Below are positions 1-64,000 of a stretch of DNA of 64,000 nt, piece after piece. Source of the stretch: Pseudophaeobacter flagellatus (GTDB taxonomy: Bacteria > Pseudomonadota > Alphaproteobacteria > Rhodobacterales > Rhodobacteraceae); assembly GCF_021228235.1 (NCBI RefSeq), contig NZ_JAJQRG010000005.1:248001-312000 (forward strand). The letters run 5' to 3'. Each line of letters opens with the position of its first letter. Positions within the stretch are counted from its first letter, which is position 1. The notes below the pieces were generated by a model that was not told the DNA's origin, made no database searches, and was given only the letters and a program-made list of their open reading frames with translations. Made by a program: the position numbers and the translations under genes.

Positions 1-639
1 GACGCGCTGTGCGACGGGCGCTTGCGGCGCGCTTTGGCTTGGTGCGGCCTCGATGGCGGCAGCGGCACTGGCAATCGGGTCCAACGGGCTCGCCTCGATG
101 TCATCGGTGCTCAGGGCGCTGGCGGCCTCTGCTTCCAGGGGGGCATCTCCGCCGGTGGCGGCGGGCAGTGGATCTGCGGGCATCTCTTCGGCTTCGCGCC
201 GCAGGGCGGTGACATTCAGTTCAACCGGCGCCCCGGCCAGCATACCAAGCGCCGCTGCCGCATCCGAGGAGGTTTGCAAACGCGGACCGGGGATTTCACG
301 CTCGCGGCGGAACAGGGCGCCGATGACGAATTTGCCATTGGAGGTGTTGCGAATGATCACCCGTTCTGGATCTTTGGCATCCGGGTGCGCGACCCAGACC
401 CCGCCCAGCGATGGGCGCCCATCCCAGAGCCCGGCCTCGTTCACCTGAAAGACATCCGGCGCTTCGACGTCGCGCTCTACCAGCTGGGTGCTGCTGGAGC
501 TTGCCACCTCGGGCTTTGCTGTTTTGGGTGACAGAAAAGAGAGGTTGGGTCCCTCTTCACAGGCGCCAAGGATCAGCAGCGAGAGCGCCGCAAAGGTGAG
601 GCCCGCGCCGGGGCTTCGTCTTGGCATGGGGTGTGTCAT
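1..639 (-). CDS. Envelope lipoprotein, N-terminal part (SPOR/RlpA-like family suspected)
   Basis: The reading frame is open from an ATG at 639 to the left window edge, giving 213 residues of a longer protein. The N-terminus has a basic stretch, a hydrophobic segment and a lipobox ending LLILGAC, so Cys27 is predicted to be lipidated. Next come a Ser-rich linker, a compact conserved-looking domain (about residues 55-150) and an Ala/Pro-rich low-complexity stretch where the window ends. From memory the globular part resembles Rhodobacteraceae lipoproteins that end in a peptidoglycan-binding SPOR domain; that C-terminus is outside the window, so the family call is inference. Confidence 0.6.
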   Translation of the reverse strand, partial: MTHPMPRRSPGAGLTFAALSLLILGACEEGPNLSFLSPKTAKPEVASSSSTQLVERDVEAPDVFQVNEAGLWDGRPSLGGVWVAHPDAKDPERVIIRNTSNGKFVIGALFRREREIPGPRLQTSSDAAAALGMLAGAPVELNVTALRREAEEMPADPLPAATGGDAPLEAEAASALSTDDIEASPLDPIASAAAAIEAAPSQSAPQAPVAQRV

Positions 640-916
640 GATGGTTTCCTTGCCTCTGCTCTTCCACGCCATAGCGCGCTTGCCGGGTTTCCCGGTCATC
701 TCTGGGATTTGGCGGATGATAGCCTGCGATGGCTGGCATGAAAACCCTATGGTGCAGCGCCATTTGTGAAAGCCGGGCGATGGGCATCTTTCTGCGCGTC
801 GTGATGGCCCGACTAGGTAAAGTTCCGATATTTCCCCACAATAGCGGATCGACAGCGCAGAGCCGGTAATTTTCTCTTGCGTGTTGGAGTGCCGCACCTT
901 AAACCGCCCGCAGACC
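640..916. other. Intergenic region before tRNA-Ser
   Basis: No convincing gene is seen here. It must hold the promoter of the leftward lipoprotein gene and that of the rightward tRNA-Ser, but I could not identify convincing -35/-10 pairs. Confidence 0.4.
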
Positions 917-1006
917 GGGGAGGTGGCAGAGTGGTCGAATGCGGCGGTCTTGAAAACCGTTGAACGTGAGAGCGTTCCCAGGGTTCGAATCCCTGTCTCC
1001 CCGCCA
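917..1006 (+). tRNA. tRNA-Ser (anticodon TGA)
   Basis: A 90-nt class II tRNA. The acceptor stem pairs GGGGAGG with TCTCCCC (one G-U pair), followed by discriminator G and an encoded CCA. The anticodon loop CTTGAAA carries TGA at 951-953, reading UCA codons. There is a long variable arm, and the T loop is TTCGAAT. The DNA directly downstream is degenerate and contains an IS5-family remnant, consistent with this tRNA end having served as an insertion hotspot. Confidence 0.97.
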
Positions 1007-1767
1007 CTAAATCAAGCACTTACAGGTTCTTGACACGCCGATCGGGTTAGGCCGATTTGTGGGTTTCCCACTTTGCTTCCCACGTCATGTTCTGTTCTCG
1101 AAGGCTTTGCGCCTCCTTTGCCAGGCGCTTTTGTCTCTCGCCCTTCGGATATTTCTGCACCATCTGGATTTTGTTGCACAAATTACTTGAGGGATTCGCT
1201 GTGTGCATTCAGCTTGATAGCTGGAAGGCATGAGCAGTGGGCATCTACGAAGTACAAGACCAGGAATTGGCCTTCGTATCGTGAGACAGTGAAGATGCCA
1301 CCAGTTCGAGCCTACTGGCGAATGCACTGAAGCAACGCGGATCGGTTTCGATCTGGTTCGATTCAGAGATGACCTGGATGCCACCGCCAGCGGGCAAACA
1401 TGGCGACCCAAAACGCCGAATATGGTGCAAGATCCACATCAGCGTCGACGAGGCACCGCTGGATGTGCGGGCGCTCGGCAGACCTGTCACAGGGGGGGCA
1501 GGATAAATCTGTCCGGGGAAAGGAAGATCCGGTCAAAATCCGAGTTGTGAAGCAAAGCCGTATTAGGGCGCCGTTATTATTTACGCTGAACTTCTGCAAG
1601 AATTATAAAATTTGCCTTTAATACAAGGTAAAGTTCTCTAGCATTCGCAGTGTTATAGGTGTGATCGGTTCGGTTGGGTCGAAAGATAAAGTAAAACGGC
1701 TTGTTGCATTTTGTCTATTACATGTAGAGTGTTGCAAGTTCATGTTCAGTGGGGTCTGTTTTCGGAA
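1007..1767. other. Gene-poor stretch downstream of tRNA-Ser
   Basis: About 760 bases without an intact gene. They contain an IS5-type end-like motif (TTTGTTGCACAAA near 1170-1182), a shattered transposase (separate entry) and, from about 1570, noticeably AT-rich DNA leading to the receiver gene. The composition and the position beside a tRNA suggest the scar of an old island. I saw no recombinase gene or obvious att repeat. Confidence 0.5.
1247..1509 (+). pseudogene. IS5-family transposase remnant
   Basis: Three pieces of an IS5-family transposase can be read. A piece near 1250-1285 reads YKTRNWPSYRE, as near the N-terminus. A second near 1330-1392, in another frame, reads LKQRGSVSIWFDSEMTW. 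It continues without a break into KHGDPKRRIWCKIHISVDE at 1396-1455, which normally lies over 100 residues further on. The gene therefore has a frameshift after the first piece and a large internal deletion joining N-terminal to catalytic-domain sequence, ending at TAA 1507-1509. It cannot be functional. The family assignment is from remembered IS5 transposase sequence. Confidence 0.75.
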
Positions 1768-2190
1768 ATGCCAGAACGAAAACTATATATCGCCGATGAT
1801 AATTACGAATTCGTCGAATACCTTCAGGCGGTGGCAAGCCGCGCTGGGTGGCAAGTGTATACCTGCGCTAATGGCAATGAATTGCTTGCGCTTCTTCTGT
1901 CTGGCCAAGATCCCGCTGTCGTATTGGTTGACATCAATATGCCAGAAAAAGACGGCATCGAAGTGATTGAAGAGCTGACTAATATTTCGCGCCCGCTGCG
2001 ATTTCGGTTTATGACCGGGGGCGCAGATGCCCCGATGTTGGCGGCGAAATTGATGGCGCGGGCCAGAAATCTTTCGGTTGGGCGAAATCTCTACAAACCC
2101 ATTCCAATGGACACGTTGAAACGTGTATTGGTGGAGGAGTGGGAGGCGCTTTTGCTTTTGCAGGAAAGCCCCAGCCAGCAGGTGCAATAA
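1768..2190 (+). CDS. Single-domain response regulator (CheY-like)
   Basis: A 140-residue stand-alone receiver domain with no output domain. The acidic pair is Asp10/Asp11, the phosphoryl acceptor is Asp55 in LVDINMPEKDG, the switch Thr is Thr83 and the conserved Lys is Lys110 in YKPIP. The start at 1768 places the first beta strand (KLYIADD) at the N-terminus; an upstream in-frame ATG at 1711 would add a non-family extension. No histidine kinase is adjacent, so the partner is unknown. The gene is more AT-rich than its neighbours and sits beside the IS5 remnant, suggesting acquisition or relocation. Confidence 0.85.
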   Translation: MPERKLYIADDNYEFVEYLQAVASRAGWQVYTCANGNELLALLLSGQDPAVVLVDINMPEKDGIEVIEELTNISRPLRFRFMTGGADAPMLAAKLMARARNLSVGRNLYKPIPMDTLKRVLVEEWEALLLLQESPSQQVQ

Positions 2191-2423
2191 GCGTGGCTGC
2201 CAAGCCGACAGACCGCTTGATATCCGCAGGAGCGGCCTCGCCAGGGTGATCCTGGCCTTCAGAGGGTCCAGGTGATCGATGATCGGTCGACCGGGAACAC
2301 ATGCGTTTGCCGCAGGGATAGGGCGTGAGCAGGTCACCGCGTTGCAGGCGACCGCTGGATTGGTCCATACTGGCTTGCACTATCGGAAACGTCACCGGCT
2401 GTTGGCTGGAAGGCGGGCTGGCG

Positions 2424-2873
2424 TTAAAAGCCGTGCATGCGTTTGGCCCATTGATAGGCCACAACCAGCCCCTTCATGCGGGGCAAGAGCGTCAGCGAGG
2501 CGCCGATGGTCACCACAGACATGATCAAGGCCAGGGTCAGCGGATCGGGGCGGTAGGTGATGTAGGTGATATGCAGTACGAACCCCAGCAGATGGCCCAC
2601 CAGTAGAATGGTCAGGTAGGCCGGGCCATCATCGGCGCGGTTGTGGTGTAGCGGCTGACCGCAGTTCTCACAACTGTCTTTTACTTTCAGGTAGCTATGC
2701 AGCATCTTGCCTTCACCACAGTTGGGGCAGCGCAGCCGTAGCCCGCGCAGGACAGCGGGTTTCCAGGGGCGCGGCTCTGCGTCTGCCGGGGTGGTTTGTG
2801 CAGGGGCTTTATCTTGCGAGGGTGTCGCCGTGATGTCGGGGGTGGTGTCTGCGGTGAACTGGGGCGTGGTCAT
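2424..2873 (-). CDS. DUF983 family membrane protein
   Basis: 149 residues. After a Thr/Pro-rich N-terminus comes a zinc-ribbon-like pair of CxxC motifs (CPNC and CENC), then RADDGPAYLTILLVGH and two hydrophobic segments, ending with KGLVVAYQWAKRMHGF. This matches DUF983, a small cytoplasmic-membrane family of unknown function. The ATG at 2873 is preferred over 2894 because AGGAG lies about nine bases upstream. A second DUF983 gene lies at 47814-48233. It diverges from the MocR-type regulator, sharing the intergenic repeat region. Confidence 0.88.
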   Translation of the reverse strand: MTTPQFTADTTPDITATPSQDKAPAQTTPADAEPRPWKPAVLRGLRLRCPNCGEGKMLHSYLKVKDSCENCGQPLHHNRADDGPAYLTILLVGHLLGFVLHITYITYRPDPLTLALIMSVVTIGASLTLLPRMKGLVVAYQWAKRMHGF

Positions 2874-2913
2874 GGCGACTCTCCTGTATTGCACGGTTTC
2901 TAAAAGGTCCGAA

Positions 2914-2954
2914 AATTGATTGCAATCAATTATGCAATCAATTACCCATCAATT
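2914..2954. promoter_or_regulatory. Putative MocR operator: tandem and inverted ATCAATT repeats
   Basis: Two perfect tandem 12-mers TGCAATCAATTA occupy 2921-2932 and 2933-2944. The core ATCAATT occurs three times in direct orientation (2925, 2937, 2948; spacing 12 and 11, about one helical turn) and once inverted (2914-2920), which creates a perfect 16-bp palindrome at 2915-2930. It lies between the divergent DUF983 and MocR-type genes. MocR regulators commonly bind direct repeats near their own promoters, so autoregulation and control of the adjacent transporter is the likely role. Confidence 0.65.
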
Positions 2955-3043
2955 TGACTGCACCGGGGAACCGCCTGCGGGTGCGCCCGGATCCAAAAGC
3001 GCTGCACAGCCTGCCATCGGACCGCCTGCCAAGGGAGAGAGTT

Positions 3044-4432
3044 TTGAAACAATGGCATCCAACCCTGCCGGGATCTGATCGGCCGCGCTATGTGGAGATT
3101 GCCGACGCCATTCGCGCCGATATCCGCGCCGGGGTGCTGCATCCAGGCGACCGCCTGCCGCCACAGCGCGGGGTGGCACAGGATTTGGGCGTTGATTTTT
3201 CTACGGTTTCAAGGGGATACGCCGAAGCCGTGCGCCGGGGTGATATCGAATCCTTTGTTGGGCGCGGGACCTTTGTGCGCGCACCTGAGGTCGCTACAGA
3301 ACCCGACAAAACCCTGCCTCCGCCAGATCCGCGCCGGGTTTTGGAAGAAGACCCTATGATGAATATGCCGCCAGAGCCCAGCGATCCGGTGCTGGTCGCC
3401 CGGATGGCTGCTGGCGTCTCCGATATTGCTGCCAATCTTGTACCGCTGCTGCGCTATCAATCGGTGCGGGGCAGTGTCGCCGACCGCGACATTGCCCAGA
3501 GCTGGATGCAGGCCAATGGGCTGGAATATGCCCCGGATCGCTTTGCCATCACACCGGGGACCCATGCCAGCCTTTATGCGATATTGACGCAACTAAGCGA
3601 GCCGGGGCAGGTGCTGCTTTGTGAGACCCTGACCTACCCAGGTATTCGCGCCATCGCAGCCCGCCTGGGTCTGCGTCTGGTGGGAGTTGCTGCTGATCAG
3701 GACGGGATGTGCCCGCAGGCGCTGGACCAGGCGATTACCAGCCATTGGCCAGTGGCGCTTTACCTCAACCCGACATTGCAAAACCCAACGACCCAGACCC
3801 TGAGTGAGGGTCGCCGCCGCGAGATTGCCGAGGTGTTGAAACGGCATGAGATGCCGCTTATCGAGGATGATGCCTACCGCTTTGTCGCGCGTAATGCGCC
3901 GCCGCCCCTTGCCCAGTCTCTGCCTGATCTGGCCTGGCATGTGGCAGGGATTTCCAAATGCTTTGGCGCCGGGCTGCGGCTTGCCTATACCACGGTGCCG
4001 CAACGGGCGGATATGGGCGGATTCTTGCAGGCCCTGCGCAGCATCAATGTGATGGCCTCGCCACTCAGCCTGGCGCTGCTGGGGCGCTGGATCGAAGAGG
4101 GCACCGCTGCCGAGATCCAGGCCTTTGTGCGCAGCGCAGCTGCAGAGAGACAGGCGCTGGCGCAGAGCTGCCTGAGCGGTTGCGCACTGCGTGGCGCGCC
4201 CGAGGCCTTTAACCTGTGGATTGATTTGCCCGCAGGCACCAGCCGGGCAGAAATCATGGGTCGCATGGCCAATCATCAGATTGGCATTATGCCCAGCGAT
4301 GCCTTCACCGTTACTGCCCCCCCCAGTGAAGCCCTGCGCGTGTGCCTTGGCGGACCCATCGGCCTGCCGCAGTTACGTCAGGATCTGATGGCGCTGCGCG
4401 ATGCCATCCTGCGTAAGGATTGGCTGGGATGA
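3044..4432 (+). CDS. MocR-type PLP-dependent transcriptional regulator
   Basis: 462 residues. An N-terminal GntR winged helix (about residues 15-80, including HPGDRLPPQRGVAQDLGV and STVSRGY) is joined to a fold-type I aminotransferase domain (about 110-460) with the PLP-anchoring motif GISKCFGAG, Lys305. This is the MocR architecture, in which the aminotransferase-like domain senses PLP or an amine ligand instead of acting as an enzyme. TTG at 3044 is chosen as start because AAGGGAGAG lies just upstream; the frame is open further upstream to 2954. It is followed closely by an EamA transporter, probably its target. The ligand is unknown. Confidence 0.88.
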   Translation: MKQWHPTLPGSDRPRYVEIADAIRADIRAGVLHPGDRLPPQRGVAQDLGVDFSTVSRGYAEAVRRGDIESFVGRGTFVRAPEVATEPDKTLPPPDPRRVLEEDPMMNMPPEPSDPVLVARMAAGVSDIAANLVPLLRYQSVRGSVADRDIAQSWMQANGLEYAPDRFAITPGTHASLYAILTQLSEPGQVLLCETLTYPGIRAIAARLGLRLVGVAADQDGMCPQALDQAITSHWPVALYLNPTLQNPTTQTLSEGRRREIAEVLKRHEMPLIEDDAYRFVARNAPPPLAQSLPDLAWHVAGISKCFGAGLRLAYTTVPQRADMGGFLQALRSINVMASPLSLALLGRWIEEGTAAEIQAFVRSAAAERQALAQSCLSGCALRGAPEAFNLWIDLPAGTSRAEIMGRMANHQIGIMPSDAFTVTAPPSEALRVCLGGPIGLPQLRQDLMALRDAILRKDWLG

Positions 4433-4470
4433 CGGGTGCCGCGATCCCCCCCCCCTCTAGGAGAGCGCCG

Positions 4471-5337
4471 ATGACCTCACATATTCCGTTTCGGGTTCTG
4501 GGGGTGGTTGTCCTGGCCATGACCCTGATTGTCACCGGTGATGCCGCTGGCAAGACTCTGACCATGGCGGGGGCCAGCCCATTTTTCGTGGCCTGGTCGC
4601 GTTTTGCCGTGGCGGCGGTGGTGCTTCTCCCCTTTAGCGGCTTGCAAGCGGCAGAGCTGCGCGGGTTTCTAGATTGGCGTATCCTGTTGCGCGGTCTGCT
4701 GATCGCCACTGGCATCCTGTGCATTTTGACGGCTCTGCGTACCGAACCGATTGCCAATGTCTTTGGCGGTTTTTTTGTTGGGCCGATTGTGGCCTTTGCG
4801 CTGTCAGCGCTGGTGCTGAAAGAGCGCGCAGATCCAAGCCGGGTGGCACTGTTGCTGGTCAGTTTTGGCGGTGTGCTTTTGGTGGTGAAGCCGGGGTTCG
4901 GCATGCAGGCCGGTATGGGGTTCGCCGTGCTGGCGGGTTGTTTCCATGGGTCCTACCTGGTGGCAACGCGCAGCCTTGCAGGGCAGTACCGACCTCGGTT
5001 CTTGCTGATATCACAGTTGATTATTGGCGCTGTTGTGCTGCTGCCCTTTACCCTCGAGGCGCTGCCGCAAAGTCTGGACCCAACGCAGACCGGGCTGGTC
5101 TTGATCAGCGCCCTTGGATCGGCGGCGGGGAATTTCCTTTTGGTGCTGGTGAACAGGACAACCCCTGCCAATGTCGTGGCGCCGCTGATCTACAGCCAGC
5201 TGCTGGCTGCCACGGTGCTGGGCGGTGTTGTCTTTGGCACCTGGCCTGATTGGGTGGCGCTCTTGGGGCTCTGCGTGATTGTCCTGTCGGGGCTGTCGTC
5301 GCTGTGGCTGGCAGGGCGGCGGCTGGCGCAGCCTTGA
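4471..5337 (+). CDS. EamA/DMT-family transporter
   Basis: 288 residues with about ten hydrophobic segments arranged as two EamA repeats, typical of drug/metabolite exporters of the cytoplasmic membrane. The start at 4471 has TAGGAGAG upstream at a good distance. It lies 38 bases after the MocR-type gene in the same direction, so the two are probably co-transcribed and the transporter moves or clears a compound sensed by the regulator. The substrate cannot be told from sequence. Confidence 0.88.
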   Translation: MTSHIPFRVLGVVVLAMTLIVTGDAAGKTLTMAGASPFFVAWSRFAVAAVVLLPFSGLQAAELRGFLDWRILLRGLLIATGILCILTALRTEPIANVFGGFFVGPIVAFALSALVLKERADPSRVALLLVSFGGVLLVVKPGFGMQAGMGFAVLAGCFHGSYLVATRSLAGQYRPRFLLISQLIIGAVVLLPFTLEALPQSLDPTQTGLVLISALGSAAGNFLLVLVNRTTPANVVAPLIYSQLLAATVLGGVVFGTWPDWVALLGLCVIVLSGLSSLWLAGRRLAQP

Positions 5338-5347
5338 ACCCAGCGTC

Positions 5348-6136
5348 TTAAGCGGGGGATGTGCGGCGTAGCAGGTAGATATCCATGATCCAGCCGTGAT
5401 CGGCGCGGGCCTGGGCGCGGGTTTGGATGATCTGTTCGGCGACCTCAGCCAAGGGGCCAGAGAGGCTGATCTGGTTTTCCATGCCGGCATAGGCGGACCA
5501 CCAGATGTCCACCCCTGTGGGGTCGATGGCCTGAAACGAGCATTCCCCATCCAGCATGATCACCAGGGTATCGGCACTCTCAGGCCAGCCGTTCTCGCGC
5601 AGCTGTCGCCCGGTGGTCACGGTAAAGGGCGCGCCAATCTCGTTCAACGGGATGGCATGGGCGGCGGTCAGCGCCTGGATCGAGGTTACGCCGGGAATGA
5701 CCTTTAGCGTAATATCCTGCGTGGCCTTCAGGCGCTCGGCGATGCGCATGGTGCTGTCATATAGCGATGGATCCCCCCAGACCAGAAAGCCAACCCTGAC
5801 CTTGCCGCCGGGGCAGTGGTCGCGGATGGTTTTGATCCAGACCTCGGCAATGGCATCGTGCCAGTGATCCACACGGGCGGTATAGTCCCGGATCGCAGGG
5901 TCGCGCACCGGCAGGGAAAATTCAACAATGCGCGGGCCGGGGGGCTGGATCACCTGGGCACAGATCTGCTGGCGCAGCCCGGCGAGGTCGTCTTTGCCCG
6001 CGCCCTTGTGCGGGATCAGGATCAGATCGCAGGCATTGAGCGCGGCGACCGCTTGCAGGGTCAGATGCTGCGGGTTGCCGGTGCCAATGCCAATGAGCGA
6101 GAGCTCAATCATGGCGGCCGTGCTGTCATTGTTCAT
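5348..6136 (-). CDS. cobF: Precorrin-6A synthase (deacetylating) CobF
   Basis: 262 residues. CobF methylates C-1 of the corrin ring with SAM and expels acetate, converting precorrin-5 to precorrin-6A in the aerobic pathway. The N-terminal LIGIGTGNPQ is the SAM-binding loop of tetrapyrrole methylases. IPHKGAGKDDL and LVWGDPSLYDST are typical of CobF, not of its paralogues. ATG 6136 is chosen because GCAGGAG lies about ten bases upstream; ATG at 6112 is an alternative. It is the last gene of the riboswitch-headed cbtB-cbtA-His-rich-cobF run. Confidence 0.93.
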   Translation of the reverse strand: MNNDSTAAMIELSLIGIGTGNPQHLTLQAVAALNACDLILIPHKGAGKDDLAGLRQQICAQVIQPPGPRIVEFSLPVRDPAIRDYTARVDHWHDAIAEVWIKTIRDHCPGGKVRVGFLVWGDPSLYDSTMRIAERLKATQDITLKVIPGVTSIQALTAAHAIPLNEIGAPFTVTTGRQLRENGWPESADTLVIMLDGECSFQAIDPTGVDIWWSAYAGMENQISLSGPLAEVAEQIIQTRAQARADHGWIMDIYLLRRTSPA

Positions 6137-6295
6137 CTGTTGGGCTCCTGCCAAAAAGAAACACGGCCCGCTATGGCGCCGTGTTTGAGCATAATCAAGC
6201 CCGGATCCGGCTGCTTCGCGGGATCGGGCCGCTTTGTATCGACTTCGCGTCAGGTCAGGCGGCAGACCGGGGCTGCAACCGGGGCATCAAGGGGG

Positions 6296-6778
6296 TCAGG
6301 GGTTGTCGATGATCACGCTGTCAGCAATCGGGTCTGTCCCGATCATCAGCGGGCTGTGGCTATTGGCGTTCAGCCCTACGGTGATTTCGACCCTGCCCTT
6401 GGGCAGATCGCCCAGATGCAGCCAGTTGCCATAGAGCCGGGTCAGCTTGCTGCCATTGATATAGACATGGGCATGGCCTTCGCCGGGGCGATCCGCGGTA
6501 GAGACATGCTCGGGCGAGAAGAGGAAATTCTCTGTCGTGACCTGCAGGTTCCAGCCGGACATCGGGTCTTTGTGGACGTCTATTGCGATTTTGGGCGCGG
6601 TGCTGCCTGGGGTGATCATCAGAGGTTGGCTATGGGCATGGTGCTCTGCGCCGCCGTGCTGGGCAGGGTCGCCGTGGTCGTGGCCGGTGAAAGTGATTCC
6701 ATTGCCGGCAGCGACAACAAAACCAATGCCGCTGCCAAAGGTAAGACCAATGGCAAAGAGAGCGAGGGAGCGGGACAT
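6296..6778 (-). CDS. Exported His-rich protein of the cobalt/B12 operon, function unknown
   Basis: 160 residues. The N-terminus is a single hydrophobic segment (about residues 4-24, signal peptide or anchor), then a His-rich linker with H33, H35, H41, H46, H47 and H49. A domain of about 100 residues follows, with GEGHAHVYINGSKLTRLYG and the histidines H91, H102, H104, H121 and H141. AAAGGATCAAGA precedes the ATG. It lies between cbtA and cobF, downstream of a cobalamin riboswitch, so a periplasmic metal-binding role in cobalt delivery is the obvious inference. I do not recognise a named family. Confidence 0.75.
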   Translation of the reverse strand: MSRSLALFAIGLTFGSGIGFVVAAGNGITFTGHDHGDPAQHGGAEHHAHSQPLMITPGSTAPKIAIDVHKDPMSGWNLQVTTENFLFSPEHVSTADRPGEGHAHVYINGSKLTRLYGNWLHLGDLPKGRVEITVGLNANSHSPLMIGTDPIADSVIIDNP

Positions 6779-6797
6779 TCTTGATCCTTTGAAACGG

Positions 6798-6836
6798 AAA
6801 CCTCCGCCGGTGGAGATGCACCGACGGAGGTTTTTT
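6798..6836. terminator. Intercistronic hairpin between cbtA and the His-rich gene
   Basis: AACCTCCG-C-CGGTG pairs with CACCG-A-CGGAGGTT across a six-base loop. Six T follow on the plus strand but only three on the minus strand, along which the genes run. For the operon it is therefore more likely a partial terminator or RNA-stability element than a full stop. Confidence 0.55.
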
Positions 6837-6839
6837 CGA

Positions 6840-7529
6840 TTACGCTGCGGCGGTGCGCGGCGCTTCCGATTGCCAGAAATGGCCGGCAAAGGTGCCAAGC
6901 AGAACCCAGGCGGCCATGCCAACGCCAAGGGCGCGTGCGGCAAACAGCGCGCCGATCTCGGTTGGAACCGGACCGGTAAAGCTATCTGGCTCCGGGGCGC
7001 CAATCAGATGCGGCAGCAGCAGCAGCGCCACGGCAATGGCATAAGAGACCAGATTGCCGCCAAAGGCGATGAGCCACATGGCAATGCCGGCAGCAGCCAC
7101 GGTTGCTGTCCACCAGATCTGGCGGTCAAAGACATCGGCAGCAGCTACGCCGGGCACTTCTGGTGCCAGGGTCAGCGCCGGCGCCAGATGGAAGGTGACA
7201 AAACCTGCCAGCCCCCAGAGGATGCCTGCCCGTGCGGTGACAACATGGCCCTTGCTCTCGGCAAGTGACATCATGGCAACCATGACCAGCGCATAGCCAG
7301 TGTAGGTCAGCATGGTGAAAATGATGCTCAACCCGTTGCGCATGACGTCAAAGCCGGGCAGATCCGGATGCGCCGAAACCGCGGCACCGCCAAAATGCAC
7401 CAGCTCGCCGCTCTCATAGAGTTCGGCATGCAAAAGAACAGGCTGCACAAAAAGAAGCTGCAGCAGAGCGGTTAACAACCCTGCTGCAGCACCAGCGAAC
7501 AACGCGCTGGTCAAGATACGGTTCATCAT
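6840..7529 (-). CDS. cbtA: Cobalt transporter subunit CbtA
   Basis: 229 residues with about five hydrophobic segments: N-terminal ILTSALFAGAAAGLLTALLQ, two central helices, and two at the C-terminus. The conserved pattern QPVLLHAELYE follows the first helix, and a His residue lies in FVTFHLAPAL. CbtA is a predicted cobalt permease subunit found under B12 riboswitches in proteobacteria. The tandem ATGs at 7529/7526 follow the cbtB stop by four bases, consistent with translational coupling. Some starts within the longer open frame up to 7583 would overlap cbtB and are not needed. Confidence 0.9.
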   Translation of the reverse strand: MMNRILTSALFAGAAAGLLTALLQLLFVQPVLLHAELYESGELVHFGGAAVSAHPDLPGFDVMRNGLSIIFTMLTYTGYALVMVAMMSLAESKGHVVTARAGILWGLAGFVTFHLAPALTLAPEVPGVAAADVFDRQIWWTATVAAAGIAMWLIAFGGNLVSYAIAVALLLLPHLIGAPEPDSFTGPVPTEIGALFAARALGVGMAAWVLLGTFAGHFWQSEAPRTAAA

Positions 7530-7533
7530 CTGC

Positions 7534-7704
7534 TTAGTGGCAGGGGAAGCCGGTTGCGTGACGGACGTCATGGGCCGCGTCATGCAGGGCAGAGGCCTGT
7601 ACGTGACCGGTCAGGGTGACAATACCCAGGCCAAGGATCACGGCAAACAGAGCTGGTGCAAAACCAGTGCCTGCAGCGGATTTGTTCAGTGTCTTTGTTG
7701 TCAT
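7534..7704 (-). CDS. cbtB: Cobalt transporter subunit CbtB
   Basis: A 56-residue protein with one hydrophobic helix (PALFAVILGLGIVTLTGHV) and a His-rich C-terminal tail (HDAAHDVRHATGFPCH), the hallmark of CbtB, the small partner of CbtA. It is the first gene after the riboswitch. ATG 7704 is favoured over 7707 because GGAG lies six bases upstream of it. The His-rich tail probably presents cobalt to the permease. Confidence 0.9.
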   Translation of the reverse strand: MTTKTLNKSAAGTGFAPALFAVILGLGIVTLTGHVQASALHDAAHDVRHATGFPCH

Positions 7705-7716
7705 CATTTTCTCCAC

Positions 7717-7734
7717 GTCGTCACACCCGACGAC
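7717..7734 (-). promoter_or_regulatory. Hairpin just upstream of the cbtB ribosome binding site
   Basis: Read on the minus strand, GTCGTC and GACGAC form a six-base-pair stem round a GGGTGT loop. It ends three bases before the GGAG of cbtB and lies between the riboswitch aptamer and the start codon. It could be part of the expression platform controlling access to the ribosome binding site. Confidence 0.45.
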
Positions 7735-7751
7735 AAAAGTTTCAGTCCAGT

Positions 7752-7944
7752 ACATGGCCGGTCTCCTGACTCGCAGGTCACAGCGGTTTTTCCCCTTCCC
7801 GATGGCCAGATTGGCCCCAGTGGATATGAAAAACCACTCGCTGCTCACAGTCGCGGGGGCGGTTGAGGGCGTGGCGCCGCGATTTGGTCCGCCATTCCTC
7901 ATTCCCGTTTCAGCCCTGATGCTTTGCACCGTTGGACACCATGT
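7752..7944 (-). promoter_or_regulatory. Cobalamin riboswitch (upstream of cbtB)
   Basis: On the minus strand the conserved cobalamin aptamer blocks appear in order. A 5' ACATGG pairs with CCATGT at the 3' end to form P1. Then come GGGCTGAAACGGGAAT, the core CCCGCGACTGTGAGCAG, CCACTGGGGCC with GGGAAGG, and the closing GACCTGCGAGTCAGGAGACC. It precedes cbtB, so adenosylcobalamin is expected to shut down cobalt import and the downstream His-rich protein and cobF. The rest of the leader back to 8054 shows no gene. Confidence 0.93.
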
Positions 7945-8054
7945 TCATTTGTTGTGCCCTTTGTCATACTGCCCGGTCAAGTTGGAAACCGTCCCGCTTG
8001 GACAAAGATGCGATTTTTTCGGTGGGCAGGGCGATTTTGACCCTGTTGTAGGAT

Positions 8055-8390
8055 CTAGTCCAGATTTGCCGGGATTCGCGCGATGGCCTTCATCCGCAGG
8101 GTTCCGAGCGGACGGGCATCTGCCAGGGTGCCATCGGAGCTTTCGTTAAAGAGCCGCAAAAAGGTGAGGATGTCCGGCAGGTCCGCTGCGGTGATCTCGC
8201 CAAAGAGATAGGCCGTCTTGCCGCTTTGCCGCACTGCAAGGGTCTGCGGGCGAGTGCAGCCGGACATGCAGTCCACCTCTTGCACCCGCGCCGAGATCCC
8301 GACCTGTATCAGGGCCTCTGTCAGACGGCCGGGCAGGGCCAGATCGGCGCTCTTGCAGCTCCGGCAGAGGGTCAGGGTTGGCCGCGACAC
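8055..8390 (-). CDS. DUF1636 protein (thioredoxin-like, Fe-S type), B12 locus
   Basis: 111 residues. Cys pairs LCRSC near the N-terminus and DCMSGC at about residue 40 match DUF1636, a family resembling thioredoxin-like ferredoxins and frequent in cobalamin gene clusters. It starts with GTG at 8390, four bases after the cobA stop and behind GGGAGG. It is the last gene of the long cob run; a paralogue (21220-21639) is the first gene of the same run. The biochemical function is not established; help with metal or electron delivery to corrin synthesis is inference. Confidence 0.8.
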   Translation of the reverse strand: MSRPTLTLCRSCKSADLALPGRLTEALIQVGISARVQEVDCMSGCTRPQTLAVRQSGKTAYLFGEITAADLPDILTFLRLFNESSDGTLADARPLGTLRMKAIARIPANLD

Positions 8391-8394
8391 CGGT

Positions 8395-9132
8395 TCAGCC
8401 TCCCGGGGTCAGATCGGTATCGGCCAGCGGGCCGTAGAGGATCAGCACCGGCGCAGTGGTCTCCATCGCACGCAGAACCTGTGGCAATTCACCGACCGTA
8501 TGGCAGCTGAGCTGCTGGTCGGGGGTGGAGACCCCCAGGGCCACCAGCGCATGGGTTTCAGGTGGCAGACCTGCTTCGACCAGCTTTTCCGCCAGGGCAG
8601 CAAAGGTGCGTTTGCCCATATAGACAACCGTGGTGGCATCCGGGTCGGCCAGAGCCGCCATATTCAGGCTATCTGGCAGGCCACCGGTGACGTCGTGACC
8701 GGTGATGAATTGCATACGGCGCGCCGTCAGTCGCCGGGTCAGCGGGATATTGGCCGCAGCCGCCGCGGCTGAGGCTGCGGTGACACCGGGGATGATCTCA
8801 AACGGGATGCCCGCAGCACGCAGGGCGAGGATCTCTTCTTCAAGACGGCCAAAGACACCACTGTCACCTGATTTCAACCGGACAACCTTGAGGCCGCTTT
8901 TGGCATAGTCCACCAGCAGCTGGCTGACGTGGTCCTGTTTGGGTGAGGGCCGCCCGGCGCGTTTACCAACACCCACCAGATCGGCCTCGGCGCTGGCATG
9001 GGTCAGGATTGGCCCTGAGGAGAGATCGTCAAACAGCACCGCATCTGCCGCTTCCAGCCGTTTCACCGCCTTGACGGTCAGCAGCTCAGGGTCACCGGGG
9101 CCGGAGGAGACAAAACTGACAAAGCCGCTCAT
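8395..9132 (-). CDS. cobA: Uroporphyrinogen-III C-methyltransferase CobA
   Basis: 245 residues. CobA uses two SAM to methylate uroporphyrinogen III at C-2 and C-7, giving precorrin-2, the branch point to B12 and siroheme. The SAM loop SSGPGDPEL is at residues 9-17, GKRAG at 56-60 and the signature RLKSGDSGVFGR at 85-96. It is a single-domain SUMT without CysG dehydrogenase domains, so it is the B12-type enzyme. The ATGA overlap with the cobB stop implies coupled translation. Confidence 0.95.
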   Translation of the reverse strand: MSGFVSFVSSGPGDPELLTVKAVKRLEAADAVLFDDLSSGPILTHASAEADLVGVGKRAGRPSPKQDHVSQLLVDYAKSGLKVVRLKSGDSGVFGRLEEEILALRAAGIPFEIIPGVTAASAAAAAANIPLTRRLTARRMQFITGHDVTGGLPDSLNMAALADPDATTVVYMGKRTFAALAEKLVEAGLPPETHALVALGVSTPDQQLSCHTVGELPQVLRAMETTAPVLILYGPLADTDLTPGG

Positions 9133-10445
9133 GCGCCCTCTCCGGTGATCAGATGGAAAAAGGTGCCGGTGACATGGCCCTTGATGGATCCGGTTTCGGG
9201 GACCGGATTGCCATCGGCGTCCATGACATGGGCCAGTGGGGCGTCAGGTTCATCCAGTATGGTGGAATAGTGGAACTCATGCCCACGCAGGGGCGCAGCT
9301 GTCGCAAAGCCCGGCATCGGCGCCAGCAGTTCGGCGCGGCGATAGCCCAAATGGAATTTGCGTTTCTCATAGGATGTGACCAGCCCCAGCAGCCCGGCCA
9401 TCTGATGGCGGTTGCCCTCCTTGTCGATCAGCGCCGCGCCGAGCGCCATGTAACCACCACATTCGCCATGCACTGGCTTGGTCTCGGCATGTTTGCGCAG
9501 GCCCGCACGGAAGGTCTCGGCGGCGGCCAAAGTGCCGCCGTGCAGTTCCGGGTAGCCTCCGGGCAGCCAGACCAGATCGGCGTCTTGGGCCGGGGCCTCG
9601 TCTGCGAGGGGGGAGAACGGCAGAATTTCAGCGCCAGCGGCGCGCCAGCCGGTCAGAAGGTGCGGATAGGTAAAGGAAAACGCCGCATCCCGTGCCAGCG
9701 CGATGCGCTGCGCCGGGGGCTTTGGCAGCGTGTTGGGGGCTGGGGCGGCTGCGCCCATGGCTGCCGATTTGAGCGCCTCAAGATCCACATGTTCGCGCAG
9801 GAAATTGGCATAGCCTGCGATGGCGGCTTCCAGATCGGGATGCTCCACCGCCTGAATCAGGCCCAGGTGGCGTTCGGGCAGGGCAAGATCGCCGCGACGG
9901 GGCAGCGACCCCAAAACTTTGACGCCAGCCCGTTCCATACCCAGTCGGGTCAGGCGTTCGTGGCGCGGGCTGGCGACCCGGTTCAGGATTACGCCCGCAA
10001 AGGGCACCTCTGGGTCGTAGGACTTGAACCCCAGCGCGGTAGCGGCGGCAGACTGCGCCTGACCGCCCACATCAATCACCAGCACCACTGGCCAGCCCAT
10101 GCGCTTGGCGGTTTCGGCAGAAGAGCCAAAGCCGGTTTGCCCACGGGTGGCAACACCGTCAAACAGCCCCATCGAGCCTTCGCCGATGCATATATCAGCC
10201 CCTGTTGCCTGTCCGGCAACCGCATCCAGCAGCCCCGCGTCCATCGCCCAGGTATCCAGATTGAAGCTGGGGCGTTTGGCAGCGGCAAAGTGAAAGGCCG
10301 GGTCGATATAATCGGGGCCGCTTTTGAAAGGCTGAACCGCCAGGCCGTCTTCGGCAAGGGCCCGCAGCAGGCCCAGCATCACCGTAGTCTTGCCGGTGCC
10401 AGAGGCCGGGGCGGAGATCATCAAACCTTTGGGGAAATCAGTCAT
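9129..10445 (-). CDS. cobB: Cobyrinate (hydrogenobyrinate) a,c-diamide synthase CobB
   Basis: 438 residues. It amidates the a and c carboxylates using glutamine and ATP; in the aerobic pathway the substrate is hydrogenobyrinate, just before cobalt insertion by CobNST. The N-terminal P-loop [11 protein letters not shown] spans residues 11-21, followed by KSGPDYIDP. The C-terminal class I glutaminase domain has the nucleophile motif HGECGGYM, and HLITGEG lies at the end. ATG 10445 overlaps the cobM stop by eight bases. Confidence 0.94.
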
Positions 10446-11232
10446 CACCTTCGCTCCAGTTGGCCCATTGGCTATCGGCGCTTTGTGGCCGGTAGCGGCG
10501 GTCATAATCCTGCGCGTAAAGGCAGCTTTCGTCAAAACCTTCATTCCCAAGCGCCGGTCCGACCAGGATCAGCGCGGTGCGCCCGCGCATCCCGCCGGTA
10601 GCCTCTTCCAGGGTGCCAAGCGTCGCCTTGACCACCTTTTGATCAGGCCAGGTGGCGCGCCAGACCACGGCAACCGGGCACTTGGCGCCATAGCTTGGGG
10701 TGAGCCGGGCGATCACATCCTCCAGCACATGTACCGAGAGGTGAATGGCCAGGGTCGCACCGGTGCGGGCAAAATTCTCCAGCGTTTCGCCTTCGGGCAT
10801 GGCAGAGGCCTTGCCAGAGGTGCGCGTCAGCACCAGCGATTGCGCCACACCCGGCAGCGTCAGCTCTGCACCCAGGGTGGCGGCGGCGGCGGCGAAGGCC
10901 GGTACGCCGGGGGTAATGTCATAGGCGATGTCCAGCGCGCGCAACCGGCGCAGTTGTTCGCCAAGGGCCGACCAGACTGACAGATCGCCGGAATGCAGTC
11001 GCGCGACATCTTGCCCGGCGGCATCGGCGGCCTGGATATGGGTGATGATCTCATCCAGTGACAGGGCGGCGGTATTGACCACCTTGGCGTCTTTGGGGCA
11101 GTGCTGCAGCAGGGCCTCGGGCACCAGAGAGCCCGCATAGAGACAGACCGGGCAGGCGGCGATCAAGTCGCGCCCGCGCAGGGTGATAAGATCGGCAGCG
11201 CCGGGACCGGCGCCGATGAAGTGAACGGTCAT
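10438..11232 (-). CDS. cobM: Precorrin-4 C11-methyltransferase CobM
   Basis: 264 residues, close to the usual length. It transfers a SAM methyl group to C-11 of precorrin-4, giving precorrin-5, the substrate of CobF. Motifs are the N-terminal [10 protein letters not shown] loop, [25 protein letters not shown] (the CobM/CbiF signature) and [10 protein letters not shown]. It overlaps cobE by ATGA. Confidence 0.94.
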
Positions 11233-11609
11233 GGCTCAACTCTTTCTGCAATGGCCGCGGTGGCGAACCCATCCGCGGTGATAACTCGGGGGGCGATCAG
11301 GCGGGCCTGTACGCCCTGCGGCTGGCCCTTGCGGGCGGCAACCAGGGCGCAGGCCTCGGCAAGAGAGCCGGTGCCAAATCGGGTGAGGATACGCGACGAC
11401 GACGTGAGGGTCGGCGTGCCGGTAATTTCGTCTTCGGTCAGGGCAATCAGCGGCACCGACAGCGCCTGCGCCAGATCCACAAGGGCGGATTGGCTTGCCT
11501 TGGTTGTGATCGAGGCCAGCGCATCGGGCTGCGCGCCGGTCAGGGCCAGGGCGGCGCGCAGATCGGCCAATGTTGCGGTGCTGCGAAACCCAAATCCGGC
11601 GATCATCAT
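11229..11609 (-). CDS. cobE: CobE (CbiG C-terminal-like) cobalamin biosynthesis protein
   Basis: 126 residues. It matches CobE, equivalent to the C-terminal domain of Cbi[20 protein letters not shown] at the N-terminus and SVAEA-like GSLAEACAL with the preceding FGTGS. CobE is needed for the aerobic pathway, but its exact chemical role is not firmly settled. ATG 11609 overlaps the cobL stop; a second ATG follows directly at 11606. Confidence 0.88.
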
Positions 11610-12817
11610 CGGGTGACGCTCCACTGGATGACCGGGCGGGCGCGCTGCCAGTCACGCATGGACCCTAAAGGCCCAGCTTCGGCGATTTCCGCCTTCAACA
11701 GATGGCCGCCGTGCTGGGCGTGGGCCTGCATCAGCAGGGTTTCTGTTTCCAGGGTGACGCCATTGGCCACCAGCCGGGTGCCGGGTGGCAGGATTTGCCA
11801 CAGGTGATCGAGCAGCTCTGGCGAGCCACCCCCGCCTAGAAAGACGCAGTCGGGCAGGTCATGCCCGGTCAGTACCGCTGGCGCCCTGCCCAGAACCCCG
11901 GCCATGCGGTGGCTCAGGCCAAAGCGGGCGGCATTGGCACGGATATTGTCCAGACGCTCGGCGCGGGGTTCAAAGCTGATGGCGCGGGCTCCGGCGGCCG
12001 CCAGGCACCATTCCACCGACACAGAGCCAGAGCCGCCGCCAATATCCCAAAGCAGTTCGTGCGGGCGCGGCGCCAGGGCCGACAGGGTCAGCGCACGAAT
12101 GGGGCGCTTGGTGATCTGCCCATCGCTGAGGAAATGATCGTCCGGCAGGCCTGAGGCGCGCGGCAGGCCTTTGGAGCCGCTTGGGGTTATGGCAACTGCG
12201 ACAGGGGCCTGTACCCGTGTCAGATCAAAGGTATCAGCGGTGCAGTTGCGGATGCGTTCCCGCGGTCCGCCAAGCCGTTCCAGCACCCGCAATTGCGCAG
12301 TCCCAAACCCCTGGGTCACCAGAAACCGCGCCAGTTCTGCCGGGGCCGCGCCATCGCGCAGGGTGCATATCAGTTGTTGGCCGGGGGCCAGCAGCGGCAC
12401 CAGCTGTTCATAGGGGGCGGCGTGTAGCCCGATGCACAGACTGTCTTCCAACTTCCAGTGTAGACGGTTGGCCGCCAGAGAAAACACCGAAGGTGCCGGG
12501 TGTGATGCCCATTCTTCAGGTTCCAGATCGCAGGCGAGCGAGCCGCCGGCACCATGCCAGAACGGATCCCCTGAAGCCAAAACCACCACCGGGCGGCCGC
12601 GCAGCGCCAGCACTGGTGCGGTTGAAAAAGGCACCGGCCAGGGCAGCCCCTTGGCCCCGGCCTGTACCAGATCAAGATGACGTGGCCCGCCAAAGATGGT
12701 TTCCGCATCCGCCAGCGCTTTGCGGCTTGCCTCTGACAGGCCGGCCGGTCCATCTTCGCCCAGACCAATCACCGTGAGCCAGGGTTGGCCTGCGCTTTGC
12801 AAGACAGGATCAGACAT
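11606..12817 (-). CDS. cobL: Precorrin-6Y C5,15-methyltransferase (decarboxylating) CobL
   Basis: 403 residues with two methyltransferase domains: an N-terminal CbiE-like one (VIGLGEDGPAGLS; LASGDPFWHGAG) and a C-terminal CbiT-like one with the SAM loop WDIGGGSGSVSVEW. It methylates C-5 and C-15 and decarboxylates the C-12 acetate to give precorrin-8. Its ATG (12815-12817) overlaps the ATG of the divergent cobK (12816-12818) by two bases. No ribosome binding site is evident, and no promoter space exists outside cobK, so it is probably read from the upstream cobJ transcript. Confidence 0.93.
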   Translation of the reverse strand: MSDPVLQSAGQPWLTVIGLGEDGPAGLSEASRKALADAETIFGGPRHLDLVQAGAKGLPWPVPFSTAPVLALRGRPVVVLASGDPFWHGAGGSLACDLEPEEWASHPAPSVFSLAANRLHWKLEDSLCIGLHAAPYEQLVPLLAPGQQLICTLRDGAAPAELARFLVTQGFGTAQLRVLERLGGPRERIRNCTADTFDLTRVQAPVAVAITPSGSKGLPRASGLPDDHFLSDGQITKRPIRALTLSALAPRPHELLWDIGGGSGSVSVEWCLAAAGARAISFEPRAERLDNIRANAARFGLSHRMAGVLGRAPAVLTGHDLPDCVFLGGGGSPELLDHLWQILPPGTRLVANGVTLETETLLMQAHAQHGGHLLKAEIAEAGPLGSMRDWQRARPVIQWSVTR

Positions 12818-13559
12818 GACACGCACACTTGTTCTGGGCGGCACCACCGAGGCCTCTACGCTGGCTCTCGCCCTGGCCGACAGCGGCGCCGATGCGGTGT
12901 TTTCCTATGCCGGGCGCACCGCCAAGCCGGTGCCGCAGCCCTTGCCGATGCGGGTGGGGGGCTTTGGCGGTGTGGCCGGCTTGCTGGCCTATCTTCGGGA
13001 AAATGACATCAGCCATGTGGTGGATGCCACCCATCCCTTTGCTACCCAGATGAGCCGCAATGCGCTGCAGGCCTGCGCCCAGGCGGGGGTTGCGATCTGC
13101 GCGTTTGAACGCCCGGCCTGGCAGGCCAGGGTAGGCGATAAATGGCGTCATGTGCCAGATATGGCTGGCGCAGTTGCCGCTTTGCCCGAACAGGCCGCGC
13201 GGGTGTTTCTGGCCATTGGCAAGCAGAATTTGGCAGTCTTCGCGGCAAAGCCGCAGCATCACTATCTGCTGCGTCTGGTCGATGCACCGGCTGCGGATCT
13301 GCCGTTGCCTGACTGCACGGTGGAACTGGCGCGTGGACCGTTTGATCCGGCGGGCGATCTGGCGCTTCTGCGGCGTCATCGCATCACTCATATTGTGGCC
13401 AAGAACGCAGGTGGCGCTGGCGCAGCAGCCAAACTCACTGCCGCGCGTGGGCTTGGCCTGCCGATCGTGATGATCGACAGACCCGGGCTGCCAGCCCGGC
13501 GTATGCTGGGCACTCTGGCAGAGGTTTTGGCCTGGCTGTCTCATGTGTCAGACGCGTAG
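12816..13559 (+). CDS. cobK: Precorrin-6A reductase CobK
   Basis: 247 residues. It reduces precorrin-6A to precorrin-6B with NADPH, the step between CobF and CobL. The N-terminus TLVLGGTTEAST is the conserved nucleotide-binding loop, so the start must be at or before ATG 12816; ACAGGA lies about seven bases upstream. Other markers are VVDATHPFATQMS, FLAIGKQN and the NAGG motif near the C-terminus. It is the only gene of the main cob run on the plus strand: its start overlaps that of cobL, and its last 19 bases overlap cobJ. Its promoter must lie within cobL. Confidence 0.93.
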   Translation: MTRTLVLGGTTEASTLALALADSGADAVFSYAGRTAKPVPQPLPMRVGGFGGVAGLLAYLRENDISHVVDATHPFATQMSRNALQACAQAGVAICAFERPAWQARVGDKWRHVPDMAGAVAALPEQAARVFLAIGKQNLAVFAAKPQHHYLLRLVDAPAADLPLPDCTVELARGPFDPAGDLALLRRHRITHIVAKNAGGAGAAAKLTAARGLGLPIVMIDRPGLPARRMLGTLAEVLAWLSHVSDA

Positions 13560-14302
13560 CGCGGCGTGTAGACATGCGGGCCGACACGGCGGGTGTCCTT
13601 GTTGCCGACGATGACCACGGTGCGCATATCCGCCATCTCTGGCCGCGCCTCGGTCAGGGTAACGGTGGTGATTTCCTCCGTCGGTTTGGACACATCTCGG
13701 GCAAAGGAGATCAATGTCTCGCCACCGCAGGCCTCGCGTAGGATCTCTAGTGCCCGGCCAAACTGATGTGGGCGCGATTTGGAGCGCGGATTGTAAAATC
13801 CCATGGCAAAGCCCGCTTCGCCGGCAAGGCGCAGGCGCTTTTCGATCAGGCCCCAGGGTTTTAGATTGTCGCTAAGGTTGATAGCGGCAAAGTCATGCCC
13901 CATCGGCGCGCCAATCCGGGCCGAGGCCGCCAGCATCGCGGTGATGCCCGGCAGCACCTGAATATCGAGATCCAGCCAATCGGGGCGATTGGCCAGGTCC
14001 AGCGCTTCGAACAGGGCCGAGGCCATGGCAAAAACGCCGGGATCGCCAGAGGAAACAACCGCGACACGCTTGCCTTCAGCTGCCATTTCCAGCGCATGGG
14101 TGGCGCGCTCCACCTCGACCCGGTTATCGGTGGCATGCAGGGTAAGGCCAGGGCGTTCGGGAATGCGTTTCACATAGGGGATATAGCCCACCACATCGGT
14201 GGCCTCGGTGATCACCTGCTGGACCTGGGCTGTCACCATGGTTTCGTCGCCGGGGCCAAGGCCGAGGATCTTTACCCAGCCTTTTGTCGCTGCATCTGTC
14301 AT
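13541..14302 (-). CDS. cobJ: Precorrin-3B C17-methyltransferase CobJ
   Basis: 253 residues. CobJ contracts the ring and methylates C-17, turning precorrin-3B into precorrin-4. Motifs are ILGLGPGDETMVT, VGYIPYVKRIP, VSSGDPGVFAMAS, VLPGITAMLAAS and MGFYNPRSKSRPHQ, all typical of CobJ. It overlaps cobI by ATGA upstream and the convergent end of cobK by 19 bases downstream. Confidence 0.95.
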   Translation of the reverse strand: MTDAATKGWVKILGLGPGDETMVTAQVQQVITEATDVVGYIPYVKRIPERPGLTLHATDNRVEVERATHALEMAAEGKRVAVVSSGDPGVFAMASALFEALDLANRPDWLDLDIQVLPGITAMLAASARIGAPMGHDFAAINLSDNLKPWGLIEKRLRLAGEAGFAMGFYNPRSKSRPHQFGRALEILREACGGETLISFARDVSKPTEEITTVTLTEARPEMADMRTVVIVGNKDTRRVGPHVYTPRYASDT

Positions 14303-15036
14303 GGTCTGCGTCCCTGTCCATGCACCAGAACGATCGAAAAATAAGGCACATCGCCAGAGAGCTCGGAGAGTTTTTGCACGCTTTGGCTTGGCATGGTGCC
14401 GCGTTCCACCAGCCAGGCATCCTGCAGTTTGTCGGCGCGCTCCAGGGCGCGGCGTAGTTTCGGCAGGTTGCGGCCAATCTTCATCACCACCAGCGCGTCG
14501 GTTTCCCGGATGCGGCGGGTCAGCTCATCCTCGCTTAGGGTGGCCATGGCCACGGTCAGCACATCATCGCCCCAGGTGATGGGCTGACCCGTGGCTGTCC
14601 AGCAGCCGGACATGCCGGTGATGCCGGGAATGATCTCTTGCGCGATACGACCCTGCAGCCGGGTATAAAGATGCATGTAAGAGCCGTAAAAGAAGGGGTC
14701 CCCTTCGCAGAGCACCACCACATCTTCGCCGTCGCTCTTGGCAATACCGGCCAGGGTTTCGGCCCATTGATCATAGAAGGCAGCAAGGATGCGATTATAT
14801 TCGGGGTCAGAGAAATGGATCTCGGTGGTGACCGGATATTCCATCGCGTGTTCGATCACCCCGGCGGGCAAAAGACCGTCTACCAGAGCGCGGGCCTGAC
14901 CTTTGCGGCCTTCCTTGCGGAAATAGGCCACATGTTTGGCACCCTGGATGGCACGCCAGGATTTGACGCTCATCAGGTCGGGGTCGCCAGGGCCAAGCCC
15001 GGCGCAGATCACTTTACCCGGTGTTACTGTTGGCAT
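14299..15036 (-). CDS. cobI: Precorrin-2 C20-methyltransferase CobI
   Basis: 245 residues. It methylates C-20 of precorrin-2 to give precorrin-3A. The SAM loop is CAGLGPGDPDLMSVK. The CobI signature AYFRKEGRKGQAR, VVLCEGDPFFYGSYMH and IIPGITGMSGCWT follow. ATG 15036 is favoured, with GGAAAG upstream; an in-frame GTG at 15042 overlaps the cobH stop and is a possible alternative. Confidence 0.95.
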   Translation of the reverse strand: MPTVTPGKVICAGLGPGDPDLMSVKSWRAIQGAKHVAYFRKEGRKGQARALVDGLLPAGVIEHAMEYPVTTEIHFSDPEYNRILAAFYDQWAETLAGIAKSDGEDVVVLCEGDPFFYGSYMHLYTRLQGRIAQEIIPGITGMSGCWTATGQPITWGDDVLTVAMATLSEDELTRRIRETDALVVMKIGRNLPKLRRALERADKLQDAWLVERGTMPSQSVQKLSELSGDVPYFSIVLVHGQGRRP

Positions 15037-15038
15037 GG

Positions 15039-15668
15039 TCACTCTTTCCAGCTGGCAAGCGCATTGACCGCTGCCACGGTGATGGCAGAGCCGCCCAGGC
15101 GGCCCTTTACGATCATCGAGGGCACCGGAAGATCCTGCATCAGGGCGTCTTTGGATTCCATCGCGCCGACAAAGCCAACCGGGCAGCCGATGATGGCGGC
15201 GGGGCGCGGGCAGGCGGGATCCTTCAGCATGTTGAGCAGGTGAAACAGGGCAGTGGGGGCATTGCCGATGGCGACGACGGCGCCGTCAAGATGCGGGCGC
15301 CAGAGCTCTAGCGCAGCGGCCGAGCGGGTATTGCCCATCTCTTTGGCCATCTGGGGCACACGTTCATCGCGCAGGGTGCAGATAACCGGGTTATTGGCGG
15401 CAAGGCGTGGGCGGGTGATGCCCTCGCTGACCATATAGGCATCACAGAGGATCGGCGCACCACCCGCCAGCGCGGCGCGGGCGGTTTGTGCCATTCCTGG
15501 GGAAAAATGCACGTGCTCCTCCAGGCCAACCATGCCTGCGGCATGGATCATGCGAACGGTGACGCTTTCTTCATCCTTGTTGAACCGGGCCAGATCGGCC
15601 TCGGCGCGGATGGTGGCAAAGCTCTCGGCATAGATGGCCGCGCCGTTGGTTTCATAGGTGTGGAGCAT
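15039..15668 (-). CDS. cobH: Precorrin-8X methylmutase CobH
   Basis: 209 residues, standard length. It moves the C-11 methyl to C-12, giving hydrogenobyrinate. The catalytic His is His42 in RMIHAAGMVG; ILCDAYMVSEGI, the APTALFHLL region and GCPVGFVGAMESK are conserved substrate-contact motifs. It starts one base after the cobG stop, behind GAGGGCAG. Confidence 0.96.
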   Translation of the reverse strand: MLHTYETNGAAIYAESFATIRAEADLARFNKDEESVTVRMIHAAGMVGLEEHVHFSPGMAQTARAALAGGAPILCDAYMVSEGITRPRLAANNPVICTLRDERVPQMAKEMGNTRSAAALELWRPHLDGAVVAIGNAPTALFHLLNMLKDPACPRPAAIIGCPVGFVGAMESKDALMQDLPVPSMIVKGRLGGSAITVAAVNALASWKE

Positions 15669-15669
15669 G

Positions 15670-16857
15670 TCAGCTGCCCTCTGTCAGGATTTGCGGCGCG
15701 GCGCGCAAGGCACCGGCCCTTAGGGAGTCTCTTAACGGGTGATCCCCGGCCTTGCCATGGTGGATCAGGGCAAATGTGTCGGGGGCGGTTGCGGTCAGCA
15801 CCAGCGGCGCCGGGCGGGGATGGGCACAGCCCTTGGCACAGCCCGAGACATGCAGCACTTGCCCCTCTGGTACAAAGGGGGCCAGATCGCGGGCCAGATC
15901 GCGGGTGGCCGAAAGCGCCTGCAGGCAACCGGGCGCACCGGTGCAGGCGCTCACCCGCAGGCGCGGATCGCGGGCGTCAAGGATCAGGCCGGGCAGGCGT
16001 GGGATTTCAATGTCGTGCCTGCCCTCGATAAGGAGCATGCGCCAAGGGGTCAGGCGCAGGGCGCCTTGCTCTGCCAGCGTTGCGAGGGCCTGAGCGGTGA
16101 TCTGGCCGAATTCAAGCCCGACCAATTGGCCAATGGCGCAGTTTCCGATCGTTGGCGATGGAGTGCTGGCGCTACGGGGCGTGATGTGTGACGCGGGTAG
16201 CCCGCGGCGCGCTATGAGCGGGTGCATTCTGCCGCGCCCCTCGGGCGCGCCGCCCTGTTGCAAGAACCAGCGCGCCAGATCAAGTGCTGCCTCGGCGGCA
16301 GTCTCGGCGGTAATCGATTGGCCACATTCTGCACCGTCAGCCAGGAGCAAAAGCTCGGCACCGCTGGTCTCAATTCGAATATCGCCGACGCAGTCGCGTA
16401 GTTGGGGGCTCTCCCCGGCATCGACCACGAAGCCGAATTTCCCGGGCAGCAAGAGATCCTCGGCATCGCGGAGCGCCTGTTCAAGCTGGGCGGCGATGCG
16501 GTGACTGATGTCCTCGGGCTTCCACAGGGGGGTCAACATCACGTTGCGCCGCGCCTCGGCAGCGCTGTCATGATCCACTAGGCCGAGGTCTTGCAGGGCG
16601 GCAATCAGGGCAGGATAGCTGTCGGCAGTGATGCCGCGCAGTTGCAGGTTGGCCCGTGCCGAGAGGTCGATCAGACCATTGCCAAAGCGTTCAGACAGCG
16701 TCGCAACTGCCGACGCCTGGTCTTGGCTCAGCTGTCCCAGTGGCGCGCGAATACGCACAACCAGCCCATCCCCCGACATCATCGGTCGCAGGGCGCCAGG
16801 GCACCAGCCATAGACCTTTGGGTCGGGGGAGGCAGCAGGGCCGGGGGCTTTGGTCAC
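15670..16857 (-). CDS. cobG: Precorrin-3B synthase CobG
   Basis: 395 residues. CobG is the oxygen-dependent monooxygenase making precorrin-3B and marks the aerobic pathway. It is related to nitrite/sulfite reductases. The C-terminal CTGAPGC and CAKGCAH motifs provide the four cysteines for the 4Fe-4S cluster. The chosen GTG at 16857 overlaps the cobN stop (GTGA); a longer open frame reaches 16905 inside cobN. No CobZ replacement is seen, so this strain uses the CobG route. Confidence 0.92.
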   Translation of the reverse strand: MTKAPGPAASPDPKVYGWCPGALRPMMSGDGLVVRIRAPLGQLSQDQASAVATLSERFGNGLIDLSARANLQLRGITADSYPALIAALQDLGLVDHDSAAEARRNVMLTPLWKPEDISHRIAAQLEQALRDAEDLLLPGKFGFVVDAGESPQLRDCVGDIRIETSGAELLLLADGAECGQSITAETAAEAALDLARWFLQQGGAPEGRGRMHPLIARRGLPASHITPRSASTPSPTIGNCAIGQLVGLEFGQITAQALATLAEQGALRLTPWRMLLIEGRHDIEIPRLPGLILDARDPRLRVSACTGAPGCLQALSATRDLARDLAPFVPEGQVLHVSGCAKGCAHPRPAPLVLTATAPDTFALIHHGKAGDHPLRDSLRAGALRAAPQILTEGS

Positions 16858-19800
16858 GCGGTGTCCTCCAGCAGGGCCATGATGGAATTGCGCCGCGTGG
16901 TCCACAGATCGGCCGCTGCCAGGGCGCGAAAGCGGTCGCGCATTGCCTCCAGGGCTTTGGGATTTTCCTGTTCGAGAAAGGCAACAAGATCTTCGCGCCC
17001 CAGGGTGGCCTCGAAGTAGAGATCAAACAGATGCGGCGGCACCACCTGGGCCAGATGGGCAAAGGCCGCCATATGATCCAGCGTGGCCGCAATCTCGGCC
17101 CCACCACGAAAGCCGTGTTGCATCATGGCGCTGGCCCAGTCCGGGTTGCTGGCGCGGGCGCGGGTGACGCGGGCAATCTCTTCGCCCAGGGAACGTGCCT
17201 GCGGACGGTCCGGCCGGGTGGCATCCAGATGATAAAGCGCAGGTGCCGGGGCGCCGATCCGGGCCATGGCAGCGGCAAAGCCTGCCTCATGGGCGGCGTA
17301 GTCTTCGGCGATCAACAGGTCCGTTTCGGGCAGATCCTGCAGGTGAACAAAGCTGTCGGCCCCCTTTAGGCGGGCCTCCAGGGCGCTGCGGGCCTCTGAT
17401 ATATCGCCCTGGGCGTCAATGGCATGTGACGAGGCGGTGATCCAGGCCTCGCCTGCTGCTGCGCGTGCGTCGTCACTGTAGCTGTCGATATGTGGCCCCA
17501 TGGACAGACCGTAGAGGCCCGGTTTGGGGCCAAAAACCCGTGGGCCCTGCACCAGATAGGGATTGTCGCTGGGGTCTTCGTCGCGCCCCGCCAGCGCACC
17601 AGCGGCGGCTTCGAACATTTGGGCCAGGCCGGGAAAGATATCGCGGAACAGACCTGATACCCGCAGGGTGACATCAATGCGGGGGCGTCCCAACATGGAG
17701 AGGGGCAGGACTTCAAAGCCGGACACTCGTTCCGAATTCTTATCCCATTTGGGGGCCAGCCCGGCCAGATGCAGCGCCATGGCAAATTCCTCGCCGGCGG
17801 TGCGCATGGTGGCAGAGCCCCAGAGATCAATCACCAGCCCCTGCGGCCAGTCGCCCTGGTCTTGCAGGTGGCGGCGCAGCAACTCTTCCGCCAGTTTGAC
17901 CCCCTGCGCCTGCGCCGCCCGTGACGGCACCGCGCGCGGGTCGGTGGTGAAGAGGTTGCGCCCGGTGGGCAGCACGTCCGACCGGCCGCGAAACGGAGAG
18001 CCAGAAGGGCCGGGAGGCACCAACTGCCCATTCAGCGCAGCGACCAGCCCAGCATGTTCTGCCGCGCCGCAATCGCCGGTGCCAAAGATATGCAACCCCT
18101 CGCCATACTGGCTTTCCTTGATGTCGCAGACAAAGGCATCGATCCGGGTGATGGCCTCTGCCGCAGAGGTCTCCGGGGTGAGGCCGAGATCTGCCTCGAC
18201 GCCGGTGCCCTGGGCCTCCGCGCGGATATCATCAAGCAGACGGTCGCGCCGCGCCGGGTCCAGCCCATCGGCGGTGGAATATTCATCCAGCAGGTTTTCC
18301 AGCCGTGCCATGCCCTCGGGCAGGGTGGTCTGGGCCAGGGGTGGCGGCACATGGCCTAGGGTTACGGCTCCAATGCGGCGCTTGGCCTGAGCGGCCTCGC
18401 CGGGGTCGTTCACGATAAAGGGATAGACAACGGGCAGCGCGCCGGTCAGCGCTTCGGGCCAGCAGGCCGCCGAGAGTGCAACGGATTTTCCGGGTAGCCA
18501 TTCGAGGGTGCCATGGGCACCGATATGGACCAGCACATCGCTGTGCTGGCGCAGCCAGAGATAAAAGGCGACATAGGCATGGCGCGGTGTGCGTTCCAGA
18601 GCATGGTAGTCGTCAACGCGGGTCTGCACCTCGCCACGTTCGGGCTGCAGGGCGATCAGCGCCTTGCCCGCCTGAAGTGCCTTGAAGTGAAACGCGCCAT
18701 CCTTGCAGTCGGGATCCTGCTGCGGCTGCCCCCAGGCGGCGGCCAGGTCCTGCTGTAGCACCTGCGGCAGGCTGGCCAGCGCGGCGGTATATTCTTGCAG
18801 CGAAAAGCGCAGAGCGGCGCTGTCCAGCCGCAGGCCAAGATTCCCCTGCGGCGCGGCGTCATAGCCCTGCCTGGCCAATTCTGCCAGGATTTCGTCACAG
18901 GAGGCCAGCGCATCCAGCCCCACCGCATGGGCCAGATTGTGGGCCTTGCCGGGATAGGTCGACAGGATGAGCGCCGGGCGCTTGGCCGTATTGGGCTGGG
19001 CTGCAAGGCGCAGCCAGCCTTCGACCCGGTCGACAACCGCCGCGATGCGATCGGCAACGGGGCGGTGGGCAAAGCGGGAATACTGAAGGTCCGGATCCTG
19101 CTTGCCGGGGGATTTGAAGCTGACAACCCCTGCCAGGATACGGCCGTCTACTTCGGGCAAAACCACATGCATCGCGAGATCCGCAGGCGAGAGCCCGCGC
19201 GCCGCTTCGGCCCAGTCTTTTTTGCGGGCGGTGGACAGAGCCACCTGAAACACCGGACAGCCGGTGGCATTCAGCGGCGAGGCGCTGCCATCACTGCCCT
19301 GGGCCGAAAAGGCGGTGGCGTTAACAATAGCGGCTGGCGTCAGCGACGGCAGGGTCTCGCGGAGCCAGGCGGCGGTCTGTGTGGATTTCAGGCTGGCGGC
19401 AAACACGCCGTAGGCGGCGTAGCCACGGGCGCGCAGTTCAGCAATCAACGCATCCACCGGGGCGGTATCGGCGGCAGTCAGATAAGAGCGGTAGAAACTG
19501 GCCAGAACCAAGGGTTTATCCTGCACATCGGGGGGCGAAATTACCCCCTGATCAGGATCATAGAAACCGTGCTGCGGCGTGGATTTCAGCCCCAAAACTG
19601 GCCCGGCATATAGCCCCGCCGCCAGCGAGAGCTGCGCCAACGCCGCCTGCGCCGCCACCGCGCCGCCCGCATCACAAAGCGCCTGCAGCCGCCGCAGGGT
19701 CGAGGCTGGTAGTGTCGACAGGGCGTCCAGCCGAGGGTCTTCACGGCCGTCGGCTGGCAGGATTGCCAGTGCGATGCCGCGGCGGCGGGCCAGATCCTGC

Positions 19801-20099
19801 AGGGTGGCCAGCCCATATGGCCAATAGCTTTCGCCGCCAATCAGCCGCACCAGCACTCCCTTGGCCCCGGCGAGTGTCTGTTCGGCATAGGTGTCGACCG
19901 ACAGCGGGTGTTTCAGCGCCACCAGATTGGCCAGCCGCAGGCTGGGCAGTGTGCCATCGGCACGATGCCAGCCTGCCGCAAAGGCCCCAAGGTCGCTGTC
20001 GGAAAAGGACAGTACCACCAGATCGGCAGGCGATTGCCCCAGATCCTGTGGCGTGTCGGTTTGATCCAACCCGTGGCTTTCACGAAAAACGACGTGCAT
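16854..20099 (-). CDS. cobN: Cobaltochelatase large subunit CobN
   Basis: 1081 residues. CobN is the large subunit of the ATP-dependent CobNST complex that inserts cobalt into hydrogenobyrinate a,c-diamide. The motif HIGAHGTLEWLPGKSVALS and the long conserved C-terminal half with RVSGLFRDIFPGLAQM are characteristic. It is shorter than the roughly 1270-residue enzymes of some alphaproteobacteria, mainly at the N-terminus. The AAA+ partners CobS and CobT are not in this window. It starts 89 bases after cobW, with a hairpin between them. Confidence 0.93.
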   Translation of the reverse strand: MHVVFRESHGLDQTDTPQDLGQSPADLVVLSFSDSDLGAFAAGWHRADGTLPSLRLANLVALKHPLSVDTYAEQTLAGAKGVLVRLIGGESYWPYGLATLQDLARRRGIALAILPADGREDPRLDALSTLPASTLRRLQALCDAGGAVAAQAALAQLSLAAGLYAGPVLGLKSTPQHGFYDPDQGVISPPDVQDKPLVLASFYRSYLTAADTAPVDALIAELRARGYAAYGVFAASLKSTQTAAWLRETLPSLTPAAIVNATAFSAQGSDGSASPLNATGCPVFQVALSTARKKDWAEAARGLSPADLAMHVVLPEVDGRILAGVVSFKSPGKQDPDLQYSRFAHRPVADRIAAVVDRVEGWLRLAAQPNTAKRPALILSTYPGKAHNLAHAVGLDALASCDEILAELARQGYDAAPQGNLGLRLDSAALRFSLQEYTAALASLPQVLQQDLAAAWGQPQQDPDCKDGAFHFKALQAGKALIALQPERGEVQTRVDDYHALERTPRHAYVAFYLWLRQHSDVLVHIGAHGTLEWLPGKSVALSAACWPEALTGALPVVYPFIVNDPGEAAQAKRRIGAVTLGHVPPPLAQTTLPEGMARLENLLDEYSTADGLDPARRDRLLDDIRAEAQGTGVEADLGLTPETSAAEAITRIDAFVCDIKESQYGEGLHIFGTGDCGAAEHAGLVAALNGQLVPPGPSGSPFRGRSDVLPTGRNLFTTDPRAVPSRAAQAQGVKLAEELLRRHLQDQGDWPQGLVIDLWGSATMRTAGEEFAMALHLAGLAPKWDKNSERVSGFEVLPLSMLGRPRIDVTLRVSGLFRDIFPGLAQMFEAAAGALAGRDEDPSDNPYLVQGPRVFGPKPGLYGLSMGPHIDSYSDDARAAAGEAWITASSHAIDAQGDISEARSALEARLKGADSFVHLQDLPETDLLIAEDYAAHEAGFAAAMARIGAPAPALYHLDATRPDRPQARSLGEEIARVTRARASNPDWASAMMQHGFRGGAEIAATLDHMAAFAHLAQVVPPHLFDLYFEATLGREDLVAFLEQENPKALEAMRDRFRALAAADLWTTRRNSIMALLEDTA

Positions 20100-20125
20100 T
20101 GGTGTGGCCTCTTGCAGAGTGTTTA

Positions 20126-20162
20126 GGGTGCCGCCCGACCTTGCAGCCAGAATGCGGCACCC
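20126..20162 (-). terminator. Hairpin in the cobW-cobN gap
   Basis: GGGTGCCGC (20126-20134) pairs perfectly with GCGGCACCC (20154-20162). On the minus strand no T-run follows, so it is not a strong intrinsic terminator. It may tune the cobW:cobN ratio by attenuation or RNA processing. Confidence 0.4.
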
Positions 20163-20188
20163 GCGTTTGCTTTGTCTTTGCCAGTGGC

Positions 20189-21223
20189 CTAGGCGCCCAG
20201 GTCTGCCCGGATGGCGGCCCCGTCGATATTGTCATGTTCGGCAATAACGACCAACTGGGTGCGACGCGGTGCATCGCCCCAGGGCTGATCGTATTGTGCC
20301 CGCAGACGTTCGCCCACGGCCTGTACCAACATGCGCATTGGCTTGCCCTTTACTGCAACATAGCCTTTGACCCGCAGGATATTGCGAGTCCGGGCCAAGT
20401 TCACAATGGCATCTTGCAGCGCTTCCGGGTCAGATACTTCGCCCATTTCGACAACTATGCTTTCAAAATCGTCATGTTCGTGGTCGTGGTGACCATCGTG
20501 ATGGCTGGGACGTGCCTCCAGATCATCTTCGGCGGCTGCATTCAGCCCTAGAATGATGCGCGGATCAATCACCCCTTCGCTCATTGGGAGGATTGGCACC
20601 TGGCGCGGGGCTTCGGCCTCGATCACCTTGCGGGCTTGTTCCAGCCCGGCCTCGCCTGCCAGATCGGCTTTGGACAAGAGCACGATATCGGCGCAAGAGA
20701 TCTGATCCTCAAACACTTCCGACAGCGGCGTTTCGTGATCCAGGCTGTCGTCGGCAGCGCGCTGGGCCTCAACGGCGGCGAGATCGGGGGCAAACTGCCC
20801 TGCGGCCACGGCTTCGGCATCGGCCAGGGCAATGACGCCATCAACGGTGATGCGCGAGCGGATGGCCGGCCAGTCAAAGGCCTTGAGCAGCGGCTTGGGC
20901 AGGGCCAGGCCTGAGGTCTCGATCAGAATATGTTCGGGGGCCTGGGGCAGGGCCATCAGGGCCTCGATCGTGGGGATGAAATCATCCGCCACGGTGCAGC
21001 AGATGCAGCCGTTTGCCAGCTCCACAATGTTGTTTTCAGGACAGTTTTCATCGGCGCAGGATTTCAGGATGTCGCCATCGACGCCTGCGGTGCCAAATTC
21101 ATTGACCAGAACCGCCAGACGTTTGCCCTGTGGGTTTTGCATCAGGTGGCGGATCAGCGTGGTCTTGCCCGCGCCAAGGAAACCAGTGATGACAGTGACA
21201 GGAATTTTGTTGAGATCGCTCAT
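20189..21223 (-). CDS. cobW: CobW family GTPase (metallochaperone)
   Basis: 344 residues, G3E GTPase family. The Walker A GFLGAGKTT is at residues 14-22, the metal-binding NGCICC motif at 71-76 (C73, C75, C76), and a His/Asp-rich linker (SHHDGHHDHEHDD) precedes the C-terminal CobW domain. CobW is thought to deliver cobalt to the CobNST chelatase; it sits directly before cobN. Its ATG overlaps the stop of the DUF1636 gene (ATGA). Confidence 0.93.
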   Translation of the reverse strand: MSDLNKIPVTVITGFLGAGKTTLIRHLMQNPQGKRLAVLVNEFGTAGVDGDILKSCADENCPENNIVELANGCICCTVADDFIPTIEALMALPQAPEHILIETSGLALPKPLLKAFDWPAIRSRITVDGVIALADAEAVAAGQFAPDLAAVEAQRAADDSLDHETPLSEVFEDQISCADIVLLSKADLAGEAGLEQARKVIEAEAPRQVPILPMSEGVIDPRIILGLNAAAEDDLEARPSHHDGHHDHEHDDFESIVVEMGEVSDPEALQDAIVNLARTRNILRVKGYVAVKGKPMRMLVQAVGERLRAQYDQPWGDAPRRTQLVVIAEHDNIDGAAIRADLGA

Positions 21224-21639
21224 GTGGTTTCGTCCTTGCAGGGGAATGTGATTGGGGGAATGCGGGCAATGGATTGCTTGCGAAACACCTGCGGGCGTTC
21301 GCGCCAGGGTACCAGCCCATCGGTGGTGGCAGCATAGGCCGCAGCGCCCGCCAGAATGTCGTCCACATGGGCTTCGGGATCGAGATCTCCGTAGATGTAG
21401 CTCCAGCGGGTGTCGCCGCCGGTCAGCACCATGGCGCAGCCGCGTTTGCAGGCCGAGAGGCATTCAACACCGCGCACTGCGACCCCGGCTGGCAGTGTCG
21501 CCTCGGAGAGGGCCGACAGCAGCAGGGTACCGGGGCGTGTGGCCTCGGGGTCAACACCTTCGCGTTTGCAGGTTGTGCAGATCGTCAGGGTGACCTCTGC
21601 GGTATTTGGGGCGGGGCGTTCCGCCATATCGTCTGCCAT
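21220..21639 (-). CDS. DUF1636 protein, first gene of the main cob run
   Basis: 139 residues from the chosen ATG 21639; ATG 21651 and 21627 are alternatives and none has a clear ribosome binding site. Cys motifs CTTCKR and CLSACKRGC identify DUF1636. It follows the second cobalamin riboswitch and is translationally coupled to cobW. A paralogue ends the same run at 8055-8390. Compared with that copy it carries a Tyr/Trp-rich C-terminal half (TRWSYIYGDLDPE). Its function is unproven; a redox or metal-handling partner of CobW/CobN is plausible. Confidence 0.8.
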   Translation of the reverse strand: MADDMAERPAPNTAEVTLTICTTCKREGVDPEATRPGTLLLSALSEATLPAGVAVRGVECLSACKRGCAMVLTGGDTRWSYIYGDLDPEAHVDDILAGAAAYAATTDGLVPWRERPQVFRKQSIARIPPITFPCKDETT

Positions 21640-21747
21640 CAGCGCGCACATCCATTGTGGGGCCAAGGGGGCAGTGCCAGCAGGGGGAGGGCAGAGATGC
21701 GCTCCCACAACCAGTTGCGACACACCCCGTTCGCCCGTTGTCTCATG

Positions 21748-21945
21748 CGTTGGCAGGTCTCCCGGCTTGCGGATTTCAACGGGCCTGGGGCCTGTCTGCG
21801 GCTCTCTTGCCTTCCCGGCGCTGGGCACCAGTGGCATCAGAGACCTCTCCGGTCACGGTCGCGGGGGCGGCTGTGCTTGAGACAGATGCCAAGGGGCACC
21901 AACCTGTCACATTCCCTCTTCGCCTGCAATTTGCAGGAACCAACG
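21748..21945 (-). promoter_or_regulatory. Cobalamin riboswitch (upstream of DUF1636-cobW-cobN)
   Basis: On the minus strand P1 is CGTTGG (21945-21940) pairing with CCAACG (21753-21748). Between them lie the GAAGAGGGAA block, GGTGCC, the core CCCCCGCGACCGTGA, GATGCCACTG, GGGAAGGC and the closing GCCGGGAGACCTGCC, in aptamer order. It lies between cobO (divergent) and the DUF1636-cobW operon, and should repress the whole long cob run when cobalamin is plentiful. Confidence 0.94.
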
Positions 21946-22009
21946 AAAACCCCTTGCGCTATTGGGGGCTTCCTTGTCAAGACTTGCACAAACAGCAGGA
22001 GTGACCCCA

Positions 22010-22645
22010 GTGAGCGAGAAGTCCGAAACCGGCGTTTCAGAAGAGGAAGCGGCACGGCATGCTTCTAAGATGGCCAAGAAAAAGGCCGCCCGCGATCGCA
22101 TGATGAAAAACAAGGATGGTGAAAAGGGGCTGATCATCGTCCACACCGGCCCGGGCAAGGGCAAGTCCAGCTCGGGATTCGGTATGATCATGCGCTGTAT
22201 CGCCCATGGCATGCCCTCGGCTGTGGTGCAGTTCATCAAGGGCGCTTGGCAGACGGGCGAGCGCAGCCTGATTGAGGAAAACTTCAGCGATCTGTGCCAG
22301 TTTTATGCAATGGGTGAAGGCTTTACCTGGGAAACTCAGGATAAGGCGCGCGATATTGCTGCGGCGCAAAAGGGCTGGGAAAAAGCCAAAGAAATGATTC
22401 GAGATGAGCGTAACACCATGGTGCTTTTGGACGAGATCAATATCGCCCTGCGCTATGATTATCTGGATCTGGACGAGGTGCTGGAATTCCTGGTGGAGGA
22501 AAAGCCGCCGATGACCCATGTGGTGCTGACCGGGCGTAACGCCAAAGAAGAGCTGATCGAGATCGCCGATCTTGTCACCGAAATGGGGCAGATCAAGCAT
22601 CCTTTTCGTGCCGGTGTTAAGGCACAAAAAGGCGTCGAGTTTTAA
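22010..22645 (+). CDS. cobO: Cob(I)yrinic acid a,c-diamide adenosyltransferase CobO
   Basis: 211 residues. It adenosylates the cobalt of cob(I)yrinate a,c-diamide with ATP. The P-loop HTGPGKGKSSS is at about residues 45-55, and FIKGAWQTGER and VLLDEINIALRYDYL are CobO/BtuR signatures. The GTG start at 22010 has CAGGAG about eight bases upstream. It diverges from the riboswitch-controlled operon; no riboswitch is visible on its own short leader. Confidence 0.95.
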   Translation: MSEKSETGVSEEEAARHASKMAKKKAARDRMMKNKDGEKGLIIVHTGPGKGKSSSGFGMIMRCIAHGMPSAVVQFIKGAWQTGERSLIEENFSDLCQFYAMGEGFTWETQDKARDIAAAQKGWEKAKEMIRDERNTMVLLDEINIALRYDYLDLDEVLEFLVEEKPPMTHVVLTGRNAKEELIEIADLVTEMGQIKHPFRAGVKAQKGVEF

Positions 22646-22650
22646 GAGAG

Positions 22651-22680
22651 CGTCGGCCCAGAACATGCTCTGGGCCGACG
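22651..22680. terminator. Bidirectional hairpin between cobO and glpD
   Basis: A perfect 12-bp stem, CGTCGGCCCAGA with TCTGGGCCGACG, round a six-base loop, placed a few bases after the cobO stop and downstream of the convergent glpD. There is no long T-run. Confidence 0.7.
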
Positions 22681-22708
22681 TGGCTGGTTTTCTGTGTGGA
22701 CGCGGTGG

Positions 22709-24274
22709 TTATGCCGCCTTTTCGCGAATGTAGCCATCCACTGCCACGCGCTGGGCTGCATCCAGCCGCAGGTTCAGCTTGGTGCGGCGCAATAGAAAAT
22801 CCTCGCCCGTGCGGACCCATTCGTTTTTGATCACCCAGTCCAGCTCTTGCGCGGTGATGGTGGCGCCAAAATCCTGGCCCAGATCCTGTGGTGCTTTTGC
22901 CGCACCCAGAACGTCCCAGGCTTCCAGCCCATAGGCACGGATCAGACGGCGCGTGGCATAGGCGCTGAGGAAAGGATAGTCGCTGGCCAGTTTGGCCGTC
23001 AGCTTGGCGACATCTTCGACCGGGAAATCACCTCCGGGCATTGGAACGCCAGCGGTCCAGTTGCCTGAAAGACCTGGCAGGGCCTCGCCGATCTTGGCCA
23101 GGGCGGATTCAGCCAGCTTGCGATAGGTGGTGATCTTGCCACCAAAGACATTCAGCAGCGGTGCCTGCGTTTGATCCAGCGTCAACACATATTCACGCGT
23201 TGCCGCAGTGGCCGAACTGGCGCCATCATCATAGAGCGGGCGCACTCCGGAGTAGGTCCAGATTACATCGTTGCGGCTGAGCGGCTTTGCAAAATACTGC
23301 GAAGCAAAATTCACCAGATAGTCCTGTTCCTCTGGCGTGCATTCGGGCGCGATTTCAGGATCTGGGTGATCCGCATCGGTGGTGCCGATCAGGGTGAAAT
23401 CTTCTTCGTAGGGAATGGCAAAAATGATGCGGCCATCGGTGCCTTGAAAGAAATAACAGCGGCCGTGGTCAAACAGTTTTGGCACCACGATATGGCTGCC
23501 GCGCACCAGGCGCACGGTTTCGCGGTTGTTTTGTCCCAGCTTTTGCCGCAGCAGATCGGCCACCCAGGGCCCGCCTGCATTGACTAGCATCCGGGCGCGA
23601 TGGGTGCGGGTCTCGCCGCTTGTGTGATCCTTGACCGTGATCTCCCAGTGGTCGGCGTGGCGCTTGGCACTTAGAACCTCTGTTCGGGTCATGATCTGGG
23701 CGCCACGCGCCAAGGCATCGCGGGCATTGAGCACCACAAGGCGGGAATCTTCGACCCAGCAATCAGAATATTCGAAAGCTTTTTTGAATTTCGATTTCAG
23801 GGGTTTGCCTGCAATATCGGTGGTTAGATCCACTGTGCTGGTCCCCGGCAGGATGCCACGCTTGCCCAGAGAATCGTACAGAAACAACCCCAGCCGGATC
23901 AGCCAGGCAGGGCGACGCCCCTTCATCCAGGGCATAAAGGTGGTGAGCAGTTTAGAGGTCGGCGTATCATTGTCGAACCGCATATCTTTATGAAATGGCA
24001 GCACAAAGCGCATGGGCCAGGAGATATGTGGCATCGCCTTCAGCAGCACTTCGCGCTCGATCAAGGCCTCGCGCACCAGCCTGAATTCAAAGTATTCAAG
24101 ATAGCGCAGCCCGCCGTGAAACAGTTTGGTCGAGGCTGAGGATGTGGCAGAGGCGAGGTCGTTCATCTCGGCCAGCGTGACCGAGAGGCCACGACCTGCG
24201 GCGTCACGGGCGATGCCGCAGCCATTGATGCCGCCGCCAATGATAAAGAGATCGGTGATCTTGGGATCAGTCAT
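22709..24274 (-). CDS. glpD: Glycerol-3-phosphate dehydrogenase GlpD
   Basis: 521 residues, standard for the aerobic FAD enzyme that oxidises sn-glycerol 3-phosphate to dihydroxyacetone phosphate at the membrane and passes electrons to quinone. The FAD dinucleotide loop is LFIIGGGINGCGIARDAAGRG (about residues 9-29), followed by SSASTKLFHGGLRYLE, and GVRPLYDD lies mid-protein. It overlaps the glpR stop by eight bases, so the repressor and enzyme genes form one operon. Confidence 0.95.
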   Translation of the reverse strand: MTDPKITDLFIIGGGINGCGIARDAAGRGLSVTLAEMNDLASATSSASTKLFHGGLRYLEYFEFRLVREALIEREVLLKAMPHISWPMRFVLPFHKDMRFDNDTPTSKLLTTFMPWMKGRRPAWLIRLGLFLYDSLGKRGILPGTSTVDLTTDIAGKPLKSKFKKAFEYSDCWVEDSRLVVLNARDALARGAQIMTRTEVLSAKRHADHWEITVKDHTSGETRTHRARMLVNAGGPWVADLLRQKLGQNNRETVRLVRGSHIVVPKLFDHGRCYFFQGTDGRIIFAIPYEEDFTLIGTTDADHPDPEIAPECTPEEQDYLVNFASQYFAKPLSRNDVIWTYSGVRPLYDDGASSATAATREYVLTLDQTQAPLLNVFGGKITTYRKLAESALAKIGEALPGLSGNWTAGVPMPGGDFPVEDVAKLTAKLASDYPFLSAYATRRLIRAYGLEAWDVLGAAKAPQDLGQDFGATITAQELDWVIKNEWVRTGEDFLLRRTKLNLRLDAAQRVAVDGYIREKAA

Positions 24275-25052
24275 TTTCGTAGCTTTCGTTTGTGGCGGTG
24301 GTCAGAATGCGGGTGCCAGCGGCGTGGGCGACATCGCAGAATTGGGCTGGCGGCAATTGGTCGGTGATCACGACATCCAGGTCTGACAGGTCACAGATCC
24401 GCACCGGTGCAGAGAGAGAAAATTTGCTGCCATCACAGAGAAGGATCTTGTTGCGGGCATTTTTCAACAGGGCGCGGGCGACAGAAACCTCGTTGGCGTC
24501 ATGGTCCAGAATGGCGCCATCCGCATCCAGTGCCGAGGCACCGATGATGGCATAATCCACTTTGTATCGCGAGATGAATTCAACCGCATCCTCACCAATA
24601 ATTGCGCCATCGCTTTGCCGCACAGTGCCGCCGACCAGAACCAGTTCCTTGGCCTCTCCGCCGATCATCAGGTTGATAATATTTATATTATTAGACAGAA
24701 CGGTCAATCCCCGGTGGCTGCTGAGCGCCCGTGCCGCCTGTTCGGTTGAGGTGCCGATATTCAGCGCCACAGAGCAGCGATCGGGGATCAGATCAGCCAG
24801 AACGGCGGCCATGGCCTGTTTGGCGCTGGCGTTTTGTTTGCGCCGATCTGCATAGGCACGATTGGCCGCCGAGCTGATGCGCACTGCCCCGCCATGGACT
24901 CGCGACAGCGCGCCTCGCGCGGAAAGGTCGCGCAGATCTGTGCGGATGGTTTGCAGCGAGACTGCAAAGCGGCGCGATAGATCCTCCACCTCGACCCGTT
25001 CCTGGGCGTTCAGTAGATCCAGAATGTGAGAATGACGAGTCGCTGCATCCAT
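24267..25052 (-). CDS. glpR: DeoR/GlpR-family transcriptional repressor
   Basis: 261 residues. The N-terminal DeoR helix-turn-helix (about residues 5-58, RHSHILDLLNAQERVEVEDLS) is followed by a DeoRC sugar-phosphate sensor domain with NIGTSTEQAA, VGGTVRQSDGAIIG and LCDGSKFS. It is co-transcribed with glpD, so the inducer is probably glycerol 3-phosphate. AAAAGGAAAG precedes the ATG at 25052. Confidence 0.88.
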   Translation of the reverse strand: MDAATRHSHILDLLNAQERVEVEDLSRRFAVSLQTIRTDLRDLSARGALSRVHGGAVRISSAANRAYADRRKQNASAKQAMAAVLADLIPDRCSVALNIGTSTEQAARALSSHRGLTVLSNNINIINLMIGGEAKELVLVGGTVRQSDGAIIGEDAVEFISRYKVDYAIIGASALDADGAILDHDANEVSVARALLKNARNKILLCDGSKFSLSAPVRICDLSDLDVVITDQLPPAQFCDVAHAAGTRILTTATNESYEND

Positions 25053-25104
25053 TGGCTTTCCTTTTGATGCGGAGATTTAGCCTATTCTATTTCAGGAGTC
25101 ATCA

Positions 25105-25130
25105 TTTGTTTTCGTTTGGCTTTCGAATTA
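25105..25130 (-). promoter_or_regulatory. Putative GlpR operator (TTTCG direct repeats)
   Basis: In the leader of glpR-glpD, TTTCGTTT at 25110 and TTTCGAAT at 25121 form a direct repeat spaced 11 bases. DeoR-type repressors often bind such short helically phased repeats. This is inferred from position and pattern only. Confidence 0.4.
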
Positions 25131-25144
25131 AGAATCTAGCGAAA

Positions 25145-25174
25145 GAAAAAAGGCGCGATCAGAGACCGCGCCTT
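25145..25174 (-). terminator. Terminator of the iron locus
   Basis: On the minus strand AAGGCGCG pairs with CGCGCCTT across a nine-base loop and is followed directly by TTTTT-rich sequence. It lies 50 bases after the DUF1513 stop, a good rho-independent terminator ending that operon before the glpR promoter. Confidence 0.8.
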
Positions 25175-25227
25175 GCCATGGATTACAGTTTTTGCCCCAA
25201 CATCAGCCCAGGATGAAACCTGCCAGA

Positions 25228-26313
25228 TTACCCTAGGCGAATAAGGTGGTTGTCCCAGGCCAGATCATGGCTCTGCTGTTGGGTGACTGTGGGGCCATCC
25301 AGGGTAAGAACCTTGCCAAGCCCGGTGCTGGCCATCAACCCGCTTGCAGTTGCCGCTAGGCCGCAGACATCCGTCAGCGGGATTTCCTGAATGATTTCGG
25401 CGCTTTCGACCTGCATGATTTGCACCAGCCCGCCACGCGGAGAGCTGACCGCGATCTTGCGCCCATCCGGCGTAAAGGCGACGGAGCCACCATATCCCTG
25501 CAGATGCCGCAACCGGGGATCACCTTCGCCCATTAGCTGGGGGGGCGTGTCCGGACGGTAAAGGCCGACAATCGGTACTTCCGCGCCCAGATCCCCCTGC
25601 CACTGCATCGCAAACCCCACCGTCCCATCAGCAGAGAGCGCAAGATGGCGGATTGAGTTCAAGCGCAGATCCGGGGCCAGCTCCATCACGTCCTGCAGAT
25701 CGCCCTCCAGCGATAGCAGGCTGAGGTTGGGCCGCATCTGCGGCAGGTTCAACTTGGCGCGGCCACTGTCGGGGTGGGTTTCAATGCCGCCATTGGCCAC
25801 GACGATGTGCAGGCCTGTCCCGTGGTGACGCAGCAGCATGTCGTGGGGTCCGATCCCGCCAGAGCTAAAATTGGCGCTGCGCCGATAGCCCTGTGCGATC
25901 TCCCAGACGCCGATGATGCCGCGGCCATTTTCAAAATCATTTTCGGTGGTGTACAACCGGCTGCCATCGGGGCTAAAGACGCCATGCCCATAGAAATGGT
26001 GCCCCTGTGGCGGCTCTAGTCGGGCAAGGCGCGCGCCGGTTCGGCAGTCGATCACATCGGCAAACCGTCCGGGACGGCGGGCAAAGGCCACGGCTTCGGG
26101 GCGTTGCGGATGGGCGGCTGCGGCATGGCCCCGGCCGGGCAGGGGGCAGGTAAAACGGATTGCCCCCTGATCAGAGAGCCCCGCGAGCAGATAGCCGCCC
26201 TGCGGGGTTTTGGCGGCGGCCAGAAAGGCAGGGCCGCCAAGATCAGCCCAGGTGGGGCTGGGGGCAAGGCTTGTCGCCAAGAGTCCGGCGAGAAAGCTAC
26301 GTCGTGTTGTCAT
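25228..26313 (-). CDS. DUF1513 protein, Tat-exported beta-propeller
   Basis: 361 residues. The N-terminus TTRRSFLAGLLA is a twin-arginine signal, so it is exported folded to the periplasm. The body has repeated propeller-like blades (GVFSPDGSRLYTTEND, VAFTPDGRKIAVSSP). DUF1513 proteins are found with imelysins and DUF1111 oxidoreductases in iron uptake loci, as here, where it is the last gene. The Tat route suggests a cofactor or metal bound before export. The exact role is unknown. Confidence 0.85.
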   Translation of the reverse strand: MTTRRSFLAGLLATSLAPSPTWADLGGPAFLAAAKTPQGGYLLAGLSDQGAIRFTCPLPGRGHAAAAHPQRPEAVAFARRPGRFADVIDCRTGARLARLEPPQGHHFYGHGVFSPDGSRLYTTENDFENGRGIIGVWEIAQGYRRSANFSSGGIGPHDMLLRHHGTGLHIVVANGGIETHPDSGRAKLNLPQMRPNLSLLSLEGDLQDVMELAPDLRLNSIRHLALSADGTVGFAMQWQGDLGAEVPIVGLYRPDTPPQLMGEGDPRLRHLQGYGGSVAFTPDGRKIAVSSPRGGLVQIMQVESAEIIQEIPLTDVCGLAATASGLMASTGLGKVLTLDGPTVTQQQSHDLAWDNHLIRLG

Positions 26314-26354
26314 CTGTTGTTCCCAATCTGACAGAGGGTGAGTGGGGCCAGAGC

Positions 26355-27359
26355 CTAGTCGCCATCCAATGAGTTGAAGCCCGCCAAGACCACAAGCGCC
26401 GTGCCGAGATCACTGGTGATCAGGGCACGTAGGTCATTGATCTCTTGCTGCAGGGCCTCAATGTGGATGCGTTTTGCGGGGGCCGCAACACCTGCAAGGA
26501 TGGGGTCCTCAAGTCGCAGCGCACGTAGGGTCGGCTTTTCAAAGGCGGCATCAAGGCGGGCAATCAGGGCCGCATCGCCATCTGCCAGCGCAGTTGCCAG
26601 CGGATGCAGCGCTTGCAGGGCCAGCACGATATGGTGTTGGCTGCGACCAGAGCGCCAGGCCTCGGCCCGTTTGGGGCGCGGCGCATCAAACCGCCCCAGC
26701 GGCCGCCCCAGCCGCATATCCGCCAGCATCTGCAGCCCTGTGTTCAGCGATTTGAACAGCTCCTGCTTGACCTCTGATTTGTCCTGATAGCGCCCGGTGG
26801 CATTGCGCATCTGCGCGGCATAACTGTTCTGCCAGTCCTGCTGGATCGCTCTGGCGGTTGTGGCGATATCCTGGGCCATGACGGCGGCCAGCGCGCAGCG
26901 ATAGGAAGCTGCGGGTGTCTTGGCGGCTGCGGGATCAAAATAGAGGAACTCCAGCGCATAAAACCCGCGCCCGGCGATTGAAGACTGCACAAAGGTTTTC
27001 GGCTCCAGCAGGGTGGGATCCGCTGCTTGCAGGTGTGTCGTCAGGGTTTTGGGGATCTTGCCACGGCTATCGGGCCAAAAGGCCAGGGCAAAGGCGCGGT
27101 TTTCGGTCTCGCTAGGGCCAAAGCGCAGGTGGCTGACACGGATCCAGTCATCAAAGGCTTGATCATAGGCATCCCGCAGCGTGCTCTCTTCGGGGGTGCA
27201 ATTGGTCTGCGCGGTCTGTGCCAGATACGCGCTGCTATCGACCAAGGCCTGCATTCCGGGCAGGATCTGATCGTCGAGAACCTCATCCACAACATCAGCC
27301 CGCAGCGCAGGCGGGGCAAGGCAGACAATGGCGGCGACGGCAAAAAGGAGGTGTTTCAC
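26355..27359 (-). CDS. Imelysin-family protein (second copy)
   Basis: 334 residues with a Sec signal peptide (KHLLFAVAAIVCLAPPALRA). Imelysins are periplasmic helical proteins linked to iron uptake. Here the usual GxHxxE region reads GRGFYALEFLYFD, keeping the Glu but replacing the His by Tyr. The GTG start at 27359 lies one base after the stop of the DUF1111 gene, with GGAAAG upstream. It sits between DUF1111 and DUF1513, the usual order of such clusters. Confidence 0.85.
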   Translation of the reverse strand: MKHLLFAVAAIVCLAPPALRADVVDEVLDDQILPGMQALVDSSAYLAQTAQTNCTPEESTLRDAYDQAFDDWIRVSHLRFGPSETENRAFALAFWPDSRGKIPKTLTTHLQAADPTLLEPKTFVQSSIAGRGFYALEFLYFDPAAAKTPAASYRCALAAVMAQDIATTARAIQQDWQNSYAAQMRNATGRYQDKSEVKQELFKSLNTGLQMLADMRLGRPLGRFDAPRPKRAEAWRSGRSQHHIVLALQALHPLATALADGDAALIARLDAAFEKPTLRALRLEDPILAGVAAPAKRIHIEALQQEINDLRALITSDLGTALVVLAGFNSLDGD

Positions 27360-27360
27360 A

Positions 27361-28953
27361 TCAAAGACTTTCCAAGAAACGAAGAAGAGCAGCGCGATCC
27401 GCTGGGGTAAGGGCGATGACCCGGTTGCGCGCAGGCTCTGCCTCGCCGCCATGCCAGAGCACGGCTTCCAGCAAGCTGCGGGCGCGCCCGTCGTGCAGGT
27501 AGGTTGCATTGGGGTTGATCTGTCGCGTCAGGCCAATCCCCCAGAGCGGCGGCGTGCGCCATTCCCGGCCCGTCGCGCGGCCCTCGGGGCGATTGTCGGC
27601 CAGATCCGGCCCCATGTCATGCAGCAAGAGGTCGCTATAGGGCCAGATCAGCTGAAAGCTGTTTTCCGGACGATCTGTCAGCCGCTGGGTGACAAATTTG
27701 GGCTGATGGCAACCGATGCAGCCGCTGCCATAGAACAGGGCCTTGCCGCGCAACACCTGCGGGTCGTCCAGGTCGCGCCGGGCAGGCACGGCAAGGTTGC
27801 GGGCGTAAAAGGTCACTAGATCCATATTGGCCTGATCGATTTCTGTGCCGCGTATATCACCATCGCCGTGCGGCGTCGTAAGGCAGTCTGTTTGGGCGGC
27901 GGTGCAATCGCCCGCAGCAGCGCCAAACAGCGGCGTTGAAATGCCGATATCGCCGGAAAAGGCCGCCGCTGACTGCTGATGCAGCGTGGGCATTCCGGCC
28001 TTATGGCCGAATCGCCCCAGCATGATCTGGTCGTACTCGGCCGACCAAACCAGGTTGGCGCGCCCGGATATGCCGTCGCCATCGGCGTCGGCCTCATCTA
28101 CATTGGCCAGGATATCAGCGGTTGAAATTGCCTCGATCAAGCCAAGGCCGATCATCGGCGGCGCCAGCCGGGGCGACAGCATCGCATCCGGGTGCAGCGG
28201 CCCATACCCCAGCGCGGCGGCGGTGTAGGTTGGGCGGCGCAGGGTGACGCTTTCGCCGCAAGCCAAGGTCAGGGTTTGCGGGGTATAGCTGACCCGCAGG
28301 CGGTATTCCGCGGGCACACCGGGGCGGGAAAAATCCTGCAGCTGGCCGCCATAGTTCGGGTCCGGCGCGGTGCCAATATAGTCGCGCACGGCGCGCATCT
28401 GCACAGGTGGTGGTGCAGGGATTGAGACGCGCAAAAACATCGAGGCGGCGCGGTAATCCAGGTCTTGCGGCACCTGGCCGCGCCCGTCCTTGATATGGCA
28501 GCGCTGACAGGACCGCGCATTATACAGCGGCCCCAACCCATCTGACGCAAGCGTCGAGGCCGGGGAAAACACCCAGATTTTTTTGAACAATCCATTGCCC
28601 AGCTTGAAGGCCAGTTCCTGTTCAAAAGAGAGATTGGCACCATGTTGCGAAAAGGCGGTGGTGTCGCTGCGCGCGGGCACGGTGGCGCTGCCGGCGGGAC
28701 GGGCCTCAAAGGCTTCGGGAGCGGTGAAATCCAGTGTCGGCGCGGTGGCGGCTGCGATACGGGTCTGTTCTGCGGCGCTGCGAGGCAGGCTGTTCAGATG
28801 CGGATCCGACAGGGGGATCGACGAGAGTTTAAAGACGGGTTCCCCAGCGCATGCAGGGGCAAGACCGGCAAAGGGGGTGGCCACCGCCAGAGCGGTAACC
28901 ACCAAGAAATTACTCTTCGACCGCTTCCATTTTGGTGGCGTTGAGCTGTGCAT
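27361..28953 (-). CDS. DUF1111 di-heme c-type cytochrome (thiol oxidoreductase-like)
   Basis: About 530 residues. The N-terminus has a Lys/Arg-rich stretch (KWKRSKSN), a hydrophobic core and an ACA-GE cleavage site, so it is periplasmic. Two heme c motifs are present: CQRCH, in the middle of the N-terminal half, and CIGCH, near the C-terminus. The family resembles di-heme peroxidases and is commonly fused or adjacent to imelysins in iron loci, possibly controlling iron redox state during uptake. With ATG 28953 the gene overlaps the end of bfr by 44 bases; TTG/GTG starts near 28900 are alternatives with a shorter signal. Confidence 0.85.
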
Positions 28954-29398
28954 AGTTTTCGGCGCCAATTCGGTCGTGCAGGTCTAGCTGGGTTTCGAGG
29001 AAGTCGATATGACCTTCTTCGTCTGCCATCAATGTTTCAAACAGTTTCATGGTGACGTAATCACCCGCCTGGTTGCAGATCTCGCGGGCCTCTTTGTAGA
29101 GTGCGCGGGCACTTTCTTCCGCCGCCAGGTCACATTCCAGCGTTTCCTTGGGCGTCTGGCCAATGCGCAGCGGATCCAGCTTTTGCAGGTTCGGATGACC
29201 GCCAAGGAACAAAATACGTTCGATCAGATTATCCGCATGCTGCATCTCTTCGATGCTTTCCTCGCGGCTTTTCTTGGCCATGCTGCCAAGACCCCAATCG
29301 TCCTGTAGGCGATAATGGAGCCAGTACTGGCTGACAGCTGTCAGCTCATGTCGCAGCGCTTTGTTGAGGTAGTCGATGACTTTGGGGTCGCCCTTCAT
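28910..29398 (-). CDS. bfr: Bacterioferritin
   Basis: 162 residues, the usual length. All ferroxidase ligands are present at canonical positions: Glu18, Glu51, His54, Glu94, Glu127 and His130. Met52, the heme ligand at the subunit interface, is also there. It stores iron as a ferric mineral in a 24-mer cytoplasmic cage. It follows bfd and overlaps both neighbours, embedding iron storage within an uptake operon. GGAGATCACCT supplies the ribosome binding site. Confidence 0.96.
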
Positions 29399-29639
29399 AG
29401 GTGATCTCCTGATTTGTGCGGCGGCGCAGGTTCTGTAATTGCGCCGGTACGTTCACCTTATCATTGCTGCGCATGGTGTCGAGGAAGAGTGGCATGCATC
29501 CGCCACAATCAGCCGCTTTCCCAAGGGCATGGTAGATTTTGCCGGGGGTGATGATGGTCTCTGGGTCGGCGCTGCGCATCCAGTCGATGGCGGCGTGGAT
29601 ATCGTGATCAGAGATAGAGGTGCAGTGGCAGATAATCAT
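29346..29639 (-). CDS. bfd: Bacterioferritin-associated ferredoxin (2Fe-2S)
   Basis: 97 residues from ATG 29639. The N-terminal IICHC and later CGGC (C4, C6, C45, C48) are the four 2Fe-2S ligands of Bfd, which reduces bacterioferritin to release stored iron. It is longer than the roughly 64-residue E. coli protein: the frame runs on past LRRRTNQE into the first 53 bases of bfr. A start at 29690 would add an unsupported 17-residue leader. Confidence 0.88.
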
Positions 29640-29885
29640 GCGAGGGTCCCAAGGATGTGTCTCGTGGGGGGTGGTCTGAATATCCGACAAAAATAATGGG
29701 TTTTCAAGAGTGAAATTCTGAGCGTTTTAGTCGGGCACGAATTTTCGCCGGTATCCCCTGTAAAATCGCGCTCCTTCTTTTCGGTTTTGGCCTGTTTATA
29801 TGCGCGGCTTCTGGTCTGATCCGCAAAACCTGACCGGCCGACCCCGAAAAAAGGATAGCCAGCCAGTCAGGCCTGATTTTTGGGG
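29640..29885. other. Intergenic region between porin and bfd
   Basis: About 245 bases without a gene, locally AT-rich around 29690-29730. It probably holds the bfd-bfr promoter; I could not support a specific Irr or RirA box. A palindromic TCAGGCCTGA near 29870 follows the porin stop and may belong to its terminator. Confidence 0.4.
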
Positions 29886-30902
29886 TTAGCTGCCCAATGG
29901 AACCACCAGATTGAGGCCAAGAATAGTGTCTTTGATGCCGCTGTCGTCCTGATAGGCCAGTGCGCCACCCAGGGTCATCCCGTTCTGGAACTCGTACTCC
30001 GCCGCGATCGAGTGCAGATCTGTCTTGCCGCCTGCGTCAAGATCCCGTTGCGACAGAGTGCCAGAAAGGGTCAGGTCGCCGATAGCATAGGCGGCGTTGA
30101 GGGTGGCAAAGGTCGCGTCATCCACGCCGCCGCCAAAATTGTCAAAGCTGGCAAATTCGGCAAAGAGATCAAGGCCAATGTCAAAGCTATGACCAAGACC
30201 AACCACGATCCCCCGTTCGTCATCCACATCGCCGGTTCCAGCGCTCAGGTGGCGGGCACCAGCGTGGAAACGGGTCCCGTCAACTTCATGGGCCCACTGA
30301 ATGGCAAAGTTGTCGAGGTTGCCAGTGTTGCCCGCGCCGCCTGCGTCGGACCTGTTGCGGCCCCGATCTGTGCCCCAGGACCGGCTTAGCCCCGTGTCAT
30401 CGGCGAAAAAAATACCAAAGGACAGGGTGCCTGCGCCGTTCAGTTCCACATCGGCCAAAACGCCGATCTGCTCTGCCAGTTCATAATCTTCGGCCAGGGT
30501 GCCGCCAAAGAAGCCAGCCGTATCGTCCCAGGCGGTGCCAAAGACAGGGTGTAGTTTGCCAAGTGTCACCGTGGTGGACTGACCCAGACCAAAGCTGAGG
30601 CCGAGCTCTTCAATATAGAGCCCCATATCGTCAAAGCTGCGGTCTACAGTTGGATCTGTCACGCTCTCGGCGGTGAGGGTGGAAAAGATCGAAACGCCAG
30701 AGCCAAATGTATAGGTGCCGGTGGCGGTGATGATGGCATAGGTGTTGCGGATTTCATTGCCTGCAACATCAGAAGAGACAACCTGTTCGTTGCCGATTTC
30801 GATTTCGCCTTCCCAGGAGAAACCTTGTTCCGCCAGGGCCACATTGGCGCACAGCAGCAGGGGCGCGCCAAAGGCCAGCGCAGCAGTTGTATTTCGTGTC
30901 AT
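29886..30902 (-). CDS. Porin-like outer-membrane protein
   Basis: 338 residues. A Sec signal peptide (ALAFGAPLLLCANVALA) is followed by alternating amphipathic strands rich in Gly, Asp and Asn, such as GTYTFGSGVSIFSTL and LDLFAEFASFDN. It ends with a short beta strand (LGLNLVVPLGS), as in outer-membrane barrels. It lies directly downstream of an imelysin, suggesting an outer-membrane route in iron acquisition. The specific porin family was not identified, and no TonB-dependent features are present. Confidence 0.7.
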   Translation of the reverse strand: MTRNTTAALAFGAPLLLCANVALAEQGFSWEGEIEIGNEQVVSSDVAGNEIRNTYAIITATGTYTFGSGVSIFSTLTAESVTDPTVDRSFDDMGLYIEELGLSFGLGQSTTVTLGKLHPVFGTAWDDTAGFFGGTLAEDYELAEQIGVLADVELNGAGTLSFGIFFADDTGLSRSWGTDRGRNRSDAGGAGNTGNLDNFAIQWAHEVDGTRFHAGARHLSAGTGDVDDERGIVVGLGHSFDIGLDLFAEFASFDNFGGGVDDATFATLNAAYAIGDLTLSGTLSQRDLDAGGKTDLHSIAAEYEFQNGMTLGGALAYQDDSGIKDTILGLNLVVPLGS

Positions 30903-30988
30903 TTCAGGAGATTTCTTTGCTGGAAAAGGGGGCGGGCGGGCAGACACGCTGGCTGCCCCCTTTTATGTTTTGGTATTATTATAGAGGG

Positions 30989-32257
30989 TTACTGGAAAAC
31001 CGCATTGGGATTATCCAAGCTGTCAGAACCTTCGAAGGCCAGGCCATCCAGGTCGAGAACTTTAACCACGCGTTCAATGGATCGTGTCTGATCGACCAGG
31101 CCATTGACGCCACCCATGATCAGGGCTTCGCCAGCAGCATTGCCCTGTTCCAGCATCTGATCATAGGAAAAGCCTGCCTCGGCGGTGGTTTTGATGCGGC
31201 CCAGGGCCTGCATGGTGGTGGACAGTTTGCGGCGCAATTCGCTGTCCAGATCGGCGTCGGCTGCGGCGACCAGATCCGACAGCGACGGGCCAGAGACCAG
31301 TGCGCCATTCACCCGCACATATTCACCCAGATAGACGTTCTGCACCCCAAGCCCATCGTAGTAGTGGCTGTTGTGGGTGTTGTCGGAAAAGCAGTCGTGC
31401 TCTTCTTCCGGATCGTTGAGCATCAGGCCCAGCCGCATGCGTTCGCCGGCCTGCTCGCCATAAGACAGTGACCCCATGCCGGTCAGCATGGCCGAAATGC
31501 CTGCACTTTCATCCGCCAGCAGGGTGCTGCGGGCCGCGCCGGTGTCGGACCACTGCGCCGCCATCCAGTCCAGATCAGCGACCAGCAGATCGGTTGCGGC
31601 CTTCAGGTAGGCACCACGTCGATCACAATTGCCATTGCTACAGGTTTCGCCTGCCGCATAGTCGGTCCAGCTGCGCTGGCCCGCGCCGGGGTTGGTGCCG
31701 TTCAGATCCTGCCCCCAGAGCAGGAATTCAATGGCGTGGTAGCCAGTGGCCACATTGGCCTCGACGCCATCTGCTTCGTGCAGGGTCTCGGCGAGCAGGA
31801 CAGGGGTGATTTCGCTGGTGTCGATGGTTTTGCCCGAGAGTTCAAAGGCCGGGTTGGCCACCACATTCAGCGCCGCCAGGGCATTTTCGTTGGTGGCCCC
31901 GCCATAAGAGGCATCTGTATAGTCAATCAGACCTTCATCCAGCGGCCAGGCGTTTACCTTGCCTTCCCACTCATCGACGATGGCATTGCCAAAGCGAAAG
32001 ACTTCGGATTGCTGATAGGGCACACGCGCGGCCAGCCAGGCCTGGCGCGCGGCGGTCAGGGCCTCGGCTGAAGGCGCGGCTATCAGGGCCTCGACGGCGG
32101 CCTGCAGGGTCTGCGCCGTCGACAGGCTGTCTTGGTATTTCGCCTGGGCGATATTGGCGTAGTTGGTCAAAACACCGCTGGCATCGGCGGCCAGGGCCGA
32201 GGTGCTGCCAAGGGCAAGACCTGCCAGAGCGGAGCCCGTCAGAAACAGAGATTTCAT
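30989..32257 (-). CDS. Imelysin-family periplasmic iron-uptake protein (IrpA-like)
   Basis: 422 residues. A Sec signal peptide (LTGSALAGLALGSTSALA) is followed by the imelysin/M75 fold, with the intact GYHAIEFLLWGQDLNG motif (GxHxxE) and two Cys in AGETCSNGNC. Family members such as IrpA are linked to iron acquisition, and true peptidase activity is doubtful. It lies 48 bases after the cysteine-bearing unknown gene and is the first large gene of the iron run. Confidence 0.9.
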   Translation of the reverse strand: MKSLFLTGSALAGLALGSTSALAADASGVLTNYANIAQAKYQDSLSTAQTLQAAVEALIAAPSAEALTAARQAWLAARVPYQQSEVFRFGNAIVDEWEGKVNAWPLDEGLIDYTDASYGGATNENALAALNVVANPAFELSGKTIDTSEITPVLLAETLHEADGVEANVATGYHAIEFLLWGQDLNGTNPGAGQRSWTDYAAGETCSNGNCDRRGAYLKAATDLLVADLDWMAAQWSDTGAARSTLLADESAGISAMLTGMGSLSYGEQAGERMRLGLMLNDPEEEHDCFSDNTHNSHYYDGLGVQNVYLGEYVRVNGALVSGPSLSDLVAAADADLDSELRRKLSTTMQALGRIKTTAEAGFSYDQMLEQGNAAGEALIMGGVNGLVDQTRSIERVVKVLDLDGLAFEGSDSLDNPNAVFQ

Positions 32258-32305
32258 ATATAAAGTCCTTGATGGTTTTGCGGAGTGGGTCGGTTGAAAA
32301 GGGGA

Positions 32306-32785
32306 TCAATGCAGGGTTGCAGCTTCCGGACGATAGTGACGCCGTAATGGGGCTCTACCGGCGAGATGTTGCAAAAACAGACCGGTCTGGGCCGCAAGGG
32401 CGCTGAGCGCCCGGGCCTTTTGCGGTGCGACAAGCAGCGCCGCAAGGAGGTCGGCATCGGCGGCCTCGCCCTGGGTTGCCGCAGCGACAAGATTGGCAAA
32501 ACAATTCTCGTCAGCGCCCAGGCAGGAGCAGGTCATGCCGTGACGGATCAGCGGGCGGCGGCCATGGGTGACGCAAAAATCACAAAGCCTGCCAAAGCTG
32601 TCATAGGCGCTTTGGGCGCTGTCGGGGCCAAGGCTGTTGCAAAAGGCCTGCTGAAGATCGGCGCGGGCCGATGGGCCGCTGAACCAATAGCGAAAATACC
32701 GCACCGTCCCCGCCTCTAGCGGGGGAAGATCGGCCAGCAGGCCGACAGCAGCGCCGCCGCGAAGGGAGGTCTGCGGCTGAGTCAT
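32306..32785 (-). CDS. Unknown cysteine-bearing protein between hemP and imelysin
   Basis: 159 residues, no signal peptide or membrane segment seen. A central cluster has CDFC, then CSCLGADENC, so six or so Cys with spacing that could bind an Fe-S cluster, zinc or heme. The flanks are Leu/Ala-rich helical sequence. Its ATG overlaps the hemP stop (ATGA), so it is translationally coupled to a heme-uptake gene. I do not recognise the family; a cytoplasmic iron or heme sensing or handling role is inference from context. Confidence 0.75.
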   Translation of the reverse strand: MTQPQTSLRGGAAVGLLADLPPLEAGTVRYFRYWFSGPSARADLQQAFCNSLGPDSAQSAYDSFGRLCDFCVTHGRRPLIRHGMTCSCLGADENCFANLVAAATQGEAADADLLAALLVAPQKARALSALAAQTGLFLQHLAGRAPLRRHYRPEAATLH

Positions 32786-32952
32786 TTTGTCAGGATCAGC
32801 TTTCCGGCTCGGGTGATGCGCAGGCTGTAGATCTGACCATTGAGCAGAATGCGCGCCTGAATGCCGCCGCGCGTCAGGTCCTCTGCGTGATAGGTCGGGA
32901 AAACTTCGGGGGTGGCGGTGGTTGCCACCGGATCAGATGTCATCTGGTTCAT
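32782..32952 (-). CDS. hemP: HemP-family hemin uptake protein
   Basis: 56 residues from ATG 32952. The C-terminal half, with GGIQARILLNGQIYSLRITR followed by AGKLILTK, is the HemP/HmuP domain. HemP-type proteins accompany heme uptake genes and, in some rhizobia, activate their expression. No heme receptor or ABC transporter is adjacent; instead it heads an imelysin locus. The ATG overlaps the stop of an upstream 70-codon ORF. A longer frame (ATG 32994) exists but lacks a clear ribosome binding site. Confidence 0.85.
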   Translation of the reverse strand: MNQMTSDPVATTATPEVFPTYHAEDLTRGGIQARILLNGQIYSLRITRAGKLILTK

Positions 32953-33161
32953 AAGGATTGCCCATTGTTGAAGTCCGCCTTGTCCAAGAGCCATTCCAGA
33001 TTTGCGTCCGCCGGGGGGAACCCGATCAAGGACAACTCGGCCAGCTCGGGGCTGGAGAGGGGGTCGCGGTCGGCGCCCGGCGTGGTCTGATATGTATCAG
33101 GCCTGGCCTTGGGGGGAAGGCGGGGTAGGGCCGTGCGAGACTGGAGAGGCTTGGTCGACAT
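32949..33161 (-). CDS. Small ORF translationally coupled to hemP
   Basis: 70 codons; the product is basic at the N-terminus and acidic at the C-terminus (LEWLLDKADFNNG). Its TGA overlaps the hemP ATG (ATGA), the same coupling used by the next genes, which is the main reason to consider it real. No strong ribosome binding site precedes the ATG at 33161, and I recognise no family. It may be a small protein or a regulatory leader for hemP. Confidence 0.5.
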   Translation of the reverse strand: MSTKPLQSRTALPRLPPKARPDTYQTTPGADRDPLSSPELAELSLIGFPPADANLEWLLDKADFNNGQSL

Positions 33162-33478
33162 TGCGGCGATTTCTAAGTTGTGAAGCTGCGGTGGGCTGGC
33201 CTGTCGAGTCAGGTTGGCTAGGTCTTTTATATCTTATTATTTTAATCAGGAAACCCTTTCTGACTGTTTTTATCGGAAAAAGTATCTCAAGAAAATATCT
33301 ATGCATACCTGCTTGTCATATTTGCGGGGGGACTGGACGCGGAATGTCTCGCGGCCGTGGCGGGCATCGGTGGATCAGGGGCTAACAAAAGGAAAAGCCC
33401 ACCTGAAGTCAGGCGGGCTTTGCAGATTGTGGCGGGCCTGAGGGCCCGCCGGATTGGAATTTGTTGCGCGGGAGCGGA
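33162..33478. other. Intergenic region: metG terminator and probable iron-operon promoter
   Basis: No gene seen. 33220-33315 is strikingly AT-rich with TATAAA-like runs on the minus strand, the best candidate promoter region for the leftward hemP-imelysin operon. No specific iron-responsive box could be supported. The metG terminator lies at 33393-33421. Confidence 0.4.
33393..33421 (-). terminator. metG terminator
   Basis: On the minus strand AAAGCCC-G-CCTGA and TCAGG-T-GGGCTTTT form a strong stem followed by TTTTCC. It lies about 60 bases beyond the metG stop. A second GC-rich hairpin (GCGGGCC/GGGCCCGC) lies between them near 33432-33452. Confidence 0.8.
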
Positions 33479-35197
33479 TTAATCGCGGCTACCGGCGAAC
33501 CGGGCCTGCCAGTCTTCGCGCTCTTCGTCGGTGATCTTGGCAAAAAGGTTTTCTGGCACCGTAAAGCCATGGCCTGCAGGCAGTGCAGCCAGGGCGGTTT
33601 CTATGTCACTGGGCCAGCTGTTATCGGTGCAGTTCAGGGCCTGCATCAGGGTGGCGCTGGCGGTGGGAATGAAAGGTGCGCTCAACACGGCATAAAGACG
33701 GATCAGGTTGAGCCCCAGGCGCACCTGTGCTGCGGCCTGGTCGGGGTCGGTCTTGAAGGTGGACCAAGGGGCCGTGCTTTGCAGATATTCATTGCCAGCC
33801 ACCCAGATGGCGCGCAGTTCTTGCGCGGATTTGCGCACTTCCATGTTTTCCATGTGCTGCTCATAGGCGCGGACCCGTTTGGTCAGATCTTCCATCAATG
33901 CCTGCTCTGCTGCGCCGTAGCTGCCGGCCTCGGGAACGGCTTCGCCAAACTTGGAACGGCAGAATTTGGTGATGCGGCTGACAAAATTGCCCAGAACATC
34001 CGCCAGATCCTTATTGGTGGACTGCTGGAAGTTTTCCCAGGTGAATTCAGCGTCAGAGCTCTCGGGGGCGTGGCTGAGCAACCACCAGCGCCAGTAGTCG
34101 GCAGGCAGCAGTTCAAGCGCCTGATCCATGAAGATGCCACGTCCCTGGCTGGTAGAGAACTGGCCGCCATCATAATTCAGATAGTTGAAGCTTTTCAGGT
34201 GGTCGACCAGTTTCCAAGGCTCGCCAGAGCCCAGGATGGTGGCCGGGAAGGACAGGGTGTGGAAGGGCACGTTGTCTTTGCCCATGAACTGGACATATTT
34301 CACATCTTCGGCGCCCATGTCGGTGCGCCACCAGCGCTGCCAGTCGGCATCGGTTTTGCCATTGGCTTCGGCCCATTCGCCGGCGGCGGCGATATATTCG
34401 ATGGGGGCGTCGAACCAGACGTAAAAGACCTTGCCCTCCATGCCGGGCCAGTCTTCGTTGCCCTTTTTCACCGGAATGCCCCAGTCCAGATCGCGGGTGA
34501 TGCCCCGATCCTGCAGGCCGTCGCCATCGTGCAGCCATTTCTTGGCAATAGAGGTGGTCAGTATCGGCCAGTCAGCTTTGCTGTCGATCCAGGCGTTTAG
34601 CTGGTCTTTCATCTGGGATTGGCACAGGAACAGATGTTTGGTCGCGCGGACCTCCAGATCGGTTGAGCCTGAAATGGCCGAGCGCGGATTGATCAGATCG
34701 GTGGGATCCAGTTGTTTGGTGCATTCTTCACACTGATCGCCGCGTGCCTTTTCAAAGCCGCAGTTGGGGCAGGTGCCTTCAACATAGCGGTCGGGCAGAA
34801 ACCGGCCATCCGCATGAGAATAGATCTGGCTGTCATCAACTTCGCGGATCAGGCCGGCCTCGGCCAGCTTGCCGGCAAAATGCTGGGTCAAGGCATGATT
34901 TTGCGGGCTGGAAGAGCGGCCAAAGTGGTCAAAGCTAAGGCCGAACCCCTTGGCAATATCAGCCTGGATCTGGTGCATTTCGGCGCAGAATTCCGCAACC
35001 GGTTTGTCGGCCTTGGCGGCGGCCAGCTCTGCCGGGGTGCCATGTTCATCTGTGGCGCAGAGAAACAGTACTTCGTTGCCAATGCTGCGCTGGTAGCGGG
35101 CATAGAGATCAGCTGGAAGCTGACTGCCAACCAGATTGCCCAGGTGCTTGATCCCATTGATATAGGGAATTGCTGAAGTAATCAGAACGCGTGCCAT
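33479..35197 (-). CDS. metG: Methionyl-tRNA synthetase
   Basis: 572 residues. It charges tRNA-Met. The class I HIGH equivalent is HLGN at residues 18-21. A zinc knuckle with CPNCG and CEECTK follows, and the KMSKS position is occupied by FSTSQGRG. The C-terminal anticodon-binding domain is present, without an EMAP-like extension. The altered KMSKS lacks its lysines, a form I recall in alphaproteobacterial enzymes. It is a single gene with its own terminator. Confidence 0.95.
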
Positions 35198-35335
35198 GCC
35201 ATCTACCCATGTGTAAAGTCAAAGCTGCGTCTACCCCATGCAGCGCGGCGCGAAAACCCCGGCTGAGCCATTGGCGGGAAATTTTGGTGCCATAGCGGCG
35301 CGAAGGATGTGTCCCGATAGGGGGGTAGGGCCTGG

Positions 35336-36565
35336 TTACCTGCGCTCCCGCGCACGTTTCATCAGGCGGCCAATGGTGAAAGAGGTACGCGGTGCATAGA
35401 CATAACGGGTGCGCTCTTCTGGGTCGGGGGTGGCGCGGGCATGCATCCGGGTCAGGCCAAAGGCGATCAGCAGCGCATGGCCCAGGGCGACAAAGGCAAA
35501 CAGCGCCGATGGGCCAAACTGGCTTATCAGGCTTGAGGCCACCAGCGGCGCGGCAATCGCCCCCAGGGCAAAAAAGAACATCAAGGCTGCGGCCAGCTCG
35601 ACTCGCTGTTCAGAAGTGGCAAAATCATTGGCATGGGCCGAGGAGAGCGAGAAAATCGGAAAGGTTGTCAAACCAAAGAACCCCGCTGCCAGCATCACCC
35701 CAAGCGTGCCGGTCTGACTGGCCGCCATGGTGATCAGGCAGCTGGCCACCGCCGCCACCGAGAGCCAGATCAGCACCCAGCGCCGGTCATATTTGTCCGC
35801 CAGCCAGCCCATCGGGTACTGCGCCAGGGCACCGCCCAGCACAAAAGAGGCGAGGAAAAAGGCAATCTGGTCGACCTCCAGCCCGACCTCCTGACCATAG
35901 ACCGGCCCCACCATGCGAAAGGAGGCAGAGCTGAGCGCGGCAACCGTCACCCCAGCCACGGCAAGAGGCGAGCAGTGCCAGGCCAGCTTGGGCCGCAGGC
36001 GTGGTGCGCCCGGTGTTGTCGGCTGGCTGGCGCGGGTCAGGGTCAGCGGTAGAAGCGCCGCACAGCACAGCAGCGCCAGCAGGTTATAAGATAGGTAATA
36101 GGCCGGCGGCAGTACCGCGATAAACAGCTGCGCCCCAAGTGAGCCGCCCATATCCACCAGCCGATAGGTGCCCATGGCACGGCCGCGAGTCTCATTGGTG
36201 ACCTTGGCGTTCAGCCAGGCTTCGATCACCGTGTAGCAGCCCGCCACACAGAGCCCGGAGGCAATGCGCATTGCGGCCCAGGCGTAGGGATCATTTGTCA
36301 GCGTATGCGCCAGTAGCCCCATAGCCCCCAGCGCCGTACAAACGGCAAAGGTGCGCGAATGCCCAATGGTTCCCAGCAGTCGTGGTGCCCACCAGCAGCC
36401 AATGAAAAATCCCAGGAAATGCGCCGAACCCAACAGGCCAATCTGCTCTTTGTCAAAGCCAAGGGCAAAGCCGGATAGCGCATCCAGCGGACCAACGCCG
36501 CCAGTGGCAAATTGCAACAGCACGACGGACAGAAAGAGGGCGGCAAAAGAAATGATCATACGCAT
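35336..36565 (-). CDS. Major facilitator superfamily transporter
   Basis: 409 residues, twelve predicted membrane helices. The loop after helix 2 reads GHSRTF, and PMGWLADKYDRRWVL in the second half is the MFS A-like motif GxLaDrxdrr. It resembles YcaD/UMF3-type permeases (MRMIISFAALFLSVVLLQF start). The substrate is unknown, and the neighbours give no hint. Confidence 0.85.
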   Translation of the reverse strand: MRMIISFAALFLSVVLLQFATGGVGPLDALSGFALGFDKEQIGLLGSAHFLGFFIGCWWAPRLLGTIGHSRTFAVCTALGAMGLLAHTLTNDPYAWAAMRIASGLCVAGCYTVIEAWLNAKVTNETRGRAMGTYRLVDMGGSLGAQLFIAVLPPAYYLSYNLLALLCCAALLPLTLTRASQPTTPGAPRLRPKLAWHCSPLAVAGVTVAALSSASFRMVGPVYGQEVGLEVDQIAFFLASFVLGGALAQYPMGWLADKYDRRWVLIWLSVAAVASCLITMAASQTGTLGVMLAAGFFGLTTFPIFSLSSAHANDFATSEQRVELAAALMFFFALGAIAAPLVASSLISQFGPSALFAFVALGHALLIAFGLTRMHARATPDPEERTRYVYAPRTSFTIGRLMKRARERR

Positions 36566-36648
36566 GATGTGGCCATCAACGCCGCGACTGGCGGATAAGG
36601 CAAGTGGTTTTCCGACGCAAATGTCGCATTCGCGGTGGCAGCAGCGTT

Positions 36649-37260
36649 TTACTGATTACGAAGAATGCGGGCGTGGATGGCTAGCTGCACCCTGTCCCCG
36701 ACGAGTGCGGCGTAGCCCGAGGCACCATAGGCGGCCCGGCTGAGGATGCCGGTCAGGCTGAACTCCAGCTGGCTAAGATCATCCACCGCGCTGCCCGCGC
36801 GCCGGTACAGTGCCGCCTGCAGGGTGATCGGTCGTGTAATGCCGCGCAGCGTAAGATCTCCAGTGATTTCAGCCCCTTCTGACAGGCGCCCCTCCGCGCC
36901 CAGGTGGATCTTGCGGGATGTAAAGCGGATGGTGGGATATTGCGCGACATCCAGAACTTCGGCGCTGGTCATGGCCTGGGTGGCAATGATGAACCCGGTT
37001 TTGGCCGCAGTTGCATCCAGCACTACAGAAACCCTGGTGGCGGCCAATCGGCTTGGGTTCAATTCAATCGCAGAGCTGGTGATGGGCATGGTGCCGCTTT
37101 GCCATGTGCCATTGAGTTGAAACCTGAACTGGACGGTGGTCGCATCCAGATCCAGCCTGTAGTCACTGTTGCCAGCCCAAAGGCGCGCGGGTGTTGTGGC
37201 CAGGCCGACGTAGCCGACATGGCCCAGCAGACCCAGAAGCATCCGGCGTCGTGACGGCAT
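36649..37260 (-). CDS. YceI-family periplasmic protein
   Basis: 203 residues. The N-terminus (RRRMLLGLLGHVGYVGLATTPARLWAG) is a signal peptide. The lipocalin-like YceI fold follows with DATTVQFRFQLNG, the strand FTSRKIHLG, and GDLTLRGITRPITL, its best-known motif. YceI proteins bind isoprenoid-type lipids in the periplasm; the physiological role is unclear. Confidence 0.87.
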   Translation of the reverse strand: MPSRRRMLLGLLGHVGYVGLATTPARLWAGNSDYRLDLDATTVQFRFQLNGTWQSGTMPITSSAIELNPSRLAATRVSVVLDATAAKTGFIIATQAMTSAEVLDVAQYPTIRFTSRKIHLGAEGRLSEGAEITGDLTLRGITRPITLQAALYRRAGSAVDDLSQLEFSLTGILSRAAYGASGYAALVGDRVQLAIHARILRNQ

Positions 37261-37526
37261 GGGAAGGATCCTGCTGTTGCTTGGCCCATCGTGAAGGGGT
37301 CACTCTGGTCTCCAGCTACAATGCTAGCACAAATAAGGCGCGCACAGGAGGGCTTGTGGCCTTTCTTGTTTGGCCCTGCGGTTCTGGCTGGATCCGTTTG
37401 CCGGGCACGCGGCCTATGGGGCCGGCAAACGGGAAGCTGCGGCGACATGCGGTTGGAAACAAGGTATGCGCGATTGGCGCGCAACGCCCCGCTTTTGATT
37501 GAAAAAAGCGGGGCGCAATTACAGTA
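37261..37526. other. Intergenic region between yceI and the rhodanese gene
   Basis: No gene seen. It contains the yceI promoter side and the terminator of the rhodanese gene at 37485-37515. Confidence 0.5.
37485..37515 (-). terminator. Terminator of the rhodanese gene
   Basis: On the minus strand CGCCCCGCTTTTTTC and AAAAGCGGGGCG form a long stem eleven bases past the stop codon; the T-run lies within the 5' arm. Confidence 0.7.
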
Positions 37527-37928
37527 TCAGGCTGTCTGCGGAACAATAGCCCCGCCCGCTTTTTCCCATGCGGTAAAGCCACCTTCAAGATGCATCACCG
37601 GGGCCAGCCCCATCTCCATCGCGATGCTCGCGCTAAGCGCCGAACGCCAGGCGCTGGCGCAATAAAAGACATAGGTTTTATCCTGGTTGAAGACGGGCTT
37701 GTGATAGGGACTGTCTGGGTCGATCCAGAATTCCAACATGCCACGCGGGCAGGAGAAGGCGCCGGGAATCAGGCCACTGCGCTGCACCTCGCGGATATCG
37801 CGCAGATCGACGAAGACATAGTCGGGATCCAGTGCCTTTTCCTTGGCCTCCTCTACCGACAAGGTGGCGACCTTGGCATTGGCCTCGGCAAGCAGGGCCT
37901 TTACGCCCTTGGTAATGTTCTGCGCCAT
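37527..37928 (-). CDS. Rhodanese-like sulfurtransferase
   Basis: 133 residues, single rhodanese domain. VFVDLRDIREVQRSGLIPGA is the first signature; the active-site loop VFYCASAWRSA carries the catalytic Cys, and LEGGFTAWEKAGG closes the domain. ATG 37928 has CAGGAGAG upstream; the longer open frame to 38147 lacks support. It is cytoplasmic and probably transfers sulfane sulfur; the acceptor is unknown. Confidence 0.9.
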   Translation of the reverse strand: MAQNITKGVKALLAEANAKVATLSVEEAKEKALDPDYVFVDLRDIREVQRSGLIPGAFSCPRGMLEFWIDPDSPYHKPVFNQDKTYVFYCASAWRSALSASIAMEMGLAPVMHLEGGFTAWEKAGGAIVPQTA

Positions 37929-38085
37929 TTTTTGGCTCTCCTGACTGAACTGCGGACGCGGGCAGGCTGTTGTATTTTGTCGCAAAGCACAAGGCGGCTG
38001 TTGGCTTGCGCTCGCGGGGCGGGGCGCTAAGGTCGCGGGCCAAAATGTCTGGCCTGTTGGCCTCCAAGCAGTGAAGGAACGCGCA

Positions 38086-39129
38086 ATGAAGAAGACTCCC
38101 CTTGGTCGGACCGGAATGGAGGTTTCGGAACTCTGCCTTGGAACCATGACCTATGGCACCCAGACATCAGAGGCCGAGGCGCATGTGCAGATCGACACGG
38201 CGCTGGCAGCCGGGATCAATTTTATTGATACGGCAGAAATGTATCCGGTGAACCCGATCCGCCCCGAAACCATCGGCCGTAGTGAAGAGATCCTAGGCAC
38301 CTGGCACGCGAAAACCGGGCGGCGGGGCGATTACATCCTGGCGACCAAACACTCTGGTGAAGGCATGCAGGCAGTGCGTGACGGCGCGCCGATCAGTTCG
38401 CAGACCATTGCCGCGACGGTTGAGGCATCGCTGAAACGGCTGCAGTGCGACTATATTGATCTCTACCAGTTTCACTGGCCCAATCGCGGCAGCTATATGT
38501 TTCGCAAGAACTGGAGCTATGATCCCTCGGGCCAGAACCGGGAAGAAACGCTGGACAATATGCGCGACTGCCTGGAGGCGCTGCAGGCCCAGGTCGACAA
38601 GGGCAATATCCGTGCCTTTGGGCTAAGCAATGAAAGCGCCTGGGGCACGGCGCAGTGGCTGCGGCTGGCCGAGGAAGGGCGGGGGCCGCGGGTGGCCTCT
38701 ATCCAGAACGAGTATTCGCTGCTGTGCCGGATGTATGACACCGACCTGGCAGAGCTGAGCGTCAACGAAGACGTCGGGCTTTTGGCCTTTTCGCCACTGG
38801 GCACGGGGCTGTTGACCGGCAAGTACCAAGAGGGCGCAGTACCGGAAGGTTCGCGCAAGTCGATCGTGCCGGAACTGGGCGGACGTCATGCACCACGGGT
38901 TTATGGCGCGGTTGCGGCCTATCTGGAGATCGCGGCACGCCACGGGTTGGACCCGGTGCATATGGCACTGGCCTGGTGCCGGACGCGGGTCTTCATGTGC
39001 TCTGCCATTTTTGGCGCCACCACACAGGCGCAACTGGAGCACGCGCTGAAATCTGTAGAGCTGGACCTGTCGGCGGAGGTTCTGGAAGAGATCGACCAGG
39101 CGCATCGCGCCCATCCGATGCCCTATTAA
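38086..39129 (+). CDS. Aldo/keto reductase
   Basis: 347 residues. Conserved features are LGRTGMEVSELCLGTMTYG, the catalytic FIDTAEMYPVNP (Asp, Tyr), the LATKHSG lysine, the YIDLYQFHWPNR histidine and the C-terminal NADPH-site region FGATTQAQL. It resembles the Tas-type NADP(H)-dependent reductases, which often are active on aldehydes. AAGGAACGC precedes the ATG; an in-frame GTG at 38071 is less likely. The substrate is unknown. Confidence 0.9.
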   Translation: MKKTPLGRTGMEVSELCLGTMTYGTQTSEAEAHVQIDTALAAGINFIDTAEMYPVNPIRPETIGRSEEILGTWHAKTGRRGDYILATKHSGEGMQAVRDGAPISSQTIAATVEASLKRLQCDYIDLYQFHWPNRGSYMFRKNWSYDPSGQNREETLDNMRDCLEALQAQVDKGNIRAFGLSNESAWGTAQWLRLAEEGRGPRVASIQNEYSLLCRMYDTDLAELSVNEDVGLLAFSPLGTGLLTGKYQEGAVPEGSRKSIVPELGGRHAPRVYGAVAAYLEIAARHGLDPVHMALAWCRTRVFMCSAIFGATTQAQLEHALKSVELDLSAEVLEEIDQAHRAHPMPY

Positions 39130-39420
39130 ACAAAGGGCGGGGGGCTTCCGCCTGCGCCAGGTGCCTTGCAGGCCCCTTTGCCGTTGGGCCCGGCGCCGCG
39201 CGCCGCGCGGCGTTGGCACGCGACTGAGATGGGGCTGAGACGTGACAGAGACGTGACTGAGACGGGGCTCAAGAACACAAATCTCCCCCTTGAGCCGCCC
39301 ATGCCACTGTCCTCTGTGCCTCAAGCCAGCGGAGCTACGCAGGCCGCCGCTGGTGTGCCCTTTGACCCATTGCCTGCGGCGCAGGGGAGAAGGGGGAAGG
39401 GGCCTGCGTGCCGTGTTGGG
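39130..39420. other. Intergenic region with short GA-rich repeats
   Basis: No gene supported. At 39222-39269, GACTGAGATGGGGCT and GACTGAGACGGGGCT flank two copies of GAGACGTGAC, a small imperfect repeat cluster of unknown significance. A GC-rich, hairpin-prone tract precedes it (39188-39212). Confidence 0.45.
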
Positions 39421-40458
39421 TTAGTGGGTTGTCGGGCGTGGCGTTTCCGGGCGGGAGGACCCCGAGGCGCCAAAGCTGGCGCTACTCATGCTGCTGCGGT
39501 TTTGGCGCAACTCGCGGGCAGAGGTGCCATGGGCGACCCGAAAGGCGCGGGCAAAGCTCGAGGGTGAGGTGAAGCCAGTGGCCAGGGCCACCTCCATCAG
39601 GGACAGATCCGTATCGCTGACCAGGCGGCGGGCCTCGGCCAGACGCAGGTGCAGGTAGTGGTCCTGTGGGGTTGTGTTCAGCCGCAGGCGGAACTGCTGC
39701 TGCAGGCTGCGCGGACTGGTGCCGAGCCGCTCGGCGATTGTGGTCAGGGTCAGGGGTTCGTCCAGAGCGGCCTCCATCAGGGCATTGGCCTTGGCGGTCA
39801 GCGCGTTGTGCTTGTGGCTACCCAGGCGGCTTTGGGCGCGTGTTGGTGCAGCGGGGCCATCATAGAGGAACAGACCGGCCACCCGGGCAGCAAAGCCGGC
39901 CCCATGGCGGGCGCTGATGATATGCAGCATCATTTCGATCGCCGGGGTTGCGCCGCCAGAGGTCAGGCGTCCCTCGGAGACGGTGAAGCGGTCATTGCGG
40001 CAATCCACCCCAGCAAAGCGGTTGGCAAAGTTTTCCAGATCTTCCCAATGGGTGGTAGCGGGGTGCCCTTCAAGCAGCCCGGCCTCTGCCATCAGCCAGG
40101 GGCCGCCGTCGATGCCGGCAATGGTGGTGCCCCTGGCTGCCAGGCGACGTAGCCCCGCCAGCAGGCTGGGCGTGGCTTGCTGGGCCAGCTGGAAGCCGGC
40201 CACCACAATCAGCAGCTCGCAGTCTTCCAGCCGGGCCAGGGGAAAGCCTGGCACATGCAGGCCACTGGTCAGCATCGGCTGCTCTTCTGTGGCACTCACA
40301 TAGTCCCAGTCAAAGACGCAGCGCCCGGCAAGGCGATTGGCGGCGCGCATCGGATCGACGGCGGCCGCAAAAGAGAGCGTGTTGCATTCATCAAGCACCA
40401 GCACTGCTGTTTTCAGCGGGCGATGTTCGGGCTGCAGGATATTTTTTGCGGATTTCAT
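39421..40458 (-). CDS. GlxA/CdhR-type AraC-family transcriptional regulator
   Basis: 345 residues. An N-terminal DJ-1/PfpI-like amidotransferase domain (about 12-190, with the nucleophile region GIDGGPWLMAEAG where Gly replaces the usual Cys) is joined to a C-terminal AraC double helix-turn-helix (TLTTIAERLGTSPRSLQQQF and LMEVALATGFTSPSSFARAF). CdhR regulators of this architecture activate carnitine catabolism. The gene diverges from BKACE and carnitine dehydrogenase, so the same role is likely. Confidence 0.88.
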   Translation of the reverse strand: MKSAKNILQPEHRPLKTAVLVLDECNTLSFAAAVDPMRAANRLAGRCVFDWDYVSATEEQPMLTSGLHVPGFPLARLEDCELLIVVAGFQLAQQATPSLLAGLRRLAARGTTIAGIDGGPWLMAEAGLLEGHPATTHWEDLENFANRFAGVDCRNDRFTVSEGRLTSGGATPAIEMMLHIISARHGAGFAARVAGLFLYDGPAAPTRAQSRLGSHKHNALTAKANALMEAALDEPLTLTTIAERLGTSPRSLQQQFRLRLNTTPQDHYLHLRLAEARRLVSDTDLSLMEVALATGFTSPSSFARAFRVAHGTSARELRQNRSSMSSASFGASGSSRPETPRPTTH

Positions 40459-40591
40459 CAACTTCGATTCGCTTAGTGTAAACTGTCTGTACAAAGGCTG
40501 AGGCAGACTAGGCGGTGAAGCAAATAGGAATCTGGGGAAGAGCTTGGGGATAACTCTAGGCACAACCCTGTACATTGCGGGGAAAACCAAA

Positions 40592-41509
40592 ATGCCTCTG
40601 AATATGAACAAAAATGTCTTTATCACCTGCGCCGTGACCGGCTCTGGCAGCAGCCAGGACCGCAGCCCACATGTGCCGCGTTCGCCGCAGCAAATCGCCG
40701 AGAGCGCCATCGCCGCAGCCAAGGCCGGGGCGGCTGTAGTGCATTGCCATGTGCGCGATCCCGAGACCGGTGTGCCCTCACGCGATCTGGGCCTCTACCG
40801 CGAAGTGACCGATCGGATCCGCGACAGCGACACCGATGTGGTGCTGAACCTGACCGCCGGCATGGGTGGCGATATGGTCTTTGGCGATGTTGAAAACCCG
40901 CTGCCGGTAAATGAGGCCGGAACCGACATGATCGGCGCAACCGCCCGGATGGCGCATATTGCTGAATGCCTGCCAGAGATCTGCACGCTGGACTGCGGCA
41001 CCATGAACTTTGCCGAAGCCGACTATGTCATGACCAACACCCCCGGCATGCTGCGTGCCATGGGGCAGATGATGGCCGATCTTGGCGTGAAGCCAGAGAT
41101 TGAGGCCTTTGACACCGGCCATCTTTGGTTCGCCAAAGAGCTGGAGAAAGAAGGCATTCTGCAAAGCCCTGCGCTGGTACAGCTTTGCATGGGGGTTCCT
41201 TGGGGGGCGCCCAATGACCTGAACACATTCATGGCGATGGTCAACAATGTACCTGAGAGCTGGAACTGGTCGGCCTTCTCATTGGGGCGCGATCAGATGG
41301 CCTATGTGGCAGCCTCGATGCTGGCGGGCGGCAATGTGCGCGTCGGGCTTGAAGACAACCTCTGGCTTGAAAAGGGCGTGCTTGCGGAAAACTATCAGCT
41401 TGTGGAACGGGCAGGCACGATCATCGAGAACATGGGCGGCAAGCTGATGGGACCGAACGATGTACGGGCGCAGCTTGGGCTGACGAAACGCGCACCGGTA
41501 ACAAAGTAA
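40592..41509 (+). CDS. BKACE family beta-keto acid cleavage enzyme (dehydrocarnitine cleavage)
   Basis: 305 residues. The N-terminal VFITCAVTGSG and zinc-binding HCHVRDPETG (His51, His53) define BKACE, which condenses a beta-keto acid with acetyl-CoA. Beside carnitine 3-dehydrogenase, the substrate is probably 3-dehydrocarnitine, giving acetoacetate and betainyl-CoA. The ATG at 40592 has GGGGAAAACC upstream. The divergent CdhR-like gene starts 133 bases away. Confidence 0.88.
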   Translation: MPLNMNKNVFITCAVTGSGSSQDRSPHVPRSPQQIAESAIAAAKAGAAVVHCHVRDPETGVPSRDLGLYREVTDRIRDSDTDVVLNLTAGMGGDMVFGDVENPLPVNEAGTDMIGATARMAHIAECLPEICTLDCGTMNFAEADYVMTNTPGMLRAMGQMMADLGVKPEIEAFDTGHLWFAKELEKEGILQSPALVQLCMGVPWGAPNDLNTFMAMVNNVPESWNWSAFSLGRDQMAYVAASMLAGGNVRVGLEDNLWLEKGVLAENYQLVERAGTIIENMGGKLMGPNDVRAQLGLTKRAPVTK

Positions 41510-41534
41510 ACAAAACAAAGGCCTGGGCCCGTGG

Positions 41535-41564
41535 GGGGGCGAAAGCCCCCTCCCATCGGGAGGG
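41535..41564 (+). promoter_or_regulatory. Two overlapping hairpins between BKACE and CDH genes
   Basis: GGGGGC-GAAA-GCCCCC (41535-41550) and CCCTCCC-ATC-GGGAGGG (41548-41564) share three bases and so compete. No T-run follows, so an attenuator-like or RNA-processing role in setting downstream expression is more likely than a full terminator. Confidence 0.4.
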
Positions 41565-41619
41565 TCAGGCGCTGCCCGTACTGACGCATGGCGCAGTTAC
41601 CGTCTTAAGAGGATAGATC

Positions 41620-43092
41620 ATGAAAACAGCAGCAATCATCGGTGGTGGTGTCATTGGCGGCGGCTGGGCCGCGCGGTTCTTGCTTAATGGCTGGGAAGTG
41701 CGGGTCTTTGACCCCGACCCGGAAGCCGAACGCAAAATCAGCGAGGTGCTGGACAATGCGCGCCGCTCATTGCCTGGTCTGGGCAATGTGGCGTTGCCCG
41801 CCGAAGGGCGGCTTAGCTTTCATGGGACAATTGCCGAGGCTGTCGCCGGGGCTGACTGGATCCAGGAAAGCGTACCCGAGCGGCTGGACCTAAAGCAAAA
41901 GGTCTATGCCGATCTGGAAAAACACTGCGACGGTGATGCGGTGATTGGCTCTTCCACCTCCGGGTTCAAACCTTCCGAGTTGCAAGAGGGGCGTGGCAAT
42001 GCAGGCCAGATCGTTGTGGCGCATCCATTCAACCCGGTCTATCTGCTGCCCCTGGTCGAAGTCGTGACAACCCCCGCCAATTCGGAGCAGGTGGCAGGGC
42101 GGACCAAGGAGATCCTGTCGGGCATTGGCATGTATCCCCTGCACCTGAAGAAAGAGATCGACGCCCATGTGGCGGACCGCTTCCTCGAGGCGGTCTGGCG
42201 CGAGGCGCTCTGGCTGGTCAAGGATGGCATCGCCACCACGGAAGAGATCGACAACGCCATCCGCTACGGCTTTGGTATTCGCTGGGCGCAGATGGGGTTG
42301 TTTGACACGTATCGCGTTGCCGGTGGCGAAGCGGGCATGAAGCATTTCATGGCGCAGTTTGGCCCCTGCCTGACCTCTCCCTGGACCAAGCTGATGGATG
42401 TGCCAGAGTTCACCGAAGAGCTGGTCGACCTGATCGCCGGTCAGTCGGATGCACAGTCCGGCCATTTGCCGATCCGCGAGATGGAGCGTATTCGCGACGA
42501 CAACCTTGTGGGCATGATGCGGGCGTTGGGCGCCAATGACTGGGGCACGGGCGCGCTGCAAAACGCCCATGACAAGAGCCTGGAGACCGCAGCCGGGCTG
42601 GTCAGCACGCTTGAGGATCTTGCGGATCTCAGCCAGCCGCTGCTGACCCAGAGCCGTATCGTGCCACTGGACTGGACCGACTATAACGGCCACATGACCG
42701 AAAGCCGCTATCTGGATGCCTTTGCCCAATCCACCGATCGATTGATGATCCTGATTGGCTGTGATGCCGAATATATCGCCAATGGTGGCAGCTATTTTAC
42801 CGCCGAGACCCATATCCGCCACATCGACGAAGTGCACGCAGGCCACCCGATCCAGGTCAAGACCCGTGTCATCATGGGGGCGGGCAAGAAGATGCACCTC
42901 TGGCACGAAATGTACGAGGGCGATCGACTGCTGGCCACCGGCGAACATATGCTGCTGCATGTGGATCTGAAAACCCGCCGCTCGGCGCCGCCTGCGGCCC
43001 ATATCGAAGCCAATCTGGCCAAACTGGCCGAGGCCCATGCGGATCTGCCGACACCAGAGGGGCTGGGCCGTGCCATCGGCGCGCCGCGATGA
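41620..43092 (+). CDS. L-carnitine 3-dehydrogenase fused to a thioesterase domain
   Basis: 490 residues. The N-terminal 3-hydroxyacyl-CoA dehydrogenase-like part (about 1-320) starts with the NAD loop IIGGGVIGGGWA and oxidises L-carnitine to 3-dehydrocarnitine. The C-terminal part (about 344-490) is a hot-dog 4HBT thioesterase with LDWTDYNGHMTESRYL. In known pathways betainyl-CoA formed by BKACE is hydrolysed to glycine betaine, so the fusion supplies the first and third steps in one chain. It overlaps the SDR gene by ATGA. Confidence 0.92.
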   Translation: MKTAAIIGGGVIGGGWAARFLLNGWEVRVFDPDPEAERKISEVLDNARRSLPGLGNVALPAEGRLSFHGTIAEAVAGADWIQESVPERLDLKQKVYADLEKHCDGDAVIGSSTSGFKPSELQEGRGNAGQIVVAHPFNPVYLLPLVEVVTTPANSEQVAGRTKEILSGIGMYPLHLKKEIDAHVADRFLEAVWREALWLVKDGIATTEEIDNAIRYGFGIRWAQMGLFDTYRVAGGEAGMKHFMAQFGPCLTSPWTKLMDVPEFTEELVDLIAGQSDAQSGHLPIREMERIRDDNLVGMMRALGANDWGTGALQNAHDKSLETAAGLVSTLEDLADLSQPLLTQSRIVPLDWTDYNGHMTESRYLDAFAQSTDRLMILIGCDAEYIANGGSYFTAETHIRHIDEVHAGHPIQVKTRVIMGAGKKMHLWHEMYEGDRLLATGEHMLLHVDLKTRRSAPPAAHIEANLAKLAEAHADLPTPEGLGRAIGAPR

Positions 43093-43859
43093 CAGCGCCG
43101 CGTCAGCGCGTTTTGATTACAGCTGGCGGGGCCGGGATTGGCCGCGCCATTGCCGAAGGGTTTGCGGCGGCCGGATTTGAGATCTGGATCACCGATCTCA
43201 ATCCCGAGACCGTTGCAAACCTGCCCGAGGGCTGGCGCGGCACGGTTGCCAACGCCGCAGATGAGGGCGCGGTCAGCGCCTTGTTTGCGCAGATCGTAGA
43301 GGTCTGGGGTGGTTTGGAGGTGCTCTGTGCCAATGCGGGTATCGCTGGCCCGACGGCACTGGTTGAGGATGTGGAGCTGGCGGATTGGCGCGCTTGCGTC
43401 AGCGTCAATCTGGAGGGGGCCTTTTTGGCGGCAAAATACGCCACCCCGATGATGAAGGCGGCCAAGGCAGGCGCGATCATCGTGACCTCGTCGACAGCAG
43501 GGCAATACGGCTATCCCAATCGGGCACCCTATGCGGCGGCCAAATGGGCCATGATCGGCCTGACCAAAACCCTGGCGATGGAGCTAGGCCCCCACGGTAT
43601 TCGCGCCAATGCGATCTGCCCCGGCGCAGTGGAAGGGCCACGGATGGAGGGTGTCTTGGCGCGTGAGGCTGCCACCAAAGGCATGACCCGCGATCAGGTC
43701 TATCAGGGTTATGCGTCCGGCACCTCTATGCGCTCTTTCGTAGAGGCTGCAGACATCGCCAATATGGCGGTCTTCCTCGGCTCTGATGCCGCGCGGCTGG
43801 TCTCGGGGCAGGTGATCGCAGTGGATGGCCATACTGAAAACCCGGATCCAAAAGTCTGA
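43089..43859 (+). CDS. Short-chain dehydrogenase/reductase of the carnitine locus
   Basis: 256 residues, classical SDR. The cofactor loop ITAGGAGIGRA is at residues 10-20, LCANAGIAGP is the NAG motif, and the catalytic Ser and YAAAK are present (STAGQYGYPNRAPYAAAK). ATGA overlap with the CDH-thioesterase gene makes co-expression certain. Its substrate is unclear, because the fused dehydrogenase already oxidises carnitine; D-carnitine or a 3-hydroxybutyrate-like intermediate are possibilities. Confidence 0.87.
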   Translation: MTAPRQRVLITAGGAGIGRAIAEGFAAAGFEIWITDLNPETVANLPEGWRGTVANAADEGAVSALFAQIVEVWGGLEVLCANAGIAGPTALVEDVELADWRACVSVNLEGAFLAAKYATPMMKAAKAGAIIVTSSTAGQYGYPNRAPYAAAKWAMIGLTKTLAMELGPHGIRANAICPGAVEGPRMEGVLAREAATKGMTRDQVYQGYASGTSMRSFVEAADIANMAVFLGSDAARLVSGQVIAVDGHTENPDPKV

Positions 43860-43887
43860 TCTGTAACTGGGCTCTCTTGGCGAGAGG

Positions 43888-43940
43888 CAGGCTCAAACCG
43901 CTGCCGCGATTTGAGCCTGAGCGGCGCGCTTACGCGCGCC
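43888..43940. terminator. Two consecutive hairpins after the SDR gene
   Basis: CAGGCTCAAA (43888) pairs perfectly with TTTGAGCCTG (43910-43919), and GGCGCGC-TTAC-GCGCGCC follows at 43923-43940. They lie between convergent genes and act as likely bidirectional terminators, although T-runs are short. Confidence 0.6.
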
Positions 43941-43959
43941 TGACGCAGGGGGCGAGGTC

Positions 43960-43983
43960 AGAGCATGTTGCGTAACATGCTCT
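43960..43983. repeat. Perfect inverted repeat overlapping the XRE gene stop
   Basis: AGAGCATGTT and AACATGCTCT form a ten-base-pair stem round GCGT; the last bases enter the TAG stop (43984-43982) of the leftward regulator gene. Such a compact palindrome could be a terminator stem or a dispersed repeat. Confidence 0.6.
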
Positions 43984-44845
43984 AGGCGTTCAAGGCTGCC
44001 TTCAGGGCGCGAATGCGACCGGGGAGCTGTCGGGCGGTAATATCGGCTTCGCGGATCAGTTGATCAAAGTGATGGGTGAAGGTCTCGACCCGCTCGCGGT
44101 CTCGAAAGGCCATATAGTGACTGCCGCCATAAAAGACGCAGAGCAGCGGGCCAAAGATGGTGAGCGGCGCGGAAAACAGCCGCTTGGCATCAAAGAGGTA
44201 TATCCGCAGGCGCGGATAGAGCTGGGTGGTGAGGCGTTCAAACTGTTCCAGCTGTTCCAAACGGATTTCCAGCGGCAGACCCGCATAATAGCCGGTGGCC
44301 TGGGCAAAGCTGTCCAGCTCGTACAGTGGCATAGCGATTTCATAATCCGATTGCGCCTGGCGCATCCAGGCCAGACGATCCTCTGAGGCGCCAATCGCCT
44401 GATCTGCGGTCCGCCCCAGATGCGGCGCATATTCCCATTCCAGCAGGGCCCGGGTCTTGAGCATATCGGGTAGTGCCGCAGGCACATAGCGGATTTTATA
44501 GCCGGCTGCCTCAACGTGCCAGTCAAAGATCCGCTGATCCACCAGGGCGCGGGGCGCTTCGCTTAGCGACATGCTGGCGGCCATTAACTCTGCGGCGCTT
44601 TCGGGGCGGTCTGATAGAGACAGCAGCCAGTCGGCAGAAACCCCCAGCACAGCAGCGCAGGCGCCGACCACGTGGGCATTGGGCAGCCGGGCCCCGTCAT
44701 TCTTGAGCAGTTGAGAAATGGTGGAGCGATCCACTCCGGTGTCGCGCGCCAGGGCGCTTTGGCTCAGCCCGCTTTCGCCCAGGGCCCGGTTGAGGCGGAG
44801 GCGAAACTGTTCGGCGCGAAGGCGTTTGTCGATTTTCTTCGGCAT
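43982..44845 (-). CDS. XRE-family transcriptional regulator with large C-terminal domain
   Basis: 287 residues. A Cro/C1 helix-turn-helix (about 25-55, GLSQSALARDTGVDRSTISQ) is followed by an approximately 200-residue domain rich in aromatic residues (YYAGLPLEIRLEQLEQFERL). It may sense a ligand or act as an HTH with a DUF-type sensor; I do not recognise that half. It is convergent with the carnitine genes and divergent from DUF2061-desaturase, so either could be its target. Confidence 0.82.
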   Translation of the reverse strand: MPKKIDKRLRAEQFRLRLNRALGESGLSQSALARDTGVDRSTISQLLKNDGARLPNAHVVGACAAVLGVSADWLLSLSDRPESAAELMAASMSLSEAPRALVDQRIFDWHVEAAGYKIRYVPAALPDMLKTRALLEWEYAPHLGRTADQAIGASEDRLAWMRQAQSDYEIAMPLYELDSFAQATGYYAGLPLEIRLEQLEQFERLTTQLYPRLRIYLFDAKRLFSAPLTIFGPLLCVFYGGSHYMAFRDRERVETFTHHFDQLIREADITARQLPGRIRALKAALNA

Positions 44846-44955
44846 GTGCAGATAATTATCACTATTGATGAGAAAAGTTAACCATATTCGGAATTCTACA
44901 CCGTGGTTAGGGGCGCTACGACTGCTGGCATGGCATCAGCAGCAGAAAGAACAAC

Positions 44956-45162
44956 ATGGAAACCCGCAGGAGATCACTGGTTAAGGCCTTGGTCTGGAAC
45001 GCAATCGGATTTGCGACCATGACGGCTGTCGGGGTGGTGGTCACTGGATCTGCCAGTCTTGGCGGGGTCATGGCGCTGGCCAATACCGCGCTGGGGTTTA
45101 CCTGTTATGTGATCTACGAGCGGGTCTGGACCCGGATCACCTGGGGGCGGGTAAATGTCTGA
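44956..45162 (+). CDS. DUF2061 small membrane protein
   Basis: 68 residues with two hydrophobic helices and the pattern LVKALVWNAIGFATM, then the C-terminal YERVWTRITWGR. This matches DUF2061, a small membrane family of unknown function. AGAACAAC precedes the ATG, and the gene overlaps the desaturase start by eight bases, which suggests it is a partner or chaperone of that enzyme. Confidence 0.85.
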   Translation: METRRRSLVKALVWNAIGFATMTAVGVVVTGSASLGGVMALANTALGFTCYVIYERVWTRITWGRVNV

Positions 45163-46099
45163 TCTGCGCCAAAGCGTCGATTGTGCCACAGCCCTACCAC
45201 GCGGGGTGGAATGGGGCACCCTTGTCCTGATATTGGCCTGCTATGGGCTGTGGCTGCTGGTGTTGTTCCTGCTGCCGGGGCTGGGCTTGGGGCTGAGCGT
45301 ACTCTGCCTTGGGGGGCTTGCGGCGTTGCATTCCTCGCTGAGCCATGAGGCGCTGCATGGGCACCCGTTTCGCCGCCCCGGTTGGAACGAGGCGCTGTTG
45401 TTTTTACCGCTGTCCCTGTTCATCCCCTATGGCCGTTTTCGCGACACCCATCTGGCGCATCACCGGGATGATCGCCTGACCGATCCCTATGACGATCCCG
45501 AAAGCAATTTTCAGGATCCCGAGGTCTGGGCCCGGATGCCGGGCTGGCGCCGACTGCTGCTGCGGACGAACAATACCCTGCTGGGGCGGGTGCTGTTGGG
45601 GCCGCTTGTGGGGCAGATCTGCTTTATGATCGGGGATTGGCGCCTGATGCGGGGGCAGGGCCGCGACGTTGAACGCCAGGCTGTGCTGCGCGATTGGGGC
45701 CTGCATGGATTGGGCCTGGGGGTGGTCATCACCATCACCCTGGCAAGCCCGACGCCGCTCTGGGTGCTTTTCCTGGGCGGTTATATCGGGCTGGCCTTGC
45801 TCAAGATCCGCACATTTCTGGAACATCGCGCCCATGCCGAATGCCACAGTCGCACCGTGGTGGTAGAGGATCGCGGCCCGCTGGCCTGGCTGTTCCTGCA
45901 CAACAATCTGCACATCGTCCACCACATGCACCCGGGCGTGCCCTGGCATGCGCTGCCGCGGCTTTACCGGGAGAACCGAGATCTGTTTTTGTCAATGAAC
46001 CAGGGCTATCACTATAAAAGCTATGGTCAGGTTTTTTTGCGGTATCTGCTACGCAGTAAGGATCCAGTGCCACATCCGCTCTGGTCATCAGAAGACTAG
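45155..46099 (+). CDS. Membrane fatty acid desaturase family protein
   Basis: 314 residues. The three His boxes of the di-iron desaturase/hydroxylase superfamily are present: HEALHGH (64-70), HLAHH (99-103) and HIVHHMH (253-259). Hydrophobic segments flank them as in membrane desaturases. It may act on acyl lipids, carotenoids or alcohols; the family does not fix the substrate. It is coupled to DUF2061 and followed 18 bases later by an EamA transporter. Confidence 0.88.
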   Translation: MSDLRQSVDCATALPRGVEWGTLVLILACYGLWLLVLFLLPGLGLGLSVLCLGGLAALHSSLSHEALHGHPFRRPGWNEALLFLPLSLFIPYGRFRDTHLAHHRDDRLTDPYDDPESNFQDPEVWARMPGWRRLLLRTNNTLLGRVLLGPLVGQICFMIGDWRLMRGQGRDVERQAVLRDWGLHGLGLGVVITITLASPTPLWVLFLGGYIGLALLKIRTFLEHRAHAECHSRTVVVEDRGPLAWLFLHNNLHIVHHMHPGVPWHALPRLYRENRDLFLSMNQGYHYKSYGQVFLRYLLRSKDPVPHPLWSSED

Positions 46100-46117
46100 C
46101 GGATCATAACGGCAGCC

Positions 46118-47020
46118 ATGCTGACCTGGATCCCCGTAACAATTGCCGCCGCCACCTTTCAGACCTTTCGCTTTATGCTGCAAAAGGTGCTGAGCACGGT
46201 CACCCTGTCTCCGGGTGGCGCTACCTTTGCCAGATTTGCCTATTCGGCGCCCTTTATCATCGCAGGGCTTGCGGCCTATCTGTTTGCCAGCGGAAAAAGC
46301 CTGCCGCATCTGGGGGGGGTGTTCTGGGGCTTTGCCCTGGTGGGCGGCCTGTCACAGATCCTGGCGACGATCTGCGTTGTGGCCCTGTTCAAACAGCGCA
46401 ATTTTGCCGTTGGCATTACCTTCAAAAAAACCGAAGTCATTCAGACCGCCCTGCTGGGGTTGGTGGTTCTTGGCGATGGGATCAGTGCCTGGGGCTGGGT
46501 TGCAATTCTGCTGGGGTTGGGGGCGGTTCTGGTGCTGTCCCGGCCGCCGGATGCCACCGGGGCCTGGTGGCGACATCTGACCAATCTGGCCTCTCGGTTG
46601 GGGCTGGGGGCGGGGGTGCTGTTTGCCTTTTCCGCCGTCAGCTATCGCGGCGCGGCGCTGCAGTTGGGGGATCTGCCGGCTGTGTTTCGCGCGGCGGTAA
46701 CGCTGGCATCAGTGGTGAGCCTGCAAACCCTGCTGATGGTGGTCTGGCTGGCCTGGCGCGAACAGGGAGAAATCACCCGCGTCTGGCGGGCGCGGCGGGT
46801 GGCCATCTGGGTGGGGCTGACCAGCCTGGGCGGTTCGTTCTGCTGGTTCTGGGCCTTCGCCCTGCAGAACGCCGCTTATGTCAAGGCGCTGGGGCAGGTA
46901 GAGCTTCTGTTGTCAGTGCTGGCGTCAATTCTGTTTTTCAAAGAAAAGATCAGTCACCGTGAAATTACCGGCATGGCGCTGTTGATCCTGTCCATTCTGG
47001 CATTGGGGCTGGCCCTGTAA
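46118..47020 (+). CDS. EamA/DMT-family transporter
   Basis: 300 residues, about ten transmembrane helices in two EamA repeats, with LGWVAILLGLGAVL-like end of the first repeat and EKISHREITGMALLI in the last. It shares an operon with the desaturase. It is not close in sequence to the other EamA gene at 4471-5337. Substrate unknown. Confidence 0.87.
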   Translation: MLTWIPVTIAAATFQTFRFMLQKVLSTVTLSPGGATFARFAYSAPFIIAGLAAYLFASGKSLPHLGGVFWGFALVGGLSQILATICVVALFKQRNFAVGITFKKTEVIQTALLGLVVLGDGISAWGWVAILLGLGAVLVLSRPPDATGAWWRHLTNLASRLGLGAGVLFAFSAVSYRGAALQLGDLPAVFRAAVTLASVVSLQTLLMVVWLAWREQGEITRVWRARRVAIWVGLTSLGGSFCWFWAFALQNAAYVKALGQVELLLSVLASILFFKEKISHREITGMALLILSILALGLAL

Positions 47021-47045
47021 TCCTGCCCCGGCCAGTCGGCCTGGG

Positions 47046-47777
47046 TTATTCTTGGTTGGGCATTGGTCTGCCCTTGAGACGCAGAAACAGGCTTTCTTCG
47101 TCGTTGTTGCAGAAATAGGGCACACTGCGCGGTGGGCTGCGGTCCTTCAACCGGCCAGTGACTTCGGCCAGAACCACCTCGGTGATGAAGGGCAGATCAA
47201 AGCTGCGCACCTTGTTCAGCGGTATCCATTGCAGATGCGACAGCTCATCCGACGCGCGCGAGAAATCATCCAGATCGCCGCTGATCTCATCTGCATCAAC
47301 CAGGAAAAACCGGGCATCAAACCGCCGGGGGCGGCCGGGCGGGGTGAGCGCGCGAAAGACAAACTGCAGCGCCCGAGCCGAGGGCAGATGGCCAGTGGCG
47401 GCAAAGCCGCGCCAATCCTCGGCGATCGTGTCCTGCCAGGTACCGGGATGGCCCAGAACCAGCCCGGTTTCTTCCCAAAGCTCGCGGATGGCAGCAATGG
47501 CCAGGGCGTGATCCAGTCCGGTGCTGGCCTGATCGGCCAGCCGATCGCGGCAGATCGCGGGCAGCGGCTGGGCAAGCGGCACCGTGGCATCGGCCAGATC
47601 GACAGCACCGCCGGGAAAGACAAATTTGTTGGGCATGAACACGGCTTTGGAGCCGCGCTGCCCCATCAGAACCTTTGGATTCTCGCCCATCCGGTCGCGC
47701 AACGCGATGATTGTCGCCGCATTGCGGATCGCGCTGCGGTCTTCGGATGTCACGCCCTGCAGTGCAGTCTCGCTCAT
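47046..47777 (-). CDS. NUDIX hydrolase
   Basis: 243 residues. The Nudix box is split by an insert: FPGGAVD, then about 35 residues, then AAIRELWEETGLVLG, which keeps the REx2EE core. It belongs to the coenzyme A pyrophosphatase/NUDT-like longer subgroup. It hydrolyses a nucleoside diphosphate linked to an unknown moiety. It follows a DUF983 gene at 36 bases, likely in one operon. Confidence 0.87.
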   Translation of the reverse strand: MSETALQGVTSEDRSAIRNAATIIALRDRMGENPKVLMGQRGSKAVFMPNKFVFPGGAVDLADATVPLAQPLPAICRDRLADQASTGLDHALAIAAIRELWEETGLVLGHPGTWQDTIAEDWRGFAATGHLPSARALQFVFRALTPPGRPRRFDARFFLVDADEISGDLDDFSRASDELSHLQWIPLNKVRSFDLPFITEVVLAEVTGRLKDRSPPRSVPYFCNNDEESLFLRLKGRPMPNQE

Positions 47778-47813
47778 CGGCCGGTTTCTCCCTCTTGTGT
47801 GTCCTGGGGGATG

Positions 47814-48233
47814 TTAGTCCTTGGTATCAAAGCCATACATCCGGCGGGCCCATTGATAGGCAACCACCACCCCTTTTAGTCTGGGTAAAAGATAGAGAGA
47901 AGAGACAATGCAGCCAATGGAGAATACGGAAAACGTTACGAGAGGTTCGGGACGCCAGGTGAAATAGACCACATGCAACAGCGGGGCCATGATATGACCC
48001 ACCAGCAAAATGGTCAGATAGGCCGGTCCGTCATCAGCCCGTGCCTGGGACAGATCCAACCCGCAATGATCGCAACGATCATTCATTTTCAGATAGGAAT
48101 GCAACACCGCGCCCTTGCCGCAATCGGGGCAGCTGCGCCGCCAGCCCTTGGCCAGGGCGGGCCAGGTGGCGCGGTCGGGGCGGTCGGGTGCAGCAGCAGA
48201 TATAGCAGCGGGGGAGGCCTGAGACTCGGTCAT
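47814..48233 (-). CDS. DUF983 family membrane protein (second copy)
   Basis: 139 residues. Zinc-ribbon-like CPDC and CDHC, then RADDGPAYLTILLVGH and two hydrophobic segments, ending YQWARRMYGF. It is clearly paralogous to the gene at 2424-2873. CAGGATTACCC precedes ATG 48233; the longer open frame to 48419 is not needed. Function unknown. Confidence 0.88.
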   Translation of the reverse strand: MTESQASPAAISAAAPDRPDRATWPALAKGWRRSCPDCGKGAVLHSYLKMNDRCDHCGLDLSQARADDGPAYLTILLVGHIMAPLLHVVYFTWRPEPLVTFSVFSIGCIVSSLYLLPRLKGVVVAYQWARRMYGFDTKD

Positions 48234-48453
48234 GGGTAATCCTGTTCTTGTGGCGCAATCATCGCCTGTCTGCCGGAGGATGGAAAGCCCGTGCAAATCG
48301 CTGCGGCCTGATGCCGCGGCGCAAGCAGGGGAGCATGCGTGCCGCCAGTCTGCACTATTTTTCGCCGGGCGCGACGGAAAGCGCCGCATGGCGCGTTTAG
48401 TCTGGGTCTTGGGCGGCACAGGGCTGCCTCAGGCCAAATAGGAGATCAGAAAC

Positions 48454-48972
48454 ATGTCACGGATCAAGATTCAGACCAAACCTATTGTCGCCATCCTGGC
48501 CACAGCAGCGATGCTTGCGGCGACAACCGCCATGGCCAAGCCAGGTTTTGGTCCGATGGGGCCAAAGGTTCAGTTCGAAGAGCTGGATAGCGACGGCAAT
48601 GGCGAGATCACCAAGGCAGAGATGGAGGCGCACAAGGCCGCAGACTTTGGTGCAGCTGACAGCAATGGTGACGGCAAGCTTTCTGCAGAGGAGTTGCAGG
48701 CCAGGGGCGAAGAGCGGCTGGCGAAACGTGTTGCGGCGATGATCCGCCATATGGATCAGGATGACGACGGTCAGCTGAGCCAGGCGGAAATGAGCAAACG
48801 CGGCCACCATGGTGACATGTTTGCGCGGATGGACCGCGACGACAATGGTAGCATCTCGCAAGACGAGTTTGGCAAAATGCGCCATCATCGCGGTGGCAAG
48901 CATGGGGGTGGACATGGTAGTGGCGATGAAGATTGTTCTGAACACAGAGCAGGTGAGAAAAATCAGGATTGA
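48454..48972 (+). CDS. Exported EF-hand calcium-binding protein
   Basis: 172 residues. A Sec signal peptide (IVAILATAAMLAATTAMA) precedes four EF-hand loops: DSDGNGEITKAE, DSNGDGKLSAEE, DQDDDGQLSQAE and DRDDNGSISQDE. The C-terminus is His/Gly-rich (HHRGGKHGGGHGSG). It should bind calcium, and possibly another divalent metal through the tail, in the periplasm. It lies just before an ECF sigma factor module, and may be its sensor or target. Confidence 0.9.
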   Translation: MSRIKIQTKPIVAILATAAMLAATTAMAKPGFGPMGPKVQFEELDSDGNGEITKAEMEAHKAADFGAADSNGDGKLSAEELQARGEERLAKRVAAMIRHMDQDDDGQLSQAEMSKRGHHGDMFARMDRDDNGSISQDEFGKMRHHRGGKHGGGHGSGDEDCSEHRAGEKNQD

Positions 48973-49068
48973 TTGAAACAGGGTGTTGCACTTTCCCCCG
49001 ATAGTTCTTGGTTGGTCCCTCTTGCGGGGCGGGGCCAGCTTGGGTTCCGCTCTGCAAAGGGGGGCGCA

Positions 49069-49755
49069 GTGAGCGGGCCTGCGACAGGCCCCGCGTCGCG
49101 CGCCGTTGCCGCCCCGGTTTTGGACTCTGCCCCGTCAGATGCGATGGCTGCGGCACGGCCAGCCGCGACGACGGGGACGACAACAGGGGCACCTGCAACG
49201 GATGACGCGTTGCTGGTGCTCTATGCCAATGGCGATTCCCAGGCCGCAGCCGATCTGCTGGCAAGGCTGGGGCCGCGTGCCTTTGGTGTGGCGCAGCGGG
49301 TTCTGGGTAACCGGGCCGAGGCCGAGGATATCACCCAGGAGGCAATGATGCGTCTGTGGCGCATGGCGCCGGACTGGCAGCCGGGGCAGGCGCGGGTTTC
49401 GACCTGGCTCTATCGGGTGGTGATGAACCTGTGCATTGATCTGAAGCGGCGCCAGCGCGGCGGACATGTGGATCTGGATGCTATTCCGGATCCGGTGGAT
49501 CCGGCCCGCTCTGCGCCGGATCAATTGCAGGAAAACGCCCGCCAGGACGCCCTGCAACAGGCACTGATGCAACTGCCAGAGCGCCAGCGCCAGGCCGTGG
49601 TCCTTCGCCACATCGAAGAACTGACCAACCCGGAGATTTCCGGGATCATGGAGATTAGCGTCGAAGCGGTCGAGAGCCTGACGGCGCGCGGCAAACGGGC
49701 GCTGGCAAAGATTCTTGCCAACCGCCAAGAGGAATTGGGGTATCGCGATGTCTGA
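49069..49755 (+). CDS. ECF RNA polymerase sigma factor
   Basis: 228 residues from GTG 49069 (GGGGGG upstream); the open frame extends to 48973, and ATG 49144 is another option. Region 2 (LARLGPRAFGVAQRVLGNRAEAEDITQEAMMRLWRM) and region 4 (LPERQRQAVVLRHIEELTNPEISGIM) are complete. An Ala/Pro/Thr-rich N-terminal extension precedes them. The next gene overlaps by eight bases and looks like an anti-sigma factor. Confidence 0.9.
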   Translation: MSGPATGPASRAVAAPVLDSAPSDAMAAARPAATTGTTTGAPATDDALLVLYANGDSQAAADLLARLGPRAFGVAQRVLGNRAEAEDITQEAMMRLWRMAPDWQPGQARVSTWLYRVVMNLCIDLKRRQRGGHVDLDAIPDPVDPARSAPDQLQENARQDALQQALMQLPERQRQAVVLRHIEELTNPEISGIMEISVEAVESLTARGKRALAKILANRQEELGYRDV

Positions 49756-50158
49756 AGGTGATAAAACTCTGAGTGAGATGGCGGATCTGGAGGATCTCTT
49801 TGCCTGCGCCCGTCAGGCACGGCCCGCCTTGCCGTCCGATCTGCAGGCAACCATCCTGGCTGATGCACATATGATGCAGCGCGACCAGAGCATGGTCACG
49901 CCCGGCACGGGCAGCGCGACCGATCCCAGTACAAGACCGCAGCGCCTGTGGCGGCAATTCACTGCGGCGATTGGTGGCTGGCCCGCGCTGGGTGGACTGG
50001 CAGCGGCGAGCCTCGTGGGGCTCTGGCTTGGGCTGGTACCGCCTGTGTTTTTACCCGATCCGGTGGCGGGCCTGGCTGCTGCCTCCAGTGCGCCGCAGCT
50101 GCTTGCGGATCTGGATTATGACGTGAGCTTTCTGATGAGCGATGAGGTATTCGAATGA
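49748..50158 (+). CDS. Probable anti-sigma factor
   Basis: 136 residues. An N-terminal soluble region (SEMADLEDLFACARQARPALPSD) is followed by a single transmembrane helix (about residues 75-97, ALGGLAAASLVGLWLGLVPP) and a short periplasmic end. The order after an ECF sigma with overlap, and the one-helix topology, suggest a transmembrane anti-sigma. No CHCC zinc motif is seen, so this is inference from position. Confidence 0.65.
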   Translation: MSEGDKTLSEMADLEDLFACARQARPALPSDLQATILADAHMMQRDQSMVTPGTGSATDPSTRPQRLWRQFTAAIGGWPALGGLAAASLVGLWLGLVPPVFLPDPVAGLAAASSAPQLLADLDYDVSFLMSDEVFE

Positions 50159-50619
50159 GCCAGACACCAAAACCCGGCCTGCGCCCCTGGCTGAAAATCG
50201 TGTTGGCGCTGTCGCTGGCGTTGAACCTGGCGGTGATCGGGCTGGGGGCGGGGATGGCCTGGCGGTACCATGATACGCCGCATGGTTCGTCGCATCGCCG
50301 CGACAAGCCACCGATGCTGGGGCGCTTTATCTTCAAGGACATTGGCCGCCAAGAGATGCTCCGGCTGCTGAAACAGCATGAGGGTGACAGCCAGAGCGTC
50401 GCAGATCGGCGCCGCGCCGAGATGGACCAGATGGTTGCGCTGCTCCAGGCCGAAAGGCTGGACCGGACGGCCGTTGCGACGGTGCTCGAGGCCCATATCG
50501 TCGAGACCCATCAATTCTTGCGCTTCGTTGTCGATGTCTGGGGGCAACGCCTGGAGGGTCTGAGCCTGAAAGAACGGCGCAGGCTTGCCGAGCGGATGCA
50601 ACATCAGTTGGAGCGCTGA
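50155..50619 (+). CDS. Periplasmic heavy-metal sensor-like protein (CnrX/ZraP type)
   Basis: 154 residues. A signal anchor (IVLALSLALNLAVIGLGAGMAW) precedes a helical domain with repeated Arg/Glu-rich segments (LLKQHEGDSQSVADRRRAEM; LSLKERRRLAERM), resembling periplasmic metal-binding sensors. It overlaps the previous gene by ATGA, so the sigma, anti-sigma and sensor genes form one unit, like the CnrYXH logic. Confidence 0.75.
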   Translation: MSQTPKPGLRPWLKIVLALSLALNLAVIGLGAGMAWRYHDTPHGSSHRRDKPPMLGRFIFKDIGRQEMLRLLKQHEGDSQSVADRRRAEMDQMVALLQAERLDRTAVATVLEAHIVETHQFLRFVVDVWGQRLEGLSLKERRRLAERMQHQLER

Positions 50620-50713
50620 CCACCAGCTCTCTGCAAAGCGCATGGCGTGATATCGCCAGATCCGAGCCCAGTATAATTAGTTCTGCGATTCTAGGTTTTT
50701 CTGCTGCCCGCCG

Positions 50714-52135
50714 TCAGGCCGCCACTGGGGATGTTTTGCTCAGGGTGACCTGATTGCGCCCAGCATTCTTGGCATCATATAGGGCCCGGTCTGCCTGTGA
50801 AATCATATCGGTGACGCTGATTGAGCTACGGTCCTTGGTGGCGGGGACGCTGCAGGCATCGCGGCCAATCACTGCGCCAATGCTGATGGTGACGTTGATC
50901 GGGGTGGCAAGACCGGGCACATGAAAAGGCTGGCTATTGATGGCATTGCACAGTGCCACAGCCGCCATGCCCGCAGTGATTTCATCGGCGCCGGGCAGCA
51001 CAATCATGAACTCTTCGCCGCCGACACGGGCGACCAGATCGACGGGGCGCATCTGGGCCTGCAGCCGCCGGGCAGCTTCGATCAGGACGGCGTCTCCAGC
51101 GGGGTGGCCATATTGGTCATTGATCCGCTTGAAGTGATCCAGATCTGCCAGCATCAGGGCAAAGCTGCCATCGCTTTCGCTGGCGCGTTTGGCGGTGCGA
51201 TCCAGAAAGGGTTTGGCATAGCGGCGATTATACAGCCCGGTCATCGGGTCCTGCACAGCAGCCCGTAGCCCGTTGCGAACGCTGTCGCGTAGCTGATCAT
51301 TACGGGATTTATACTGTAGCTGCGTGGTCAAGCGCAGCGCCAGTTCGTCAACATCAAACCCCGCCTGCAATACATCATGGGCACCACGGTCCAGCGCTTC
51401 GGCGGCGATGACCGGATCCGCCGGGTTGGGCACCGCGATGACCACCGATTGCCGGGTAGAGGCGCGGGCGCGCAGGTCGGCGAGCAGCCGCAGGCCGGGG
51501 CCAGCAGAGGTTTCGTTCAGCTCGATGATAAAGACATCCGCGACCGGCGCGCTCATCATCAGTTTGATATCGTTCAATTGGTGGCACTGCAGCGTATAGG
51601 GCAGTTGATCCCCCAGCCGTTCGGCCCAGGCCTGCGCAGTTTGGGCATCCTGAGCCACCAGGGCTACATTTGCCGTGCTGGACTGTGCATGGCCTGCGCG
51701 ATCTGACAGCGGCAGCACAAACCCATGTGAGGCATCGCGCTGCATGTGCAGTTCTTCGTTGGTGCTGCGGGCGCGTAGCAGACTGCGAATGCGGGCCTGC
51801 AGGATGACATCATCGACGGGCTGCGGCAGCACATCGTCAATCCCGGATGATAGCGCATTCAGGCGTCGTTCAACCGCATTGGACTGGGTGATGGCAATGA
51901 CGGGAATATCGGCAAGCATGTCATCCTGACGCAGTGCATTCTTGACATCTGCGGCGGTCCCGTCGGGCAGAGTCATGGCGGTCAGCACCAGATCAGGGCG
52001 GCTGTGGCGCGCCGCCTCAAGGACATCGGCAACGCAGTCGGCCTGTTCCACACCATAGCAGGCTTCCGTCAGCTGAACCTTCAGCATAATACGGTTGGTA
52101 GAGATACCATCTATGACTAGGATCGTTCCTTGCAC
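50714..52135 (-). CDS. PleD-like diguanylate cyclase with degenerate receiver
   Basis: 473 residues: REC (about 1-120), a second REC-like domain (about 150-285) and GGDEF (about 310-465). The cyclase motif RVGGEEF is at 370-376, with an upstream RPVD inhibitory site. It makes c-di-GMP. In the first receiver the acidic pair is Asp9-Gly10, the phospho-acceptor position holds Ala53 (LVLTAMTLPDG) and the Lys site is Gln, so phosphorylation as in PleD seems impossible. The gene stands alone. Confidence 0.88.
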   Translation of the reverse strand: MQGTILVIDGISTNRIMLKVQLTEACYGVEQADCVADVLEAARHSRPDLVLTAMTLPDGTAADVKNALRQDDMLADIPVIAITQSNAVERRLNALSSGIDDVLPQPVDDVILQARIRSLLRARSTNEELHMQRDASHGFVLPLSDRAGHAQSSTANVALVAQDAQTAQAWAERLGDQLPYTLQCHQLNDIKLMMSAPVADVFIIELNETSAGPGLRLLADLRARASTRQSVVIAVPNPADPVIAAEALDRGAHDVLQAGFDVDELALRLTTQLQYKSRNDQLRDSVRNGLRAAVQDPMTGLYNRRYAKPFLDRTAKRASESDGSFALMLADLDHFKRINDQYGHPAGDAVLIEAARRLQAQMRPVDLVARVGGEEFMIVLPGADEITAGMAAVALCNAINSQPFHVPGLATPINVTISIGAVIGRDACSVPATKDRSSISVTDMISQADRALYDAKNAGRNQVTLSKTSPVAA

Positions 52136-52250
52136 GCGGGTCGCCTTTCAAGCCTTGTACTCGCTACACTGGAAGTTTCCGCTAGACAGGTTAATAAACT
52201 GTTTCGGATTTTTACTAATTTGACGATACCATGTCAGGAATAGGACCATT

Positions 52251-52535
52251 ATGCAGATCTCCGCTGATCAGGCTGAAGTCATCGGACTACAGGTTTTGGC
52301 CTGGCTGATGGCAAATGATGAATTGTTTCCGGTGTTTATGGGGGCAACCGGCGCTGCAGAGGCGGATTTGAAGGCGCATGCCGGCGATCCTGAGTTCCTC
52401 GGTTCGGTGCTCGATTTCTTAACCATGGACGATGCCTGGGTGGTGCAGTTCTGCGATCAGGCCCATTTATCATATGAAACGCCGATGCGCGCGCGGATGG
52501 CGCTGCCGGGGGGGGCGCAGGTGCACTGGACCTGA
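52251..52535 (+). CDS. DUF3572 family protein
   Basis: 94 residues: AEVIGLQVLAWLMANDELFPVFM, then DPEFLGSVLDFLTMDDAWVVQFC. This matches DUF3572, small cytosolic alphaproteobacterial proteins of unknown function. It begins 115 bases from the divergent diguanylate cyclase. No operon partner is evident. Confidence 0.82.
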   Translation: MQISADQAEVIGLQVLAWLMANDELFPVFMGATGAAEADLKAHAGDPEFLGSVLDFLTMDDAWVVQFCDQAHLSYETPMRARMALPGGAQVHWT

Positions 52536-52657
52536 GAACACCGCCGATCCTGGGCAAATTTCCAACCTGGGCAAATTTCCAAAAGGTCGCGACTAAGGGC
52601 TTGCACCAGGGGCGTTTGCCGATACGGTTCGCGTCAAATCACAATGCACAAGGATAA

Positions 52658-53350
52658 ATGATGCCGGTAGATGCCTTTCTCTTTGACAAGGACGGGACGC
52701 TGTTTGAATTCAAGGCCACCTGGAATGCCTGGGCGGCAGATATGCTTGGTCAGCTTAGCCAGGGGGATGAGGCCCGCGCCGAGGCTATGGCCCAAGTGAT
52801 CCGTTTTGACCGCGCCGCTGGCGGCTTTCATGCCGATAGTCTGGTGATTGCCGGCACCAATGGCGAGGTGGCGGCGGTGCTGGCACCCTTTGTCCCGCAG
52901 ATGAGCGAGCCCGAGTTGGAGCGCTTTCTGGCCAAAAGCGCGGGATCGGCGGCGCTGTGCGAAGCCGTGCCTCTGGCGGCGTTCCTGGATGACTTGCTTG
53001 CGCGGGGCAAGGTGTTGGGAGTCATGACCAATGACGCGGAGACCTCGGCCATCAATCAGCTGGAGCGCGCCGGGGTGTTGGACCGTTTTTCCTTTGTCGC
53101 GGGGTTTGACAGTGGCCATGGGGCAAAGCCGGATGCGGACCCTCTGTTGGCGTTTTGCGCAGCGACTGGTGTGGCGCCGGGGCGCACTGCCATGGTGGGC
53201 GACAGTCTGCATGATCTAGTGGCGGGGGCCGCTGCAGGGATGACCTGCATTGGGGTGCTGACCGGCATGGCGGAACGCAACGAATTGGCACCGCATGCAG
53301 ATGTGGTCTTGCCACATATTGGGGGAATCCCGGCTTGGCTCGACCGGTAG
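52658..53350 (+). CDS. HAD-family hydrolase (phosphoglycolate phosphatase-like)
   Basis: 230 residues. The nucleophile motif is FLFDKDGTLFEF (Asp10 and Asp12 region), the motif II Thr lies in VMTNDAET, the Lys in GHGAKPDADP and the acidic motif IV is MVGDSLHDLVAG. This is a HAD subfamily I phosphatase. Tandem ATGs at 52658/52661 follow AAGGA. Substrate not determinable. Confidence 0.87.
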   Translation: MMPVDAFLFDKDGTLFEFKATWNAWAADMLGQLSQGDEARAEAMAQVIRFDRAAGGFHADSLVIAGTNGEVAAVLAPFVPQMSEPELERFLAKSAGSAALCEAVPLAAFLDDLLARGKVLGVMTNDAETSAINQLERAGVLDRFSFVAGFDSGHGAKPDADPLLAFCAATGVAPGRTAMVGDSLHDLVAGAAAGMTCIGVLTGMAERNELAPHADVVLPHIGGIPAWLDR

Positions 53351-53601
53351 GGCCTGCCTGCAGATGACCTGAGCAACATATCGGCGGGGTCTTTCCCTTG
53401 GCCTGGGGGAGAGCGCGATCTGTGTGGAACTAGGCACATCTGTACAGAAAAGGGATCCTCCGCGCTGATATGGCTCAAAAACGACATGACCTGTCGTGAA
53501 TGGACAGGTTCGCCGGGGCGAGATTGGGCCTGCTAAAGTTACAGCGGGGGCGCAGCGTTCAGTGGCCGCCCCCAGCGCTGGCGCTTTAGCAGGAGGCTTT
53601 C

Positions 53602-55239
53602 ATGACCCGCGAAACAGATCCATCAGGTGGCCGTTCCGGGGGCGCTGCGGCAGCGGGATCTAGCGATAAACTGGTCGCGCGTGCCGTTGGAAAGCGCAGC
53701 AGTCGACGCGGCGGCGGGCGCGCAGGCGCGGCGGCGCGGCGGGGGCAGGCAGCGCTGCAGCAGATGCCCTGGTCCATTCCGCAAAACATTGATCCCCCTA
53801 TTGAGCCGCTCCCGCCCGAGGGGGTTGCGGCCATTCACGACGGGGCCATGCGCATTCTCGAAGAGATTGGCGTTGTTTTCCTCAACCCAGAGGCGCTGGC
53901 GCTCTTCAAACAGGCTGGCTGTCAGGTTGAAGGTGACTTGGTGCGCATGGATCGGGGCTTTGTGATGGAGATGCTGGCGCATGCGCCGCCCGAGTTCACC
54001 ATCACCCCGCGCAACCCGGCGCGCAGCATTCCAATTGGCGGCAAGAACCTGCTGTTTGGCAATGTGTCTTCGCCGCCCAACTACTGGGATCTGGATCTTG
54101 GCAAGAAGGTTGCCGGCTCTCGCGAGCAGTGCCAGAACTTGTTGAAATTGACCCAGTATTTCAACTGTATCCACTTTGCCGGTGGCTACCCGGTAGAGCC
54201 GGTGGATATCCATGCCTCGGTGCGGCACCTGGACGTTCTTTATGATAAGTTGACGCTGACCGACAAGGCGATGCATGCCTATTCGCTGGGCAAAGAACGG
54301 GTGGAAGACGTGATGGAGATGGTGCGCATTGCTGGGGGGCTCAGCGATGCGGAATTCGAGGCCAAGCCGCGGATGTACACCAATATCAATTCCACCTCGC
54401 CGCTGAAGCATGACTATCCGATGATTGATGGCTGTCTGCGATTGGTGCGGCGGGGGCAGGCGGTTGTGGTGACGCCCTTTACCCTGGCCGGGGCGATGGC
54501 ACCGGTGACGATGGCAGGGGCTGTGACGCAGTCTCTGGCTGAATCTCTCTGCGCGATTGCGCTGTTTCAATATGTGCGCCCCGGCACCCCCTGCGCCATT
54601 GGCACCTTTACCTCGAATGTAGATATGAAATCAGGCGCACCCGCCTTTGGTACACCGGAATATATGCGCGCGACCCAGATGACCGGGCAAATGGCGCGCT
54701 ACTATGGGCTGCCGATGCGTTCTTCCGGGGTCTGTGCAGCCAATGTACCGGACGGGCAGGCGATGTGGGAGACCTCCAATTCGCTCTGGGCAGCGGTGCA
54801 ATCGGGCACCAATATGGTTTATCACGCGGCGGGTTGGCTCGAGGGCGGGTTGATCGCCAGCCCGGAAAAATTCATCATGGATTGCGAAGTCTTGCAGCAG
54901 ATTCAGCGCTATATGCAGCCAGAGATATGCGCCACCGCAGAGGAAGACATCGCTCTGGATGCAATCAGAGAGGTGGGCAACGAGGGGCATTTCTTTGGCA
55001 TCCAGCACACCCAGGATCGCTATGCGAGTGCCTTTTATCAACCCTACCTGAGTGACTGGCGCAACTATGAGGCCTGGGAGGCCGCCGGATCGATCTGGAC
55101 GCCAGAGCGTGCCAACAGGATCTATAAAGACATCCTGGCCGAGTTCGAGCCACCCGACATGGAAGTCGCCATCCGAGAGGCGCTGCAGGATTTTGTCGCC
55201 CGGCGTAAATCGGAAGGCGGCGCACCTACCGATTTTTAG
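53602..55239 (+). CDS. MttB-superfamily methyltransferase without pyrrolysine
   Basis: 545 residues. It belongs to the trimethylamine methyltransferase (MttB) superfamily, which moves a methyl group from a quaternary or tertiary amine to a corrinoid protein. The frame is open throughout with no in-frame amber, so it is the non-Pyl type, some members of which use glycine betaine or related amines. An Arg/Gly/Ala-rich N-terminal segment (residues 27-50) precedes the TIM-barrel region. AGGAGGCTTTC gives a strong ribosome binding site. No corrinoid protein or activator is adjacent. Confidence 0.88.
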   Translation: MTRETDPSGGRSGGAAAAGSSDKLVARAVGKRSSRRGGGRAGAAARRGQAALQQMPWSIPQNIDPPIEPLPPEGVAAIHDGAMRILEEIGVVFLNPEALALFKQAGCQVEGDLVRMDRGFVMEMLAHAPPEFTITPRNPARSIPIGGKNLLFGNVSSPPNYWDLDLGKKVAGSREQCQNLLKLTQYFNCIHFAGGYPVEPVDIHASVRHLDVLYDKLTLTDKAMHAYSLGKERVEDVMEMVRIAGGLSDAEFEAKPRMYTNINSTSPLKHDYPMIDGCLRLVRRGQAVVVTPFTLAGAMAPVTMAGAVTQSLAESLCAIALFQYVRPGTPCAIGTFTSNVDMKSGAPAFGTPEYMRATQMTGQMARYYGLPMRSSGVCAANVPDGQAMWETSNSLWAAVQSGTNMVYHAAGWLEGGLIASPEKFIMDCEVLQQIQRYMQPEICATAEEDIALDAIREVGNEGHFFGIQHTQDRYASAFYQPYLSDWRNYEAWEAAGSIWTPERANRIYKDILAEFEPPDMEVAIREALQDFVARRKSEGGAPTDF

Positions 55240-55623
55240 GTACCCAGACAGCCCCGCCCTGTGCGGGTGGCTGATCCGTTCTTGTATCAAAGAGAGCGTC
55301 TTGTCACTTCTTTGGGAGCGGGTGATTGTTTTTCTTTCTCAAACCAATTTATCGCGGTATGACGCAGTCCAGTCGACGGGGCGGTCTGTTCTGTTTGCCA
55401 GGCTTAGGCTTGTGGCAGCAGGGGGAGCCCGGATAAGTATTTGCAATTTCAGGATGAGCAATTTTCGGGGCCAATAGAACGCCAGGATAAGGGCACACAA
55501 ATGCGTGCGTCGACTGGATGTTCTTACAGGATTTCCCCCTGAAAATCGGTAAAACTGTATTTGTTGGGTGTATATTAACGATACAGCGCCATTTATGGGC
55601 GTGGTGTAACAAGGGGCCAATTT
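55240..55623. other. Intergenic region between MttB and the H-NOX-like gene
   Basis: About 384 bases without a convincing gene; short minus-strand ORFs inside are probably spurious. It should contain the promoter of the H-NOX-like/diguanylate cyclase pair. I see no clear FNR/Dnr or NnrR palindrome. Confidence 0.45.
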
Positions 55624-56223
55624 ATGCATGGTCTGATCAACAGAGCTATTCAGGCGTTTGTCGTCAGTACCTACGGGGAAGACCGGTGGGCTAATATTAT
55701 GGAGTCCGCTGACCTTGGCTTTTCAGAGTTTGAGGCCATGCTGTTCTATACGGATGCGCAATCCACCAAGATGCTCAGAGCGCTGGAGCGCTCGCAGGAG
55801 CGGGCTCTGTCTGAAATTCTGGAAGATACCGGCACCTTCTTGGTGTCCAACCCGCAGGTTGAAGCCCTGCGCCGTTTGCTTCGGTTTGGCGGGGTAAACT
55901 ACGTCGAATTCCTGCATTCCCTGGATGATCTGCCTGATCGGGCGCGATTGGCAGTGGCGGATCTGCATCTGCCCGCGCTTGAACTGGTAGAAATCTCTCC
56001 GGGGCAGTTTGACTTGATATGCCAGCCTGGCTTGCCTGGATTTGCCTTTGTGCTGATGGGCGTATTGCGGGCGATGGCAGATGACTACGGGGATCTGGTG
56101 ATCCTTGATTATCGTGGCACGCAGGACGGCACTGACCAGAGCGCAGAGGTGATTTCAATCACCCTGGTGGAAACCGATTTTGCCGAAGGGCGGACCTTTG
56201 ATCTGGGGGCACATAGCCTATGA
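55624..56223 (+). CDS. H-NOX-like (HNOB) domain protein lacking the expected proximal His
   Basis: 199 residues, full-length HNOB fold: MHGLINRAIQAFVV, FEAMLFYTD, LLRFGGVNYVEFLHSLDDL, and the C-terminal MGVLRAMADDYGDLVILD. H-NOX proteins sense NO or O2 through a heme held by a proximal His in LDx(L/V)H; aligned by eye, this position is Pro104 here (LDDLPDR), and the YxSxR heme-propionate motif is not found. AAGGGGCC precedes the ATG. It overlaps the diguanylate cyclase gene (ATGA), an arrangement linked to NO control of c-di-GMP in related bacteria. Confidence 0.85.
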   Translation: MHGLINRAIQAFVVSTYGEDRWANIMESADLGFSEFEAMLFYTDAQSTKMLRALERSQERALSEILEDTGTFLVSNPQVEALRRLLRFGGVNYVEFLHSLDDLPDRARLAVADLHLPALELVEISPGQFDLICQPGLPGFAFVLMGVLRAMADDYGDLVILDYRGTQDGTDQSAEVISITLVETDFAEGRTFDLGAHSL

Positions 56224-57242
56224 TGAATGACGCTGACCTTCTGAAGATCATGGATCTCCTGTGCCCGATGCATGCAGTCGTCGATGCTGCTGGGCGCTTA
56301 GTTTCCGTTGGCCCCACGTTAAAGAAACTGCGCCCCGATCTAGAGTGGGCAGGCAAGCGGTTCTTCCGTATCTTCGACATGACACGACCGCGCCGGGTGC
56401 GTTCGATGGATGATCTGGTCAAGACTGCCGGCACCAAACTGCATCTCCAGTTTCGTGACAGCCCCCAGACTGGCCTGAAAGGCATGTTGATCCCGCTGCC
56501 GGATGGGCAGGGCGCGCTGATAAATCTGTCCTTTGGGATTTCGGTGCTTGAGGCGGTACGCGACTACGATCTGACCAGCGCGGACTTCTCACCCACGGAT
56601 CTGACCATCGAAATGCTCTATCTGGTTGAAGCCAAATCTGCTGCGATGGAGGCGTCTCGTCAGTTGAACCTGCGCTTGCAGGGGGCAAAAATTGCTGCCG
56701 AGGAACAGGCCTTTACCGATACCCTTACCGGGCTGAAGAACCGCCGAGCCATGGATCACATCCTCGAGCGGCTGATTGGATCGGGCACGGATTTTGCCTT
56801 GATGCATGTGGATCTCGACTTCTTCAAAGAGGTCAACGATACCTTGGGCCATGCGGCCGGGGATGCAGTCTTGCAGAGCGTCGCCAGGGTCATGGTAGAG
56901 TGCACCCGCCAATCCGATACGGTTGCCCGTGTCGGTGGTGATGAATTTGTCATTATATTTGAACGTGTTAATGAAACAAGGGTTCTTGCAGGCCTGGCCA
57001 AGAGACTGATCCGTCTACTGGAGGAGCCAGTGCCCTATGGCGGCAAGATGTGCAAGGTTTCAGCCAGCGCTGGCACCACTTTGTCGACATGGAACTCTGG
57101 CACAGTAGACGCTGCAGCCATGTTGCATCAGGCCGATCTGGCGCTCTATGCGGCCAAGCGGGCGGGGCGGTCGCAGCACCTCTTTTATGAAGAGGGCATG
57201 CAAAAAGACGAGCCCGAAACGGCAGAGAACGGCGTTCACTAA
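56220..57242 (+). CDS. Diguanylate cyclase with HNOBA-like N-terminal domain
   Basis: 340 residues. The N-terminal PAS-like HNOB-associated domain (about 1-130, VDAAGRLVSVGPTLKKL) is followed by a coiled linker (about 130-165) and GGDEF, with the active-site RVGGDEF ending at 243 and an RQSD inhibitory site upstream. It should make c-di-GMP under control of the H-NOX-like partner, whose stop overlaps its start. The two genes form a self-contained sensor-effector pair. Confidence 0.9.
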   Translation: MMNDADLLKIMDLLCPMHAVVDAAGRLVSVGPTLKKLRPDLEWAGKRFFRIFDMTRPRRVRSMDDLVKTAGTKLHLQFRDSPQTGLKGMLIPLPDGQGALINLSFGISVLEAVRDYDLTSADFSPTDLTIEMLYLVEAKSAAMEASRQLNLRLQGAKIAAEEQAFTDTLTGLKNRRAMDHILERLIGSGTDFALMHVDLDFFKEVNDTLGHAAGDAVLQSVARVMVECTRQSDTVARVGGDEFVIIFERVNETRVLAGLAKRLIRLLEEPVPYGGKMCKVSASAGTTLSTWNSGTVDAAAMLHQADLALYAAKRAGRSQHLFYEEGMQKDEPETAENGVH

Positions 57243-57420
57243 AGGTGAAGCGATGCCCAGGCGGGGCGTCAGCTGCGGCGGGTTTCAATCCGACAGGTTT
57301 TACCAGGTTTTGCTGTGCATTGTCGCTGCCCTGCTATGGTGCGCAGCGCAGGCCTCTAGGCAGAGGCAGAGGTCATGCGCCCTGTTGTCGCGCGTTCATT
57401 TCTCATACTGATCAGGGAAG

Positions 57421-57495
57421 TGGCAGCCCGTAGGGGAGTCGAACCCCTCTTTTCAGGTTGAAAACCTGACGTCCTAACCGATAGACGAACGGGCC
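57421..57495 (-). tRNA. tRNA-Glu (anticodon TTC), copy 1
   Basis: A 75-nt tRNA with encoded CCA, reading leftwards. The acceptor stem is GGCCCGT/ACGGGCT, the anticodon loop centres on TTC in GGTTTTCAACC, and the T loop is TTCGACT. An identical copy lies 176 bases to the right. Confidence 0.97.
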
Positions 57496-57671
57496 ACTGT
57501 TTCGTGTGGCTGTATTACTTAGTCACAGGCGGCGGCGCAAGGGGCAATTTTGGCTAATTGGCGATTTTTCTGCAGCGCGGTAAGTGTCTGAATAGAAGTC
57601 ATATATCCAAGACGCATGGCAAATATCTTGCCGGGTACGCCAGGGTGGTATTCTGCTTCAAGGGGGGGTAG

Positions 57672-57746
57672 TGGCAGCCCGTAGGGGAGTCGAACCCCTC
57701 TTTTCAGGTTGAAAACCTGACGTCCTAACCGATAGACGAACGGGCC
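57672..57746 (-). tRNA. tRNA-Glu (anticodon TTC), copy 2
   Basis: Identical to the copy at 57421-57495 and in the same orientation, with a few identical flanking bases, pointing to a local duplication. The intervening 176 bases hold no gene I can support. Confidence 0.97.
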
Positions 57747-57866
57747 ACTTGCTGTGGAGCGGTGTTTAGTTTCTCTATGCCAAAGCCGCAAGCTAAAAAA
57801 GGCATCAAAAGTAAGTTTTTTTGGGGCGGGTAGATTTCTGTCTGATTAGACCCCTTTGATGCGGGA

Positions 57867-59612
57867 TTACTGGGTTTCGGCGGCGTCTTCTAGGCGCAGC
57901 TGCGGGCTTTGGCGTCCGCCCCAGGAATTGATTTCAAGCCGACCGGCAAAATGGAATCGCGCCCCCCCATGGTCCAGCAGGCGCTGGCCAAGGGCGGTGT
58001 CAAAGGCACCAAAGCAGATCGCATCCAAAGTGCCGCCAACCCCATCCGTCAGAGAAAGCTTCAGGTGGGTCTCGCCGATGCGTTTGGCAAAGCGAATTGC
58101 CAGATCGGGAAAGCCGTAGCGCGGCGCCGCGGCACCCGCACCAAATGGGCCGGCCTGCTCGATCTGCTCGATCAGATCAATCGTGGCGGCGCCGGGCATC
58201 AACATGCCATCCAGCTTTAGATCCGACGGCCCAAGCTGATCCGCGCCCTGTTTCGCCAAAAGATCACTTAGCCGCGCCATCGCCGCCTCCAGCTTGTCTT
58301 GCGCAAGGGTAAGGCCCGCCGCCATCTTGTGGCCGCCCCCCTTCAGCAGCAGCCCTTCGGCTGCGGTGCGTTGGATTGCGGCGCCAAGGTCTATGCCGCT
58401 GACCGACCGGCCAGAGCCCTTGCCCTCGCCATTGTTCAGGCCAATGACCACGGCGGGACGGCCTGCGGCCTCTTTCAGGCGTGATGCAACGATACCAACA
58501 ACACCGGGATGCCAGCCTTCGCCGGCCGCCCAGACCAGCGGCGCGTCAAAGCCGCGTGCCTCGGCCTGTTCCATGGCAGAGGCACGCACCGCGTTTTCAA
58601 TATCTCGCCGTTCAGTGTTGAGCTGATCCAGCTGCTCGGCCAGGGCGGCGGCCTCATGCGGGTTGTCCGTCGACAAAAGCCGCGCCCCAAGGTCCGCCTT
58701 GCCGATGCGACCTCCGGCATTGACACGCGGCCCGAGCAAAAAACCCAGATGATAGGTCGACGGTGCCGCATCCATCCGCGAGACATCCGCTAGCGCCACC
58801 AGGCCTGGGCGCTGCCTGGCCCCCAGCACTTTCAGCCCCTGACGTACCAGCGCCCGGTTGGCACCAATCAGCGGCGCCACATCCGCCACCGTGGCCAGTG
58901 CCACCAGATCCAGCAGGCTCAGCAGGTCCGGCCCAGCCCCAAGTCCCTTTTCGCGGGCCTGGCGGCGCACCTCGACCAGCATCAGGAAGACCACGCCAGC
59001 AGCGCAGAAATACCCCAGATCACCCGTTTCATCCTGCCGGTTCGGATTTACCACCGCAACGCAGTCGGGCAGCGTCTCACCACCAAGGTGATGGTCCAGC
59101 ACGATGACATCCGCACCCCTAGCGGCGGCAATCGGCCCATGCGAAAGGGTGCCGCAGTCGACGCAGACGATCAGATCATGGTCCCGCGCCAGGCCAGACA
59201 TGGCCTCATCATTGGGCCCATAGCCCTCGTCGATGCGATCAGGAATATAGAGCGTGGCCTGCAACCCCATGGCGCGCAGCCAGACCAACAAGAGCGCAGC
59301 AGAACTGCCGCCATCGACGTCATAATCGGCAAAAATGGCGATGCGCTGTCGCGTTTCGACAGCCTGCAGAAAACGGGTGGCTGCCAGTTCCATGTCCTTC
59401 ATGTGGCGCGGATCGGGCAGCAACTCTTTCAGCTGCGGCGTCAGGAAGCCGACCGCCTCGTGAGCGGGCACGCCGCGCCGGGCCAGAACTTGACACAGCG
59501 GCGTCGGCAGGCCGGTCTGCTGTACCATATGTTCTGCCGCGCGCTCCAGATCAATGCCCAGCCCCAGCCAGCGACGCCCGGTCAGCGATGCCTCTACCCC
59601 AAGAAAACTCAT
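57867..59612 (-). CDS. recJ: Single-stranded-DNA-specific exonuclease RecJ
   Basis: 581 residues. The DHH phosphoesterase motifs are FADYDVDGGSSAALLL, CVDCGTLSHG and VLDHHLGG in the N-terminal half. DHHA1 follows with GRSVSGIDLG and GGGHKMAAG, and then a C-terminal OB domain. RecJ degrades 5' ends of single strands in recombination and mismatch repair. It is downstream of glpX with a terminator between, so it is probably transcribed separately. Confidence 0.96.
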   Translation of the reverse strand: MSFLGVEASLTGRRWLGLGIDLERAAEHMVQQTGLPTPLCQVLARRGVPAHEAVGFLTPQLKELLPDPRHMKDMELAATRFLQAVETRQRIAIFADYDVDGGSSAALLLVWLRAMGLQATLYIPDRIDEGYGPNDEAMSGLARDHDLIVCVDCGTLSHGPIAAARGADVIVLDHHLGGETLPDCVAVVNPNRQDETGDLGYFCAAGVVFLMLVEVRRQAREKGLGAGPDLLSLLDLVALATVADVAPLIGANRALVRQGLKVLGARQRPGLVALADVSRMDAAPSTYHLGFLLGPRVNAGGRIGKADLGARLLSTDNPHEAAALAEQLDQLNTERRDIENAVRASAMEQAEARGFDAPLVWAAGEGWHPGVVGIVASRLKEAAGRPAVVIGLNNGEGKGSGRSVSGIDLGAAIQRTAAEGLLLKGGGHKMAAGLTLAQDKLEAAMARLSDLLAKQGADQLGPSDLKLDGMLMPGAATIDLIEQIEQAGPFGAGAAAPRYGFPDLAIRFAKRIGETHLKLSLTDGVGGTLDAICFGAFDTALGQRLLDHGGARFHFAGRLEINSWGGRQSPQLRLEDAAETQ

Positions 59613-59636
59613 GGATGGCTCCTCATCCTCGTCTAT

Positions 59637-59671
59637 GAAAAAGGGCCGGACCCGCCTGGATCCAGCCCTTC
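59637..59671 (-). terminator. Terminator after glpX
   Basis: On the minus strand AAGGGC-TGGATCC and GGGTCCG-GCCCTT form a stem followed by TTTTT. It lies about 110 bases downstream of glpX and just before recJ. Confidence 0.75.
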
Positions 59672-59781
59672 ATTTGGCTAAAAATATCCCCGCCGGAGGC
59701 CGTGGCGCAAGCCACTTCTTTGTTGGCAACGGCTACTCTGAACAGACCGGCCAAACAGGCTGTGGTGACGGGGCCGTCCTA

Positions 59782-60768
59782 TCAGGTTTCCAGCGCGTCT
59801 ACTGGCGTGCGGTAGGACATGCGCCGTACCGATCCGGTTTTTGACCGCATCAGCAGGGTGGTGGTTTCCACCCAACCGGGCTGGCGCTTGATTTCCGGCA
59901 ACAGGGATCCACCGGTCACGCCAGTCGCGGCAAAGATCACATCCTGGGTCACCATTTCGTCACGGGTATAGATCCGGTCGAGATCGGTGATGCCGGCCTT
60001 GGCGGCGCGGCCCTTTTCGTCATCGTTGCGGAACAGCAGGCGGCCAAACATCTGCCCGCCCATGCATTTCAGCGCCGCGGCAGCCAAAACACCCTCTGGG
60101 GCGCCGCCCTGGCCCATATACATGTCGATGCCCGTGGTTTCCGATTCGGCGCAGTGCATCACGCCGGCAACATCGCCATCGGTGATCAGCCGGATCGCCG
60201 CGCCGGTTTCACGCACTTCCGCGATCATCGCCTCGTGGCGCGGGCGTTCCAGAATGCAGACGGTGATATCGGCAGGGGCGCAGCCCTTGGCAGCGGCCAG
60301 CGCTTCGACACGCTCACGCGGGGACATATCCAGCGAGACAACGCCTTCGGGGTAGCCTGGGCCAATGGCCAGCTTGTCCATATAGGTATCGGGCGCGTGC
60401 AGCATAGAGCCGCGCGGGCCCATGGCGATGACGGTCAGCGCGTTGGGCATGTCCTTGGCGGTCAGCGTGGTGCCTTCCAGCGGATCCAGCGCGATATCAA
60501 CGCCCGGGCCGGTGCCAGAGCCAACTTCTTCGCCGATATACAGCATCGGGGCTTCGTCGCGTTCGCCTTCGCCGATAACCACGACACCTTTGATGTCCAG
60601 CAGGTTCAGCTGTTCGCGCATGGCGTTGACAGCGGCTTGATCGGCCGCCTTTTCGTCGCCGCGCCCAATAAGCGAAGCCGAGGCCAGCGCGGCCTGTTCT
60701 GCCACTCGGGCAAGGCCGAGCGACAGCATGCGATCATGAAATGGGGCGTCTGTGGTGGTCGAGGTCAT
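59782..60768 (-). CDS. glpX: Fructose-1,6-bisphosphatase class II
   Basis: 328 residues. The metal and substrate motifs GEGERDEAPML (67-76 region) and DPLEGTT (95-101) are intact, with MGQGGAPEGVLAAAALK further on. It dephosphorylates fructose 1,6-bisphosphate in gluconeogenesis, and sedoheptulose bisphosphate in some autotrophs. ATG 60768 follows AGGA at nine bases; an in-frame TTG at 60774 is unlikely. It lies after hom in the same direction, a common alphaproteobacterial order. Confidence 0.95.
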   Translation of the reverse strand: MTSTTTDAPFHDRMLSLGLARVAEQAALASASLIGRGDEKAADQAAVNAMREQLNLLDIKGVVVIGEGERDEAPMLYIGEEVGSGTGPGVDIALDPLEGTTLTAKDMPNALTVIAMGPRGSMLHAPDTYMDKLAIGPGYPEGVVSLDMSPRERVEALAAAKGCAPADITVCILERPRHEAMIAEVRETGAAIRLITDGDVAGVMHCAESETTGIDMYMGQGGAPEGVLAAAALKCMGGQMFGRLLFRNDDEKGRAAKAGITDLDRIYTRDEMVTQDVIFAATGVTGGSLLPEIKRQPGWVETTTLLMRSKTGSVRRMSYRTPVDALET

Positions 60769-61001
60769 ACTCAATATCCTGTTACAATCCGGGCGGGTTG
60801 CCTGTCGAATACCCTTTTGCGGGGGCGGCGGGCAAGAGATGATAGCGATAGCTAGGGCGGGAAGGCGCGCGTTGTGCCCTGAATAGAGTATTTTTGCGCG
60901 CCTTTACTAAGGGATGGGCCGGTTTGCGGCCCAATTGAATGTTTTATGACCTCGTTTTGGATCCAGGCTTTTTCAACCAAACGCGCGAGCAGCAGGCCCG
61001 G

Positions 61002-62288
61002 TCAGAGTTCTTCGACACGCAGGGCGACAGGCTCGCCGTCGACAACGCCGGTCTGGGCAAGGGTTTCGATTGCGACGTCCAGCGTGGCAGAGGTGGTCTT
61101 GTGGGTCACGATCAGCACCGGTGCAGTGGTGTCCGCGTGGCCATATTGGCGCATCCGGTCGATGGAAATCCCCGCATTGCCAAGCGCTGCGGCCACTTTC
61201 GCCAGGGCGCCGGGTTTGTCCTGCAGCGCCAGCCGCAGGTAATAGGGGGCGGGAAGGCCGGTCTGGGCCGCTGGGATTTCCTGCAAAGAGCTGGCAGGCT
61301 GGCCAAAGGTGGCGATGCGTAGCCCGCGCGCCAGATCGCAGATGTCGCCAAGCACAGCGCTGGCGGTGGGGCCTTCGCCGGCACCGGGGCCCTGCAGCAC
61401 CACCTGTTCGATCGCGTCGCCTTCGATGACCACCATATTGGTGCCGCCTTCCAACTGCCCCAGCGGCGAGTCGGCGGGTACCAGGCAGGGGGTCATGCGC
61501 TGTTCCAGCCCACGGGGGCTGCGCTGTGCAACGCCCAGCAGTTTGATCCGATAGCCCATGTCGGCGGCATGGCGAATATCGTCGATGGCGATGCGCTGAA
61601 TGCCCTGCAGTTGCACATCCTCAAAGGCAGGCTTGCTGCCAAAGGCGATAGAGGAGAGCAGGGCCAGCTTGTGTCCGGCATCAATGCCGCCAACATCCAG
61701 GTTGGGGTCGGCTTCCAGATAGCCCAGGCGACCGCATTCGTCGAACAGGGTGTTGTAGCCCTGGCCGGTGGCCTCCATCCGGGTCAGGATATAGTTGCAG
61801 GTGCCGTTCATCACCCCCATGATCCGGGTGAACTGATTGCCGGCCAGCGCCTCGGTGAGCGTTTTGACAACCGGGATGCCACCGGCAACGGCGGCCTCAA
61901 AGCGGATCACCTGGCCGGCTGCCTCGGCCTGTTCTGCCAGCGCCTGGCCGTGGATGGCCAGCAAGGCCTTGTTGGCGGTAACCACATCCTTGCCAGAGGC
62001 CAGCGCGGCCTCGGTGGCATCTTTGGCGGGGCCGTCGTCGCCGCCCATCAGTTCGACAAAAACGTCAATATCGTCACGCTTGGCCAGGGCGACGGGGTCG
62101 CTCTCCCAAGCATAGCCGGTCAGGGCAACACCGCGGTCCTTGTTGGCGTCGCGGGCCGAAACCGCTGTGATCACCACAGGGCGACCGGTGCGCATCTCCA
62201 GCATTTCAGCCTGACGGCGGACGATTTTCACCACCCCCACGCCAACCGTGCCCAAACCTGCAATCCCAAGACGAAGCGGTTTTGTCAT
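61002..62288 (-). CDS. hom: Homoserine dehydrogenase
   Basis: 428 residues. The NAD(P) loop IAGLGTVGVGVVK is followed by the catalytic GTCNYILTRM region and LGYLEADPNLDVGGIDAGHK, and a C-terminal ACT domain (KPGALAKVAAALGNAGISID) implies threonine feedback. It reduces aspartate semialdehyde to homoserine for Thr and Met synthesis. ATG 62288 starts the loop; the open frame upstream is not supported. Confidence 0.95.
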   Translation of the reverse strand: MTKPLRLGIAGLGTVGVGVVKIVRRQAEMLEMRTGRPVVITAVSARDANKDRGVALTGYAWESDPVALAKRDDIDVFVELMGGDDGPAKDATEAALASGKDVVTANKALLAIHGQALAEQAEAAGQVIRFEAAVAGGIPVVKTLTEALAGNQFTRIMGVMNGTCNYILTRMEATGQGYNTLFDECGRLGYLEADPNLDVGGIDAGHKLALLSSIAFGSKPAFEDVQLQGIQRIAIDDIRHAADMGYRIKLLGVAQRSPRGLEQRMTPCLVPADSPLGQLEGGTNMVVIEGDAIEQVVLQGPGAGEGPTASAVLGDICDLARGLRIATFGQPASSLQEIPAAQTGLPAPYYLRLALQDKPGALAKVAAALGNAGISIDRMRQYGHADTTAPVLIVTHKTTSATLDVAIETLAQTGVVDGEPVALRVEEL

Positions 62289-62471
62289 AGCCGGAGATCC
62301 TTTTCGTATCCATCTGTGTTGACCCGCATTAGCGGGTTCAGGGAGGGGGTGCAACGGCACTGGCGGGATAGCTGGGGAAATCAGGTCTCAAGCGGTGTAT
62401 AGACGGCGCAAATAGGGGCGCAAAGCGGCAGGCTTATGCGGCCAGATGTTCGCTGTTCCTTAACGGCTTGG

Positions 62472-62735
62472 TTACTGTGAGGCGCGGCGCAGGGCCTCGG
62501 CGCGGCGGTCCAGGCGGGCGCTGCGCGCCTTGAGCGTCTTTTGCAGCTGCTCTGCCGCGTCTTCGGGGGCGGCCTGGGGCGCGATCAGGTCATCTATCGG
62601 CCGCAGGGGCGGATAGGCTGCGGCGCGCAGCTCTGGCGTCAGGCGATTGTTCAGCTCGGGCTCGTTGCTGCACCCGGTAAGAGTTGCAAGTCCGAGACTG
62701 GCGCCGAGCAGGATTATGGGCAGGGGGCGGTGCAT
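62472..62735 (-). CDS. Small lipoprotein of unknown function
   Basis: 87 residues. A signal peptide with lipobox LATLTGC (Cys22) is followed by a Pro-rich linker (PPLRPIDDL) and an Arg/Ala-rich helix (SARLDRRAEALRRASQ) that may form a coiled coil. AGGAAAATGTC precedes it. Envelope location is likely; no family recognised. Confidence 0.75.
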   Translation of the reverse strand: MHRPLPIILLGASLGLATLTGCSNEPELNNRLTPELRAAAYPPLRPIDDLIAPQAAPEDAAEQLQKTLKARSARLDRRAEALRRASQ

Positions 62736-62923
62736 GACATTTTCCTATTGCTTGTCTCTTGATGCACAATCAACAGATAAGGTACAAGCTGGCAGCGTGA
62801 TTTATCCGCTGCTGCAGTAAGATGCAGTCTGCTGGTCCATTGGGCTTGCCTGAGTTTTGAACCTGCCTGAATATCGGGCCTGATTGTATGTCTTTTGCGC
62901 CAGAATGCAGCAGGGTCTTTTTT

Positions 62924-62939
62924 CTGAACAAATGTTCAG
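62924..62939 (+). promoter_or_regulatory. Palindromic operator of the TetR gene
   Basis: CTGAACA-AA-TGTTCAG is a perfect seven-base inverted repeat with a two-base spacer, 12 bases before the TetR-family ATG. Position and symmetry fit autoregulation by the adjacent regulator. Confidence 0.7.
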
Positions 62940-62951
62940 TTATCTTGAGGC

Positions 62952-63539
62952 ATGGCACGTACGCAGGGTTCTCATTCTGATATCACAGGCCCGCGCATTC
63001 GCAGCGCGGCGCTACGGCTGTTCGCGCAGCATGGCTATGCGGCGGTGTCGATGCGCCAGATCGCCAAAGAGGTCGGTGTACAGGCCGGGGCCTTGTATAA
63101 TTACACCCCCGACAAGCAAAGCCTGCTGCATTCACTGATGGATCGGCACATGCGGGAGCTGCTGGCGGCCTGGCAGATCGAGGCGGGCGATGGTGACGCG
63201 CTGAGCCAGCTTGAGCGCTTTGTCCGTTTCCACATCCGCTTTCACATGCAGCGCCCGGATGCGGTTTTTATTGCCTATATGGAACTGCGCAATCTGACGG
63301 AAGAAAACTTCGCTGCCATTGAAACCCTGCGGCGCGCCTATGAATACGCTCTGGAGACAGTGCTGAAGCAGGGGATTGCCACTGGTCAGTTCACCATTCC
63401 CGATACCAAGATCGCGACCTTGGCGGTGATTGCCATGCTGAACGGGGTGATGACCTGGTATCGCAGCGGCGGCCGTCTGTCGTTGGAAGAGGTAGAAAGC
63501 GTTTATTGGGATATGGTGCGCAAATCGGTCACCGCCTGA
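62952..63539 (+). CDS. TetR/AcrR-family transcriptional regulator
   Basis: 195 residues. The TetR helix-turn-helix is at about 14-60 (RIRSAALRLFAQHGYAAVSMRQIAKEVGVQAGALYNY). The ligand domain contains FVRFHIRFHMQRPDA and resembles regulators of acyl-CoA or fatty acid metabolism, though this is weak. A palindrome overlaps its promoter. The pirin gene is convergent. Confidence 0.9.
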   Translation: MARTQGSHSDITGPRIRSAALRLFAQHGYAAVSMRQIAKEVGVQAGALYNYTPDKQSLLHSLMDRHMRELLAAWQIEAGDGDALSQLERFVRFHIRFHMQRPDAVFIAYMELRNLTEENFAAIETLRRAYEYALETVLKQGIATGQFTIPDTKIATLAVIAMLNGVMTWYRSGGRLSLEEVESVYWDMVRKSVTA

Positions 63540-63599
63540 ACCGGCACATGGCGGGGGGAAGCGGCAAGACCGCTGATCTTGCCGCTGCTGGTGTTCAAG

Positions 63600-64000
63600 T
63601 CAATGTGCGGGGGCGATGAAGGTGCCGTTGCGCAGATCCTTGAAAGCTTGCTGCAGTTCGGCGCGGGTGTTCATCACGATTGGCCCATGCCAGGCCACCG
63701 GCTCTTGGATCGGGGCACCTGAAATCAGCAAAAAGCGCAGGCCTTCCGGGCCGGCCTGCACAGTAACCTCATCGCCAGTGCCAAATCGCACCAGGGTCCG
63801 GTTGCCAGACATATCCCGAATATTTACCTCTTGGCCGGCAACCTCTTTTTCCAGCAGCACGCCCTGCGGGGTTGCCGCATCGACAAAGACCCCGGCACCT
63901 TCGAAGACATAGGCAAAGGCGCGCCGGTAGGTGTCGATCTTAAAGGTCTTGGTCACCCCAGCAGGCACCGAAATATCCAGATATTGCGGGTCCGCAGCGA
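63600..64000 (-). CDS. Pirin family protein, C-terminal part
   Basis: The frame is open to the right window edge and ends at 63600, giving about 133 C-terminal residues. The start PQYLDISVPAGVTKTF and the later WHGPIVMNTRAELQQAFKDL are typical of the pirin C-terminal cupin. The N-terminal half, with the metal ligands, is outside the window. Some pirins have quercetinase or regulatory roles; not decidable here. Confidence 0.88.
   Translation of the reverse strand, partial: AADPQYLDISVPAGVTKTFKIDTYRRAFAYVFEGAGVFVDAATPQGVLLEKEVAGQEVNIRDMSGNRTLVRFGTGDEVTVQAGPEGLRFLLISGAPIQEPVAWHGPIVMNTRAELQQAFKDLRNGTFIAPAH

What the first reader, a model, noticed from the sequence alone, without database searches (positions are those of the whole stretch)
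12815..13559. cobK is an antisense island inside the cob operon, with its start codon overlapping that of cobL
Every other gene of the cob run, from DUF1636 to cobA, is on the minus strand and most overlap or abut. cobK alone is on the plus strand: its ATG (12816-12818) overlaps the cobL ATG (12815-12817) and its end overlaps cobJ by 19 bases. There is no room for outward promoters between cobK and cobL. A cobJ-to-cobL transcript would be fully antisense to cobK mRNA, and the cobK promoter must lie inside cobL. This resembles a non-contiguous operon in which antisense RNA could tune the CobK step placed between CobF and CobL. Operon continuity through cobK is inferred, not seen.
Basis: partly seen in the sequence, partly recalled or inferred. 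Interest (0 to 1): 0.72.

Follow-up and report, generated by a model that had tools for sequence, protein, structure and literature searches.

The report
Conserved translated bridge opposite gene cobK
A vitamin B12 gene that sits backwards inside its gene cluster has, on its opposite strand, a long reading frame that evolution has kept open in nearly all of about 200 sampled clusters, seemingly so that ribosomes can keep moving through the backwards gene to the next genes rather than to make a useful protein.

Summary
In detail: cobK (+12816-13559) lies opposite the minus-strand cob run, shares CATG with the cobL start (12815-12818) and overlaps cobJ by 19 nt. The layout is widespread: 201 of 280 distinct cobK genes sampled are cobL< cobK> cobJ<. 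A minus-strand frame opposite cobK (13544-12810, 244 aa) starts on the cobJ stop (ATGA) and ends on the cobL start (ATGTCTGA). Codons that would place a stop in it (TTA, CTA, TCA) number 4 against 209 expected in 177 sandwiched cobK genes (two low-GC loci set aside). No other codon, register or cob gene behaves so; cobK in other positions mostly shows the expected number. From the cobJ stop on, the frame is open in 195 of 201 loci; open and coupled at both ends by a strict rule in 184. Its amino-acid sequence is not conserved beyond what CobK imposes, bar a modest excess in the closest pairs, and is not predicted to fold. Best reading: a product-free "translation bridge" carrying ribosomes from cobJ to cobL. 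Operon continuity gains strong indirect support; antisense tuning is untested; no RNA or ribosome data were available.

The parts
12816..13559 (+). cobK, precorrin-6A reductase (247 aa)
   Evidence: NF005968 323.9 bits, PF02571 235 bits
12810..13544 (-). antisense reading frame (aORF, 244 aa), the proposed translation bridge; aligned codon-on-codon with cobK
   Evidence: ORF; the only in-register stop found between 30 nt below the cobL start and the cobJ stop is at 12810; openness conserved; no Pfam family at E 0.001
13541..13544 (-). ATGA: cobJ stop TGA (13543-13541) overlapping aORF start ATG (13544-13542)
   Evidence: a start codon at this exact place in 164 of 201 loci
12810..12817 (-). 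ATGTCTGA: cobL start ATG (12817-12815) overlapping aORF stop TGA (12812-12810)
   Evidence: stop 1, 5 or 8 nt from the nearest in-frame cobL start candidate in 191 of 201 loci
12815..12818 (.). CATG shared by the head-to-head start codons of cobK (+) and cobL (-)
   Evidence: present in 153 of 179 loci
12806..12809 (+). AGGA, a possible ribosome-binding site of cobK, embedded in cobL codons
   Evidence: GG conserved in the upstream consensus of 142 aligned loci
11606..12817 (-). cobL (CbiE-CbiT fusion, 403 aa)
13541..14302 (-). cobJ, precorrin-3B C17-methyltransferase (253 aa)
14299..15042 (-). cobI, upstream gene, ATGA junction to cobJ
15039..15668 (-). cobH, GTGA junction to cobI
15670..16905 (-). 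cobG (start uncertain; a GTGA on the cobN stop lies inside this ORF); 1 nt gap to cobH
16854..20099 (-). cobN, cobaltochelatase subunit, upstream in the run
   Evidence: NF008973 1637 bits
20189..21463 (-). cobW ORF (the CobW match begins at residue 85, so the start is further in)
   Evidence: TIGR02475 534.6 bits
11229..11624 (-). CbiG C-terminal-like protein (start uncertain)
   Evidence: PF01890
10438..11232 (-). cobM, ATGA junction with the preceding gene
9129..10550 (-). cobB (start uncertain)
8395..9132 (-). cobA, uroporphyrinogen-III C-methyltransferase, ATGA junction with cobB
   Evidence: TIGR01469 234.8 bits, cut-off 185
21735..21959 (-). cobalamin riboswitch at the head of the minus-strand run; none between cobJ and cobL
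   Evidence: RF00174 96 bits

Best explanation
The minus-strand run is one transcript read gene after gene, and the antisense frame opposite cobK is the missing link between cobJ and cobL. Ribosomes that finish cobJ restart at the overlapping ATGA/GTGA, translate about 240 codons across the antisense of cobK, stop on top of the cobL start, and restart on cobL. The peptide is dispensable; being translated is the function. It keeps the cobJ-cobL transcript covered by ribosomes across the backwards gene. That should guard against Rho-dependent polarity, help the polymerase in head-on meetings with cobK transcription, hinder pairing with cobK mRNA, and deliver ribosomes to cobL, which in this window lacks a clear Shine-Dalgarno site. 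Shown here: geometry, conservation, selection for openness, no sign of strong selection on the product. Inferred: transcription and translation of the segment, and which of the four benefits matters most.
For: (a) Stop-making codons TTA/CTA/TCA in sandwiched cobK: 4 observed, 209 expected from the other cob genes of the same loci, 177 of 179 loci (with the two low-GC loci 33 against 230); next lowest codon O/E 0.56 among those with more than 5 expected; the other two antisense registers carry about 20 stops per 1000 codons; nine control cob genes O/E 0.83-1.39. (b) Position-specific: sandwiched 40 against 256 (201 loci; 10 against 177 in the 183 with GC3>0.65); other layouts 68/50, 89/77, 5/6.2, 14/21, 33/31. 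(c) One locus per 70% CobK-identity cluster, GC3>0.65: 8 against 56 (64 by the other expectation) in 68 loci; five control genes 0.73-1.59. (d) Ends: in-register start exactly on the cobJ stop in 164 of 201; stop 1, 5 or 8 nt from the nearest cobL start candidate in 191 of 201; no stop between the cobJ stop and the cobK 5' end in 190 of 201, and in 5 of the other 11 the counted stop is the cobJ stop itself; all three conditions in 184 of 201. All three stop codons occur at -6 of cobK (131 TGA, 9 TAA, 5 TAG of 153 CATG loci) while cobL residues 2-3 vary. (e) Where the cobK and cobL starts are apart, the aORF runs on and ends on the cobL start in L039, L041, L042, L053, L122, L123, L150 and L155. 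(f) Of 31 distinct cobJ/cobK overlap or gap lengths 25 keep the phase (p=8.6e-8, lengths taken as independent), of 13 gap lengths 10. (g) Product: four-fold sites of cobK diverge within the range of its neighbours in all six distance bins; aORF identity matches imaginary antisense frames of cobJ/I/L in three of five bins; AlphaFold mean pLDDT 30.7.
Against: No RNA-seq, ribosome profiling or proteomics was available, so transcription and translation are inferred. The frame is broken in 6 of 201 loci: low-GC L137 (13 stops) and L257 (16), gammaproteobacterial-sample L262 (1 besides the cobJ stop), L263 (5) and L276 (1), and L097 (1); L137 keeps the CATG overlap without the frame. Six loci with an open frame miss the cobL-end rule: L037, L052, L224, L293, L294, L295. 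The cobL-end rule takes the nearest of several start candidates, which is lenient. Single genomes prove nothing: 18 of 99 crudely called 200-300 aa genes of this genome have an equally open antisense frame. Co-directional controls are few, and three cobL> cobK> loci also run low (1 against 5.6). In the two closest bins the aORF is more alike (0.606, 0.80) than the control antisense frames (0.50-0.55, 0.63-0.71). In the non-coding 3' gaps the aORF register has fewer stops (1 in 355 against 11 in 705), but Fisher p is only 0.052. Loci are related and not randomly drawn. The fold test used 19 rows. No second case was seen in 464 kb of this genome.
Confidence: 0.82

Rival explanations
1. The aORF is a hidden protein-coding gene overlapping cobK, and its product is functional.
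For: Open and coupled in 184 of 201 loci; aORF identity above the control antisense frames in the two closest bins.
Against: Four-fold sites of cobK, which set the first base of aORF codons, diverge as in neighbours, e.g. 0.389 against 0.316-0.416 in one bin, lower mainly at the gene ends; identity in the other three bins is what CobK alone imposes. Among 19 members only two weak single-member Pfam hits (E 0.0014 and 0.0019, the latter below its cut-off); solved structures E 0.22 at best; pLDDT 30.7.
Confidence: 0.1
2. Classical non-contiguous operon: the cobJ-cobL transcript crosses cobK untranslated, and the two RNAs regulate each other by pairing, RNase III and polymerase collision.
For: Opposite gene inside the run with no intergenic room for promoters, no riboswitch between cobJ and cobL.
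Against: Nothing in this model asks for removal of TTA/CTA/TCA from cobK, nor for start/stop overlaps at both ends. Mutual regulation could still occur on top of the bridge.
Confidence: 0.06
3. The open antisense frame is a by-product of codon usage in GC-rich genomes, and the conserved orientation is a frozen accident.
For: In single genomes the frame is often open: 18 of 99 genes of 200-300 aa; cobI has no such codon in 45 of 68 cluster representatives.
Against: Mean GC3 of cobK (0.777) lies within the range of the other cob genes (0.750-0.797), yet the expected codons are missing (4 against 209), chiefly when cobK is sandwiched, and the ends track the cobJ stop and cobL start. The orientation itself may be a frozen accident; that does not explain the bridge.
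Confidence: 0.02

Closest known systems
Non-contiguous operon (S. aureus menE-menC-MW1733-ytkD-MW1731; Saenz-Lahoya 2019 as described in PMC7154746, passages read)
   Same: A gene on the opposite strand inside an operon whose other genes appear to be on one transcript.
   Different: There the internal stretch is described as untranslated; here it is a reading frame kept open by selection and coupled at both ends.
Antisense overlapping genes of bacteria (reviewed in PMC7457138, passages read)
   Same: A long frame fully opposite a known gene.
   Different: Those are argued for through a functional product; here the frame is conserved but its sequence shows no clear constraint of its own.
Translational coupling by ATGA/GTGA stop-start overlap (general knowledge; other junctions of this run)
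   Same: Same kind of junction at both ends of the aORF.
   Different: It normally links two useful genes; here one partner appears to be only a carrier of ribosomes.
Ribosome-trailed polymerase resumes after head-on collisions (Hoffmann 2019, seen only as cited in a passage of PMC7457138)
   Same: Gives a physical reason why a translated antisense stretch would help the operon transcript past cobK.
   Different: Reporter constructs and simulation, not a natural conserved element.
Overlapping cob genes of Ensifer adhaerens and Pseudomonas denitrificans SC510 (PMC4070679, passages and figure legend)
   Same: States that neighbouring cobH, I, J, K and L overlap.
   Different: The passages seen do not mention an antisense frame; gene direction is only in a figure that I could not see.

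Membership tests
Non-contiguous operon | a gene on the opposite strand interspersed in an operon | tested here: met
   cobK + between cobJ - and cobL -; 201 of 280 distinct cobK genes sampled
Non-contiguous operon | flanking genes co-transcribed across the opposite gene | not testable with these tools
   no RNA data; indirect support from the conserved aORF and no riboswitch in between
Non-contiguous operon | the stretch opposite the interspersed gene is an untranslated region | tested here: not met
   selection keeps it open as a reading frame and coupled at both ends; translation itself not measured
Non-contiguous operon | reciprocal regulation through RNase III and polymerase collision | not testable with these tools
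   needs RNA experiments
Antisense overlapping protein-coding gene | open frame maintained by selection | tested here: met
   4 against 209 stop-making codons in 177 of 179 loci
Antisense overlapping protein-coding gene | product sequence under constraint beyond the sense gene | tested here: not met
   four-fold divergence ordinary; aORF identity as in control frames in three of five bins, modest excess in the two closest
Antisense overlapping protein-coding gene | recognisable or folded product | tested here: not met
   pLDDT 30.7 from 19 rows; only two weak single-member Pfam hits in 19 members
Translational coupling junction | stop of one frame overlapping or touching the start of the next | tested here: met
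   164 of 201 exact at cobJ, 191 of 201 within 1, 5 or 8 nt at cobL; actual coupling not measured
CobK (precorrin-6A reductase) | family model above cut-off | tested here: met
   NF005968 323.9 bits, cut-off 231

The most novel reading that the evidence does not exclude
A kind of element that I found no description of: a full-length antisense reading frame selected only for being translated, not for its product. It acts as a ribosome corridor that lets an operon run straight through a gene on the other strand. Synonymous codon choice in cobK is therefore governed by a frame on the opposite strand, and other backwards genes in GC-rich operons may carry such corridors.
Probability: 0.7. Interest if true: 0.9.

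Novelty: new variant of a known kind. Interest (0 to 1): 0.87.

Why it matters
If right, it shows how an operon can keep working through a gene that points the other way, and that translation without a useful product can be a conserved function. It means that 'silent' changes in one gene can switch off genes on the other strand, which bears on synonymous recoding and on vitamin B12 producer strains. It gives genome readers a simple test for whether an antisense stretch is really read: depletion of TTA, CTA and TCA in the sense gene. It also qualifies the idea that non-contiguous operons carry untranslated internal regions.

Tried and rejected
Protein-coding overlap: tested with four-fold sites, antisense identity against control frames, Pfam, solved structures and AlphaFold; not supported. 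Codon-usage artefact: rejected by the other cob genes, the other registers, the other codons and other cobK layouts. Riboswitch between cobJ and cobL: none. Sigma-70 scan: one site found, 3.6 expected from shuffles, and it lies at 5858, far from cobK; it says little. Conserved cobK promoter inside cobL: only the start of cobL is more conserved (0.358 in the first 25 codons), with no clear -35/-10 in the upstream consensus. Gap test: the 5'-gap half is circular, since the gap was bounded by the first in-register stop, and I dropped it; the 3' half alone gives p=0.052. My first count of 11 broken loci held 5 where the stop counted was the cobJ stop itself. A table used only intact loci and is not used as evidence of depletion. 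Generality: crude gene callers over 464 kb of the same genome gave no sandwiched gene (it missed cobK too) and then four candidates including cobK; the only other one without antisense stops was a wrong call opposite a phage lysozyme. The two others, with 1 and 8 antisense stops, were not followed. Literature: the listings showed nothing on an antisense frame of cobK. One search returned no paper, one search was too broad and listed no cobK paper, and of the nine papers I looked at passages of two (PMC3621897; PMC7591249: M. tuberculosis methylation, not this). Only open-licence PMC papers are covered.

Full report
Observation. cobK is on the plus strand at 12816-13559 and the surrounding cob run is on the minus strand. 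Its ATG and the cobL ATG share CATG at 12815-12818, and its tail overlaps cobJ by 19 nt. Family models confirm CobK, CobL, CobJ and the neighbours. Two cobalamin riboswitches lie on the minus strand, at 21735-21959 at the head of the run and at 7739-7958 beyond its end, none in between.

How widespread. A CobK match was found in 253 of 292 genomes of the order sample, 136 of 385 of the class sample and 109 of 398 of the phylum sample (the samples share some genomes). I took the DNA around cobK from best hits and from hand-picked genera and families, plus 80 named loci, the best 80 of 144 relatives of one scan: 321 loci in all. After removal of identical cobK stretches and of matches under 500 nt, 280 were left, of which 201 read cobL< cobK> cobJ< (neighbours named by best BLAST match to the window's genes within 700 nt). 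The head-to-head CATG is shared in 153 of the 179 such loci at hand.

The hidden frame. The minus strand opposite cobK holds a 244-codon frame, 13544-12810, in register with the cobK codons. It starts with ATGA on the cobJ stop and ends with ATGTCTGA on the cobL start. In the window it fits into a packed chain: cobN-cobG GTGA (if cobG starts there), cobG-cobH 1 nt apart, cobH-cobI GTGA, cobI-cobJ ATGA, cobJ-aORF ATGA, aORF-cobL, CbiG-like-cobM ATGA, cobB-cobA ATGA, cobA-DUF1636 a few nt apart; the starts of the CbiG-like gene and cobB are uncertain. By itself such a frame is not rare: 18 of 99 genes of 200-300 aa in 464 kb of this genome have one by a crude count.

Selection for openness. In this register an antisense stop arises only opposite TTA, CTA or TCA. 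In 179 sandwiched loci cobK has 33 such codons against 230 expected from the other cob genes of the same loci; 29 of the 33 sit in two low-GC loci, and without them it is 4 against 209. Nine control genes range from 0.83 to 1.39, mean GC3 is in the same range, the next lowest codon is at 0.56, and the other two antisense registers are not depleted. When cobK sits elsewhere the effect is gone: 68 against 50, 89 against 77, 5 against 6.2, 14 against 21, 33 against 31; one small exception is three cobL> cobK> loci at 1 against 5.6. Thinning to one locus per 70%-identity cluster at GC3 over 0.65 leaves 8 against 56 in 68 loci (64 by the second expectation). Over all 201 loci, outside the two low-GC ones, such codons in the aligned part of cobK are either at codons 243-245 of 247, before the frame begins (L001 which is this window's own locus, L135, L212), or in four loci where the frame is broken (L262, L263, L276, L097).

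Ends. In 192 of 201 loci the cobJ stop is in the phase that allows NTGA; a start codon sits exactly there in 164, and within 12 nt downstream in 27 of the other 28. The phase is kept over 31 different cobJ/cobK overlap or gap lengths, 25 of them in phase. At the other end the stop lies 1, 5 or 8 nt from the nearest cobL start candidate in 191 of 201; six loci with an open frame miss this (L037, L052, L224, L293, L294, L295). In CATG loci all three stop codons are used at the same place while cobL residues 2 and 3 change, and where cobK and cobL starts are apart the frame can extend beyond cobK and still meet the cobL start. One search counted 190 of 201 frames open; in 5 of the other 11 the stop counted is the cobJ stop itself, with a start 4 or 19 nt on, so 6 are truly broken. 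In the 3' gaps the frame register has 1 stop in 355 triplets against 11 in 705 in the other registers, p=0.052. Two annotated records (Phaeobacter sp. G2, Acidiphilium multivorum pACMV1) show the same layout with no gene listed opposite cobK, in a gene table that may be incomplete, and both have the frame open to the cobL start; at the cobJ stop Acidiphilium has ATGA, Phaeobacter CTGA.

Product. If the peptide mattered, third positions of cobK would be held back. They are not: four-fold divergence in cobK is within the range of its neighbours in all six distance bins, lower mainly at the ends. The identity of the antisense peptide at a given CobK identity is that of imaginary antisense peptides of cobJ, cobI and cobL in three of five bins. 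It is higher in the two closest, which may reflect that CobK changes faster and such pairs are younger (the last point is inference). AlphaFold gives 30.7 mean pLDDT from 19 rows.

Mechanism. The best reading is a bridge: ribosomes hand over from cobJ to the aORF to cobL. The value is coverage of the transcript (against Rho), support of the polymerase against head-on traffic from cobK, hindrance of pairing with cobK mRNA, and delivery of ribosomes to cobL. [quoted passage not shown] The absence of any Rfam match in 19 of 19 loci around cobK fits B12 control of cobL-cobA from upstream. That the segment is translated is inferred, not seen.

Against known systems. It resembles a non-contiguous operon but fails the untranslated-region feature given in PMC7154746 (passages). 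It resembles an antisense gene but fails the product tests. Overlap of cobK with its neighbours is on record for Ensifer and Pseudomonas denitrificans (PMC4070679, passages), and its direction probably too (the 1990 cob papers are recalled, not seen). The frame and its conservation were not found in the searches made, which cover open-licence papers only.

None of these called for other odds.

Noticed in passing
   Followed up: no
L137, L257 (and L051): Low-GC sandwiched loci in which the antisense frame is full of stops (13 and 16) although the gene order is kept; natural losses of the bridge worth comparing for new promoters.
   Followed up: partly
L128, L149, L304, L306 and similar: A second layout in which cobK is also backwards, with cobM after it and a cobA-like gene (by best BLAST match) before it, without codon depletion (89 observed, 77 expected for the 22 loci with cobM after cobK and no recognised cob gene within 700 nt before it).
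   Followed up: partly
7739-7958 with 6840-7929: A second cobalamin riboswitch on the minus strand precedes cobalt-transporter genes (CbtB at 7534-7929, CbtA at 6840-7583) just beyond the end of the cob run.
   Followed up: partly
8055-8390 and 21220-21837: Two DUF1636 genes bracket the cob run, one at its head overlapping the riboswitch and one at its end.
   Followed up: no
plasmid records: cobK relatives on 261 plasmid records, 45 of them Pseudosulfitobacter and 140 Rhizobium by first word; most of the Pseudosulfitobacter rows shown are plasmids of about 211 kb.
   Followed up: no
L342:12308-13033: A phage lysozyme gene (PF00959), so part of a prophage probably lies on the same contig as the window.
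   Followed up: no
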